DNA of 64,000 nucleotides from assembly GCF_000346465.2 (NCBI RefSeq), contig NC_034012.1, forward strand, positions 17,786,496 to 17,850,495, in the 5' to 3' direction. A model generated the notes under the pieces. That model searched no databases. It saw only the letters and a program-made list of their open reading frames with translations, and had not been told where the DNA came from. The DNA is from Prunus persica (taxonomy: Eukaryota > Streptophyta > Magnoliopsida > Rosales > Rosaceae). The translations under genes were made by a program, and so were the position numbers. Positions 1 to 64,000 of this stretch are shown piece by piece; the first letter of the stretch is position 1, and every line of letters begins with the position of its first letter.

Positions 1-254
1 TTATTTTTCAAGTTGGCTTGGATGGATTAAAATGACTCAGTTTTCTTTTTCTTTTTTTGTAGTGGATAATAAATGCTTTCAATTTTTTTCCTTTCATGGA
101 GAAGTTTATCATGTAATTGACTTTAAAATTCATACTTTAATGAAATTCACTCGTACCATCAAGTTTTCTAGGTTTGTATGTAAGATAAATTTAGGCCACC
201 CCATTTTCAGATCCTGGATCCGTCCCTGATCAGGCCCAGTCATTCCCTCACAAA
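1..254. other. Left flank, no gene seen
   Basis: AT-rich sequence ending in a short GC-richer stretch around 195-250. Short open frames exist, but none resembles a known protein. It is the outside flank of the transposon that begins at 263. Confidence 0.4.
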
Positions 255-262
255 GTTATAGT

Positions 263-2821
263 CTATGTTGCATGGACACGGATACGGGGACAAGGGAACG
301 CGACGCAGGGACACGATGACACGGAAAATCTCAAAAAATTAAGACACGGGTCCGTAGGACACGGCAATTAAAATAATAATTTATTCTCAATACTTCAATG
401 TCACATAATTTCATAAAACAAAACAAATCACTCATGTTCATCATCCATACATAATAATTAATAGACCACAAAATAAAACATAAATGATATAACTCTCAAT
501 CTTCTTCAAGCATCTATGTCTTCATTGTTGTTGTTATTATTTGTTGTGTTTCTCTTAAAAAAAAATAGAAGAAAGAATTGTCACCTCACCACCAAATCCA
601 ACTCTTCTAATGCTGTGGAGGGAGATAAGAATAGAAAATAGAGAACATAAATTGACAGGACCCGCCCCGGAATTTCCAGGAAACCGGAGTGGACCCCGTC
701 TTTTTGCTGACATCACCTCGATGCCGGGCCCACTTACTAAAAACCGAGACTCTCAACCAAAATTTTGACAGAGTCTCCCCTGTAAATTGAACAAACCCAA
801 CAAAATTCAACCTGCATAAAATACAAAATAATCCCAACCAGCAGCATGCTTTAAAGCGAATAAACAATTTACAACAAAATGGCATCCGGCTTCACAAATC
901 AAACCCTAACAGGGGCGATAATAGAGCATATCTAAGGAATTCAATTCCAACAAAACAGAGTCCAAAAGGAATAACATGAAGAAAGAGTCCTACGAAGGCT
1001 CAAGGCTCGGAAGTACACGATCCGGCTCTGTTGCGGAGCTCAGTCAACTACTGGCTGGGGGGGCGCAAAACAAAAAATTGTGAGTGGACAAAAAATAATT
1101 TCAGTTCAGTGTAAACCAACGTAATATAACCCCACCGTTTAGAAAACCATGCAAGAAATCCCATGCATCTCAAAACCATCATACTCAAGTATATATATAA
1201 AAATATATATCAAAACAAATCAATACCAGATGCCAAGTCCGAAATCCATAAAGAATACTTTACAAACTCACATCCAAACTTATAAGTCCCAAAAACTAAA
1301 CTCTCAAAAGCGTACCCATTGGCACGACCAGCAAGGAAGTATCCTCATCGAGAAACAAGAATGAATGAATAGTTATATATATATATAAATATATAATATA
1401 AGAGATATATATAATATAATATAAATATGACCATCACCTAGATGTACCGGGAAAACAATCCAACCGGGGGATTGTTTGACTAGTCACCCTGGCAGAGTCC
1501 TCATGAAGAGTCCTCAATTCACCATGTGACTAGGGAACGAGCCGTCCAACTGGGGGACCAACTCTCAGCCAGCACGTACAGCCGATACCCTCAAAACTGG
1601 TACGTCTGTGACCAGTCCTACGCTCACAGACTACCCAACCAAGGGTCTACAGCAACATCCCCGTCAAGGATGCCCCGGGTTCCGACAATTCCAAGTATCT
1701 CAAGTTTCCGTATCCAAGTTCCAAATCCGGGGAGGTACATAAGGTAGTGCTTATAGCACTCCAAACTGACATTCTATACCCATCACTTTCCATAATCTCA
1801 TCTCAACAACCCAAGTACCTCACACATAGCCAAATATATATATAGAAATTCTCAAAATCCATATATTCATACTCAAGATACTCAAATATGTCAAAACCCA
1901 AAATATATTTCCAATGCCTCATAAAAATATCACTTCCAACAATTGAATGAATAATATATCCAAAATATCATTTAAAACATCATGCATAATATTTCCCATC
2001 ATAAAACCATGCATAAGATTTGAAAACAAAGTCCACTCACAATTTTCTGTTTTGTGCCCCCTCCCAGCCAGTAGTTGACTGAGCTCCGCAGCAGAGCCGG
2101 ATCGTGTGCTTCCGAGCCTTGAGCCTTCGTAGGACTCTTTCTTCATGTTATTCCCTTTGGACTCTGTTTTGTTGGAATTGAATTCCTTAGATATGCTCTG
2201 TTATCGCCCTTGTTAGGGTTTGATTTGTGAGGCCGGAGGCCATTTTGTTGTAAACTGTTTATTCGCTTTAAAGCATGCTGCTGGTTGGGATTATTTTGTA
2301 TTTTATGCAGGTTGAATTTTGTTGGGTTTGTTCAATTTACATGGGAGTCTCTGCCAAAATTTTGGTTGAGAGTCTCGGTTTTTAGTAAGTGGGCCCGACA
2401 TCGGGGTGATGTCGTTCCGATTTTCTGGAAATTCCGGAGCGGGTCCTGTCATAAATAAATGCATTTGAAGGGGAGGAGAAGAGTTGTGATGGAGGAAATG
2501 AACTTTGGCAGCAGAAAAAGTGAGATTTAGGTTTAAAAAAGTCTTTTTCCACTTTTAGCTCCTATTTTTAAAACAATTTCAAATCAGTCCACCAAAGTTT
2601 CAAAAATCACGTTTAGACCCTAGATTTTATTTTAAAATTTTCAAACTGGTCCCTGTCGTGTCTTGACCGTGTCGGAGCTGTGTCTTGACTGTGTTGGAGC
2701 CGTGTCTTGACCATGTCCCAACCATTGACCATGTCCAATGCGTGTCGAGGGCATGTCAGAGCCGTGTCGGCGTGTCGGCGTGTCCGACACTCTAGCAGTT
2801 TGAAGTGTCCGTACAACATAG
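263..2821. mobile_element. hAT-like non-autonomous DNA transposon
   Basis: The left end reads CTATGTTGCATGGACAC and the right end is its near-perfect inverse (GTGTCCGTACAACATAG). The element is flanked by 8-bp direct repeats with one mismatch, GTTATAGT (255-262) and GTTAAAGT (2822-2829). An 8-bp duplication fits the hAT superfamily. Both subterminal zones (270-360 and 2640-2800) are rich in GTGTC/GACAC motifs, which look like transposase-binding repeats. No transposase is encoded. Most of the length is a younger foldback LTR derivative nested at 653-2451. A Mutator-like origin (9-bp duplications) is the main alternative. Confidence 0.6.
653..2451. mobile_element. Foldback LTR derivative with two U5-type ends
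   Basis: This 1.8-kb insertion is bounded by perfect 5-bp duplications, TAAAT at 648-652 and 2452-2456. It starts TGACAGGACC and ends GGTCCTGTCA. The outer 653-1089 and 2031-2451 are inverted copies of each other. Both correspond to the 3' end of the long LTR seen at 29245-31921 and, reversed, at 58961-61976. The middle (1090-2030) is colinear with the LTR interior at about 59397-60453. The LTR's own 5' half is absent and appears replaced by an inverted second copy of the 3' end. The arm boundary coincides with an inverted 12-mer (TTGTGAGTGGAC / GTCCACTCACAA). Confidence 0.75.
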
Positions 2822-2829
2822 GTTAAAGT

Positions 2830-3360
2830 GCAACTCTTCCTTTCCTTACCTTACATATAACCATGTACTCAACACATAAAGGTTGGTTTTTTCCGGCTAT
2901 CTAATATCTTTCGATAAATCGAAAATCTCCATTCTTATACGCATCAATTACAACTATCAAAAATTTTAATTAAAGAAAATTTGAAAACCTCACAAAAAAC
3001 AGACCAAAAATATTTCATTTTTGTATATATATAATTTCAGCCATATCAAAATCTGAACAACTCATATGAAAACTGTTGACTGGCAAAAAAGAGAAACAAC
3101 GGCAAGTTGAGGGGTCGAGGAGATTAGAGAGGTCTTCAATCCATTAGCATTTCCGTAGCTTCAAATACTATTTTGTGTTTTATTAATTTAGGTTACAACT
3201 TACAAGTAGTAAAAACACACCGAAAATAAAATATAATTTCTTCATTATAGTAGGCGTTTGTTCATGCATGTATATATCTATACGATCCTTATGGTTTAAT
3301 TTTCAAATAATCTAAAATCATATCTTCATCTAAGAAAAAATTCAAAACACAATTCGGTTA
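2830..3360. other. Intergenic, no gene seen
   Basis: AT-rich sequence between the hAT-like element and the MITE. I find no coding frame, RNA gene or clear repeat boundary here. Confidence 0.4.
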
Positions 3361-3561
3361 AAGGAGACCAGTCCTGATCTCTTGGACTACAGGGGTCCAA
3401 GAGATTTGTGGTCATTCACCGTTGGATGTAAATTCAACGGATCACTCACTCTTGCACTCCTTTTAAAAAACTTTTATGAACCATTGGATTAATATCCAAC
3501 AGTGGGTGACCACAATCTCTTGAACTCCTGTGGTCCAAGAGATCGAGGCTGTCAAGGAGAC
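3361..3561. mobile_element. Small foldback MITE, hAT-like
   Basis: About 75 bp at the left end (from CTGATCTCTTGGACTACAGG) is repeated in inverted form at the right end (CCTGTGGTCCAAGAGATCGAG), with a short unpaired centre. Direct 8-bp repeats AAGGAGAC lie at 3361-3368 and 3554-3561, as expected for a hAT-type target duplication. The body is therefore about 3369-3553. It has no coding capacity. It sits some 330 bp upstream of the NAC gene start, in its promoter region. Confidence 0.75.
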
Positions 3562-3881
3562 ACATACGTAAAACACTAATCCATTAAAATTAAAATAATT
3601 ATTTTCTATGGATAAGGATAAAATAAAAGTTCGAAATATTTACCAAAATTAAAAACATGCATATCCATATTGGTGAAAAATGGAAACTTATTTTATTTTT
3701 GGTGGAAATAGTTTCCATATTTCATGGAAAATATATAATTATCTGCAATAAAAGACACTGAGCTTAATTATCTCAATCCATGTTACATGTCAAGCCATGA
3801 TTGGTCCATAAAATCATTACCCAAATAATTCGGAAACTGATGATGAGCTTGGGTTGCAAGAAATTCAACCCTAATTACCAC

Positions 3882-3890
3882 TATAAATAC
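3882..3890 (+). promoter_or_regulatory. TATA box of the broken NAC gene
   Basis: TATAAATAC lies about 35 bp upstream of a short AC-rich stretch that leads directly into the NAC reading frame. The position and sequence fit a plant core promoter. No ATG is found in the NAC frame between this box and the domain, so the start codon may have been lost. Confidence 0.4.
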
Positions 3891-4252
3891 ACCCTAAACT
3901 TGATCAAAATAATCACAATCACAATCATTATCAAGTTCCAGTGGGCTACAAGTTCAGACCTTCAGAAGAAAAACTATTTCTTCACTACCTTCTCCCCAGA
4001 CTGAACGGAGAGGACTATCCCAAAGGTGTTGTTCCTGACTGCAATCTCTACGGTACAAAAGAACCATGGGAAATATGGAGAGATTTCCACCACTCATCAC
4101 CAGATGATCAAGAAGACATCTACGTCTTCACCACACTCAACAAGAAGACTCCAAACGGCTCTCGTTTCTGCCGAACAGTTGGTGCCGCCAGTACTGGAGT
4201 TTGGAAAGGAGAAGACTAGGGAAAGAAAATACGTGCTTGTGGGCGTGTTGTT
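3887..4252 (+). pseudogene. NAC-domain gene, 5' piece
   Basis: The plus frame encodes the N-terminal NAC domain. Subdomain A is visible as VPVGYKFRPSEEKLFLHYL, subdomain B-like as the DYPKGVVPDCNLY region, and subdomain C as TGVWKGED. NAC proteins are plant-specific nuclear transcription factors whose domain binds DNA and dimerises. No in-frame ATG precedes the domain; the open frame runs from 3887 and the first plausible residue sits on a GTG at 3941. A TAG at 4217-4219 interrupts the frame just after subdomain C, and reading then continues in the same frame up to the retrotransposon boundary at 4252. The frame resumes at 16202. The gene is a pseudogene by insertion and by nonsense mutation. 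Confidence 0.8.
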
Positions 4253-4917
4253 TGTTTGTGCAAATAATCTCGCAGGAGAATATTCGCTTCTAGATCCTTC
4301 AACCTTCCATCTTCCTTCTCTCTCTTTCTCGGTTCTTGTAAAAAAGATTGGAGTAAATAGACCACACCCGGGAGGTGTTGGCCAAAGGCCCTCCGATGCC
4401 TAAGTTAGTTCGAGCGTTTATAGGAAAACAATAGCTAAGCAAAGGGTACGGAGTTGTATGTAGGGTGTAAACCGGGTGGCCGGAGCCGTGTGTGGTGGCC
4501 GGAGCCATATGGAGAAAATATGGAGAGTGGAAAGGGAGAGAGAGCTTCGGGTATTTTTCTCGGGCATTAGGAGTAGATTTTCTGAAGTACCTTGAATGAT
4601 GAATGAGGTCGTCTATTTATAGGAGCCTCAGGGCTAGGGTTTCATAGGGATCGAGTCGGCTTTGATAATATCCGAATTAAATATATTATCTCTTAAGAAG
4701 ATAATATCTGAATTAAATGATATTATCTTCTCTTTATTAGGATAATATCTTAATTAATGATATTATCTCTTTAAATAAAGATAATATCATATTAATTAAG
4801 ATATTTATCCCAATTAATTAATTAGCCAGATAAACTGGTTTAATTAATTAATTTAAGAGATAATCTTCTTTTCCACGTGGCGTGCCTTGATTGGAGACAA
4901 AAATATATGCTCCCACA
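4253..4917 (-). repeat. Element A 3' LTR (left copy)
   Basis: 665 bp, same length and ends as the right copy. It contains a conserved block at 4364-4405, CCACACCCGGGAGGTGTTGG followed by CCAAAGGCCCTCCGATGCCTAAG, which is also present in inverse orientation in the LTRs of element B. An AT-rich tract with repeated GATAATATC words lies at 4660-4800. Confidence 0.9.
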
Positions 4918-5129
4918 AATGCCCCCAGCTTCTGCATGGCGCTTGTGTGGCATGTAGGAGATGAAATTATTTTTTTCAGGTTCTCCAACTGTGTCTGGGC
5001 TTTATTATGTGAGTTAGACTCCTTCGCAGATCGGATTCCCAATTGGTGCAGGCTTCTGACTGTTGTTGGAGTTGGATTCCCAGTAAGAATGAGCTTGCGA
5101 TTCCTTCTTGATCCGGGTTGTCCAACTTG

Positions 5130-5137
5130 TATAAATA
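5130..5137 (+). promoter_or_regulatory. TATA box for antisense ORF of element A
   Basis: TATAAATA lies upstream of a pyrimidine-rich leader (5140-5180). A plausible 5' intron follows: donor GTAAGT at 5256, acceptor TTTTTGCAG ending at 5788. Element B has a TATA box (26968-26975, minus) and a leader intron at the equivalent place. The conservation suggests a real internal promoter that drives transcription antisense to gag-pol. Confidence 0.5.
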
Positions 5138-5259
5138 CAGGTTTTCTCTTCACTCTTTCTCACATCGCAAACTTAACTTCTCTACCTTCTGGCTTGAGAA
5201 AAATTTTGGAGAATTTGTACTGCTTGTTGAGGAGAGGAGTTGCCGTGCATCCCAAGTAA

Positions 5260-5788
5260 GTCGAGCCCGTAAAAATATATATGTACGTATATATATATTT
5301 TTTATTTTTGGCAGCAAGGAGATGCTCCAGCATGAGTTGCAATTCGTGAGCAATAGTTGACAAATAGCTGTGGAATTTGTGCTGGAATCGAATGGAGCAT
5401 GAGGCGCATGCTGGTCTTGGAGCTACCTGGCCTGGGCTGGAGCAGATGCGCGCTGGGCCTGAAGCAAGAGCATGGAAGAGCCAAGCTCAAAGCAGAAGGA
5501 GGCGCTGGGCTTCGGAGTTGAGGCAGAAAAGGCGCTGGGCCTTGCGCGCGAAGGGCTTCCGTTGGGCAAGCAGGGTCCTCGTGCTGGGCCGTCGAGCTCA
5601 GGTTTGGGCCGAATGTGCGCTGGCGAGATGGGCTCAAGCTGGGGGTACGGTGGGCTTCTCGTGTTGGGCTGCTCGCGTTGGGCCTTTACAATTTTTTTTT
5701 TTATGCTGCCTTCTTCTTTTTTTTCTGCTGCTGCCTTTCTCTTTTTTTTTTTCTTTGGATTTTAACTTGTAGAATTTTCTTTTTGCAG
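5260..5788 (+). other. Leader intron and GC-rich GCTGGGC tract, element A
   Basis: This region is rich in GCTGGGC/GGGCC words (5390-5680), followed by a T-rich run with a classical 3' splice site just before the antisense ORF. Open frames here are by-products of the base composition. Element B carries a comparable GC-rich tract at about 26330-26680. Confidence 0.45.
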
Positions 5789-5805
5789 CTATCCATTGAC
5801 CAACC

Positions 5806-8129
5806 ATGTCTTCCAGAGACGGTAGCAAGGCTCCAAGCTCTCAGGTGCCTTTGTATTTGTGGGGAGGCTCCGTAGTGCCTAGCAAGAAGTTCGTGGCCAA
5901 TTTGCACCGCGTCACGACCGACGCTCAGTTCCAAAAATGGCGGGCTGCTTTCGCTTCTGCCATTCCAGATGACGTGTAGGTCAAGCTATTGAGGTCTCGG
6001 ACTGATAACGATTCTTTCGAGGATGCGAATGATCCTGGTGCTAGGATCATTACCTTCCGTCCTTTTTATTTTTCCCTGGGCTTCAAATTCCCGCTGTCGA
6101 AGCTCTTCAAGGAGGTGTTCTGGGCCATGGGGTGTGCTCCGAGCCAGAGTACTCCCAACGTTTACCGGGCGATCATGTGTTTTGAGAATCTGAGTCGTTT
6201 CTTTACGCTGAAGTTGTCGATGTGAGAGTTCTTTTATTTTTTTGAAGTGAGGCACTTCGAGCAGTATGCACAAGTTTACTTCTACAGGTCCAGGCTGTTC
6301 GACGGTCTTAGTCAAGGAGATCACGCTTGGCATGACGACGTGTTGGAAGTCAGCGGACGGTGGGAGGGCGACGTTGGTGACGACCCCCTTGTTCCTATCA
6401 CTTATTGCTATGGTGTGTCTTTTTGTGATTTATGATATGTTCCCTTTTTATTTGAGTTCCTTTAAGTGTGGCTGACTAACTTCTGTCTTCTGCTTGTAGT
6501 GAGTGACATCAGTAAACAATTGGAGCTTGGGCCTGACATGGCTAAGGTCCGTCTTGCTTTGAAATCCCCCGAAAGTTTCGTGAGTGGCGCTGGCTGTTGA
6601 GCGAGTATCGGGAGGAAGACGGTGGTCTGCCCCCTGCCGAGGATGTCGAGAGATGGAAGCAGAATGGTCCGGACCCTGATGATCTATCTGCTGAACAGGA
6701 TGAGTGCTTTGCTGAACTCCCACCAAAAATGAAGGCCAATGTCAAGTCTTCAAGAACTCCAGCTACTTCTTTACGGGCGAGGAATGTGTCTCCATTAAGG
6801 AAGAAGCCAAGGCTCCCTTCTGCTGAGAAAACCCAAGTAGGAGCTATTCCCACGTCATCTGCCAGAGTCAAACATCTTGTTGGTGCAAATAGCAAGAAGG
6901 TTGGTGGTATGCGCAACATTAGGGATGTTCCCCTTAAGCCTCTTGCTGATGAGTTTGGAGATCGTGATCTGCTCTGTGAAGTAGTTCGTGCACGGTCCAG
7001 CTCACCCGTTGAGAAGCCAAGAGATGTTGATTTTCCTTTTCGAAGTTCGGGTCGTTTGCACCAGTCGAAGAGTGGAGGTCGATGTGCGAGGTCCGCTCAT
7101 CCATCCAACCATCATGATCCAACTGTTGGGTCACAAGCGGTCAAGCGTGGAGTTGATTCATCGTCGTCAATTCCTTTGGAAGTAAGGTTGGCAGAGGCTA
7201 GAAAAGCAAGAGAGTCATCTGCTCGGGAAAAAGGTTCTTCTGCAACATCAACGACTAATCCAAAGGTGGACAAGCCTAGCCCTACAGGGGATGCGGGCGT
7301 GCCTAATCTGCTCAAGACGCACTTTCTATCAAGTCCATCTGCTTGCGCTGAGCTAGTTGATCAAGTCCGTCAGGCTGGAGATCTTGGTACTTTTTCAAGT
7401 CTTTCCTTGGAAAAACAAAGGGAAGCAATATTTCATCTGCTTTAAAAAGGAGTGGTTTTTGCTGCGAAGACCATTCGGAACTCGTCGTCTGCTGTTGCCC
7501 CCTCTTCTGCTCAGCTTAGTGAGTTGGAGAAGAAGAATGCTGAGCTGGCTAGCAAGCTTTCTGCCGAGCAGATTCGTTACAAGAAGAAGACGTCTGATTT
7601 GTGGGCGATGATATCTGAGCTGAAGAGTTCCCTTACTAAGAAAGATTCCGAGCTCAGCTCTTCTGCTGTTGACTTGGCAAGTCGAAAAGATGCTTATTTC
7701 CGCCTTAAGCGCAAGAATGCCGATATCTCTCATAGTTATGACAAGCTTTTGGCTAAATTTCATGCCTATCATAAGTCTGCTGAAGAATTCAAGTCCAAAG
7801 CTGTCATGGATGCGTACAAGTTGGGCTACTTGGACTACACAATTGGATATGATCCCTTTTATGCCATTGGAGATGAAGACATCGGGATGCTCTATCCTGA
7901 CTTGCCCCCTATGCAAAGTGAGGAGGCTAATGCTGCGAGCACCGAATGAGTTGAAGAGCAGGTGGCTGAAGAGGCAGTAGCTGAAGAGGATGGAGCAGAG
8001 GATGATGCAGCTGATGAGGTGGTGGCAGACGTCATAGATCAGGCATGTGGAGCTACTGAGAGCGTGACTGATCAGGTGGACGCTGAAGAGGCTGCAGATC
8101 AGGGGTCTCTTGCTGGCGTTTCGGAGTAG
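5806..8129 (+). pseudogene. Antisense ORF of element A (putative gypsy type transposon family)
   Basis: The ATG at 5806 opens a frame beginning MSSRDGSKAPSS. The N-terminal half (5990-6412) matches the plant 'putative gypsy type transposon' domain (Pfam Transposase_28). The diagnostic stretch is FPLSKLFKEVFWAMGCAPSQ. An intron (GT at 6413, AG at 6498-6499) is followed by a basic, serine-rich middle, a coiled coil rich in K/E/L at 7480-7800, and an acidic E/D/A/V tail ending at TAG 8127-8129. Stops at 5977-5979 and about 6223, and frameshifts near 6590 and 7445, disable it. The protein's role is unknown. Tat-lineage elements of other plants carry an extra ORF in this position and orientation. 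Confidence 0.7.
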
Positions 8130-8374
8130 ACGAAGACTCCTTTAATTTTTTTCAGCTTTTGTAGTCTGCTCTTTATTTAGAATAATTTGTCCTGTTTTGA
8201 CCATCTTCTTTTTGTTTGAACTTGGCCGATTGGTTACTTTGCTATGGAAATTTCAGTCTTTATTTTTTCAACTTCAATATTGTCTTGTGAACTGCTTGAG
8301 TAACCGGTTAGTGTCTTGCTGTGTATTTCCCTTGGGATTTTGGCAAAAGCCAAGGTCCCCCTTGATGGACTCCG

Positions 8375-8960
8375 GTCGTTGCCCTGCGTCTCCCTTAGGA
8401 CGCTGCTTATGGACAACTCTTATGACTATCCTGCCCCCCCTAGGAAAAGGTTAGGAACCTGGATACCTCCCTTAAGAAATTCCTGACGCACCCTGCAACC
8501 CCCTTAGGATGCTGCTTTGTGGGCTGCATCTCCCGAATGACACTTTTGGACGTCGCCCTGCGTCTCCCTTAGGACGCTTTTTATGGACAACTTATTTGAC
8601 TATCCTGCCTCCTTTAGGAAATGGATAGGAACCTGGATATTTCCCGCAGGAAGCATGGTGACCCCCTTTTAAGAAACTCCTGGCGCACCCTGCGTCTCTC
8701 TTAGGACGCTATTTTGCAGGCTGCGTCTCCCGAAGGACGCTTTTGGTCGTCGCCCTGCGTCTCCCTTATGACGCTTTTTATGGGCAATTGTTTGGCTATC
8801 CTGCCCCCCTTAGAAAACGGATAGGAACCTGGATACTTCCCTTATGAAATTCCTGGCGCACCCTACGTCTCCCTTAGGACGCTTCTTTGCGGGCTGCGTC
8901 TCCCGAAAGACGCTTTTGGTCGTCGTCCTGCGTCTCCCGAAGAACGCTACTTATGGGCAA
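8375..8960. repeat. Tandem repeats in element A 3' region
   Basis: A unit of about 174 bp containing CCTGCGTCTCCCTTAGGACGC recurs with CCTG starts near 8383, 8557, 8754 and 8927. Spacings are 174, about 197 and 173 bp; the middle unit carries an extra 23 bp. Within units, the CTGCGTCTCCC(G/T) word itself recurs. Related repeats occupy the same position in element B. Amplified 3' repeats are known for the Retand group. Confidence 0.8.
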
Positions 8961-9067
8961 CTGTCTTTTGTTGTGGCACATTCTGGAATTTAAAGTAGTT
9001 GCTTCTCTTTTTCAGAAATGTGCAGTACTCAGTCGTCTGCTGGGGACTGAGCAGGTAGGAGGAAGCG

Positions 9068-12000
9068 TCATGGATAGTATCTTTGGAGGTGGTAGGCGTT
9101 CCATTGTCGTGGAATCTCCTTCCCTTCCATGGTGTTAAGCGTATAGCTTTCTCTGCCCCCGGACCGGCTGATTATGTAAGGGTCTTCCCAATTGGGTTTC
9201 ATCTTTTGATATCCTTGTCTTTGTGCAGTGATAAAGGCCTTTCTTAGCACAAGGTCGCTTGGTTGAAACTGTCTGATCTTGGCTCTTTTGTCGTAGTAAG
9301 ACTTCAACCGCTATTGATAGGAGGCGACTCGGACAATGGCCTTCTCGCGCTCGCCTTCAAGTAAGTCAAAGTTGAGTCTCATCTGCTCGGAGTTCTGCTC
9401 AATACTGCCCACTTCGATGCCTACAGAGAGGACAGTGATGTGAGGAGGAATGATCGTTTCAGTTCCATAGGCGAGGGAAAACGGGGTTTTGCCAGTTGAT
9501 CTTCGCATAGTGGTAGGCGAGGGAAAACGGGATTTTGCCAGTTGATCTTCGCATGGTGGTGCGATAAGCCCATAGTACGCCAGGGAGCTCATCTACCCAT
9601 TTTCCTTCGGCGCCTTCTAATCTTTTCTTTAGACAGTCCAATATTATTTTATTGGATGCCTCGGCCTGGCCGTTGCCTTGAGGATATCTCGGGGTAGATA
9701 GATGCTGCTTGATGCCATACTTTTTGAAGAAGGCAGTGATTTGCTTGCCAATGAATTGTGAGCCATTGTCGGTAACTAGTGATTATGGGCAGCCAAACCG
9801 GCAGATAATGTTTCTTCAGATAAATCGTTCCACATCATCTTCTTTAGTAGAGGATAGAGCTTCGGCCTCAATCTATTTAGTAAAGTAATCAGTGGCGACG
9901 ATCATCATTTCTTTCTTGGCCGGTGCCGTTGGCATGGGGCCTACTAAGTCGATGGCCCATTGCATGAAAGGCCACGGACTATTCTGCGGATGGTAGATTT
10001 CGACATGCAGATTAGGAACTGGTTTGTACCGTTGGCAGCGATCACATCTTTTGACATATTCGGTGGAGTCATGGCGCATTGTAGGCCAGAAATAGCCTAC
10101 GTTTAGAGCCTTCTGGGAGAGTGACCTGGCCCCAGAGTGGTTGCCACACTCACCGTCATGAATTTTGCAGAGGACCTCAAATGTTTGAGGATACTTTATG
10201 CAAGTTAGATGAGGGCCGGAGTATGATCTGCGAATGAGCTTGTCGCCCTGCATGTAATATCTTGCGGCTTTCTGTTGGACCTTCCTAGCTTCGGACTTAT
10301 CCGTTGGCAGATTTCCATTCACTAAGTAGTCGATGATAGGGTCTTACCAGCTGGGGACTTCATCGATCTGCATTGAGTCGATTGGCTCTATTTCTTCGAT
10401 GCTTGGTCGGTCAAGGTGTTTGACGGGGATGGAGCGTCTGAACTGGGTGTCCAACACTGATCCTAGGCTTGCCAACACATCTGCATGAGTGTTCTCTGCC
10501 CGTGGAACTTGTTGGATGGTGAAAGTAGGAAATTCTTTCAAAAGTCCTTGGACTTTGTTGAGGTACTGGATCATTCTTGGATGCTTTGCCATGTACTCGC
10601 CTGAGGCTTGATTCGTGATCAGCTGGGAGTCTGAGTAGATGGCCAATCTCTTGATCGTCAGTTCTTTTGCTAGGCGCAGTCCTGCGAGCAATGCCTCATA
10701 TTATGCCTCATTGTTTGAAGTAGAAAAGCCTAGCGTGATGGCTTGTTCCAACAAGGCTCCGTCTGGGGTGATTATGACGACGCCTGCCCCTAATCCTTTG
10801 TGATTTGATGCTCCGTCTACATGCAATTGTCACATGTCGTTAGGTAGGTTTGAATCGGTAGGGGAGGTGTCGTCTGCTTTTTCCTTGCTTTTCGTGACCA
10901 TCTTCTCTTCTTCGCCTGTCGGAGTAAACTCTACAACAAAATCTGCTAAAGCTTGGGCTTTTATAGCAGTCTTCGGCCGGTAGAGGAGGTCGTATTGATT
11001 GAGTTCGATAGCCCATTTCATAAGTCGTTGAGAAGCATCGGGGCTGTGGAGAATCGATCTCAAAGGAAATTCTGTCATGACAATTATCCGGTGTGCTTGG
11101 TAGTAGGGCCTTAGTTTTCTCGCGAAAACTACAAGCGAAAAAATGAGCTTCTCCATTTTCGGATAGCAGGTCTCTGCATCGAGGAGAGCTTTTGAAGTGT
11201 AGAATACCAGATGTTGTGCCCCCAGCTCTTCTCGGATGAGAGCTGAGCTGACAGTTGAGTCGGACACCGCCATATAGATGTACAAGTCTTCGCCTGGTAT
11301 CGGTTTTAAGAGTAAGGGAGGTGAAGTGAGGTAGGTTTTCAAGTTTTGAAAAGCTACTTCGCACTCGTCATCCCACTTGTCCCTGTATCCTTTCTTCAAG
11401 GCTTTGAAAAATGGCCTGCACTTGTCGGTAGATCTTGAGAGGAATCGGTTGAGAGCTGCCGCCCTACCCGTTAGACTTTGTATCTCCTTTGTTGTGGCAG
11501 GTGACTTCATGTTAAGTATAGCCTTGATTTGATTTGGATGTGCCTCAATTCCTTTTTAGGTGACTAAGTATCCCAGGAATCGGCTGGACGAGACTCCAAA
11601 CGTGCATTTGCTCGGGTTCAACTTCATGTCGTACTTTCGGAGTAGGCTGAATGCCTCGGCAAGGTTCTTGATGTGGTCTGCTCGCTCGGGAGCTTTGACT
11701 AGCATGTCGTCTAAGTAGACCTCCATAGTCTTGCCTATTTGCTCCTTGAAAATTTTGTTCACCAGCCTTTGGTAGGTTGCTCCAGCGTTCTTCAGCCCAA
11801 AGGGCATGACTTTGTAGCACTATGTACCTCTTTCGATGATGAAAGAGGTTTTAGCCTTGTCATCTTCATGCATCATGATTTGGTTGTAGCTGGAGTAGGC
11901 GTCCATGAAGCTTAGCAGTTGGTTGCCGGAAGTTGAATCGACGAGCTGATTAATTCTAGGCAGTGAAAAGTTGTCTTTAGGGCATGCCTTGTTGAGGTCG

Positions 12001-12995
12001 GTGTAGTCGACGCACACTCTCCACAGACCTTTATCTTTCTTTGTCACTAGAACAACGTTCGCCAGCCATTCTGTGTAAGTGACTTCTTCAATGAAACCAG
12101 CAGCTAGAAGCTTATTGATCACGGCTTCAATGATGGCAACCCGGTCGAGGGCGAAGTTGCGTCTCTTCTGCGCTACAGGTTTGATAGCTGGGTTGACGTG
12201 TAGGCGATGACAGATGATCTGGGGATCGATGCCAGGCATGTCAGATGGCGACCATGCAAATACGTCTTTGTTGTTCCGGAGGAAGGCTGCAAGCTCTATC
12301 TTTTCCTCATGGCTTAAGCGCGAGCCGATCCGCGCTTTTCTCTCTGGTTTGTTAGGATCATGGGGTACTAGCTCAACGTCCTCTTCGGGCTTCCATCCTT
12401 CTTTAGGAGGGACCTCCGGACGGATTCCCTCGACTTGGTCCTGATTCTTTGATTGCTATTGGGGAGTAGCTATTCCCTTTCCTTTCTGGTTTGCTCGGCC
12501 GTCAGGAACGGGATCTGCTTTCTCCTCTGCTTGTTCTACTCTCTTTATATCTGCCTGATTCACAGGGAGGAACTGTGTTTGTTTGCCTTTCTTCAGCCCT
12601 TGAGCTGAGCGTTTTCTTGCCATTGGCTGATCGCTATTGATCTGGCCGATACCGCCCCCAGGGATTGGGTAGCGAATCTTCTGATGTGTGGCAGAGGTAA
12701 TGGCGTTGATCTGGCTGATCCATGGTCTGCCTAGAATGCCATTGTAGGGTGAGATTTCATCAATGACCATGAACGTTTGCTAGTTAATTACAGGTGGAGA
12801 GTAGACGTCGAGATCTATCGTGCCCATGGTAACCGTCGTTGCTCCATTGAAACCAGTCAGCGACTTGGCTAATTTATTGATCTTTGCATCTAAGCCCATC
12901 TGTTGGACGACTGCCAATTGTAGGATGTTGGCTGCACTGCCTTCATCTGCATGGATTCGGTCGACCATGGCCTGAGCGATTTGAATGCTGAACAC
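9068..12995 (-). pseudogene. Element A pol: protease, RT, RNase H, second RNase H, integrase
   Basis: Read from 12995 down. A retropepsin region lies at 12995-12456 (DEGSAANI in place of the usual D-S/T-G-S). Reverse transcriptase follows at 12239-11545, with MPFGLKNAGATYQR and the active site YLDDML, then the first RNase H and connection at 11510-10830. A plant-type second RNase H (IYSDSQLIT, HADVLASLG) lies at 10691-10344. Integrase has its H2C2 zinc finger (DRCQRY) at 10322-9990, its core from 9990, and its C-terminal end at 9307-9068. Stops separate the blocks, and a 46-bp tandem duplication at 9471-9562 shifts the integrase frame. The second RNase H places it in the Tat clade. Confidence 0.85.
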
Positions 12996-13236
12996 AAGGG
13001 CGTCGCTGTGCGGTAGATCAAGGCCGATTAAGTCTTTCTTTTAGAAGCCGATCACGGGATCGTCTTCTGCCAGTGAGAGGCTAGTTGAGACTTGGGAGAT
13101 CATAGTAGCCTGTTTGATCTTCCTCTTCTTTTCTTTGTTGGTCAGTCCAGACTCCTCGGAGTCGGCTAGGATTGTTTTAATCCTTATGACCTTCTGGGAT
13201 GGCTCCTTGGCGGTATCGCGGTCTTCAATCTGCTAG

Positions 13237-15440
13237 ATGGCCTGCTTCGCAATGAACTCCGTGCAGCGACCTTCCCTCACGAGTTATTCAAGATGCGCTT
13301 TCCAAGCAAAGCAATTATTCGTATTGTGCCCATGTGTCGCATGGAAGGCACAATATTTTCTGGTATCCCTCTTGTCTGGATCTCTTTTCACGGGTGGCGG
13401 TCTTTTTACCCAAGGTTTGTCCTTCACTTGAGCTAAAATTTGATGTATGGGGATGGAGAACTTGGTGTAGTTCTCTTTCGTCATAGCCTCTCTTTGTGGG
13501 CGTGGCCTGCCTTTGTCTTTGTCCCTGCTGCCAAGCCTGTTGCCTCTTTATTCTGCCCGCTTGGTTGGTCGATCTTCCTGCTCAGTGGACTTCTTCGCGG
13601 CGATTCGATCGTCATCCCAGAGTGCGTAGCGTTCTGCGGTAGCGAAGACCTTTGCCAGAGTCTGGCTGGGAGTGATAGTCAGCTCGCGATATAAGTCATG
13701 TTCTGCTGGAAGACATTTCTTGAATGCAGAGGATGCGATTTGGTCATCGCACCCTACGATGTTGGCCTTTTCTACTTTGAACCTCTTGATGTAATCTCGA
13801 AGGGATTCCTCGGGCTTCTTGCGCAGGTTGAACAGATGGTCAGGGTTCTTCTTGATCGTCCGATAAGAAGTGTATTCTTTAGTGAAGACGTAAGTAAGCT
13901 CCTTGAAGCTGTTGATCGACCCGGATAGCAGGGTATGGAACCAATCTTGAGCTGCTCCTCGCAAAGTCATTGCAAACACCTTGCACATTAGCTCGTCTTC
14001 GGCTTTGTAGAGGATCATAAGGCTCTTGAAATGCTTCAGATGACTTTTGGGGTCGGAATCGCCTTTGAAGCATGTGAAAGAGGGCGTTGAGAATTGTTTC
14101 GGGGGAGCAGCCTGTTCGATTTTAGCGGTGAAAGATGAGGAGTTTGCTCGGTCTACCTCAATGCGTAGTGCATCTTCGAAATTTCCGCCAATCTTTAAGT
14201 CTCGAAGTCGGTTATTCACAAGCTTCTCAACGTCTTTTGCACGCATGGCTAGTCGGTCACGTTGATGACCATCGCGATTTAGACGATGCTGATTGACTTT
14301 CTCATTGGCTTGCGAGGGTCGACCTTCTCGGTTACGCTGTCTAGGCGGCGTGTTGGTGAACTGCACTTCTGAGGGATTTCCAGTAGTTTGGCGATGAGAA
14401 TTGGTTCTTCGAGAGCGAGTAGCGGTGCTCCTTTATTCACAGTCCTCATTGTGATGATTGTCGAGTTGACCTCCCTGGGGGCCTATCCTTTCGTGAATAT
14501 TTCTCTATGAGCGGGCAGCGGAGCGCCTTTCTTCTCGATCCTCGTCCCAATGGCCATCAAGTTGACCTCCCTGGGAGCCTAGCCTTTCATGAATGCCTTC
14601 TTGCGGGCCCAGGCGAGCGTGGATGTCAGGTCTTGGGCCTAGCCTATCGCGTACGTTGGTCCTTAAATTCAATCTAGACTGGAAACTTCGTCTACTCTGA
14701 GTGTGGCTTGCGGATGCTTGCGACATGTCGGCGAACTGATCGCGTTGTTACGCATTTCCTTGTCCGCTTACTCCTACTCGACCTGCTTGGTTCCCGCCGA
14801 ACTGCCTATCGGCGCGTTCGTTTATCCTTCTCTCTTCGCCCTGTTGTCCAAGGCCAAGGTTTTGAGCCAAGTTTATTTGGTTGAGGAGCTGCCTCATCAA
14901 ATTGTTTTGGTCGTCCATTCTCTAAGTTAGCTGGTCAACACTCAGATTAAGGTCTACTTGACTTCGTAGATCGGGATGAGAGAAATGTATGGAGCCCAAT
15001 TGCACATGGGCTAGGGTTTCATTGGATGTGTAGGCGGGAGCGTGCGTCGAGCGTGGAGGCAATGGAGGGAATGCTTGAAGTTGCTCAAAGATTGGGCCAA
15101 AGTCGGCGGTGGTAGTAAGCCCACCTTGATGTGAGGTTCCACCATGCTCAGCCGCGGTGCTATGAAGGTGGCTACATTCGGCCACGGGGCCTTGAGATGG
15201 TACGACGGCAGCAGAGGCCGGTGCGGTGGTCCTAACTGCGAGTCTGGCGGGTGGCACGGTGGTTCCAGTCACACGGGGCAGCTGCTATGGTGCGACAACA
15301 AGGGTTTGTTGTGGGTTCATGGCGGTGAGAGATGGTTGAGCCACCATGTCGATCGCTGGATCGTGGGAGGAGTAGCTTTGGGCCGTCACGGATTGAGCCA
15401 TAACGGCGGTTTTGCTCCTCGTGCGCTTGCTTCCAACCAT
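13237..15440 (-). pseudogene. Element A gag
   Basis: The start is the ATG at 15440 (MVGSKRTRSK), matching the ATG used by element B. The N-terminal extension carries RLGP(Q/R) repeats at 14500-14680. The core at 14366-13548 is a Retrotrans_gag domain, with GAAQDWFHTL and SFKELTYVFTKEY as landmarks. A Cys/His cluster (CAFHATHGHNTNNCF) near 13310-13370 takes the place of a zinc knuckle. Stops and frameshifts interrupt it between 14366 and 14505 and around 13270. Confidence 0.8.
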
Positions 15441-15536
15441 GGTTGTTTGGAAGGCTTCAGTGGATTGGAAAATAGGAAGAACGGATTCCTTGAGCACACG
15501 TTGAGTATAACTCGTGCTCTCAATGAAAGCACCAAA

Positions 15537-16201
15537 TGTTTGTACAAATAATCTCGCGGGAGAATATTCGCTTCTAGATCCTTCAACCTTCGATCTTCCT
15601 TTTCGCTCTTCCTCGATTCCTGTAAAAAGGATTGGAGTAAATGGACCACACCTGGGGGGTGATGGCCAAAGGCCCTCCGATGCCTAAGTTAGTTCGAGCG
15701 TTTATAGGAAAACAATAGCTAAGCAAAGGGTACGGAGTTGTATGTAAGGTGTAAACCGGGTGGCCGAAGCCGTGTGTGGTGGCCGGAGCCGTGTGGAGAA
15801 AATATGGAGAGCGGAGAGGGAGAGAGAGCTTCGGGTATTTTTCTCAGGTATTAGGAGTAGGTTTTCTGAAGTACCTTGAATGATGAATGAGGTCTTCTAT
15901 TTACAGGAGCTTCGGGACTAGGGTTTCGTAGGGATCGAGTCGGCTTTGATAATATCTGAATTAAATATATTATCTCTTAAGAAGATAATATCTGAATTAA
16001 ATGATATTATCTTCTCTTTATTAGGATAATATCTTAATTAATGATATTATCTCTTTAAATAAAGATAATATCATATTAATTAAGATATTTATCCCAATTA
16101 ATTAATTAGCCAGATAAATTGGTTTAATTAATTAATTTAAGAGATAATCTTCTTTTCCACGTGCCGTGCCTTGATTGGAGACAAAAATATATGCTCCTAC
16201 A
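15537..16201 (-). repeat. Element A 5' LTR (right copy)
   Basis: The 665-bp partner of the left LTR. Immediately inside it, on the minus strand, comes TTTGGTGCTTTCATTGAG. Element B has the same sequence after its own 5' LTR, so this is probably the primer-binding site, although I could not match it to a tRNA. Confidence 0.9.
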
Positions 16202-16402
16202 TTGTCGGCATTAGAAAAAGATTTCGGTACATGAACCCTGACTTGCCCCATGATGACTGTTGGATCATGCTTGAGTTCCAGCTTGATGAATTTCTACTGC
16301 AAGTGCCAAACAAAGAGACAATTGTTCTTTGTCTTGTTAGAAAGAAAGAAACAACGGCAAAAGCAAGTTAGAAGAACGACAAAATCATGAAGACGTGCCT
16401 CC
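16202..16402 (+). pseudogene. NAC-domain gene, middle piece
   Basis: Removing element A and one copy of its target duplication brings the frame to RVVGIRKRFRYMNPD, then DDCWIMLEFQLDEFLL. This is the NAC subdomain D/E region (compare the family pattern VGxKKxLxFY...W.MHEY). A frameshift falls in the GAAAGAAAGAAA run at about 16346-16360: the following frame, not the one that ends at TAG 16369-16371, joins correctly to the 3' piece beyond element B. The block is only 201 bp long and is bounded on the right by CCTCC (16398-16402), the target duplication of element B. Confidence 0.8.
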
Positions 16403-17098
16403 TGTGGGAACTTAATTAAATCAAACCCTACGTCAAATAATTCCTTTCATTTGGGGATTATTTGACCTAATTGGGAATTAATCAACCTAATTGGGAGTTA
16501 CTCAATTTAATTAGAAATTACCCAATTAAATTGAACGTTACCTAATTAGGTTGAGAATTGATTTGGTTAATTACCACGATTCCCAATTAAATGAGGAGTT
16601 ACATAATTGCATCAGGATTTGATTTGATACCTACCACAATTAGGGATTTGATTTACCCTAATAAATCAAATCCCTAATTAATTAAATCAATTCCAAAAAG
16701 GGGAGGAATAATTCTCTTCCATCTACGGAATTATTCATCTGAAACTCTAGCCTCCAAGACAACTATAAAAGCATAGACAGACACAAGGGTTGAGGTACGT
16801 CAGAATTACTACTAAAACTCTGCAGAAAATTTCTCTCAAACCCTGGCCACCTCTTTTCTCTCTCTTTTACATAAGACTCCGGCCGCCCGGTTTACACATT
16901 AAACACATTTCGTACCCTATTTTAGCTATCATTTCTCTACGGATCGATTGAACTGACTTAGGCATCTGAGGGCCTTTGGCCCACACCCTCCGGGTGTGGT
17001 CCTCTTATTTGTTTCTATTTTGCAGGGAGAAAGAGGCGGCAAAGAAGAAAGAGGAATCTTTCGAACCGAATATTCTTGTGGGGAAATTTGCTCCCACA
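16403..17098 (+). repeat. Element B 5' LTR
   Basis: 696 bp, paired with 27171-27867. The first half contains many interspersed AATTGGGA / TCCCAATT words in both orientations. A TATA-like CTATAAAAGC sits at 16763. A block at 16950-17010 (ACTTAGGCATCTGAGGGCC then a CACCCTCCGGGTG palindrome) is shared, inverted, with the LTRs of element A. TTGGTGCTTTCATTGAGA follows directly and is probably the primer-binding site. Confidence 0.9.
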
Positions 17099-17195
17099 AA
17101 TTGGTGCTTTCATTGAGATCACGAGTTATACTCAACGCATACTCAAGGAATCCGTTCTCCCTATTTTTCAATCCATCGCAGCCTTTCAAAAAACC

Positions 17196-18770
17196 ATGGT
17201 TGGAAGCAAGAAGACGAGAGGCAAAACCACCGCGATGGCTAGATCAGCAACGGCCCAAAGCCATTCCACCCACGATCCAGCGATCGACATGGTGGCACCA
17301 CCACCTCTCACCATCGTGCCACCTACCGGACCTCCAGCTGAGACCACCGCACCAACCACCGCCGACGAATATGGTGGAACCTCCCATCAAGATGGGCTCG
17401 TTACCACTACTGACTTAGGCCCGGTCTTGGAGCAACTTCAAGCATTCCCTCCATTGCTTCCACGCTCGACGCGCGCTCCCGCATACACCTCCCATGAAAA
17501 CCTAGCCCGTGTGCAGTTGGGCTCCACACACTTCTCTCATCCCGATCCACGAAATCAAGCAAACCTTAATCTGAGAGTTGACCAGCTAGCTCTGAGAATG
17601 GACGACCAAAGCAATCTAATGAGGCAGCTCCTCAATCAAATAAGCTTTGCTCAAAACCTTGGCCTTGGACAACCGGATGAGGAGAGAAGGATGGACGAAC
17701 GCGCCGGTAGACGACTCGACGTCTGCGCCCGCTTGGGCCCTCAAGGAAATGTGCATCAAAGGCTAGGCCCCCAAGGAGGTTAGCTAGACAACCATCGCAA
17801 CAAGGATAGTGAAGAAAGGCGTTCAGCTTTCTACTCACAGAGAAGCGTTCTCAAAAGGCTAGGCCCCCAGGGAGGCCAGTTGAATAACCCTCACAATGAG
17901 GACCATGAGGAAAAATGCTCCGTTACTCACTCTCGAAGAACCGATTCTTGTCGACAAGCTACAGAGAATCTTTCGTAGGCGCAGTCCACCAACACTCCAC
18001 CTAGGCAGCGCAGGCGAGAAGGTCGACCCTCGGAGGACAATGAGGAAGTCAATTAATATCGTGGAGGTCGCCAACATAACCGACTAGCAATGTGTGCAAA
18101 AGACGTTGAGAAGCTCGTGAATGACCGACTTCGAGACTTGAAGACCGGAGGAAACTTCGAGGATTCACTACGTAAGGAGATGAACCAGGTGAACACTACG
18201 CCTTTCACCCTCGATATCGAGCAGGCCGCTCACCCAAAACGATTCTCGACACCCTCGTTCTTACACTTCAAAGGGGATTCCGATCCCGAAAGCCACTTAA
18301 AACACTTCAAAAGTGTTATGATCCTCTACCAGGTTAACGACGCGCTTATGTGCAAGGTATTTGCGATGACCTTGAGAGGAGCAGCCCAAGACTGGTTCCA
18401 CACCCTACCATCCGGGTCGATCAGCAGCTTCAAGGAGCTAGCTTACGTCTTCACCAAAGAATACACATCTTACCGGACAATCAAGAAGAACCCTGACCAC
18501 TTGTACAACCTGCACAAGAAGTCTGACGAATCTCTTCGAGACTACATCAAGAGATTCAAGGCAGAAAAGGCGAACATTGTAGGATGTGACGACCGAATCG
18601 CGTCCTCTGCTTTCAAGAAAGGCCTTCCAACTGAGCACGACTTGTTCTGCGAGTTGACTATCACTCCCAGCCAGACTCTGGCATAGGTCTACGCGACTGC
18701 AGAACGCTACGCGCTCTGGGATGACGATCGAATCGCCTCAAAGAAGTCCACAAAGCAGGAAGATCAGCCA
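17196..18770 (+). pseudogene. Element B gag
   Basis: The ATG at 17196 (MVGSKKTRGK) opens the N-terminal extension, which ends in RLGPQG repeats and a stop near 17781. The gag core resumes at 18090-18686 with the same landmarks as element A (GAAQDWFHTLPSGS, AYVFTKEYTSYRT). A stop falls at 18684-18686. The protein would form the particle that packages element RNA. Confidence 0.8.
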
Positions 18771-18809
18771 ACTAAGCGGGCAGACCAAAGAGGAGACGGA
18801 TTTAACAAC

Positions 18810-21800
18810 ATGAAAAAAGAAAAGCACAGGTCGTACCCACAAGGGGAGGCTACAGCAGGAGAAAACTACACCAAGTTCACCATCCCCATACATCAAATCT
18901 TAGCCCAAGTGAATAACAAACCTTGGGTAAGAAGACCACCACCCTTGAAAGGAGATCCGGACAAGAGGGAAACTAACAAATACTGTGCCTTCCATGGGAC
19001 GTATGAGCGTACTACGAACAACTGCTTTTCTTGGAAAGCGCACCTTGAAGAACTCGTGAAAGAAGGCCACTGCACTGAATTCATTGCGAAGCAGGCTATC
19101 CAACGGATTGAGGATCGAGACACCGCCAAGGAGCCGCCTCAGAAGGTCATAAGGATTAACACAATCCTAGCCGACTCCGAGGAGTTTGGGCTAACCAGCA
19201 AGGAAAAGAAGAGGAAGATCAAACAGGCCATTGTGATCTCCCAAGTCTCGACCGACCTTCCACCAGCAGAAGACGATCCTGTGATCGGCTTCCAAAAGAA
19301 AGATCTGATAGGCCTCGACATGCCACATAACGATGCCCTTGTCGTCAGCATTCAAATTGCTCAGGTCATGGTCGACCGAATCCACGCAGACGATGGCAGC
19401 GCAGCCAATATCCCACAACTAGCGGTCATCCAACAGATGGGCTTGGAGATAAAGATCAACAAATTAGCCAGCTCACTGACTGGCTTTAATGGTGCAACAA
19501 TGGTTACCATAGGCACGATAGACCTCGACGTCTACTCGCCACCTGTAATCAGCTCACAAACATTCATGGTCATTAATGAGGTCTCACCCTACAATGGCAT
19601 CCTGGGTAGACCATGGATTGGCAAGATCAACACCATCACCTCCGCCACACATCAGAAAATTCGGTATCCAATCCCTGGGGGCGGTGTCGGCCAAATCAAC
19701 AGCGATCAAGCAATGGCGAGGAAATGCTCCGCCCAAGGGCTGAAGAAAGGCAAACAAACGCAGTTCCTCCCCATGAGCCAAGCAGATCTGGAGGAGGTTG
19801 ATCAACCGAATCTTGCTATCTTATAGCAATCAAAGCGTCAGGACCAAGCAGAGAAATCCGCCCAGAGGTCTTTCCTGAAGAAGGATGGAAACTCGAGGAG
19901 GACGTCGAGTTAATACCCTTGGATCCTGACCAACCAGATAGGAAAGCACGGATCGGCTCGCGCTTAAGCCCAGAAGATAAGGTGGAGCTTACCACCTTCC
20001 TCCAGAGCAACAAAGACATGTTCGCATGGTTGCCGTCATACATGTCTGGCATCGACCTGAACATCATCTGTCACCGACTCCACGTCAACCTCGCATGCAA
20101 GCTAGTGGCGCAGAAGAGACGCAACTTCGCACCCTAGCGAGTCGCTATCATCGAAGCTGAGATTGACAAACTCCTAGCTGCCGGCTTCATCGAAGAGGTC
20201 TCCTACTCAGAGTGGCTTGTCAACGTTGTTCTGGTGGCAAAACAAGAAAAGGGCAAATGGAGAGTTTGCGTCGATTACATAGACCTCAACAAAGCATACC
20301 CTAAAGACAACTTCCCATTGCCGAGAATCGACTAACTCATGGATTCCACTTTTGGCAATCAGTTGCTCAGCTTCATGGATGCCTACTCCGACTATAACCA
20401 AATCCTGATGCACGAGGATGACAAGGCGAAAACTTCTTTCATCATTGAGAGAGGGACTTACTGCTATAAGGTCGTGCCCTTTGGGCTGAAGAACGCCGGA
20501 GCAACCTATCAAAGGCTCGTGAATAAAATCTTCAAGGAACAAATCGGCAAAACTATGGAGGTCTACGTGGATGACATGCTGGTCAAAGCCCCAAAACGTG
20601 CAGATAACATCGGAAATCTTGCCGAGTCATTCAGCTTGCTCCGTCAATATCGCATGAAGTTGAATCCAAGTAAATGCACGTTTGGTGTATCCTCCGGTCG
20701 ATTCTTGGGATACCTAGTCACGCAACGAGGTATCGAGACACACCCATATCAAATCAAAGCCATTCTCTAGATGAAGTCACCCTCCACGGTGAAAGAGATA
20801 CAAAGTCTGACAGGCAGAGCAGCGGCCCTCAACCGATTCCTCTCGAGATAAACCGACAAGTGCAGACCATTCTTCAAAGCTTTGAAGAAAGGACAAAGAG
20901 ACAAATGGGATGAGGAGCGCGAAGTAGCTTTCCAGAATCTGAAGACTTACCTCACCTCACCTCCCCTGCTCTCAAAGCCAGTCTCTGGCGAGGACTTGTT
21001 CGTATACCTGGCAGTGTCCAACTCAGCTGTCAGTTCAACTCTCATCCGAGAAGAGCTGGGGGCCTAACATCCGATATTTTACACTTCAAAAGCTCTCCTC
21101 GATGCAGAGACTCGCTACCCGAAATTGGAGAAACTTATTTTGGCTCTTGTAGTTTCTGCGAGAAAGCTGCGACCCTACTACCAAGCTCATCGAGTCATCG
21201 TCATGACCGACTTTCCTTTGAGATCAATCCTCCACAGCCTTGATGCTTCTCAGCGACTCATGAAGTGGGCTATAGAGCTAAGCCAATATGACTTCCTCTA
21301 CCGGCCAAAAACTGTAAAAAAGCCCAGGCTTTAGCAGACTTCGTCGCAAAATTCACCCTATCAGCCGAAAAAGAGAAGTTGGTCAACCAAAAGAAAGAAA
21401 GTTCAAAAGCAGACGGGACCTCCGCAGAACCTAGCCAACCCAGAGACGTGTGGCAGTTGGGCGTAGACGGAGTGTCGAACCAAAAAGGAGCTGGAGCAAG
21501 AGTCGTCATCACCACCTCAGATGGAACCCTGTTGGAGCAAGCTATTATGCTTGGCTTCCCGGCCTTGAACAACGAGGCAGAATACGAGGCATTACTCGCC
21601 GGCCTATGCTTGCCAAAAGAGCTCGCAATCAAAAAGCTAGCCATCTACTCAGACTCACAATTGATTACGAATAAAGCCTCAGGTGAATACATGGCGAAGC
21701 ACCCAAGGATGATCATTTACCTTGACAAAGTCCAAGAGCTGTTGAAGGCATTTCCCACCTTCACCATCCAACAAGTGCCCTGGGTAGAGAATGCACATGC

Positions 21801-23003
21801 AGACGCACTGGCAAGCCTAGGGCCAGCGCTGGATACTCAGTTCAGATGCTCCATCCCGGTCGAACACCTTGACCGACCAAGCATTGAAGAAATAGAGCCG
21901 ATTGATACCATGCAGATTGACGAGGACCCCAGTTGGCAAGACCCTATCATTGACTATTTGATGAATGAACACCTGCCAACGGACAAGTCTGAAGCTAGAA
22001 AGGTCCAGCAGAAGGCCGTGAGATACTACATGCACGGCAACAAGCTCATCCGCAGATCATACTCTGGCCCTCATCTCACCTGCATAAAGTACCATCAACC
22101 ACTCTGGGGGCAAGTCGCTCGCCCAGAAAGCTCTAAACATATGCTACTTCTAGCCTACCATGTGTCACGACTCCGCTGAATATGTCAAGAAATGTGATCG
22201 CTGTCAGTGATACAAACAGATCCCTAACCTGCCTACCGAAGTTTATCATCCGCAAACAGTCCATAGCCGTTCATGCAATGGGCCATCGACCTAGTGGGTC
22301 CTTTGCCACCAGCGCCCGCCAAGAAAGAAATGATGATCGTCGCCACCGACTATTTTACTAAATGGATTGAGGCCGAAGCTCTATCCTCTACTAAAGAAGC
22401 CGATGTGGAGCGATTCATCTGGAGAAACATCATATGCCGGTTTGGCTGCCCACAATCGCTAGTTACCGACAATGGCTCACTGTTCATTGGCAAGCAGATC
22501 ACCGCCTTTTTTGCGAAATACAAGATCAAACAACACTTGTCCACCCCGAGGTATCCACAAGGAAATGGACATGTCGAGGCATCCAACAAAGTCATATTGG
22601 ACTGCTTGATGAAAATGCTGAAAGGCACCTAAGGGAAATGGGTGGATGAACACCCCGGAGTACTATGGGCTTATCGCACCACCAAGCGAAGATTGATTGG
22701 TGAAACTCCACTCTCCCTCGCATATGGAACATAAGGGATCATACCACCTCACATCATTATCCTCTCCATAAATATTGAGGTGGGCAGTGTTGATCAGAAC
22801 TCCGAGCAGATGAGGTTCAACCTCAACTTACTTGAGGGCAAGCGTGAGAAGACCATTATCCGGGTCGCCTCCTATCAGTAACAGTTGAAGTCTTACTACG
22901 ACAAAATAGCCAAGGTCAGACAATTTCAACCAGGCGACCTCATGCTAAGGAAGGCTTTCATCACTACACAAAGGCAAGGGTCAAAAAAGATGAATTCCCA
23001 CTA
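18810..23003 (+). pseudogene. Element B gag C-terminus and pol
   Basis: 18810-19826 holds the gag C-terminal Cys/His cluster (CAFHGTYERTTNNCF) and a retropepsin-like region (DDGSAANI). Reverse transcriptase covers 19919-20770, with MPFGLKNA-type sequence and active site YVDDML at about 20560. The first RNase H lies at 20882-21334 and the second, plant-type RNase H at 21379-21960 (IYSDSQLIT, HADALASLG). The integrase zinc finger (22080-22200) is scrambled by frameshifts, but the core at 22273-22632 keeps its D, D, E residues (AIDLVGP, TDNGS, GHVEASNK). The C-terminal end reaches about 23003. In-frame stops include ones at 19824, 20136, 21065 and 22630. Confidence 0.85.
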
Positions 23004-23029
23004 GGAGAGCCCTCAACAGTTGCCTAAAG

Positions 23030-23740
23030 CAGCGTCCTTAAAGAGATGCAGGGCAACAACCAGAAGCGTCCTTCGAGAGACGCAGGGTGCGCTAGGAATT
23101 TCCTAAGGGAGGTATCCAGGTTCCTATCCGTTCCCTAAGGGGGCAGGATAGTCACACAGTTGCCCATAAGAAGCGTTCTAAGGGAGACGCAGGACGACGA
23201 CTAAAAGCGTCCGTTTGGAGATTCAGCCCTCTAAAAAAGCGTCCTTCGGGAGACGCAGGGTGCGCCAGGAATTTTCTAAGGGAGATATCCAGGTTCCTAT
23301 CTATTTCCTAAGAGAGGCAGGATAATCACACAGTTGCCCATAAGGAACGTCCTAAGGGAGACGTAGGGTGACAACTAAAAGCATCCGTTTGGAGACGCAG
23401 CTCGCTCAAAAAGGGTCCTAAGGGAGACGCAGGGTGCTCCAAGAATTTCTTAAAAGGAGGTCTCCATACTTCCTGCAGGAAATATCCAGGTTCCTATCCA
23501 TTTCCTAAGAGAGGCAAGATAGTCATGTAGTTACCCATAAACAGCGTCCTACGGGAGCTCAAGGGGGACCCTGGTGCTCGCCAATTTCCTAAGGAGAATC
23601 ATCCTACGGGATGTGCAGAACACACCCAGAGTCCCTCAAAGGGGACCCTGGTGCTCGCCAACTTCCTAAGGGGAATCATCCTACGGGGTATGCAGTGCAT
23701 GCCCGGAGTCCTTCAAGGGGGACCCTGGTACTCACAAATA
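23030..23740. repeat. Tandem repeats in element B 3' region
   Basis: Units of about 174-197 bp carrying CAGTTGCCCATAAG(A/G)A...CGT followed by CTAAGGGAGACGCAGG recur near 23155, 23330 and 23525. They are the reverse-strand counterparts of the repeats in element A. At the right edge a second unit of about 75 bp (GGGGGACCCTGGTGCTCGCC) occurs near 23566, 23641 and 23716. No coding frame runs through the tract. Confidence 0.8.
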
Positions 23741-23982
23741 TCTAAATGAGGATGTGCAATCAAAACACAGGTTGGTTACTCAAGCAGTTCACAAGTCAAA
23801 TATGCAAATTGAAGTTGGAAAATGTAACTGAAATTTCCATAAGAAATAGACCAATCGGTCAAGTTCAACAAAAAGAAGATGGTCAAATAAGACCAGTTAT
23901 TCTAAACAAAAAAATAAACTACAAAAGCTGAAAAGAAATAAAAAAGAGTCTTCGTATACTTTGAGATGCCAGCAGAAGACCT

Positions 23983-26172
23983 TTAAGCTACATCCTCTTC
24001 AGCATCCACCTGACCAGTTACGCCTTTAGCAACTCCATCTGCCTGTACCATGACATTTGCCATCATCTCATCTACTGCATCCACCTCTGTTTCATCCTCT
24101 CCGGTTACCTGCTCTTCAGTTCCCCCTTCCAAAGGGGGTGAGTCGGGGCAGAGCATCTCGATGTCTACATCGTCAATCACATACAAGGAATCAGTCCCAT
24201 CTGCGCAATGCAGGTAGCCCAACTTGTACGCATTTATGGTGGCTCCAGACTTGGATTCTTTAGCAGAGTTATGGTAGGCATGAAAACTAGCCAGGAGTTT
24301 GTCATAGCTAAGGGAGATGTCAGCATTCGTATGCTCAAGACAAAAGAAGGCATCTTTTCAACTAGCCAAATCAGCAGCGGAAGAGTTGAGCTCAGAATCC
24401 TTCTCGGTAAGGGAGCTTTTCAGCCCAGATATCATCTCCCTCAAATCAGATGTCTTCTTCTCGTAACGGGCCTACTCTGCAGAAAGCTGGCTGGCCAATT
24501 CAGCATTCTTCTTCGCCAACTCGCTAAGCTAGGTAGAAGAGGGGGCAACAGCAGATGAGTTCTGAATAGTCTCAGCAGCAAAAATCAGTCATTTTTGAAT
24601 CAGATGGAATGTCGCTTCCCTTTGTTTTTCAAGGAAAGGCATGAGAAAGTGCCAAGATCGCCGGCTTGACGGATGTGATCAACCAACTTAGCACAGGAGG
24701 ACGAGTTTGATAGGAAGTTCGTCTTGGGCAGATCAGATACGCATGCATCCCCTACAGAGCTAGACTTGTTCACCTTAGGACCAACTGCCGACGTTGAGGA
24801 AGAACCCTTAACCCGAGCAGATGACTCTCTCATCTTCTTAGCCTCCGCCAACCTCATCTCCAAAGGAGTCAATAATGCTGGATCATGAGCAGACCTCCCG
24901 TTTCGATATCTATCTTTTTACCGATGCAGACGACTCGAGCTTCTATGAGGAATGTCTACATCTCTTTGACGCTAGGCAGAACTAGGTCGGGCACGAGCCG
25001 CTTCACGAAACATATCATGGTTTTCGATCATGTCAGCAGGAGGCTCGGGCAGAACACCCCGAGTATCGCGCATACCACCAACCTTCGTGCTATCTGCACC
25101 CATGAGATGCTTGACCCTGGCAAATGATGAGGGAGCAACCCCACTTGAGTCTTCTCAGCAGAAGGGAACCTTGGTTTCTTCCTCGATGGAACCCATCCTT
25201 TGCGTGTGAAGAAGTAGCTTCGCTTCTTGAAGATTTGGCAGTAGCCTTTCTCTTTGAGAGAGATTCAGCAGAACATTCTTCCTGTCCGCCAAGCAGATCA
25301 TCAAGGTTAGGACCGTTCTGCTTCCACCTTTCGACATCCTCGGCAGGGGGCAAACCACCGTCTTCCTCCCGGTACTCACTCAACAGCCAGCGTCACTCGA
25401 AAAACCTTAGAGGGATGTTCAAAGCACGACGGACCTTAGCCATGTCTAGTCCAAGCTCCAATTGCTTGCTGATGTCACTCACTACAACTAGAAGACAGAA
25501 GTTAGTCAGCCACACTTCAAGAAATTCAAATAAAATGAGCATATCAAATCGTAAAGAGACATACCATCGCAATAGGTGATAGGAACAAGTGGGCCGTCAC
25601 CGATGTCGCCCTTCCACCATCCGCTGACTTCCAACACGTCGTCATGCCAAGTGTGATCCCCTTGACTAAGACTGTTGAACAGCTTGGCCTTGTAGATGCG
25701 AACTTGGGCATATCGCTCAAAGTGCCTTACTTCAAAAAAATAAAAGAACTCTCGCACCGTCAACTCCAACATGAAGAAACAACTCAGATTCTCGAAGCAC
25801 ATGATCGCCCGGTAAACGTTGGGAGTACACTGGCTTGGAGCACACCCCATGGAGCAGAACACCTCCTTGAAAAGCTTTGACAGCGGGAATTTTAAGCCCA
25901 AGGGGAAGTAAAAAGGACAGAAGGTAATGATCCTAGCATCAGGATCACTCACGTCCACCAAGGGCTCATTATCAGTCCGAGACTTCAATAGCTTGACCTG
26001 CATATCATCTAGAATGGCAGACGCATAAGCGGCCCGCCACTTCTGAAACTGAGCATAAGTCGTGACGCGATGCAAGTTGGCCACGAACTTTTTTGCTATG
26101 CACTATAGAGCCTCCCCATAAATACAAAGGGACCTGAGAGCTTGAAGCCTTGCTACCATCTCCGGAAGACAT
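23983..26172 (-). pseudogene. Antisense ORF of element B (putative gypsy type transposon family)
   Basis: ATG at 26172, stop at 23983-23985, with an intron at 25483-25564 (GT...AG) at the same place as in element A. The stretch 26084-25565 is open and shows FPLSKLFKEVFCSMGCAPSQ and the F-rich REFFYFFEVRHFERY block. A basic middle, a coiled coil and an acidic tail (24222-23983) follow, interrupted by stops. A TATA box (26968-26975, minus) and a leader intron lie upstream. This copy keeps the N-terminal domain better than element A does. Function unknown. Confidence 0.7.
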
Positions 26173-26239
26173 GGTTGATCAACGGGTAGCTGTAAAAAGA
26201 AAAAAAATTCTACAAGTTAGAATGCAAGAAAAAATTGCA

Positions 26240-26320
26240 AAGCAGAAAAAAAAAAAAAAAAAAAGGGCAGCAGCAGCAGCAAAAAAAAAAGAAGAGAATT
26301 TGAGCTGTTTGGATTAGCCC
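26240..26320. repeat. A-rich and CAG-repeat tract
   Basis: Runs of A (26248-26266 and about 26281-26290) flank a short GCAGCAGCAGCAGC stretch in the leader intron of the antisense ORF. Element A has the matching T-rich tract at 5690-5755. Confidence 0.6.
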
Positions 26321-27170
26321 GAGTCGAAAGGTGGTAGCCCAACAGGTGCTCTAGCGCAGGGCCCAAGTCGCTCCAACTCCAGCCAGAGCGCAGCCCAGCT
26401 CGCGCATGCAGCCCAGCAGCAGACGCGGCCCAGCTCGCGCCTCCAGCCCAACGCACATCCTGCCAGGCCCGCGACTCCACTCCAGCTCTCCCATGCCCGT
26501 GCAGCGCACGAGGCCCATTCCTTCCGCCTGGCCCGCATGCTCCAGCACTAGCTCATATGGCCAGCTTGCCTAGCGCAAGCCCACGTGGCATGCTGGCCCA
26601 ATTCTGTTCAACTCCAATGCAGGGCCTAGCGCCACCTTGTTCCAGCTCCTGGCCTAGAGCCTCCAGACCTCCAATGCGAACCTATTACATGCGTGCTCAA
26701 GCCTGCCAGCCACCCAACGTCTCCAGCCATGCTTCAAGGCATAGTCTCGCACCCCTTTCAGCTCCCCTCATCGACTAAAAGGCATGGTCCAAGCTGCCAA
26801 AAGTCAGAGACACAAAAAAAAAAAATACAACCCAAGTCTAATTACCTTGGGTGTGCGGTGAAGACAAGAACTCAAAAAGGACGGGAAAAATTCTCCAAAG
26901 TTTTCTCTCTCTCACTAATGAAATCGGAATGGATTTTGGATGTGAAGAATAAATTGGAGGAGCCCTACATTTATAAGGATAAAAATTCCTTGACCTACAA
27001 GGAATCGCAAACTCTTTCCAACTTGGGAGTTCATAAAATTAGCAAGTCAAACAACTCCTCTACTCGGGAGCCCAAGTCCACGAAGGAAGCCCAGTTACAG
27101 CTGGACAGCCCATTGGATAATTTACATCTCCTACATGCCACCACGCGCCATGCAGAAGCTGAGGGGCATT

Positions 27171-27867
27171 TGTGGGAACCTAATTAAATCAAACCCTAGG
27201 TCAAATAATTCCTTCCATTTGGGGATTATTTGACCTAATTGGGAATTAATCAACCTAATTGGGAGTTACTCAATTTAATTGGGAATTACCCAATTAAATT
27301 GAACGTTACCTAATTAGGTTGAGAATTGATTTGGTTAATTACCACGATTCCCAATTAAATGAGAAGTTACCTAATTGAATCAGAATTTGATTTGATACCT
27401 ACCACAGTTAGGGATTTGATTTGCCCTAATAAATCAAATCCCTAATTAATCAAATCAATTCCAAAAAGGGGAGGAATAATTCCCTTCCATCTACGGAATT
27501 ATTCCTCTGGAACCCTAGCCTCCGAGACAACTATAAAAGCATAGCCACACACAAGGGTTGAGGTACGTCAGAATTACTACTAAAACTCTGCAGAAAATTC
27601 ATCTCAAACCCTAGCCACCTCTTTTCTCTCTCTCTTTTACATAAGGCTCCGGCCGCCCGGTTTACACATTAAACACATCCCGTACCCTATTTTAGCTATC
27701 GTTTCTCTACGGATCGATTGAACTGACTTAGGCATCGGAGGGCCTTTGGCCAAAACCCCCCGGGTGTGGTCCTCTTATTTGTTCTAGTTTGCAGGGAGAA
27801 AGAGGCGGCGAAGAAGAAAGGGAAATCTTTCGAATCGAATATTCTTGTGGAAAAATTTGCTCTCACA
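27171..27867 (+). repeat. Element B 3' LTR
   Basis: 697 bp, partner of 16403-17098, preceded by the purine-rich GCTGAGGGGCATT. It is followed by the CCTCC target duplication and then directly by NAC gene sequence. Confidence 0.9.
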
Positions 27868-28116
27868 CCTCCCCGTGGAAAAATCCAAGCCCAGCATATG
27901 CATGATGATCAGCAGCAGCATATTGGCCCAAGTACTTATGATCAACTTAGGGTTTTGGAAGATTACCTTATGAACGATGTGGAGGGTGAACATGACATGA
28001 TTAATCCAACTTTGCTTGCACAGTACGATCAGCAGGAGCATCTTGGCACAAGTACTGATGATCAACTAGTTAGGTTTTTAGAGGATTACCTTGTGAACGA
28101 TGTCGAGCAAAATTAA
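27868..28116 (+). pseudogene. NAC-domain gene, 3' piece
   Basis: After the duplication the frame PPRGKIQAQHMHDDQQQHIG continues the NAC coding sequence to TAA at 28114-28116. This C-terminal tail is rich in Q, D and H, as expected for a NAC activation region. It contains an internal duplication: a unit with YDQLRVLEDYLMNDVE (about 27937-27990) and one with DDQLVRFLEDYLVNDVE (about 28055-28110). The piece joins in frame to 16372-16402 once element B is removed, but not to the frame upstream of the GAAA run. Confidence 0.75.
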
Positions 28117-28864
28117 TTCCTTTTTTGTAATTCCTCCTTATTTGGAATAATATTTCGTACAAATTGTTGACATTTTTTTTTTTTCGGTTAGAAAAGTTTG
28201 TAGTTGAACATGCATACATGTCCATAAATAATTAAATAATTTGGGAGCAATTAATATTTTTTTCTTAATTTTCAAGTACTATATTCGCGTAAACTTGTGT
28301 ATTGGTTCTTTTAATTAATGTATTTTTATATAGTAGTTAGGTTAAGCAATACTCTCTATATATTATATATACATGTGCGTGTATGTATATAATATGTTTG
28401 AATTGATTGGGAACAATGATACAAGTTTGCATGAGTACCACATAACTAGGCAGCCTGATACAATATGGGTTGGAATAATTTTCTTAACCAAAAAAAATGA
28501 TGAGCAAATGCAGAAGAAAAATTGTTGTTTGTATTCCTAGGGAAGAATAACAAATTAATCAGAGAAAAGAAAATTATTAGAAAGAAGATTATGAAGAGAA
28601 CGCAGGCAATAGCGGACCCATGAAATTTTTTTTTGTAGAGATATTTTATAATCAGGAAGTTTTGGGCTAATTAATATTATATATGGTAGGATTATATATA
28701 TTTTTTTTATAGTAACAACATGGGTTAAGTTTGTACCACATGGTCCAGTGTATACACCACTCGAATAATGTTTGAACTCTTCTGCTTATGCATCAATATA
28801 TACTCAAACTGGCTGGTTTGCAACAGCCTGCAATAGAGCACTTTCGTTGTTTTTAAGCACTTGC
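28117..28864. other. Intergenic, probable NAC 3' flank
   Basis: AT-rich sequence with no coding frame. It probably includes the NAC 3' untranslated region; an AATAA-type signal lies near 28146. No repeat boundary was recognised. Confidence 0.35.
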
Positions 28865-29032
28865 TCATAACCCAATTACGGTTATAGCACCAGAGAAAGC
28901 ATTCAAATCAACCATGCAACCGCCACCATCTACAGCCTCATAAGGGTAGCCATCTTCAGTTGACAGGCTTCTGTTGCTTTGGATCATGAATTCAAGGGCT
29001 TTGTCCACATAACCACCACGACAGCCATCACA
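28865..29032 (-). pseudogene. Papain-like cysteine protease exon remnant
   Basis: Read on the minus strand from 29032, the sequence encodes CDGCRGGYVDKALEF, then STEDGYPYEAVDGGGC and ITVIGL followed by TGA. This is the region after the active-site cysteine in C1A (papain) proteases, where CxGCxGGxxxxAFEY and EEDYPYxAxxGxC are conserved. No upstream exon with the catalytic cysteine and no downstream exon with the catalytic histidine is present. It is an isolated fragment some 750 bp from the NAC gene's end. Confidence 0.75.
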
Positions 29033-29244
29033 ACTTCAGTACTAGTTCCATAATTGATAATCTCTTGTTCTGATAGCGAAATTAAGTTTCATGTTTTGAG
29101 ACAGTTAAGGCCTTCTACGGTTGCCACCGATCGCATAACGCATCGCAAATTGTATAAGCTATCATATCGCATAAGCATCAACGTGTTGTCGCGTAAGCTA
29201 TTTGGGAATATGAATAATATAGCTTTAAATAAATTAACACAAAA

Positions 29245-29510
29245 TGTAACGACCCGGTCCTAAATGAATTAGTAAATACTAATTTATTCAGAGAAAATAC
29301 CATTTTGCCCCTAGAATATTTTATTAGGTTTAAAGTTGACTTTTTGACTGGAAAGGAATTTGGGTATTTCGACTATACCATTGCGTAGAGCACGGCGAGA
29401 TAAGTCCGTAGACATGTGGTGGGCTCGAATCGGAGTTGTAATGAGAGAGATACGATCAAAATACCCTCAGTGGCATAACCGTAATTTTGACAAAAAGGGT
29501 TTGATAAAAT

Positions 29511-29556
<46 letters not shown>

Positions 29557-31921
29557 GAACTCCGGCCACCAGCCACGGCTGCAGTCGGGACCGGTGCCAA
29601 AAGGACCTGCTCAGCCTCGGCGTCACGACCCGACCCTTCTCCGACATCGGCCGCCGCTCCAGCCGCCGACAAAAGGTGATCTTAGGCCAGTTTTCGCTCA
29701 AACATCGCCGGCTCCGATCTCTCTCCTCCGGTCACCATTGTTGGCCATAAAGGTATGGAAATTCATCCATTCTTCATAATCTAGTTGATGGTTGGGTAGG
29801 ATTGCATCGATTTTGAGCGTAGGTAGCTTGATTTTCGAATTGGATTTTGGCCGGTTTTGGGATCACTATTCCGGCCACTTCCGGTCAATTTTTGGGGTAA
29901 GTCCAAGAACAAAAGTGGTTCCAAATAGGGTGTTATACCTAGGATAGGAGTATTGAGCCGTGATTTTGAGATTTTCCGGCGATACATAATCGCTTTAGAC
30001 ACCCACGCGCAGCCGGCCGATGTGGCGGCGCGTGGGCACTGTAGAAAAGGGGCATTGTGTCCCGATGCAATCCTTATTGTCCCGAGGGCATCAGTGTGCT
30101 CGGATTTCAATTCGGAGGTCGTTTAACTATCGAACGAATTTAGCATATTGTGCGTTATCCGAGTTCGATAGGTTTGAACCGTTGGATAGTCTTGAACTTA
30201 ATATAGGTTAATCTAGGCATTTCTAGAATCGTGTAGGAATTCACATGTAGTGAATCGGAGCCCCGGATGTTCCGATTTAATAACTTAAAGTTATGTTTTA
30301 TAATAACCGTCCGATTGTGCGATCGTAAGCGATCCGACCGTTCGATCTGGACCAAACTTGCAGGACGAGTGTCCTAAACCTTGTAGAACCCATAGGAACT
30401 TTCAGATCTGAATTTGGAGGGTTGACTCTGGGTTGACCTTGAGTCTTCCGAGGTAGTTTTGCCTTCCTAGGAAGATTATAATGACCCTAATGATAGGCCT
30501 TGAGCTTTGTTGAGTATGTTGCTTATGTGGGATTAGGATTTTAGTTTATTTTTTAGACTAGGGGAATTCGGAAATAAATATTATTTGTTTGGGAAACTAT
30601 TTACGAGATGATAGGTCATACGTGGCGTAGGATCTTCCGGCGTGTTGACAGACCCCATACGTGGCGTTGGGTTTTTCGGCATATGGGGAGATTATGTGAT
30701 TAGCTAGGAAATGAATAAAGGATTGTTATGTTATATTGGGATTTGTTCATTGGCTGATAAACGGATCTTTGGGAAGTCGAGAAAGGATTGGGAACATAGC
30801 GTTGGGGAAGTAGAGGTGTGGAAATGGTGAAACTTTTATGACAGTTTTGACAAAGGATTTGGGAAGTGGGTCGTTTGCTTTGGGCGGAGTGTGTGCATTG
30901 ATTTGAATTGCCTGTACCTACATAGAGATTACTCTGTAGGTGTCTGGCCAGTGAATATTGCATGTACCCGCTTATGTGGGTGTCCGGCCAATGATTTGCA
31001 TGTACCTGCATTGAGATCACTTTGCAGGTGTCCGGCCAGTTCCCCAGCCACCTGCCTGATTTTGTCTACACAGGTGGTTAGCCAGTTTTCCCTATTCCCC
31101 GGTTGCCCTCTGGATATTGCCTGTACCTACATCAAGATTACTCTGTAGGTGTCTGGCCAATTCCCCAGCCACCTGCCCGATTTGTCTACATAGGTGGTTG
31201 GCTAGTTTCCGCCATTCCCCGGTTGCCTTCGGATAATGTATTGATTGCCTTCGGAAAATATATAGGTTGCCTTCAGATGAAACTATGTGTTCCATATACC
31301 CTTCGTGGGTGATAGCAGGATATGAATTATACGGGTGGTTACATGTATGGTTTTATGTAGAAGGTTTGATTTGAGAGTTATGAATTTTAGATGTGGTTTA
31401 TGTTGTAATATTAAATTAAAGAATTTAAGAGTCGGGTTACAAACGTAAGATTGTTTCAACATTTTATTATATTTAAGGAATTGTGATTTTTGTTGTTGAA
31501 AGAACTACGTGTGGCTTAATCCCTCAGTAAGGGTACGTAAGCAGCATAGGGTGGTGCCTAGGTGCAGCATAGGGTGGTGCCTAGGTGCAGCCGCAGACTA
31601 TGTTTGAGTTTATTATTTGTCTTGCTTAAGGTAATTGTTTGACTTTTGGGCTTTATTGGTGGTTTTGCTTCGGATTATTTGAAGGCCAGAGGTCGTTTAT
31701 GTGAATTGCATGTTGTTACATTGTGCATGCTGCCAGTTGTGGGTATTGAATGTGTTTTATGCAGGCTGTAATTTTTGGGATTGTTCAAATTACAGGAGAG
31801 ACTCTGACGAAATTTCGGCAGAAAGTCTCGGTCTTTAGTAAGTGGGCCCGATATCGGAGTGATGCCGGAATTTTCACAGGATTCGCCTCGGGTTTTGGAA
31901 AATCCGGGGCAGGTCCTGTCA
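29245..31921 (+). repeat. Long (2.7 kb) LTR, 5' copy or remnant
   Basis: It starts TGTAACGACCC and ends GGTCCTGTCA, followed three bases later by a tRNA-Met-type primer site. The 3' third matches the inverted arms at 653-1089 / 2031-2451 and the solo LTR at 58961-61976 (shared words GTAAGTGGGCCCGA and ATGCAGG). A (CT)n microsatellite lies at 29516-29553. At 30905-31215 the LTR has an array of short hairpin repeats (ACCTACA...TGTAGGT). No matching 3' LTR follows: after about 75 bp the sequence becomes a Cassandra LTR. No target duplication was found. Confidence 0.75.
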
Positions 31922-31924
31922 ATT

Positions 31925-31937
31925 TGGTATCAGAGCC
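31925..31937 (+). promoter_or_regulatory. tRNA-Met primer-binding site
   Basis: TGGTATCAGAGCC, complementary to the 3' end of plant initiator tRNA-Met, lies directly after the LTR end at 31921. Both many Ty3/gypsy elements and Cassandra TRIMs use this primer, so the site does not say which element it belonged to. Confidence 0.85.
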
Positions 31938-31996
31938 ACTCTGTCGTGTGGTGCGAGTGTGCCGACGAGAACGTCGGGCCCCTAAGAGGAGTGGAT

Positions 31997-32267
31997 TGTA
32001 ACATCCCACATCGACCAACGGAGATGGGGTGATGTGCCTTATATGTACATGTCCGCCTCCATCTAGCACAAGGTCTTTTGGGAGCTCACTAGCTTCGGAG
32101 TCATAGGAACTCCGAAGTTAAGCGAGTTGAGGCTAGAGCAATCCTAGAATGGGTGACCCACTGGGAAGTTGCTTGTGAGTTCCCAAAAACAAAACCGTGA
32201 GGCAGAGAGGGGGGCCCAAAGCGGACAATATCGTGCTACGGTGGAGCCGATCCCGGAATGTGATACA
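31997..32267 (+). mobile_element. Cassandra-type TRIM LTR with 5S rRNA-like core
   Basis: Starts TGTAACATCCCACATCG and ends near TGTGATACA, 271 bp, within the size range of Cassandra LTRs. Positions 32100-32170 closely follow plant 5S rRNA (GGAACTCCGAAGTTAAGCG, then GGGTGACCCACTGGGAAG), including the internal RNA polymerase III control regions. Cassandra elements are non-coding retrotransposons that carry such a 5S-derived promoter in each LTR. A purine-rich stretch (AAGAGGAGTGGAT) just upstream could be the polypurine tract, making this a 3' LTR. No target duplication was found. Confidence 0.8.
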
Positions 32268-33360
32268 TAATATTTACAATCAATTTGGCCATAAAAAATG
32301 TCTAATTATCATTCAATAACAATAGTCAAACATACAAAAAGAGATGGTCCATAAAATTCTTATATTCAAATAGAAATTCAAACACAGTAATGTTGATCTT
32401 GGGCAAAGAACTTTGAGCCTTGTAATACCCCGGTGCATAATTTAACACAAAAACAACATCTTAAATAATTTTCCCTCTCATCTTTTTCGCCCACTTCCAA
32501 GAAAAATCCTTCGTCACTATAAATTGCTACAATAACCAATCTCACTCTCTCGCATATTCAGACATAAATAACATAATATCAAGATAGGTATATAAAATAC
32601 TTTTCATATCACCGAAAAGTGCTAATCAATTTGATAAAATACAAGCAGTTGGCATTTGGAGGTTGACGACAGCTGGGTTGATGCTAGAGTTGGAAGAGAT
32701 TGAGAAGAAGATGAATGTGGCGCTGGAACAAGCATAAGGAAGAAGAGGAGGTTGCGATATGACTCTAGGTTTTGGGTTTTATTTTAGGGAGCTTTAGTAA
32801 TACACCCAAAATAGGAGCTGGAATTATTAAAAAAAAAACCCTACATGAAATTCAATTTAGAAACATACTCAAAAGCCTTTTATTACATATGAAATGAGTG
32901 TTGAAGTTACTAGAAATTACATCTCTGCCATTGATTAACTTAAAACAAGCCCAACACAACAAAACTAAAAAAAATCGAAAATTAGCAAAAAACCCAAAAG
33001 AAACAAGCTCCTCTCAAAAACACCCAAAATATTTTCAAAATGGCAGAAAAACCCTTTATCTTAAACATCAAAGACATGCATATCCTTTGCCTTTCTCTCC
33101 TCCGTAAAAACCAAAACCTTGTCTTTTTCCAGCAACAGTAACAGTGTCAGCAACAGCACAGTAACAGTGCCAGTATAACAGACCATATTTTAAAGAGCTT
33201 TGTTTGTTTGTACATTTGAATCTGAAATAGTCATGTGAGTCCGTTGGCTTTGTATAGAATAGGCATGTGAAGTTCATATGAAACTTCAGAGAGAGAGAGA
33301 GATAAGAAGTATCAGATAGAGAAGAAAGAGAAGAACTTTTCTCTTTTCTTCTCATCCTTA
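32268..33360. other. Region between Cassandra LTR and pararetrovirus
   Basis: AT-rich, no convincing gene. A short stretch at 32650-32740 could encode a small helical peptide, but I recognise no family. A GA-rich run at 33288-33303 and purine-rich sequence lead into the viral insertion, whose exact left edge I could not fix. Confidence 0.35.
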
Positions 33361-33900
33361 GCCATGGTAGAAGTTGGTGTAAATCATGTATATAGTTTGT
33401 AACTCAGAAGAAAGAAGTACACACAGAATATCAGAGAAGAAAAAATCTCAGTACTTCCTTATTCAATAAATAAAACTCCCTTTGTTCATATACTTTCTCT
33501 TATTTTCTTATTATTCTCTTACTCCGACCACTGTTAATACCGTCGACCACTGTTAATACTCGGTGATAACAATAGTTCCAGCAACATAAGCAATTAAGTA
33601 AGTCTTTTTCTCTTTCATTTTTGGTTTTCTTAGTAGACTTTTTGTCCAAAACAGGGAAACACTTTTCATAATTATGTTATTATCTTGCTAAACTGACGAT
33701 CAACACTTTTTTTGAGCACTTGGTCATGTTTGATATTTGCCATAACAATAATTGGATGTCTGTCAGGGAACCTCTGAGTTCTGCTCTATAGCCCCTAAGT
33801 TGGCGTCTTTGCAGTTCCATGTTCTAGTTCCATGTTCTAGGCATGGTGTCTGGCTGTTATTTTGGCATTTAGAAACCTTGACTGAGACCCGGTTGAAAAA

Positions 33901-33912
33901 TGGTATCAGAGC
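33901..33912 (+). promoter_or_regulatory. Viral tRNA-Met minus-strand primer site
   Basis: TGGTATCAGAGC, the sequence conserved in Caulimoviridae as the initiation site of minus-strand DNA and the conventional first bases of their circular maps. It lies about 180 bp before the first viral open frame. Confidence 0.85.
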
Positions 33913-34080
33913 TTTAGTTTAGCTCCTTAATAACATAGTTATACTAGTAAAGTACCTTGAGGACAGAAGTCAATCAATACAACTGATAAAAACCAACGTT
34001 TTATAACCTGTTAAAATTTTGTTAATCACCAGAAAACCAGTTCAGAACAATAAACCCTTTGCATGTTTGGCCATTGGTAG

Positions 34081-34323
34081 ACACCTATTAGAATAAAAGA
34101 AAGGTTACAAGAATTAAAGAAACAGAAAATAGAATACCAAAAAGAAATTAGGAATTTAGAAGAATTAATAAAATTACCAGAAGTAGATAATTATCCTAGA
34201 AGAAAATTAGAAGTACAAAATAGTATAACCAGAAATCAATATCATTTAGAAGTCCATAAAGAATCCACAGAAGCTTTCCAGGAGCATTTAGGCATCTTAA
34301 AAGAAAAATGTAGACTTAGATAA
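34081..34323 (+). pseudogene. First viral ORF without an ATG
   Basis: Open frame of 80 codons right after an in-frame TAG (34078-34080). It is strongly charged (K/E/L/Q rich, probably coiled coil) and contains no ATG near its start. An ATT codon lies at 34087. ORF I of rice tungro bacilliform virus is known to start at AUU after ribosome shunting, so a non-AUG start is possible. Alternatively this is the front of the next ORF, cut off by a frameshift near 34320. Coding is inferred from composition and position only. Confidence 0.5.
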
Positions 34324-34328
34324 ATTTT

Positions 34329-34832
34329 ATGATAGAATACCTCAATTTAGAAATCAGTGAACAACAAAAGAAAAAATTAACTCTATATAATAATACATTA
34401 GTTTGTTATTTTCCACAAAAAGAACACAAACATCTATTGCATAGCAGTAACAGTCCCTTAGAAAATAGTATTATTGACCTTTTAATTAGTCAAGCAGAAA
34501 GTGTAAAATTTGAACATAATAAAAATAATAGGATAATTCAACAGTTACTAGAATATTTTCAGAAAAATTCCTTACAAACAATTAGACAAAACTTAGACTA
34601 TATAACTTCTCAATTAGAAGATAATAATAGGAATATCCAAAGATTTCCTAGCAAGAGAGAAATAAAAGAACTCATAGATCTTATAGATAATAAGCCAAAA
34701 CAAATAGAACTCCAGTCATTAGAAATTATTGAACAATTAAAACTAGAAGTACAAAAAATCCAACTAGTACAAAAAATATTAACTGAACAAATAGAAAAGT
34801 TACATAGTAAAATAGATAGACTTTTAATTTAA
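34329..34832 (+). CDS. Viral short ORF, ORF1-like
   Basis: 167 residues, intact, rich in Q, K, E and L, with a probable coiled-coil C-terminus. It overlaps the next ORF by one base (TAATG at 34830-34834), the stop/start coupling typical of tungro- and badnaviruses. It begins six bases after the preceding open frame in another frame. No enzymatic motif. Function unknown; by position it equals ORF1 of RTBV-like viruses. Confidence 0.6.
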   Translation: MIEYLNLEISEQQKKKLTLYNNTLVCYFPQKEHKHLLHSSNSPLENSIIDLLISQAESVKFEHNKNNRIIQQLLEYFQKNSLQTIRQNLDYITSQLEDNNRNIQRFPSKREIKELIDLIDNKPKQIELQSLEIIEQLKLEVQKIQLVQKILTEQIEKLHSKIDRLLI

Positions 34833-35194
34833 TGTCATATTCAAAAATTAATAATAAATATATCAAAGCATTAGAAGAAGTTGGTAAACTAGATAAGGAA
34901 CCAATAGGTCTCACAGATTTTACAACATCTGTAGTGAGCACTAATATCCCTATAAGACAAAATAATTTAATTATCCAATTAATTTTAAATTTAGCTGAAA
35001 AAGTAGATCAATTAGAAGAACAAATAACAGAAATTAATCAGGTAGTACATAATATCACTTTTACACTACCCAAAGACTTAGTTGATAAATTAGAAAATTT
35101 AACCTTAGGAAATAATCCTCATAGAAGAAAAGGTAGAATAAATCCATTCGATAATAGTAAATGGAACTCTTTAGAAGAAAAGGAAAAAAAATAG
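34832..35194 (+). CDS. Viral short ORF, ORF2-like (virion-associated type)
   Basis: 120 residues, intact. The middle (LAEKVDQLEEQITEINQ) is a heptad coiled coil, and the C-terminus is basic and proline-containing (HRRKGRINPFDN). Length and layout fit the 12-14 kDa ORF2 protein of tungro/badnaviruses, which binds nucleic acid and associates with the capsid. Its 3' end overlaps the polyprotein start at 35161. Confidence 0.6.
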   Translation: MSYSKINNKYIKALEEVGKLDKEPIGLTDFTTSVVSTNIPIRQNNLIIQLILNLAEKVDQLEEQITEINQVVHNITFTLPKDLVDKLENLTLGNNPHRRKGRINPFDNSKWNSLEEKEKK

Positions 35195-38100
35195 TTAGAA
35201 CAGAAGATATATACCCTAGTGAACAAGAAGCACAAGAATTTCTTAGAAAAGGCTTTGAAAAATCCCAGAAAAATAAATATAATTTATATCAATTAGGAAG
35301 ATTTGAAAATAGACATAGTATTGTAAGTAGCATCAGTCAACATGAAGTTAGCCATATAGATAAAGAAGTAACTCTTAATTTACTTAGTAACACAGCAATA
35401 GAACACCTTAAAAAATCACACCATAATCAAATTCATATAGGAACAATTATGATAGGAATAGCTGGACTCACTAGAGCACAAGTAGGAACTAAAGCACTAG
35501 TATATATATATGATGACAAATGGGATAACCATTAGCAAGCGGCTATAGCTACAGCAGAAGTAAACCTTAGCACAAACTTAGCAGTCATAGGATGTATTCC
35601 TAATTATGTTATGAATATTAGAGAATTTAGTAAACATATAAAAATTAGCATAAGAACAAAAAATTACAATATGAAATGTGAGTACAAAAATCTAAGCATC
35701 AGTCTTATGTATGTAGGAAAAATTTCAAATAGTTATAATTACAAAATTTAGTACAAATCTTTGGTAGTAAACATGTTAATATGATAGAGGCAAAACCAGT
35801 AGATAATAGTTTTTTAGAAGGAACAGAATGGATTTTACCTAATTTACAAGTAGCAAAAAATAGACAACCTGATAAGGCACAAATTTTTGAAAATCGTATA
35901 GGTGAAGCAGTAGTAAGATTTACTAATTATAAACAAATAAATGATATAGAAGACTTAGAAAGTGAAATAGAAGAAGAAATACATATGGCATTTGATAACT
36001 TAGAAATAAATATGATAGAACATAATTTTGATAATATAGTCGATAAACTCATAGATGACATAGATAATTTAGATGAAGAAAAATATATAGAAAAATATAA
36101 AACTTATGATTTAGGATAAAGAAATGAAAGATTTAATTTTAAATATAAGATTAGAACATGTTTTAGGAGAAAAATAATATCAAAATATGTTAATCGAAGT
36201 AGAATGCATACCAGTAGAAGATCAGTATAGTTCAACTGGACCATCTGTAGCTCGTGCAAGTAGACCAGACCAGCAAAATCTTAGTCAAACTAATGAACCA
36301 TATAGAGAAAATAATGAAGAAACATGTAGAAATTCTTTCCAACAAGAATCATTTGGAATACGAAAAAATAGAATCCCTTATAAAGGAATTGAACAAATTA
36401 GTTTAGCAGGAAATATATTAAATTTAGATCATGTAGACCCACAAGATTGGGAAAAAACTATAGAAAGATGGGAAAAATGATGTGTACATGCAGCATTAAT
36501 GTTAGATTTTAGTAATAATAAAGATATGTTAGATTACTTTGAGCATACTTTAGATGGAATGGTTTTTGATTATTTTCAAGCATAGAAAAATAAAAATCTA
36601 GGAGAACATCAAGCAACAAAATAAATGTTTAATATTGATGCTTTTGTTAAATTAATTAAATATGAATTTTTAGACCATAATAGCTAGATGGTAGAAATGA
36701 ACAAGAACAAATTAGAGCTATAAGAAATTTAGAACAACTACAAATTTGTGATTTGCAATATATTAGTGAATATACTTCAGAGTTTTTTAAGTATTTAGGT
36801 AGAACAGGTAGAATTGATGATCTTAATTTATTAGATACTTATATGACAAAAATCAAAGGACCAATAGGACAAAGAATTTGGAATGAATGGCAGAAACACC
36901 CTAGGAAATTAGATGTATCCATAGGAGCTATTATGCAAGATGTATATGATATATTACGATCAGAATGTAGTCAAATAAAAGCAAAAATAAAAATTAGAAA
37001 ACAATTTTACATGACTTGTAAAAACATAGATTTACCTAAACAATAAGGATGTCATAGAAAATTTAAGCAGAAAAAGCCATATAGAAAGAGTTATAGAAAA
37101 TATAGACCTTATAAACAACAATATAAAAATTTTAGAATTCAACCTTCAAAAACTTTTAAAAGAAGAAAATATATCCCTAAACAATTTAGGAAACGAACAA
37201 ATAAACCATGGATTAGAAAGTATAAAGTACCTAATAAAAGTACATGTAAATGTTATCTTTGTGGTGAAGTAGGATATATTAGACCTAAGTGTCCCAAATT
37301 ATGAAAACAACCTAGAGAAAAAATACAATTAATTGAGCAATTTCAATTAGACGATGATGAGGACTTAGAATCAATTTATAGTATAGATGATAACCTAAGT
37401 GATAATTAAAGTATTTATAGTGTTAATGCCTTAGACTCAGAATCAGAATTAGACTACTCTATTAATTCCGATAGTGAATTAGATGAACATATATGTATGT
37501 TTGAAGAACAAACAAAACATGAAGAATTTAAATATGTTAATTTAGGATGGCCCCAAGAATGTAATCAATGTAAGAAAATAGTGGTAGAAAAATATTACAC
37601 TAAGACAATAGTTTATTGTAAACTTTGTTTTAATAATAGACCAATAGAAATAAATACAGTTGAAATAGATAACCAAAAGAATAATTGCCCTAGTATAGAA
37701 AAATAAAAGACTAGTTCATTAATAAAAATCAATTGTGAGTTAGAATTATCAAAAGAAAATAAAATTCAAACAACAGCCATGATAGATACAGGAAGCACAA
37801 AAAATGTAATAAAAGAAGAGTTAGTACCAGAACAATTTAGGCAGAAATTAGCTAGACTAGTAAGAATTATACAGTTTGATATAAGACCTGTATACTTAAC
37901 ACACTGTATTAATAATATACCAATTAGGATAGAAAGACAACAGTTTAATTTACCCTTAACCTTTATATCTCTAGTAGGATCATATCCCTTTATCCTAGGA
38001 TTAAATTTCTTAAAAAGTTTACAAGGAGGATTTTTACATACACCTCTAGACATTACATTTTTTAAGAAAGACATAACCACAACTGATCAAAGTAATATAT

Positions 38101-39705
38101 TAGAGTCTTATAATAGAATTAACATAGAAGAATAAAATTTTAAATATAATATGGAAGAATGAGGAGAAATAAGTAAAGAAAAGATAGATGAACAAAATAA
38201 TCTAGAATATGATAATATAATATTTGATCATGAGTATCCAATTACAGGAAAAGTAGAACCTTTAGAAATTATGCAAATAGATAGACCAAAAAATTTAGAA
38301 GAATTATTACAATTAGCTGAACAAACTAAAATTATAGGAGAAGATCCCCAATTACATTGGAATAAGAATAAGATATTAGCAAAATTAGACATTATCAATC
38401 TAGACTTAACAATTAAAACAGCAGATATGCTTTGTAACTTGTTAGACAAGCTAGAATTTGAACAACAAATAAAAGAACTTTTAAACTTAAAAGTAATTAG
38501 ACCTTCAAAATCTAGACATAGATTAGCAGCTTTTGTAGTTAGAAAACATTCAGAACTTAAAAGAGATAAAGCTACAATAGTGTATAATTATAGGAGATTA
38601 AATGATAATACTTATAAAGATAGTTATAAACTACCAAATAAAGATGAGCTTATGAATAAAATTCAAGAAAGTAAATATTTTAGTAAATTTGATTGTAAAT
38701 CAGGATTTTGGCAAATTAGATTAGCAGAAGAATCAATCCAATGGACAACATTTACCTGTCCAGAAGGACATTTTGAATGGCTTGTAATGCCATTTGGATT
38801 AAAAAATGCATCATCGATCTTTCAAAGAAAGATGGACCAATTTAAAAGGTATGACAGTTTTGTAGTATATATGTAGATGATATATTAGTTCACAGTAAAA
38901 ATAAAAATGAACATAGAAAACACTTTGAAATTATTTTGAAAGAATTTATTGATAATGGTAGAATTATAAGTAGGAATAAAGTAGAACTTGAAAAACAAGA
39001 TATAGAATTCTTAGGTATGTATATTAAGTCAGGAACTATACAATTACAAGAACACATAGCTAAAAAAGTGTTAGAATTTCCAGATAAACTAGAGGATAAA
39101 AGCAATTACAAGCATTTTTAGGTTTGTTAAATTATGCTAGAAGTTTTATCCCTGATTTAGGAAGAAAAATTGCAGCAATACATAGTAAAACCAGTAAAAC
39201 AGGTCAAAAATATTTTAATAGTGAAGATATTAAATTAGTTCAAAGCATCAAACAAGATATAACTCAACTTAAACCTTGAGCATTACCATTAGATAATCAT
39301 TACAAAATAGTTGAAACAGATGCATCATTAATAGGATGGGCAGGAATTTTACATCAAAAGAAACATAGGGAAGAACCAAAATCAGAAGAAAAAGTTTGTA
39401 AATATGCATCAGGAAAATTTAATGATATACAAGCTAGACTTCCAGCTACTGACTTAGAAATATTGGGAGTAATTAATTCCCTTGAAGCATTTTCATTGTT
39501 TTTACATAATGAAATATTTACTATTAGAACCGATTGTCAAAATAGTGTTTCTCATTATAATAAAATTACTACTAATAAACAAGCAGCCCTAAGATGGGTC
39601 AATTTTGTTGATTATATTACATGAAATAGATTTAGACCGATATTTGAGCATATTAAAGGTATGGATAATACTGTAGCAGATATCTTATCCTGTATTATTC
39701 ATTAA
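35161..39705 (+). pseudogene. Viral polyprotein (MP-CP-PR-RT-RNase H), broken
   Basis: In order: movement-protein region 35161-36119 (GLTRAQVGTKALVY); capsid region about 36187-37060; a CCHC-like zinc knuckle at 37245-37291 whose His is replaced by Tyr; a second Cys cluster (CX2C...CX2C) at about 37560-37628; aspartic protease with DTGS at 37785; reverse transcriptase from 38271, with active site YVDD at 38870-38881; RNase H from about 39310 to 39705. The frame is broken by a TAG at 35533, frame changes near 35755 and 36130, stops at 36478, 37045 and elsewhere, and a frameshift just before YVDD. It cannot make a functional product. Translation of an intact relative would yield virion and replication proteins. 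Confidence 0.85.
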
Positions 39706-39710
39706 CAGGT

Positions 39711-40892
39711 ATGCAGTATTTTGGACCATCGTCATCTGGCAGCAAAAATAATGGTACACCATCACCAGGTGGTAATCCATTAAGCATAAGTAGTCAAGCA
39801 AGATCAGTAGTGAATACTTATTTTTATAATGGAATTTCAGTACAAGAAGTTAGGAATCCTGCTATGAAATATCGTACTCAAGCATCATTAGAAGAAAAAC
39901 AAAAAGTTCTTTTAGACAACTTTTGGAATATTAGAACTAATACTGAAAGCATGAGAAGAGAACATGAAAAGCTAATTAGAGCCCTTGAGCAAGAGTTTTT
40001 AGCATATAATTATGATTATAAAATAGCAAATCAACACCTTTCTTTTTTGTAGGAAAAATATGCAGAGCAAAAAGGGGAATATGATACAATAGTTAAGCAT
40101 TTTAGAATTATTAATTTAAGATGTCAAATTCTACAATAATATGCTAATAAGCCCACCTTAATTGAGTATAATAGTGAATTTTTACTAGAGCAAAAATCTA
40201 AAAAGCCCTATTTTCTTCAAAATCTAGCTAGAGAAAAGTATAGATTTTTACCACAAGATGTTAAGAGTCATATGATTAATTTAGAATATGAGCAAAATAC
40301 ATCTCTTCAACTTTATATTCAAGCTTTTCTTTTCAATTTAAAAAGTAATCCACATCCTGGCATCAAAATTATTACCAAAAGCTATGCTCAGTACATTATT
40401 TACTTAGCTAGTATTAATATGGTTGAATATAGAGAACTGCATTTAGAGCATAAACAAAAAACAATCGTAATTACTCCAGCATTTTTAGCAGAATATGGTT
40501 ATTTAGGTCAACTTTATATTGAAAATAGTGATCACTTAGATTCATTCTCCCCAAAATTTAGAGATGTCATAAGTTTTTATCTTCCTCTTTGGAAAAATGT
40601 AAAATTAGATTTCACCAGCATACCTTCAAAATGGTTTGAGGACAACATTTACCTAGACAAAACACAACATATAATTATTATTTCTTTTAATGAACTGCTT
40701 AGTCTGGCAGAATCAGCAAAAACAAGGATTCTTACCAAGCAAGATATCCAACAATATAGAGGAGTAATAATAGCCGAGTAGCAGCTATTTAATGATGATC
40801 ATCTGAACCTTCTGTACCAGTCCAAGTTCATCAAAGTGTACTCAGAATCCACATCCAGGAGACCGAATGATATATATATGAATATAGGATAA
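39711..40892 (+). pseudogene. Viral ORF4-like gene downstream of the polyprotein
   Basis: Starts five bases after the polyprotein stop. One frame runs to 40892 (about 393 codons) with three internal stops: TAG 40050, TAA 40137 and TAG 40779. Its size is close to the roughly 46-kDa ORF4 of rice tungro bacilliform virus, made there from a spliced RNA. The N-terminus is rich in S, G and N; the rest is helical with no motif I recognise. Presence of this gene is the main argument for a tungrovirus-like relative. Confidence 0.65.
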
Positions 40893-41229
40893 GTACAACC
40901 GGAGCAAAAGTTTTTTATGAAATATACAACCAGATAACAGAGCAGATTACAACAGAAGACAATGACAACACATACTGAAACAACTTAGGAAAAGAAGAGC
41001 TACACAATATAGACAATATGTTAGAAGCATGAACTCCATGTGAAGCCTGCATGATCAGCATCAGCATTACATGTGAGGAAATCATCGCAGCAAAAGGATG
41101 CAGCATTCCAAAGCAAGAAAATCCAAACCCTTTGGCTCTATACGGCATCAACTGAAAAAGAAGAAAGCAAGATTCCTTAGGCAATATAGGAATGAATAAG
41201 GGCATTATTGTCCAATCACTTTAATTTTG

Positions 41230-41280
41230 TCCTTCTTTATAAATAGTTGTCTCACTTTTGGTTTCTTTATAAGTCTCCCT
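41230..41280 (+). promoter_or_regulatory. Putative viral pregenomic RNA promoter
   Basis: CTTTATAAATAG at about 41239-41249, in the intergenic region after ORF4, resembles the TATA box of caulimovirid 35S-type promoters. A second CTTTATAAG follows at about 41270. The position, between the last ORF and the leader, is as expected. Confidence 0.5.
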
Positions 41281-41315
41281 ATAAAAAAAACCAAAACAAG
41301 CCCAGCAAACCCGAA

Positions 41316-41654
41316 GTACATTGTTAATACCATGTCATAAAAGTATAGTGTTAATACCATTCCATATAAGTACATTGTTAATACAATTCCATAGAAAAAC
41401 ATTGTTAATACCATTTCATAGAAGTACATTGTTTATATTATGTCATAGAACTATCTTGTTATTACTATGTCATAGAACCATCTTCAGTCCTTTCCAAAGG
41501 CATAAACTTTCTCAGCATCACTGATCAGCATTGTCCTGCCAGCCCTAGCAGCGAAGAATACTAGTAATAACAAGATACCTCTACAAGAAAGAAAAAAAAA
41601 GTACACTGTTAATACTACGTCATAAAAGTACATTGTTAATATTATGTCAGAACC
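41316..41654. repeat. 27-bp tandem repeat array
   Basis: Six adjacent units with a strict 27-bp period (starts 41316, 41343, 41370, 41397, 41424, 41451), consensus GTACATTGTTAATACCATTTCATAGAA with variations. After about 120 bp two more units follow at 41601 and 41628. The viral leader on the far side (33529-33562) contains two CCACTGTTAATAC copies of a related word. The array probably belongs to the viral leader. Confidence 0.8.
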
Positions 41655-41659
41655 ATCTT

Positions 41660-42089
41660 CATAGGAAAAATCACATTCTGCATATCATAAACTTCAAGTG
41701 AATGGTATGGAGTTGTACACTTTTATCCTACCTATTATGCAAATAAAATGATGTAGTTGTTAACTTCCAAATAATCCTCGTGATACTGATGGCTTTCCAA
41801 TTCGAGCATTGGGTGCCAAATAATCCTCGTGTCCATTTTTTTTCAAGGCAACACCTGTAAATTAACATGCAAACTTTAAAACCTCCAAAATAAAAAATGA
41901 TAACCTTCAATGCGCTTACTAGAACGAAAACATTGAACAGGAACATTGCACAACATTGCACATGATCTGTTATCATTCAAGAATTTATATACAAGACCAA
42001 ATCATATGTGTGCCACATTAAAAAGAAAATAAATTTAACTGTAACAAAAACAGAAAATAGGTGAGCCCATAGAAAGATTAATGCATTAC
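41660..42089. other. Sequence between virus and gene fragments
   Basis: No gene recognised. A direct repeat CCAAATAATCCTCGTG occurs at about 41767 and 41816. It may contain the intron following the galactosyltransferase exon (minus strand) and the left end of the element that carried the fragments. Confidence 0.35.
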
Positions 42090-42280
42090 ATGTTCCCATC
42101 CACGCCTTATGAATTGCGTCTCTATTGTTTTTGCGACCAAAGGTAAAAATTCCGATCACCATTGCTGGCCTTCTCTTATAATCAGTTCCATTAATCTCTA
42201 TGGAGCGCATTGAAGTAAAACCCTCTTGTCTAGCTGTAGCCAACTCCATCTCAAGAGTTGATAATTTCTTATGTTGTTCT
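42090..42280 (-). pseudogene. Beta-1,3-galactosyltransferase exon fragment
   Basis: Minus-strand exon with an AG before it (42281-42282) and GT after it (42088-42089). It encodes STLEMELATARQEGF and then AMVIGIFTFGRKNNRDAI and KAWMG, the junction of the N-terminal stem domain (DUF4094) and the galactosyltransferase domain of plant GT31 enzymes (Golgi, glycan extension). One residue of the family pattern GIxTxFxxRxxR is missing. Only this part of the gene is present, so it is a captured or decayed fragment. Confidence 0.75.
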
Positions 42281-42396
42281 CTAGCAACCAAAAGCCCACA
42301 TCAAAACCATAGATTCATATGTAAACTAAGAATCATAAAAAAAAAACTCCATCAGAAATCTTCAACTAAACCATATAACAAATTACTACATCTTAC

Positions 42397-42446
42397 CTGC
42401 AGGCTATGATTTTCAATGTATCATCCACTGATATGATAGATCGTCC
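42397..42446 (-). pseudogene. Beta-1,3-galactosyltransferase, preceding exon
   Basis: A 50-bp exon with perfect splice borders (AG at 42447-42448, GT at 42395-42396) encoding RSIISVDDTLKIIAC, which joins in frame to the exon at 42280 as ACREQHKKLSTLE. This is the start of DUF4094 in GT31 proteins. Preservation of intron and exon structure shows the piece was copied from genomic DNA, not from mRNA. Confidence 0.7.
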
Positions 42447-42529
42447 CTAAAAAATCACACAAAAAACAGTTACCAGTGGTAAACTTAATTAGTCCTGAGT
42501 AATTCAACTATCTATTCAAATATACACAA

Positions 42530-42650
42530 AGTAATGTCAACAGCTATTCCAACCAAAAGATCAGCAGCGTACAACTCAAACTCAGCCCAAAAATCCTTTC
42601 CCCTTTTCTGAACTTCTGCAAATGTTGCACAACAGGAATCTATGACTATT
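42530..42650 (-). pseudogene. RETICULATA-related gene exon
   Basis: The minus strand encodes IVIDSCCATFAEVQKRG, then FWAEFELYAADLLVGIAVD. This is a hallmark stretch of RETICULATA-related (DUF3411) chloroplast membrane proteins involved in leaf development. The frame is open through the exon. The 5' splice acceptor looks degraded. Confidence 0.65.
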
Positions 42651-42930
42651 TGCATTACAAAATAGTCAAGGAAGAGAAATTTCTTCAGTATTCAACAAGA
42701 TCAACAACTATCAAATGTAATGGTCCAATTTGAAGGCAAGGTATATTTAATGGAATTCATAGGACTATCACCAATGCAAACAATGACCAACAAACTCAAT
42801 TACTGATATTTACAGTGAAAAATACAAAGCTACAATTCTTTCATGAGCACTAATGATTTACAGTCCCTTGACTTGAAACACAAATTACTCAAAAAAATTA
42901 TTAACCAAAAAGAAAGATATGAAAACAAAC

Positions 42931-43030
42931 CTCTGTCCCAACTTTAAAACGAAAGGAAGGATAAGCTAGCATACGATTTCTTAGCATAGAGCAGTACTTC
43001 ATCAAAAACCCCAGTGGCCAAATTGACCCA
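42931..43030 (-). pseudogene. RETICULATA-related gene, preceding exon
   Basis: The minus strand encodes GFLMKYCSMLRNRMLAYPSF and RFKVGTE, with GT directly after (42929-42930). It joins naturally to the exon at 42650 as VGTE...IVIDSCC. The upper border is not clear. Same family and orientation as the next exon. Confidence 0.6.
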
Positions 43031-43194
43031 TGAAATTCAAATATATATATGTATATATATAAATTAGAAACCCAATAAGCAACTTAGCAAAAACCATATA
43101 TTTGAAGATTTTTCATTAGAAATGGAGACCAACAAACAAACCCTAATTGGACAATACTAGAAAGAAAAAAAAAACATGAATATGGAGCTCAAAC

Positions 43195-43320
43195 CTGATT
43201 AAACTTTGAAAGCTAATCAACAACATCATTTCCAACAAGTGCCTCTCCAACAAACAAGACAAGGTCTGGATTGTTAAGATTGACTAGCTTTGACAGTGCC
43301 CTCATTAACTTTTCATTATC
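43195..43320 (-). pseudogene. SRP receptor alpha (SRPRA) exon
   Basis: A clean 126-bp exon (AG before 43320, GT at 43193-43194) of 42 codons. It encodes [21 protein letters not shown] and [12 protein letters not shown], then a TAG where the family has Gln, then [15 protein letters not shown]...QLxKFN is diagnostic of the GTPase NG domain of the signal recognition particle receptor alpha subunit at the ER. A single exon of a large gene with a stop codon means a non-functional fragment. Confidence 0.75.
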
Positions 43321-43566
43321 CTGAAAGGCATAATACAATATATTTTCACATTAAAAATATATATATACAGCAGCAAAAACAGGCTAGATAACTTATAGGT
43401 CTCAACCCGTTGAAAAAGGAAATTTAACAAGTAAACAACATTATTATCCTCCTGTAATAGCAAAAGCAGTGGTAAGACTGAAACAAAAATTGCTAACTAA
43501 CAATAACTTAGCATGTACATCATACAAACAATAAATGTTTATGTAGATGCTCAACCATTCTACTAA
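43321..43566. other. Spacer between SRPRA exon and CACTA element
   Basis: AT-rich, probably SRPRA intron sequence carried with the exon. It ends at TAA (43564-43566), the target duplication of the CACTA element. Confidence 0.35.
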
Positions 43567-43768
43567 CATTATGCCAAAATTCACTTTAGGCAACATGAAA
43601 TCAATGCTATTAGTCTCTTAGGCTTTAGTTTTATAAAAATCGAGGCCATAGGGGTGTAAAGACATCACAACTAATATTGGGCAATCTGAGCCGATGCCTG
43701 TATATGGAAGTAGCATCAATCGATATTTGAATTGATGCCATATATCTTTCATGTTTTTTTTTTTTGAG

Positions 43769-44021
43769 TAATGCTACACTTACCACATTTTTATCCCACA
43801 TTTCTATACCACATAATGTGCCATGTTCATATTATATGTCACATCAATTAAATCAATAAAATGTATTTTAATTAAGGCAATTAGAAAAACAAATATTGGA
43901 ATAAATCATAAAAGAAAAGAAAATATTTAATAATTTTAATTGATGTGGCTGTCCACCTCAGCTACCAGTGCCACATAAAATGATATAAAAATGTGATATA
44001 CAAATGTGGTAAGAGTATTAT
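43769..44021. mobile_element. MITE nested in the CACTA element
   Basis: The left end (TAATGCTACACTTACCACATT) and right end (AATGTGGTAAGAGTATTA) are imperfect inverted repeats extending about 45 bp. The 250-bp body is AT-rich and non-coding. A (TTA)n microsatellite follows at 44017-44039. The target duplication could not be resolved. Confidence 0.6.
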
Positions 44022-44589
44022 TATTATTATTATTATTATCTTTTGTAAAGTAAAAGTTTTAATGACCGATGCGCTATACTAGGTCAACTCTCCCAAAAAA
44101 ATTTCATCCTTTTCCCTCAAAAAATTTCACCTTTTCCCTTAAAAAATTACAGTTAAGTCTTAAACCTAAGTCACCCAGGTCAACTCCCCCAAAAAAATTT
44201 CCTCTCTCTCCTCTACTTGTCAAAAATCCCGAAGTTCGTCTCTCTGCTCTCAACTCTCAAAGAGAAAAAATCGTGAGATAACAACTGCCTGCTGCCGCTT
44301 CTAGACTCAAAAACGAGAGAAGAATCAACTTGACCGGTGGAGGGGTAAGTCTGAGTCAGCAGCCAAACACAAAAAAGTCGTCAGACGTAGGAGAACCTGA
44401 TTCGAGTGCAGCCAGGGACAGCGAAAGAAAGAGGCTGAGGTTGATTTCTGACCATAGACTTTGGCCAGCAAAACAAAGCCACCGCTTCGAGGTAGGAGAA
44501 TCTTAACTCATTACTAGCAACAATAAAAAGATTAATATTTCTCAAAGTCGATCCTTTCGTCTCTCTCTTTCTATGTTCATAATGGATAC

Positions 44590-44870
44590 AAAATACCCAG
44601 ATTCTTTTTTAATGTTATAATTTTTTTTTTCAATTCAATAAAAAAAAAAAAAAAAACCTTCGGTGGCGGAGCCACCATGGGGTCAAGCGACCCCTTGGCA
44701 GCCATGAAAGTGGCTCTGTAGAGCCTGGTGTGATAAAAAATACCCATATCTTTTTTAATGTTTTAATTTATTTTTTTTCAATTCAATAAAAATATATATA
44801 TCTGTGGCAGAGCCACCATGGGGTCAACCGACCCCTTGGCAGCCATGAAAGTGGCTGTGTAGGCCTGGTG
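44590..44870. repeat. Tandem duplication of about 141-147 bp
   Basis: Two adjacent copies share AATACCCA, TTTTTTAATGTT, TTCAATTCAATAAAA and GAGCCACCATGGGGTCAA. Landmarks are at 44671 / 44812 (141 bp apart) and 44594 / 44741 (147 bp apart). Non-coding, inside the CACTA element. Confidence 0.7.
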
Positions 44871-45659
44871 TGCTGCTGGTGTGACCCCTTGGACTTGCCC
44901 ACCAGCTGTTCGATGGGATGCTCCAAAGAGCTTCCCCATGTTTCAGAAGAGAGCAACTCTTTTGCATATGTTTCCACAAATGTATGTGCATATGTTTCAG
45001 AAGAGAGCAACTCTTACTGGTTTTGGACTTTGATGAGCAATAATTCTGTTGGGCTAGTTAAAGGATCACTTGGTTGTATATAAGTATGTGACTGTAAATA
45101 TGATAACTAATCAATGAAATGCCATTTTCTTCTTCAATTGTGTTTATGGAAGAGCATTACCTCTTAATATCATTTTATCTAGGGTGAGAGATGTGTTGTG
45201 ATGATCAGTATATGCAGTTCAAATGGCTAATTTTTTTTTTTTAAAGAGAATATATAGTTTTATTCTTTAATCTATATTTGCATGTGTTGTTACAACTGCT
45301 TATATAAGAGACTGGCCAACTCTTTTCTTCCATTGATTCATTCCCATGTAATTCGGTTTTGTTTTGAAACTTTCATATTTTGGAACTTTCGGATGTCATA
45401 TATGATTTGGGCGTGCCAAAGTTGAAATTTTTTGGATCATAATTTCATATCCATCCAAAATATTTCCCTTTAACTTGGACCTATCAACTACTCTGTACTC
45501 AAATTATCCTTTTTTTCCTTTTTTCAAACAGTTATATTCTGGTGTTTTATTTTTTTTCCCAACTATAAATCACCAATAGCTAGTAGGGGCAATTGCTCCT
45601 AATGGACCATTTTCCTAGCTCTCTTGATTTCCCCATTTGTGTTTCCCGACATTGATTTT

Positions 45660-45915
45660 TCTGGTAATACGTTGATCCGATCGGTGCCAGTCCTCGATCA
45701 AGCAAGCTTTCAATAGTAGCATGAACTTTTTCAATTATAGTTGGCCCAGACTTCCTTGCATCCAGATTTGCATTCATTACAATCTGGTCAACTCCCTGTT
45801 TGATCAAGCTTTCATCAATGCAAGCATGAATGAGACTCTTAAATGTATGCACTGCTGCGTGTATGGCCTCTTCATGCTCAGATGCCAATACATCTGCCAA
45901 ACTCCAAGAAAAAAA
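45660..45915 (-). pseudogene. RRP12-like gene fragment
   Basis: The minus strand encodes SLADVLASEHEEAIHAAVHT, LKSLIHACIDESLIKQG-like sequence and SGPTIIEKVHATIESLL. This matches a helical-repeat segment of plant RRP12-like (NUC173 domain) proteins, which act in 18S rRNA maturation and ribosome export. The frame ends soon after, where the rest of the repeat array should follow. It lies convergent to the ETHE1 fragment within the CACTA element. Confidence 0.65.
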
Positions 45916-46108
45916 ACAACAGTAAATTTTGAGTCTTGCTTTCTAGAATGGAAGAGGTACAAACAGGAAATCAGGGGAAGATTTTTTATTATTTTTTTAA
46001 ATGTATCAGAAGTTAGTGCTGTGGTTCTCTGTGTCGGGTGTGTGTGTATGTCTGTGCATGTATGTGCCTTTGTATATATGTATCTCATGTGTGCAATTTG
46101 TGTTGCAG

Positions 46109-47267
46109 GTTCAAGCTACTCCTGGGCATGCATTAGGTTGTGTTACCTATGTTACAGCCCCAACCAAGGATGGCTTTCACTGGAGATGCTTTACTCATAC
46201 AGGGTTGTGGGAGAACTAATTTTCAGGAATAGTACCTTCAACTTTTGGAACTCTTTATAATTTACCTTTTTGTGACAAATTCTGCTGTTTTCAATCAAAA
46301 GACAAGGAAAGCAAAAATTGAAAAACTAGCTACAGTTTGCCATTAGAAGAGTTGGCTTGTTCTTAAAACATGACTGTTAAGGGGATTTATCAAGTTCCCG
46401 TGTTTGATTTCTCTAATCTGTTTGCAGGGTGGCAGTTCACATCAACTGTACAAGTCAGTTCATTCATAGGTAAGAACATGCTGAGCTAGCATACCTTTGA
46501 TACCATAGGAAAGAAATGAGTTCAAACATGGCTTTATGTTAAAAGGCCACTTATTCTTTTGTACTTACAATCCGGATTTTCACATTGCCAAAGAATACGT
46601 TGATCTATCCTGCTCATGATTACAAGGGATTCACTGTATGGGACTCTCTATTGTCTATTTCTTCTGTACCCTGTATACCGAGGCAGCTTCTTATGCCACA
46701 TATTTGCTTGAGATGCAGCTTAGCACCGTTGGGGAGGAGATGCTTTATAATCCTCGACTCTCAAAAGATGAGGTATATATTTCGTGGTTCCAAAAGTGTT
46801 AACCCTTGTAGTTGCTAAATTTAATGTTCTTCAGGAAGATGATACTGATACTATCTGGTTGACAAGTGGATGTCAAGATTTTGTATATCTACATATATCT
46901 TGGGTCAACAAATGTTTGACTAAGATGTCTTAGCATGATTTTGACCTGGGGCAATATTAATGTGAAGGAGCCTCTGCCTAAAAGCAACCACCTAATTTAC
47001 CAAGAATAGTTAGTACTGGTGTTACACAGATGTAAAAGAATGCTGAATTTTAAGGGAAAGTAGTGAGAAATAGATTTTTCTTTTATGTGAGATACTAGCT
47101 GAATAAATTAGCAGTCACTGTAAAGAGTCTTGACCATATGCGCTGCATAGATGCACTTTTATTTTTCATTTATCATCTGAGTATTTTAACACTTCTTCCC
47201 TATATGTATCAAACTAGTTTAATTTTGAACTCTTTTTTACAGGAAGCATTTCAAAATATCATGGAAA
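46109..47267 (+). pseudogene. ETHE1-like persulfide dioxygenase gene fragment
   Basis: Five exon pieces with introns. 46109-46227: [15 protein letters not shown], then a small deletion, then [16 protein letters not shown]. 46428-46469: GGSSHQLYKSVHS then TAG. 46576-46635: IFTLPKNTLIYPAHDYKGFT. 46719-46772: LSTVGEEMLYNPRLSKDE. 47243-47267: EAFQNIME. TPGH, TGD and PAHDYKG are metal-binding segments of the mitochondrial sulfur dioxygenase ETHE1 (metallo-beta-lactamase fold). The first and last exons of the gene are missing. The stop, the frame break and some lost splice sites make it a pseudogene. Retained introns show copying from DNA. Confidence 0.8.
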
Positions 47268-48187
47268 GTAAGTAAAACTATCTAGCATCCAATTTTTTAG
47301 AAGTAACCTAGTCTAGTTTGAACTTTCATTTCATTGAGTATATGATATTTCCAACCATTTTAGGTTTGAGTTAAGAAAAATGATGTTTCTTAGACCCAGA
47401 AGGCTTTATTGTTGGAGTTGGCTCAATGGGTTTATTCTTGCGCTTCCAAAGAAAAAAAAAAAAACTAAAAAACTAAAATACCAAAAACTAAAAACTACTA
47501 AACTACTAAAATACTAAATTGCTAAAATCAAGAGGAAAGATAACACTGCCTGCCTAGCCATTGAATTAAGAAGAAATGCTAGCTGTTCTTGTCCAGCTCT
47601 CTACCCCATCACATGATCATTTAATTGCTAGTTGAAACATGAAGTCGGATCCATTTAATGACTTCTTGTTATCTAATTAGATTGGTTGACAAATTAGATT
47701 TTCTTGTTCACCATTATGATATCATAAATTTGCATATTGGTTAATTTGAAGTGACAACATATCTTATCCAAATTTAGTATTTTACACTTTTTAAGCTTAT
47801 GTTCATATTACACATTGTTTGTATAATATAGACAAGTATGAATATATTTAAATTATTGTTTATATAATGTTTTTCTTTATGAGCAATATAATGGCAACAC
47901 AACATGATTTGGAAATGATGCCTTTTTGATATACTAAGATAGTAACCAAGTGTGATGTGAAACACACAAAATACCTACACTTTCCTTACATAAGTGATGC
48001 CTATTGTTTATAACAACTTCAGTTTTTCAGAAACAACTGAAGTTTAAAGATAAAAACAACAACCAGACAACTATGATCACTGATGCCTAAAACTAGAAGT
48101 AACATCAGCATTTATATAACAACCAGCACTATTGGAGACTTTTTACGTCCGCAAAATAGAAAAAGCGATGACGTATAACATAATTCG

Positions 48188-49918
48188 TGTTGAGGCCCAA
48201 AAAATCCAGGGTTTGACCCAAACAAATTCCTGGCCCAGTGCTACACCTCATTAAGAAAAGACTCGGTTCAGAGCACGCGAAATTCGTCATGCACGTTTTC
48301 ACGGAGCCACGACCATGTGCCATGTCAAATAAATGTGTAATTTATCACGCTAAGAATTAAAATAAGCCTATAAAAGGCACTAGCTCTACAAGCCCATGCT
48401 AATTATCCCATCAAGCATCATATTCCTTTTCAAAGACAATAAAATTCAAGCACGCCAAGCGACATGCAATGCCAAGTAGAAAATCATTATTTTTACACTT
48501 AGTCACGCTACAAGCTTAAGTGGGCCCAAGCTACGCAAATGCCCGGGGCTTGCTTGAGTGGGTTGTGGTATGGCTGGTAACGAGCTTTCATGAGGCCCAT
48601 TGATAAGTCGAGAAATGGAAGTTTTGGGTTGCTTGGGAGCTCCAAAACTCAAGCCCATAACTTGAGCTCGAATATGTGGGTAAGCATAAAAGAGAGAAAA
48701 AAGCCCAACACTTTAGGAAAAATTAGCCAATCATCTTAATAAAATAGCCCATCATTTAAGGAAATTAGCCAATTCCCCTAATGGGCTAACCTATCACTTT
48801 AGCAAAAGCCCAAGTAGCCAAGAAAATATCTATAGTCAGCACTTAGCTGGAAACGTGAACCACGATGAAAGCCAAAGTGTTATGTCAGTGAGTTGTTGGG
48901 AGGCTCCAGCACATGGGCTAAGAACGAACACTAAGATGGAACACGCAAAACACCATGGGATATTAGCTTGCGTAGGTTGCTAGGAGCCAAGGCACCCTTC
49001 AAATCAGTGTACATACCCATTTTTTTTTCGTCATCAGATCTAGCCATGGAAGAGGGGAGAAAAGAAGGAAGAAAGATGGCCGAAAATGGGATTCCCTCAC
49101 TGGAACAGCTGCGGGAAAAGCTTAGAGCTCCACAAACCCTGTTTTTGTGCGATTGGGCAAAGAGAATTTCACCAAATAAGATGAGTCAAAGGAAGAGAAG
49201 AGAAAGGAGAGGAAAGACTTGGTCAAATTGGATAGAAACCATTACGGTTTCTTGGGAAGGAGAAGCTTCCAACGGCTATAAAAAGAGGTACCTCCTACCC
49301 ATTAAACTCAACTAGAGCAGTCGAGCAAGCTTATTCTCTAATTGCTAACGTCAAGCCCAAGTGCCTCACCTTCTATCTCCTTCTTCTTTATCCTAAGCAT
49401 CACACATCTGGAGAGCAAGCTTTATCTCTCATCTTTGAAACCTCTACAATTTTCGAGCCACATCCTTCCATCTCTCCCCGTTTTCCCTTTTGGTAAACTG
49501 TTCCAAAGCTTGACAGAGTTTTCGTCGAGCTGCCGGAAACTACTCAACACACCCAATATACTCCCCCCATCTCTCTCTCTCTCTCTCTCTCTTCAACAAA
49601 CCCTCTTAGAATCCCTTCCCCCTTTCCTTATAACCCGTCTTTCATAAGAATTCACAAATTTCTCTCTGTTTATGCTAAACTCATGATTGTTTTGCTCCTA
49701 TGCCACAAGCCTCTCATGCCAAGCTAAGAATCTACCTATAAGCAGTTGTTGTTTTTGCTGGTGAAGATAACCATGATGCTTTCTAAGGCTTAGTTACCCT
49801 TTCGAAGCATTCTTGGGGTCTGATCTTTGAACTCAAACACAGGGGGTAATTTCACATGTTTCTCTTTTCGACAGCCCAAACTCGTTCGTCAGGCTGTTGG
49901 AATAAAAAGACCCCTACA
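48188..49918. mobile_element. Solo LTR, 1.7 kb
   Basis: Starts TGTTGAGGCCC and ends CCCCTACA, flanked by perfect 5-bp duplications ATTCG (48183-48187 and 49919-49923). CTATAAAAAGAGG at about 49277 is a probable TATA box, with a CT-rich leader (49566-49600) downstream. No internal retrotransposon sequence is present, so the rest was lost by LTR-LTR recombination. Family not recognised; the TATA position suggests plus orientation. It sits in the right subterminal region of the CACTA element. Confidence 0.8.
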
Positions 49919-50253
49919 ATTCGCAACAACACTATTTGTTTCTGCGATGTTGTAATTGATATGCATCATTAATACATACCACTGATGCTGTAATACCTTT
50001 TTAGTCTCCTCCCTTTTGAAACTACTTATGCTGTTTCAGGCTTAGGCATCAGAGGTCAACGTTTTTTTGGCACACGAAAATCATTTACGCATCGAATTTT
50101 ACCAAATATCCGATGTTGTAACTATAAAAAGGCCACGGATAATATCGTTGCATATTACATAGTAATGGGCAATAGGCTTGAATACCACGGTATTTATGGG
50201 TAATAGGCAATGAATTTTATTCGTTGCAAAAGGCCTTTTTTGGCATAGTGTAA

Positions 50254-50718
50254 GAACTAGAAACATAGTACCAGCCTTACAAATCGTATTAGAACTATCA
50301 CAAATAAGCAAGCAAGTAGTTTTCATTTTTTTTAATCAATTTATTTATCACAATTTGTAAACGAAATGCAAAACTAAGGGAAACAACCATAGACATATTC
50401 AAATTAATCACAAAATCGCAAAGAAATTGCTCAACGAGCTTCGAATTTCGGCGATAATCAAACCGAATCATACCAATATGATTTGGCTAACCTTGAAATG
50501 GTATCTTCGTTCTTCTTAAGCTCTTTCTTGTGAGCCTTCTCTCAGATTTGGTGCAGCATGTGGCCATGAGCGTCTGGATAAAATTACGGCTTAGAAGCTG
50601 TGGGCGTCTTGCTCATGAATCAAACGAAAGCCTGAGAAAATGACACCGTTGAGGATTGAAAATTCGAAATGGAGAAGAGAAATTGAAAGTGAAAGAAGCA
50701 ACGAGGAAGACGACGAAC
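50254..50718. other. Flank right of CACTA, possible gene remnant on minus strand
   Basis: The minus strand shows an acceptor-like TTTTCTCAG (about 50628-50636) followed by broken frames containing KAHKKELKKNEDTISRLANH. No family recognised. It may be a later exon of the fragment at 50719-50838. Confidence 0.3.
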
Positions 50719-50838
50719 CTAAGTCTTGGAAGAAGAATCGATAAGAGCGTTGCCTAGAGCATCAAAAGGATTGGTGGAAGAAGATGAGCTTGGAGGCGCA
50801 CAAGTTGCTCCATGAGTCATGAGCGCATGCATCGCCAT
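50719..50838 (-). pseudogene. 5' coding exon of unrecognised gene
   Basis: The ATG at 50838 opens 39 codons (MAMHALMTHGATCAPPSSSS, then TNPFDALGNALIDSS) ending at TAG just before a GTTCG donor-like site. I do not recognise the protein. It lies on the same strand as the SRPRA, RETICULATA-related and galactosyltransferase exons beyond the CACTA element and may have been the 5' part of the same captured assembly. Confidence 0.3.
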
Positions 50839-51510
50839 GGTCGGTGCTCTTCTTCTTCTTATTCCTCTTCAATCTACAACATAATTGTTATTAAATAAAA
50901 GATTTTTCAAAAACATTAAGTCGGTTGTTTCTCAAAATTGCAGAAGGGCAAAACCGTAATCCAATATAACTATTGAATTGAAAAAATTGACAGTTGTCGA
51001 TTTTTGGGTTTATTTTGGGTGTGTTTATATACATTAAATAGTGTAGGGTTTATTTATAGTTTTATGTCTAGGAATGAGTATTTAATTAATTTTCTATTTA
51101 TTTTATTTTAAGTAGAGGCATGAAACAATATCCAATTATTATTTTTTTTTAAAAAAAGCTCATTTAGCTATCGCGATAGCATACGCAATGGAGAAATGGC
51201 GTATGAGAAATTAGCTAAGCGCCATGGATGACTGTGACATAGAAAAATAGGACTGCAACGCGGCATAGCTCGTGATGTGAGTGCGCGCTATTTAAAACAT
51301 TGGTTGCCACTGCTGTAAACGCCTAACAACTCCCTATAACATCATGATATTTAGACAAAATCATAATTGGATAGAGAAATAAGTAATGTATGGTAAAAAA
51401 AAAAAATATATTCATTATATTGAAAGTTGCCCAAATGTGTCGTTCAACTTCACAATTTGAAGAAGACATAATGATCTTATATTTATGGTAATTGTGGTTT
51501 CTAGATGACA
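50839..51510. other. Intergenic AT-rich region
   Basis: No gene. A stretch at 51165-51300 has alternating CTATCGCGATAG, GCGTATGAG, GCTAAGCGCC words resembling the end of a degraded transposon; similar words occur at 29125-29210. Confidence 0.3.
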
Positions 51511-52318
51511 TGAGGGAATCTTGAAATATGCATTAGATTTATTGAGTGAAACTGGAATGTCTACTTATCAGTCTGTAGATACACCAATGGAAGAAGGATT
51601 GAAGTTGGAGATTAAAGCTGATCAAGTGCCTGCTAATAAAGGGCATTATCAGAGGTTAGTCAAAAGGCTGATGTACTTAGCTCACACAAGGCCTGATATT
51701 GCCTATGCGTTAAGTGTTGTTAGTCAATTCATGCATAATCCTGGAGAGAAACATATGAATGCAATGATGAGAATTTTGAGCTATTTGAAAGCAGCTCTTG
51801 GAAAAGGAATTTTGCTCACAAAAGATGATATTGAAGATCGAAGGCTATACTGATGCTGATTGGGCTGGTGATGTGGGTCATAGAAGGTCCACGTCAGGAT
51901 ATTTTACATTTGTTGGTGGAAATCTTGTCACGTGGAGAAGTAAGAAACAAAATGTGGTTTCCCGTTCAAGTGCTGAAGCAGAATATAGGGGAATGGCCCT
52001 TGGAATTCAAGAATTGTTATGGTTAAAGTTATTGTTGACTGATTTGGGTTATCCACCAAAAGAACCTATGAAATTATATTGTGATAATAAGGCGGCGTGT
52101 GATATTGCACCCAATCCGGTATAGCATGATCAGACAAAGCATGTTGAAGTGGACAGGTTTTTTATCAAGGAGAAATTAGATTAAAAGATTGTGGAAGTGC
52201 CTCAAGTACGCTCTGAAGATCAGTTAGCTGATATACTCACTAAGGCGGTTTCTAGTCGGATATTTGACAAGTATGTTTGCAAGTTGAGCATGTTCGATAT
52301 TTATGCCCCAACTTGAGG
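51511..52318 (+). pseudogene. Ty1/copia pol 3' fragment (RT end and RNase H)
   Basis: Encodes LMYLAHTRPDIAYALSVVSQ, then after a frame change near 51845 YTDADWAGDVGHRRSTSGY, VSRSSAEAEYRGMA and a DNKAACDIAPNPV block ending at TAG 52123. The C-terminal part with QLADILTKAV runs to about 52318. This is the end of copia reverse transcriptase and its RNase H domain (D, E, D residues visible). The 5' three quarters of the element are missing. Confidence 0.9.
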
Positions 52319-52323
52319 GGGAG

Positions 52324-52510
52324 TGTTGAATTATTCTAATTATGTAATTATTGTAGTATTAGGATTCCTTACCAGAGAAGGATTCTTGATCTCATAATTG
52401 ATGTAATTACTTTCCTGTAATTCCTGGTGTAAAATCACTATATATTGCCTTCTTGGGAGAAGAATATTATTATTCTGATTATTCCCATAAAATTATGATT
52501 TTCAAGTGCA
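52324..52510 (+). repeat. Copia 3' LTR, partial
   Basis: TTGAGGGGGAG (polypurine tract) is directly followed by TGTTGAATTATTCTAATTATG, the start of the LTR. A TATA-like CACTATATATTG lies at about 52437. The right border is uncertain because no second LTR or target duplication is available. Confidence 0.65.
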
Positions 52511-52902
52511 CTAGGTGAGGAACAGGGGTCTAGCTAGAAAGATACAGTGCTGCCAAAATTCAATTTACTGCTCTATATTTTATAGCCATGCATAGCTTTT
52601 TGGTTGACATTAATACAGCGGTGTTTTAATGCAAGCTGGAAGAAAAGTTTGCAACTTTTTTTCTTTAATTTGGACCACCAGAGAGTAAGAAAGGAAGAAA
52701 ATTCAAGTGATTTGAAATTGAATCAAAAAACGACTTTAAGAGAACCCAGTACTTGATTAGTGGACTTAATCTTGTATTTATTAAGTGCTGATTAGCCTTT
52801 GATTTGTATATTGTACAAAACCAAGCAAGGCAAATGATTTGAGAGAAATACTCTTCATCAAGGTTGGCAGTTTTTTTGTGGGGAGGTGAGGGAGAGAACA
52901 AC

Positions 52903-52933
<31 letters not shown>

Positions 52934-54067
52934 AGGGATGAGGACGTTGCGCATCGGAAAGAAGAGGTGGGGCTGGGTGGGTGGGGATGCCGTTGGGGGC
53001 TGGATGGGTTTAGGGTTGATACTTGAGGGGAGGGGAAAATGGTTGCTGGGTAAATTTTTTTTTGTTGTTGTTGGAATTGAAGAATTGTTTATTATTTATT
53101 TTGCCCACATGGAGTCCATCTCATTAAAAAACTAGGCCCATAAATTATAAAAATATCCCTGCAACGTCATCAATTTAACAGAGTTTTGGATAGAATTAAT
53201 AGCATGGGGTAAAGTGAATCACCAAACCTTGGTCAAGCAAGGAAAGTGAGTCACTTTAAGTTTGAGGGGGCAAAGTGAAATTTGATCATAGTTTCAGGGA
53301 GTATTGGTGTAATTAAGCCTAAATTTTATAAACTTATTTTACAAACATATGATTGTAATATTTGTAGCCAATTACATTCTATAAGGAATAATAGAGCTCT
53401 ACTGCAATTCGAACTATTTATTTGTTAGCTCCTAATTGAAAGATCAACCCTCTAAAAATTCAATCAAATCGAAGATCTTTTAGTTATCTAATAATTAAAT
53501 AAATATGCAAACAAAATATTTTTTATAAATATAATGAAAATATTCACGATAATCATTTAATTGTACTGTTGAAGTTTATCTAATAAAGTTTGTATTTGAT
53601 ATAAAAAAAAGGCTAAGCAATTCATGATTTAGGTAAATATTTTTAAGGATGATCCTTGACTGATCTAAAAAATGAAAGTTCAGATCATATGATTATATTG
53701 TGTAGTGGTCTAAAAGTAAAGTTGTAGTATTCATTTATTAACTTGTTAGCCCTTGGGGATGTCATCAATTAATAAGATTAAATTGTGAATGCAATCGAAA
53801 AAAGAAGTAGATTGTGTAATGATAGACTTGAAACAGAATGTTCACCAATAATATATGATCCTTTCATGAAATAAAGACCAGGAATCCCTTTTTATCACCT
53901 TCTTCCTTTATTTTTGGTTTTGTATTTCAAAAACAACTTCACCAACATCAGAATTCATAACAATCTTGTGCATCTTATTATTTTATTGTATTAGAAGAAC
54001 AGGGACAAGGCACTCTTATTCAGCTTAAATATTCTACATACTCAAGACAAATGATTGTGTCACTCCT
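52511..54067. other. Intergenic region with GA microsatellite
   Basis: No gene recognised. An (AG)n run lies at 52903-52928, followed by a G-rich stretch. AT-rich sequence continues to the glucanase gene's 3' end. Any open frame here is compositional. Confidence 0.4.
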
Positions 54068-55560
54068 CTAGCCAAAGGTCAGTTGGTACTTGGGTTGTTT
54101 GTTGGGGGAGAAAAGACCGAAGTGTCTCTCAACTTCAGCACCGTCCTTGATATTTTCATCAAACATGGCAAAAAGGTAAGTTTCTATAGCTTTTCCAGGC
54201 CTCTTTGGAGTCCCAGTAGTACCTTTCACATGGTTGATCAAATTCTGGTAGAATGTTTGTGCATTTTGAGTGGTTGCGGCATCACTGCCTTCGGATGGCC
54301 AACCACTCTCCGACACGACGATCTCCACGTTGGGAGCATTGGCTTTCTCGAGAGCAGAGTACTGAGCATCCAAAAGAGCATCAAACAGGTTTTGGTACTT
54401 TACACCGTCGGGTGTCGTGATCCCTTGTGAGGTGAATAAGGCATAGGCAATGTCTATTTGAGAAGGATTTTCAGTGTAGCTGACGTAAGGATACACATTG
54501 ACAAGAAGAGGGGCCCCATTGCTGGCTAGGAAGTTGATAACTGGGGTTATGAATGACTTTGCAGCATCACTATATTTTCCAGCTGAAGGAGGGTAGGCAT
54601 TGTCCACAAGGGTTGTGTCAATTGCTGTTGAGACTTTGATCTGGCCTTGCAGATTGGCTGCTACAATTGCATTATGAATGTTTTGGATGGCTGGGAGGAG
54701 ATACTGGGTCTCTGGATCCGTGGGGCGTACTTCGTTCCCGACCGCAATGTATTTGAACTTGACGTCAGGCGAGTAGGCTTGTACATTCTTTTGGACCCAA
54801 TCTGTTGCAGCAGCAGCATCAGTGAGGCCTTGAAGCTGGCTTTTGAGGATGGTCACGGTGAGTTCTATGTTGGAACCTTTAAGGGCTTGATAGGTTGGAT
54901 CATTGGGTTCATAAATTCTCATTCTTCCAATGCCATTGCTTTTGTACAAGCCAACGACGTCTGATTCGGATGGTAAATTGTTGCCATTTCGTCCATAACA
55001 AACACCAACAGATTGTGCACCTGAAATACAAGCATCAAAGTTTCAGCTTGTGAAAGCATGATTGGCAACAAGAGCAAAAACTTGCTTAAAGAATATTTTA
55101 AAGGATGACAATTTTAATTTCATACATGAAATGACCAAAGAAATTACATACAACTCCAAATGCTTCTAATTCAGAATTTGGATAGAGAAGCAAGGGACGG
55201 GTAACTCAAGTGGTTAAGAGTAGTCACCCTTGCATCTAAGGTCCTATGTTCGAATCCCCCTTCCCCCAATATGGCTTGTATTTTAAAATAAAAATAAATA
55301 AAAATTGGATAGAGAAACCAGAAGTTTTCTGCATGGTAATATATCATAATTTCAACTACATAACGAAACAGAATTACTTAATATATTTGCTTTGATGACA
55401 TATATATATATATATATATATATATCTATATATATATATAAATTCAGAAGCAGAAAGTGAGACCTGTTATTTGCAGGGCAGGCATCAACAATACAAGTAG
55501 CAGCAATATGGAAGCCATAAGAGTTTTTGGAACTGTTCTAGCTTGTGTAGGGAAATCCAT
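54068..55560 (-). CDS. Beta-1,3-glucanase (GH17, PR-2 type)
   Basis: Two exons: 55560-55464 (97 bp) and 55020-54068 (953 bp), with a GT-AG intron, together 349 residues. Residues 1-33 form a signal peptide with a hydrophobic core (LMASILLLLVLLMPALQ); the mature protein begins near AQSVGVCYGR. GH17 landmarks are GLYKSNGIGRMRIYEP, the acid/base Glu129 in IAVGNEV, and the nucleophile Glu270 in VVSESGWPSEG. It ends at KYQLTFG with no carbohydrate-binding or GPI extension, so it fits the secreted PR-2 class that hydrolyses beta-1,3-glucan in cell walls and fungal walls. The frame is intact. A SINE lies in the intron in opposite orientation. Confidence 0.93.
55190..55304 (+). mobile_element. tRNA-derived SINE in the glucanase intron
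   Basis: 115 bp with pol III promoter boxes (A-box-like TAACTCAAGTGG, B-box GTTCGAATCCC) and an A-rich tail (AAAATAAAAATAAATAAAA). The flanking duplication TTGGATAGAGAA is perfect over 12 bp (55178-55189 and 55305-55316). The short variable duplication, tRNA-like head and A-rich tail define a SINE. Confidence 0.85.
55400..55440. repeat. TA microsatellite in glucanase intron
   Basis: A (TA)n run of about 41 bp, 24 bp from the exon 1 border. A second TA run at 55617-55635 lies about 60 bp upstream of the ATG and could act as, or surround, the TATA box. Confidence 0.8.
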
Positions 55561-58445
55561 GAAGAAGAGGGAATTGTATAAATAACTCACTCTCTACATT
55601 AACATACCCCTTGCACTATATATATATATATATATACACATCCCATATTGGCATATGTATAGGCGGTCGAGTTTAGAGGAGGTCCCAAGCGATCCAGCAA
55701 TTAATAAGCAATCACCAATTATCCCGTCAATCACTGCAGAAGTATTAATTAATAATGACAATGACTTGCTGTTGAAGAAAAAAATTATGATAACAAGAAG
55801 ACCTGCCTGCCAGACACGTTTTGCCGAAAGAGTTCAAGTCAAATTGATCAACCAAATTGAAAATTAACAAGACTCGACAGACACACGTAAAGGAAAATGA
55901 GTTTCAAGCCATCCAAGTTCAAATATCCCTTTTTTCTAGAGTAGATTAATAGTACGTGTACAAGCCCCTTGCCGGTAAATTAACCTTTGATTTATATGAA
56001 ATCTGTCGTATTGTATAAATATCCGTCATACTGATAAAAGAGGCTTTTGATGAGTATAGTTCACATATGTGTCACGGTAGCAAATTAACGGATATATTGA
56101 CATAATCAAACGGCATGGAATTACTTGACGTGGGAGTTAATGTGGAGGGTCATTCCTGACAAAAAAAGAAAAAACTAAAGCTGATAATTTTGTAAACCTC
56201 GGAGATGTTTTGTGATAAAAATCCCTTTCAGACATATAAAAATTTTCATCTTGTACCCATGGCCCCTTGTATATGGTCCTTGATATTGTCTGCATTTCCA
56301 AATTTCGTTATTGAAAAGTCATTGGGTTCATACTCCTTCCTCTCCATCCAGTACAGTTGACTTAGAAGAAGCAAATGATCTGAAATTGCTAGGGGAAATC
56401 CACTATCCTAATGTTTGAAAGTCTGGAGCCTCTAGGATTTTAACACCTCTAAGCTTGAGGGATTGGGTCCAGTTAATTAATTAGTCAGTTGAAATAAGCG
56501 GCCCGTTTTCTGGCTACAAGTCTAAAAACTGACCCAGTCAAATTGAAAAGATAGCAACCAGGATACAGGTGTTAGTAATAGCGACAGGGAGAGACTCGAA
56601 AATTCTGAGTCAAGGTGGTGGCTATTGAAAGAGTAGTATGCAAGTTTTCCGCCAGGGTTGCAACATCTTTATCTTTGATCTGAATTTACCTGAAATTGAC
56701 AAGTCTATTAGCTATATACGCTTAAACTGGTCGCAGATGCAATTTAAAGAGATGTCACAGATACATGCACTAGCTACGAATAAGATGACAAATGCAGTAG
56801 TCACATACACACTAACACAAATCATGCATTCATTTATGCTAATCACGAATACAATTGTCACGTATAGATATAGTGGCATATAATATTTATGTCAAAATAA
56901 TAATAGCTATAGAAATGACATAGTTTTTTATATATGAAATATATTAATAAAATTTTAAAGACGATTCTCAGCAACATGGCTTTTTTATATTTTATTTTGT
57001 TTCTTACTTTGGTCTTGAAAGACATGGGAGATTTGAGATTAAATAATACTAAAAATCTCACAGGACTTTCAGATTAACTACCAATGTTTTAGTTAGTTTA
57101 GGGAAAAGTTGAAAAGTAAACCATAATTACCATGCATTTTACCAAAATGTCCCAACCAAGTTAATATAAAGTAAACATATTTAACCATACATAGTAACAA
57201 ACCACATAATAGGCACATCATTTCAAGTGTCGTTGTATTTATATATTTAAGGTTTTTCAAATAACTAAAAACCAATTTCAAAGGGTAGCGATAATGAAGC
57301 TCCAACTTTAGCTTTCCTACACCACTCGTATTATGAGTGCAAATATATATTATAAACTATCTCGTATCTGGAACATGGTAGGAATATACAAAACTGCTTT
57401 TTTGACGCTATACAAACAACACTCTAATAAAAGTGCTTTCCTAAAGAAGGATTTATCAGGTCCTTCCTCATCAACATATGCTTTCAGGTAAATAGGTACA
57501 TAAAACGACAATGTTTCATATATGGGTTTATCTACATGTAGCTGTAATAAGGGAAGAAGTGGTTTAGCACTTCTGGCCAATGTGTGTACCCTTGCAAGTA
57601 ATGGATCATTTCTTGACAAAACACGCCCTGGATTCTCCCTTAGAACCGGTGACGTATCCTGTTTTTGTCCCACATCCGGCGGATTTTGGACTCATTTGAT
57701 TAAAATGCCATTTTCTCTTATATTTAACCAAAAATAAATTTTGACTTCTACCGACGATTCGGCAGAATCTTCCATATAATTGGAACATTTTCCAAATTAC
57801 AAACATCTACAATTAAGCACAAAATAATCCCTACTTTCAGTATGCACAAGGTGAAGACACACAAGACAGTTATGACAATTCAATGGACCCCAGGCCCTCT
57901 ACCTAAACTTAAAACAATCAACTCAGAGCAGCTAAAGATTTAATTTACAACTCAAGAGAACGATGTAAGGGAAGAAACAAGGAAAATCATACAATAGAAG
58001 GTGATGGAAAGAATGCCGATGATGCCTTGACGTGGAGTGGCGGACCTCAGCTAAATATATCCTGTATGATGGTTGAGTCAGACAGTTTTATTCCTATCAA
58101 CTCAAGGGTGAAGTAGATCTTCAAAACTAAAGGATGTCCAGTTGTAGAAGCTTGACTCTCAACCAAGGGAGGCTTCGATGTTAGGTATAGAGAATGAACC
58201 TTAGATGAAGGTATTTCTGAAACAAAAGCAGCACATTGACATCTCCTAATATTGGATCAAAACCCATTCTTCATAGGGATGGCAATTTCCCAGAGGGTTC
58301 GGGTCTCTCCGATGCTTCACCCATAATGAGTCAGGTATGAAGGACAACAAAGGGTATAGAGGCAATGTTGGGGAAATTTTCAGTTTTTGTGTTCGAGGAG
58401 GGTCGAGGATGGTATTTCCATCCCCAGCCCTTAACCTCCCCATTA
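55561..58445. other. Glucanase upstream region and intergenic AT-rich DNA
   Basis: The first few hundred bases hold the glucanase promoter. The remainder has no recognised gene. A 107-codon minus-strand frame at 57350-57673 (RVHTLARSAKPLLPLLQLHV) is unmatched to any family I know and may be part of an unrecognised repeat. GGGATGGCAATTTCCC-like sequence at 58275 resembles plant dispersed repeats. Confidence 0.4.
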
Positions 58446-58780
58446 GGCCACCTCCAACTCAAGGGTCCAGCCTGGACAAAAGGCAGCCATAGGCCCCAAA
58501 AACCCCTCCAACGTGCAAGGTCCAACCCGGGCAAGGGGTGGGACCCACCAGCCCGAGCAAGCCCACGGGCAAGAATCGATTGGGCTGTTGGCCATAAGCT
58601 ACTGACGTTAGCGGTTGAAATCAATTTTTTTTTTATACTATTAGTGCGTGAATTTCATGCATGAATGGTAAAAAATAAAATTTGAATTCAACTGTTGACT
58701 TAGCGTGACATCAAGACTGACGCCAGCGCTGATAGAAACCAACGGGAAGAAGCCACATGGCGCTTCCTAGATGCTCTGTT
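58446..58780. mobile_element. Possible PIF/Harbinger left end
   Basis: TTA (58443-58445) followed by GGCCACCTCCAACTCAAGGG and a GC-rich subterminal zone resembles the ends of plant PIF/Harbinger elements, which duplicate TTA/TAA. It lies about 500 bp upstream of a Myb-like gene of the kind these elements encode. The matching right end was not found before the CACTA terminus at 63085. Confidence 0.4.
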
Positions 58781-58828
58781 CAAATTTTTTTTTTTTTAGA
58801 AATCCCAAAACATTATGGATTTTTTCCT

Positions 58829-58836
58829 TATAAATA
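58829..58836 (+). promoter_or_regulatory. TATA box of the Myb/trihelix-like gene
   Basis: TATAAATA lies about 120 bp upstream of the ATG at 58952, followed by a pyrimidine-rich leader. It is a plausible core promoter for the gene split by the solo LTR. Confidence 0.45.
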
Positions 58837-58960
58837 CCTAACAATAATATTCATTTTCCACACCAAATCTTCAAACAAATTATTTTCCTTCCAATATTTT
58901 TTACTTTCCACCCAAAATTTCCTACTACTTTCCATTTGTATCAAAAAACAAATGGCCTCT

Positions 58961-61900
58961 TGACAAGACCCGCCCCGGAATTTCCCGAAAACTGGAGTGA
59001 ATCCTGTCTTTGTTCTGACATCACCCAGATGCCGGGCCCACTTACTAAAAACCGAGACTCTCTACCAAAATTTTGGCAAAGTCCTCCCTGTGAATTGAAC
59101 AAACCCAACAAAATTCAACCTGCATAAAAATACAAAATAATCCAACCAGCAGCATGCTTTGAAGCGAATAAACAGTTTACAACAAAATGGCCTCCGGCCT
59201 CACAAATCAAATCCTAACAGGGGCGATAACAGAGCATGACTAAGAACTTCAATTTCAACAAAACAGAGTTCAAAGGGAATAACATGAAGAAAGAATCCTA
59301 CGAAGGCTCAAGACTCGGAAGCGCACGATCCGGCTCTGCTGCGGAGCTCAATCAACTACTTGCTGGGGGGTGCAAAACAGAACATTGTGAGCGGACAAAA
59401 ATAAATTCAGTTCAATGTAAACCAACGTAATATAAACCCACCGTTTAGAAAACCATGCAAGAATCCCATGCATCTCAAAACCATCATACTCAGGTATATA
59501 TATAAATATATATATATATCAAAACAAATCGATACCAGATGCCAAGTCCGAAATCCATAAAGAACACTATACAAACTCACATCCAAAACTTATAAATCCC
59601 ACAACTAAACTCTCGAAAGCATACCCATTGGCACGACCGGCAAAGAAGTATCCTCACCGAAAAACAAGAATGAATGAATTATATATATAAATATATAATA
59701 TAAGAGATATATATATATAGTATAAATATGACCATCACCTAGTTGTACTGGGGAAACAATCCAACCGGGGGATTGTTTGACTAGTCACCCTGGCAGAGTC
59801 CTCATGAAGAGTCCTCAATCCACCATGTGACTAGGGAACGAGCCTTCCAACTGGGGGACCAACTCTCAGCCAGCACGTACCGTCGATAACCTCAAAATCC
59901 GTACGTTTGTGATCAGTCTTACGCGCGCAGACTACCCAAGCAAGGGTCTACAGCAACATCCCGTCAAGGATGCCCCGGGTTCCGACCATTCCAAGTATCT
60001 CAAGTATCCGTATCCAAGTTCCAAATCCGGGAAGGTACATAGGGTAGTGCTTATAGCACTCCAAACTGACATTCTATACTCACCACTTTCCACAATCTCA
60101 TTTCAACAACCCAAATACCTCACACATAGCCAAATATATATAGAAATCCTCAAAATCCATATATTCATACTCAAGATACTCAAATATGTCAAAACCCAAA
60201 ATATATTTTCAATGCCTCATAAAAATATCACTTTCAACAATTTCATAAATAATATATATCCAAAATACCATTTAGAACATCATGCATAACATTTCCCAAA
60301 ATCTATATAAAATATACTTTCAATACCCAACTATGCCAAAGCGCTATACAAACATCAAGTTCAACTCATGAATATAATATATTCAATAAATCATTAAAAA
60401 CATTATGCATAAATCTTTCATCAATAAAACCATGCATAAGATTTGAAAACAAAATCCACTCACAAGTAGTCCCACGCTATTTGACCCTAAGAGGGTCCCG
60501 CCTGCTGCATATGCGTGGTCGGAGTACCTATTTCAGAATACGTATACGAGATTAATACGAAGCATTTCAAACGAGTACTTTGAATTAAATATCCAAATTT
60601 CCCAGGTGTCTAGTAAGTGTACTAGGATCGAGACGTTCTAAGGTCCAACTACTCAATTTGGACGATGGAACAACTTCGAGAGACACTTGGTCAACTGACG
60701 GTCAAACTTCCCAATTCGGGTCAACCTGGCCCACGGGACCCACGACCTCCGTTTTACAATCCGAAAGTTCCTAAAGGTTTCACAACGTCTAAGATACCCA
60801 TATCGCAAGTTTGGTCCGAAACGGAGGGTTAGATCGCTTACGATCGCACGACCGGTCGGTTATTATAAAACGCAAACTTTAAGTTATTGAATCGGAACAT
60901 CCAGGACTCCGATTCACAATCCACGAAGTCCTACACGATCTTAGGAATACGTAGAACAACATATTTTAATTGGAAAACGATCCAACGATCAGAACCTATC
61001 GAACCCGGATAACGCACAATATGCGAAAATCCGTTCGATAGTCAAACGATGTCCGAATTGAGATCCGCAAAATCCTACTCACTCGTGACAACCAGGAGAT
61101 CGCATTGGGATCATAATGCCCCTCTGCTATAGTGCCCACGCGCCACCACAAGCGCCGGCAGTGCGCGGGTGTCCAAAGCGATAAAGCTTCGTCGGAAAAT
61201 CTCCAAATTACAAGCCACCCTCCCGGCTACAGGTTCTACTCGACGAGTGGAACACTTTATTCAACTATATCCAAGTCCAATTCGGACGACAAGTGGTCGG
61301 AATCGGCGTCAGAAACTCACGGTTTAACTCGGAACTTCACGGCCTCGATCCGGTGACCACCGTCGCCATTGTTTTCGCACAACCTAGGAAATAGCTAGAA
61401 GGGGAGGAGAGCTACCTGTTTCAAGTGACGGCGCAGCTCACGATGGCCGGAAACGTCGCCGGTGACGTCGGCAGTTTTGGCTAGTTTTTTCACGTCGTTG
61501 CCACCGCCGTTTGCTGGGGTTTCGATCGGAGAAAAGGGATGGGCTGGGTAGAGGAGAAAGAGAGGAAGCTTTTGCAAGAAACGGCACCTGAAATGGAGGT
61601 CGGACGGCGAAGTTCTCGCCGTCTGAAATTCCGGTGAAAAATCGAATCAGGGAGGGAGGGTTCAGCCGCCGGGGGGGGGGGGGGGGGGGGGGGGGAAAGA
61701 GAGAGAGAGGGAGAAGTCAGATATTTTTAAACCCAAAATTTGAAATATTTTTGTCATTGTCGATGTTTTGATCGTAATTTCTTCGTTACAACTCCGAATT
61801 AAGTCTACCACGTGTCTAAGAATTTGTCTTAGTACCACCTACCCAAAAATACCAGTCACTGCTCCAAACACTTTTCGGACAAGAAAATGACCAATTTACC

Positions 61901-61976
61901 CCTACCCTAAGGGTAAATTTATAAATTCACTTAAATAATTTAAAATAGGAATTAAATTTGGAGTCGGGGTGTTACA
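58961..61976 (-). mobile_element. Solo LTR, 3.0 kb, same superfamily as 29245-31921
   Basis: Lies in minus orientation: on the plus strand it runs TGACAAGACCC to GGGGTGTTACA. It is flanked by perfect 5-bp duplications CCTCT (58956-58960 and 61977-61981). Both ends match the LTR at 29245 (TGTAAC(A/G)(C/A)CCC and GG(G/C)(T/A)CxTGTCA). No internal region is present. It contains a run of 25 G at 61671-61695 next to a GA repeat. Confidence 0.9.
61671..61695. repeat. Poly-G run (25 G)
   Basis: Twenty-five consecutive G, followed by AAAGAGAGAGAGAGG. Runs of this length are unstable and hard to sequence, so the true length is uncertain. Confidence 0.85.
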
Positions 61977-62889
61977 CCTCTTCCATCGAAGCCGTAAGCG
62001 CGTGGACAACTGAGGAAGATATTTTGTTATATGAATGTTGGATAAAAGTTGGTCATTACCCAATCACGGGCAATGAGACGAAGTTCTCTCATATGTGGAG
62101 AAAAATTCATGGAGAATTTTGTGAAAGATCGGGTTCGCCTTGGACGGAAATGGCCTTGGCCAGTAGGTGGAAAATTTTGAATAAAGAGTTAGGGAAATGG
62201 AGATGCGTTGGCAAAAGTGAGGGACAACATTCGAAGTAGTCAAAATCTTGCCGACGAGGTTAAATATTGATAAATGTCGTTTTATTCAATTTATTGTCAC
62301 TTTTTTTTTTCTTGCATATTCATTTTTTATATTTTCTTGCATTTCCAATTTTTTTTATATTTTCTTGCATTTCCAATTATTTTTTAAAATAGATTATTTA
62401 AGCACAAATGTGGTTTGATGCCATGGGCCAAGGCAAAAAAGTTTCATGAATCACCAATGTTGGGACGTTATGAAGAATTGTTTGAGATTGAAAATTATTT
62501 CCACTGATTCAACGGTTGTGTTAAATGAGACGCCGCTCCACGATTCACTGGCAACCGATTCGCCATTGGACTCGTTAATGGATCAAGACTCACCAATCCA
62601 ACGTGAGCCAAGGTCTATTGAGAGAAAGGCGGTAAAGGCCAAGAGGGAGCACTTCGAACACTGAATGTGCAAAATTTTTGTAGCAAATTGCTAGGAACGG
62701 CGCACTGAGAATTGAGATAGACTTGAAAAGAGCAGAAGCTGAAAAGGCACGATATGAAGCATATGCAATTGAAATGTAGCAGGCACAAGAACAAGACATG
62801 GAGAATAGAGAGATGAAAATCATGGCCATGAATACGAACCATATGTCTCTTGGAAACCTTACACATTTAAATGAACCCTTAAAGTTTTA

Positions 62890-63084
62890 ACCTTTTTTGT
62901 CCCATCAAATTTAGTAATTCTTTGTTAATTATATATCTCTCTGTTTTCCTCTTTTCGGCCGAGTAGGCCGATTGAAGGAGTTTTTGGTCCTTCTTCTTTT
63001 AGATTGCGTAGGTGTGCCACCCCCAAGCCACTGACTGGCTTGAATGGAAAAGGTTGGATTGTTGTGTTCGCACTTCTGACTTCT
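62890..63084. other. Spacer between Myb-like pseudogene and CACTA end
   Basis: No gene. It contains GGCCGAGTAGGCCG (imperfect palindrome) at about 62957. Confidence 0.35.
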
Positions 63085-64000
63085 CACTACTACAAAAAGT
63101 GAAAAAGACGACCAGAAAACAACGACGGTCTAAGTGAAAACCGTCGTGGTTTATAAAAAGACGACGGTTCTAAAAACACCGTCGTGTAATACAACCTTAG
63201 ACAACTAAAAAATGGAGTTTTAAATGGCTGTTCAAAAACAACGACGTACATAATTAAACAACCGACGTCTATTTGAAACAGATTTCCGCAGTGTAAAATC
63301 AATGCCAACAAAGAACGGCAGAAGTTATGAATCGACCGACGTAGAAAGTGAAGACGACGATTTCAATAAAAACTGCCGTTTTTACTCATAAAATAACACG
63401 ACGAGGTTTTCGTATAAGACGCCGTATAATTACAAACAAATCCACGGCTTTAAAATACAAAATATCGCCGTATTAAATTAATTTACAACGACGGAAAATA
63501 TAAATATAACGACGTCATTCTCGTATAGTTCTACGACGTTATCTTTAAATCGTACAATAAATTTTATCGTCGTATTTATTCATTTTATACGTCGTACCTT
63601 TAATTTTAACGGTCGACTTAATAAGAATTTTTGTTAACAATTTTTTTCTTTGATTTTCTTATCCTACGTCGGTAGATCTACTTAATGACAAGAATTGAAA
63701 TAACCACGACGGTTTATATAGAACACCGCCGACATAATCAGATTTGTCTGAGATCCCAAGGGTTACGAAATCTTACCAGATGGAACTCTGTTCCACATCA
63801 TAATCTTAACAGATGACACAGATTTGCAAATATTGCGTCGTGTTAGTTTACAAATTCTAGAACATTAATTTCCCTCATTTTAAATTTCCTTGGGAAAGAA
63901 AAATCTATTTATCACGCTTTGGAATTGAAAACTAAAACTGAAAGAATACGGGAAAAAAAACTCTATTTATAATTTAAAATTAAAATCCACGTCGGTTGTA
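63085..64000. mobile_element. Terminus of a CACTA transposon, runs off the window
   Basis: CACTACTACAAAAAGTG at 63085 is the classic end of plant CACTA elements. The following 650 bp are packed with subterminal repeats around ACGACGG / CCGTCGT and ACGACGT in both orientations (for example 63121, 63149, 63161, 63177, 63239, 63486, 63535), the expected transposase-binding region. The element continues beyond the window, so its coding region and other end are not seen. Confidence 0.85.

Follow-up and report, generated by a model that had tools for sequence, protein, structure and literature searches.

How can a derivative of an LTR retrotransposon end on both sides in the same LTR 3′ end, and lie in the chromosome between two copies of a perfect target duplication? 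This question is raised by a unit of 1799 bp at positions 653-2451 of the window, by which we mean the whole stretch of 64,000 nucleotides of DNA analysed here, beginning at base 17,786,496 of contig C4. A reading made from the letters of the DNA (hereafter the sequence-only reading) had described both termini of the unit as inverted copies of one LTR 3′ end, and the sequence together with a self-comparison bears out this description and its coordinates: the terminus TGACAGGACCCGC... is present at either end, in inverted orientation, so that each end of the unit is the same LTR 3′ (U5) end.

The unit, its relatives and its target site

The features of the unit, and of an ordinary relative that lies in the same window, are as follows.

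648..652, no strand: left copy of the target duplication TAAAT, from the sequence and nine paralogous empty sites
653..1089, plus strand: left arm, an LTR 3′ (U5) end, with an inverted match to 2031-2451 and a direct match to 58961-59396
1078..1089, plus strand: inner 12-mer TTGTGAGTGGAC, the putative annealing site of the fold-back
1090..2030, plus strand: interior, the same LTR continuing past the arm and not duplicated, from blastn and alignment to 58961-61976
2031..2042, plus strand: outer 12-mer GTCCACTCACAA, the last LTR bases before the turn-back and the putative 3′ end that primed
2031..2451, minus strand: right arm, the U5 end a second time, inverted and lacking 18 nt, from the inverted match to the left arm
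2452..2456, no strand: right copy of the target duplication TAAAT, from the sequence and paralogous empty sites
58961..61976, minus strand: ordinary relative, a complete solo LTR of about 3 kb, with its U3 start at 61976, its U5 end at 58961 and the duplication CCTCT

The left arm is 437 bp long and the right arm 421 bp, and in a self-comparison the two are 95.6% identical over 383 columns, with 33 of 36 positions alike at the tips; both outer boundaries of the unit fall exactly on the LTR terminus. The right arm is 16 nt the shorter, mainly because of an 18-nt deletion near 2414-2415, and the junction pattern of this deletion has no other match in the 227.5-Mb genome at up to three mismatches. 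At the same tolerance, the terminal 24-mer of the left arm has 403 matches in the genome (212 + 191). Read from the primer side, the left arm runs as minus-strand cDNA would. Together with the interior it aligns directly to the ordinary relative at 91.4% over 1354 columns, and the next 135 columns, at 82.2%, reach base 60465 of the relative (both by blastn); the left end of the relative is U5, and its right end is the U3 start (TGTAACACCC on the minus strand). By blastn and alignment, the interior of the unit lacks, at about 1998-2003, roughly 120 nt that are present in the relative. This deletion sits only about 30 nt ahead of the turn-back point, and we considered that it might have been inherited from a deleted parent. 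One other copy, L123 (C4:25480527), is deleted in the same region with different breakpoints, which gives no link between the two. A further and more distant copy of the same LTR type lies in the window at 29960-31921, in opposite orientation.

Among the matches listed, at least seven pairs of U5 ends in the same orientation are spaced 7.4-7.6 kb apart. The sequence between one such set of ends, at C1:29300744 and 29308108 (L124), matches RVT_1 and RT_RNaseH in a domain search, and from these domains, rather than from a tree, we read the LTR family as Ty3/Gypsy and not Copia. The unit has LTR sequence in common with the two-LTR copies that bear RT and RNaseH, which belong to a more distant subfamily. 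It displays what is expected of a Ty3/Gypsy-type LTR derivative, namely LTR sequence linked to RT/RNase H and a short target duplication of fixed length.

The duplication itself, which the sequence-only reading had called perfect, is TAAAT at 648-652 and again at 2452-2456. From the local composition, and with the empty sites disregarded, the chance of a 5-bp match between the flanks is about 0.002, and the paralogous empty sites remove most of the remaining doubt over a chance match. Such sites are available because the flanks (250-652 and 2452-2830) are part of a repeat that has other copies in the genome. For the empty-site test, the flanks were joined with one TAAAT and aligned to nine fetched loci: seven of the nine carry the target, with neither gain nor loss of bases where the flanks meet, and the other two (L076 and L078) have no alignable sequence there. 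A motif search for the target across the fetched loci, allowing up to four substitutions, found nine distinct paralogous target sites (L012, L013, L014, L015, L016, L019, L020, L021 and L023), and each of these empty sites has one target of the AACATAAATAAATGCATTTGA type, in some cases with single substitutions. The search also returned the window itself and two weak matches (L026 and L106) that we judged unrelated, and in the stretches examined of the remaining partial copies of the repeat the target was not found at up to four substitutions. Since the paralogous copies hold a single target, it follows that insertion duplicated the five bases and brought in the 1799-bp unit in one piece. The flanking repeat (about 250-652 and 2457-2830) has inverted ends of the form TATGTTG...CAACATA, tandem GTGTCTTGACCGTGTCGGAGC-like units and many partial copies, and may be a DNA transposon. 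Its copy in the window lacks about 60 nt relative to the empty-site paralogs, from about 2471, some 20 nt to the right of the insertion, and this loss looks like a separate deletion.

The two arms were aligned with 45 U5 ends of the family, namely those of 44 of the 46 fetched copies and that of the window relative; the other two copies (L092 and L096) were excluded because the arm is incomplete in them. A tree of 37 rows (the two arms, 30 nearer copies and 5 that are more distant) places the arms as sisters, with support of 96/97. They also have eight rare sites in common, each found in at most 2 of the 29 other rows of the close subfamily, which is the highest count among the 465 pairs that 31 rows allow, the runner-up pair having five. 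From this count L095 was excluded, since it groups with the other subfamily in the tree, and this left the 29 close rows. The arms differ by 21 substitutions over 419 sites (18 transitions and 3 transversions), plus indels. Twelve of the 21 are private to one arm, six on the left and six on the right, and the remaining nine are all transitions, at sites that vary within the family. The K2P distance between the arms is 0.052, which at substitution rates of 7e-9 to 1.3e-8 per site per year gives a divergence of about 2 to 4 million years. Neither the tree nor the common rare sites support an origin of the arms from two differently templated sources, for which the nine differences at family-variable sites leave room, and the arms could have become more alike by conversion between them at a later time.

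The turn-back point and its inverted 12-mer

An alignment with 58961-61976, proposed in the sequence-only reading as the way to place the switch point to the base, does place it: ordinary LTR homology ends at 2042, the last base of the outer 12-mer (2031-2042), and past this base the unit continues as inverted arm and no longer as ordinary LTR. That reading had also noticed an inverted 12-mer at the fold-back junction, with an imperfect counterpart in the intact relative, and both observations hold. In the unit the pair is perfect, with TTGTGAGTGGAC at 1078-1089 facing GTCCACTCACAA at 2031-2042 (426-437 and 1379-1390 nt into the unit), and the pairing across the turn-back ends after the twelfth base. 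In the relative the pair is matched at 10 of 12 positions, at 59385-59396 and 60454-60465, which are LTR positions 425-436 and 1494-1505.

Ordinary copies of the LTR carry the same pair. Both sites are readable in seven close copies, of which two match at 12/12 (L008 and L087), four at 11/12 (L003, L004, L006 and L089) and the window relative at 10/12; L007 could be read at neither site and L002 at the left site only, and L095 is unaligned at the right site. In the more distant subfamily GTCCACTCACAA is kept in 15/15 readable copies, and a partner with one mismatch, ATGTGAGTGGAC, is found in 14/15 readable copies, among which L080 and L081 come from the two ends of one element. Among inverted matches with at least three G/C, the 12-mer pair is the longest in L008 (2844 nt examined) and in L087 (1651 nt examined); pure-TA inverted matches in L008 are longer, up to 16 nt. 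Elsewhere other inverted matches reach 10 nt, both in L004, where the 12-mer pair is reduced to 9 exact nt, and in the window relative with its imperfect pair. The claim that this is the best snap-back site of the LTR thus rests on the two copies with a perfect pair and on the G/C filter. An inverted 12-mer with at least five G/C appeared in 2 of 400 order-1 Markov sequences modelled on 1505 nt of the relative, and the probability of a 12-base match at a given pair of places is about 5e-8. Judged from these comparisons of sequence, the junction is at a strong snap-back site that ordinary copies carry, and not at a random place. Self-priming of a minus strand calls for a self-complementary stretch in the parent strand, and ordinary copies have one, which is perfect in two of the seven.

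The two sites differ in how well they are conserved. Over the 1505 nt and 22 rows compared, from which L007, L002, L095 and the unit itself were left out, mean column conservation is 0.73. The left (inner) site, at 0.955, falls on the 91st percentile of 12-nt windows, which is moderate, and the right (outer) site, at 0.989, stands out on the 99th percentile. The inverted 12-mer is retained in both LTR subfamilies, and it may have a role in the RNA or in the promoter.

Origin of the two U5 ends

The unit is probably an integrated aberrant cDNA of Ty3/Gypsy type, in which fold-back or cross-priming took place at the 12-mer before integration and integrase then joined two U5 ends. The sequence-only reading had suggested a template switch or fold-back at this microhomology followed by insertion by integrase, and four lines of evidence argue for such an event before integration: the clean empty sites, the exact termini, the sister relationship of the arms and the pair of 12-mers that already exists in ordinary copies. 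The direction of synthesis is also suitable. In L081, beside a U5 end of the two-LTR element whose interior matches the RT and RNase H domains, the sense strand reads TGTCA GCT TGGTATCAGAGC, which puts TGGTATCAGAGC 3 nt beyond the U5 end; we take this to be the usual plant primer site for initiator Met tRNA, and it comes from a related element of the more distant subfamily. With a primer site beside U5, minus-strand synthesis would begin at the U5 end and run along the plus strand of the window, and the unit reads in this direction up to base 2042.

Under this scheme, minus-strand cDNA begun at the tRNA primer next to U5 would have reached about 1.4-1.5 kb into the LTR, where its 3′ end, GTCCACTCACAA, would have left the template and paired with the earlier-copied TTGTGAGTGGAC of its own strand or of a sister strand copied from the second packaged RNA. 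Extension of the paired 3′ end back to the U5 terminus would have produced a molecule with U5 at both ends. A second round of priming would have turned its interior into duplex or, had two strands been involved, replication would have resolved the interior once the molecule was integrated. The two U5 ends would have been trimmed and joined by integrase in the normal way, and repair of the gaps would have left TAAAT on each side. Since a hairpin of one strand has a single duplex end, either a second priming would have copied the loop or two strands would have primed each other; mutual priming of strands from two packaged RNAs would give two U5 ends directly, with a bubble in the middle for replication to resolve. 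The routes at the level of cDNA (self-priming, cross-priming, or two cDNAs jointly inserted and then joined) cannot be told apart from a single copy, which fits them all. One copy is known, which gives the steps no replicate; the structure looks like a single natural accident. A broader idea, possible and decidedly tentative, is that the inverted 12-mer, kept in two subfamilies, gathers nascent minus strands of the two packaged RNAs, and that reciprocal priming yields a U5-U5 duplex with a bubble of two like strands in its middle; integrase would insert the duplex and replication would resolve the bubble. If this were true, it would be a U3-free route to integration, without the second strand transfer or polypurine-tract priming.

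Some of the rival explanations bear on the rest of the genome. The junction pattern of 653-2451 occurs once in the 227.5 Mb and 192 contigs of the assembly at up to three mismatches, and the sequence-only reading had proposed a search for further copies with the same junction and other target duplications, of which this search found none. Among the 215 distinct U5 ends listed, an incomplete set beside the 403 matches of the terminal 24-mer, three convergent pairs lie within 20 kb, including the unit itself. The other two, C2:13576206/13580143 and C8:14518603/14526810, have flanking 5-mers that differ (TTGGA and GAGAG in the C8 pair), and no other convergent pair among the ends listed has flanking 5-mers in common. 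In the C2 pair one end belongs to a complete LTR, and the two ends are 78-80% alike over blocks. Such pairs show that U5 ends can come to face each other in other places, and one might imagine two independent LTR insertions in opposite orientation at one place, followed by a deletion between them. We consider this highly improbable, and the sequence-only reading had named it as an outcome that would speak against its own account: the C2 and C8 pairs lack common flanking 5-mers, and the C2 ends are much less alike, one of them a complete LTR, whereas the unit has a common duplication, clean empty sites and sister arms. A self-propagating foldback family, or an artefact of assembly, is scarcely credible. 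Long inverted ends do recall foldback elements, and palindromes might be prone to misassembly, but a foldback or MITE family is rejected by a junction pattern that is unique in the genome, and an artefact sits badly with arms that differ at 21 sites plus indels, with zero N in the window and with a clean target duplication.

Two further explanations account for more of the structure. In one, which we hold to be unlikely, two cDNAs of one particle were co-inserted, each contributing one U5 end to one of the two target strands, and host microhomology repair joined their broken inner ends at the 12-mer. Retroviral integrases concertedly join two separate U5-end DNAs in vitro, and the sequenced products of Rev-A integrase have a 5-bp duplication (PMC3790719). 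A microhomology of 12 bp is in keeping with end joining, sister arms are in keeping with RNAs packaged together, and DNA molecules joined after a common integration would leave an identical sequence. This course requires two coincident events, however, and the join falls on the longest inverted match of L008 and L087 with at least three G/C, as fold-back predicts and as end joining does not need. The other explanation, which is very improbable, is a change after insertion, by which an ordinary solo LTR exchanged its U3 half for its own U5 arm, copied in inverted orientation, through gene conversion or template switching in replication. The left arm and interior are indeed ordinary LTR in the correct order, the 12-mer could have been used as the switch point, and sister arms fit here too. 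But gene conversion, the alternative that the sequence-only reading had offered, would have had to stop precisely at the terminus of the LTR, next to an intact TAAAT on the right, and to leave the left flank wholly uncopied in inverted form. As far as the repeat, the right flank is a direct match to the empty sites. An aberrant cDNA with two U5 ends, formed before integration, remains the reading that we prefer.

Comparison with known elements and reactions

The unit resembles solo LTRs of the family in its sequence, in the kind of target duplication and in the absence of a core. A solo LTR, left by recombination after insertion, runs from a U3 start (TGTAACAC...) to a U5 end, whereas both termini of the unit are U5 and there is no U3 terminus. 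TRIM and LARD elements have two direct LTRs with a primer site and a polypurine tract between them; here the ends are in inverted orientation, and the alignment shows the interior to be LTR. Some complexes of cereals (Triticeae) described by Sabot and Schulman in 2007 were argued to result from template switching before integration on the grounds of a shared 5-bp duplication and like outer ends (PMC1950507). In both cases a single integration is deduced from the 5-bp duplication and the like ends, the switching is abnormal, and integrase accepts an aberrant cDNA. The Triticeae complexes have direct LTRs, two cores and a third, internal LTR (PMC1950507), whereas the unit would derive from fold-back on the same or a sister strand, has an interior of LTR and no core, and ends in U5 on both sides.

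A parallel to the proposed fold-back is found in HIV-1, whose minus-strand strong-stop DNA self-primes at the TAR hairpin (PMC4668388). There too, a minus strand still in synthesis folds back where it is self-complementary and serves as primer for its own copying. The product in HIV-1 is described as heterogeneous aberrant DNA (PMC4668388), whereas the likely product here belongs to a plant element and was integrated; its stem measures 12 nt and its loop about 0.9 kb. For the insertion step, concerted integration in vitro is alike in its two U5 ends and, with Rev-A integrase, in its 5-bp duplication; it was carried out with purified animal-virus integrase and oligonucleotides (PMC3790719), in contrast to a natural insertion of a plant element of Ty3/Gypsy type.

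In the literature searched, which was judged mostly by titles and abstracts and in which subscription journals are poorly covered, we found no report of a natural U5-U5 insertion, and this is a weak negative. The locus is a record from nature, and paralogous empty sites back it. It points to the integrase of an LTR element completing, in a plant cell, a two-ended insertion with two U5 ends, and hence to a machinery of insertion that may tolerate a pair of identical ends. Fold-back cDNA is known mainly as a by-product of test-tube reactions, and the record points to such a cDNA having reached a chromosome. It also supplies a signature that can be searched for: convergent U5 ends that have a target duplication in common, with the turn-back located where the LTR has an inverted repeat. 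Programs that look for LTRs as direct repeats would, we expect, miss such units, and those that look for inverted repeats could class them as DNA transposons.

A much larger inverted pair lies elsewhere in the window, at 4360-15777 and 16877-27772, and its members are 76-87% alike in blocks. By eye, their predicted open frames resemble retrotransposon gag and pol, and they are probably two related elements inserted in opposite orientation.
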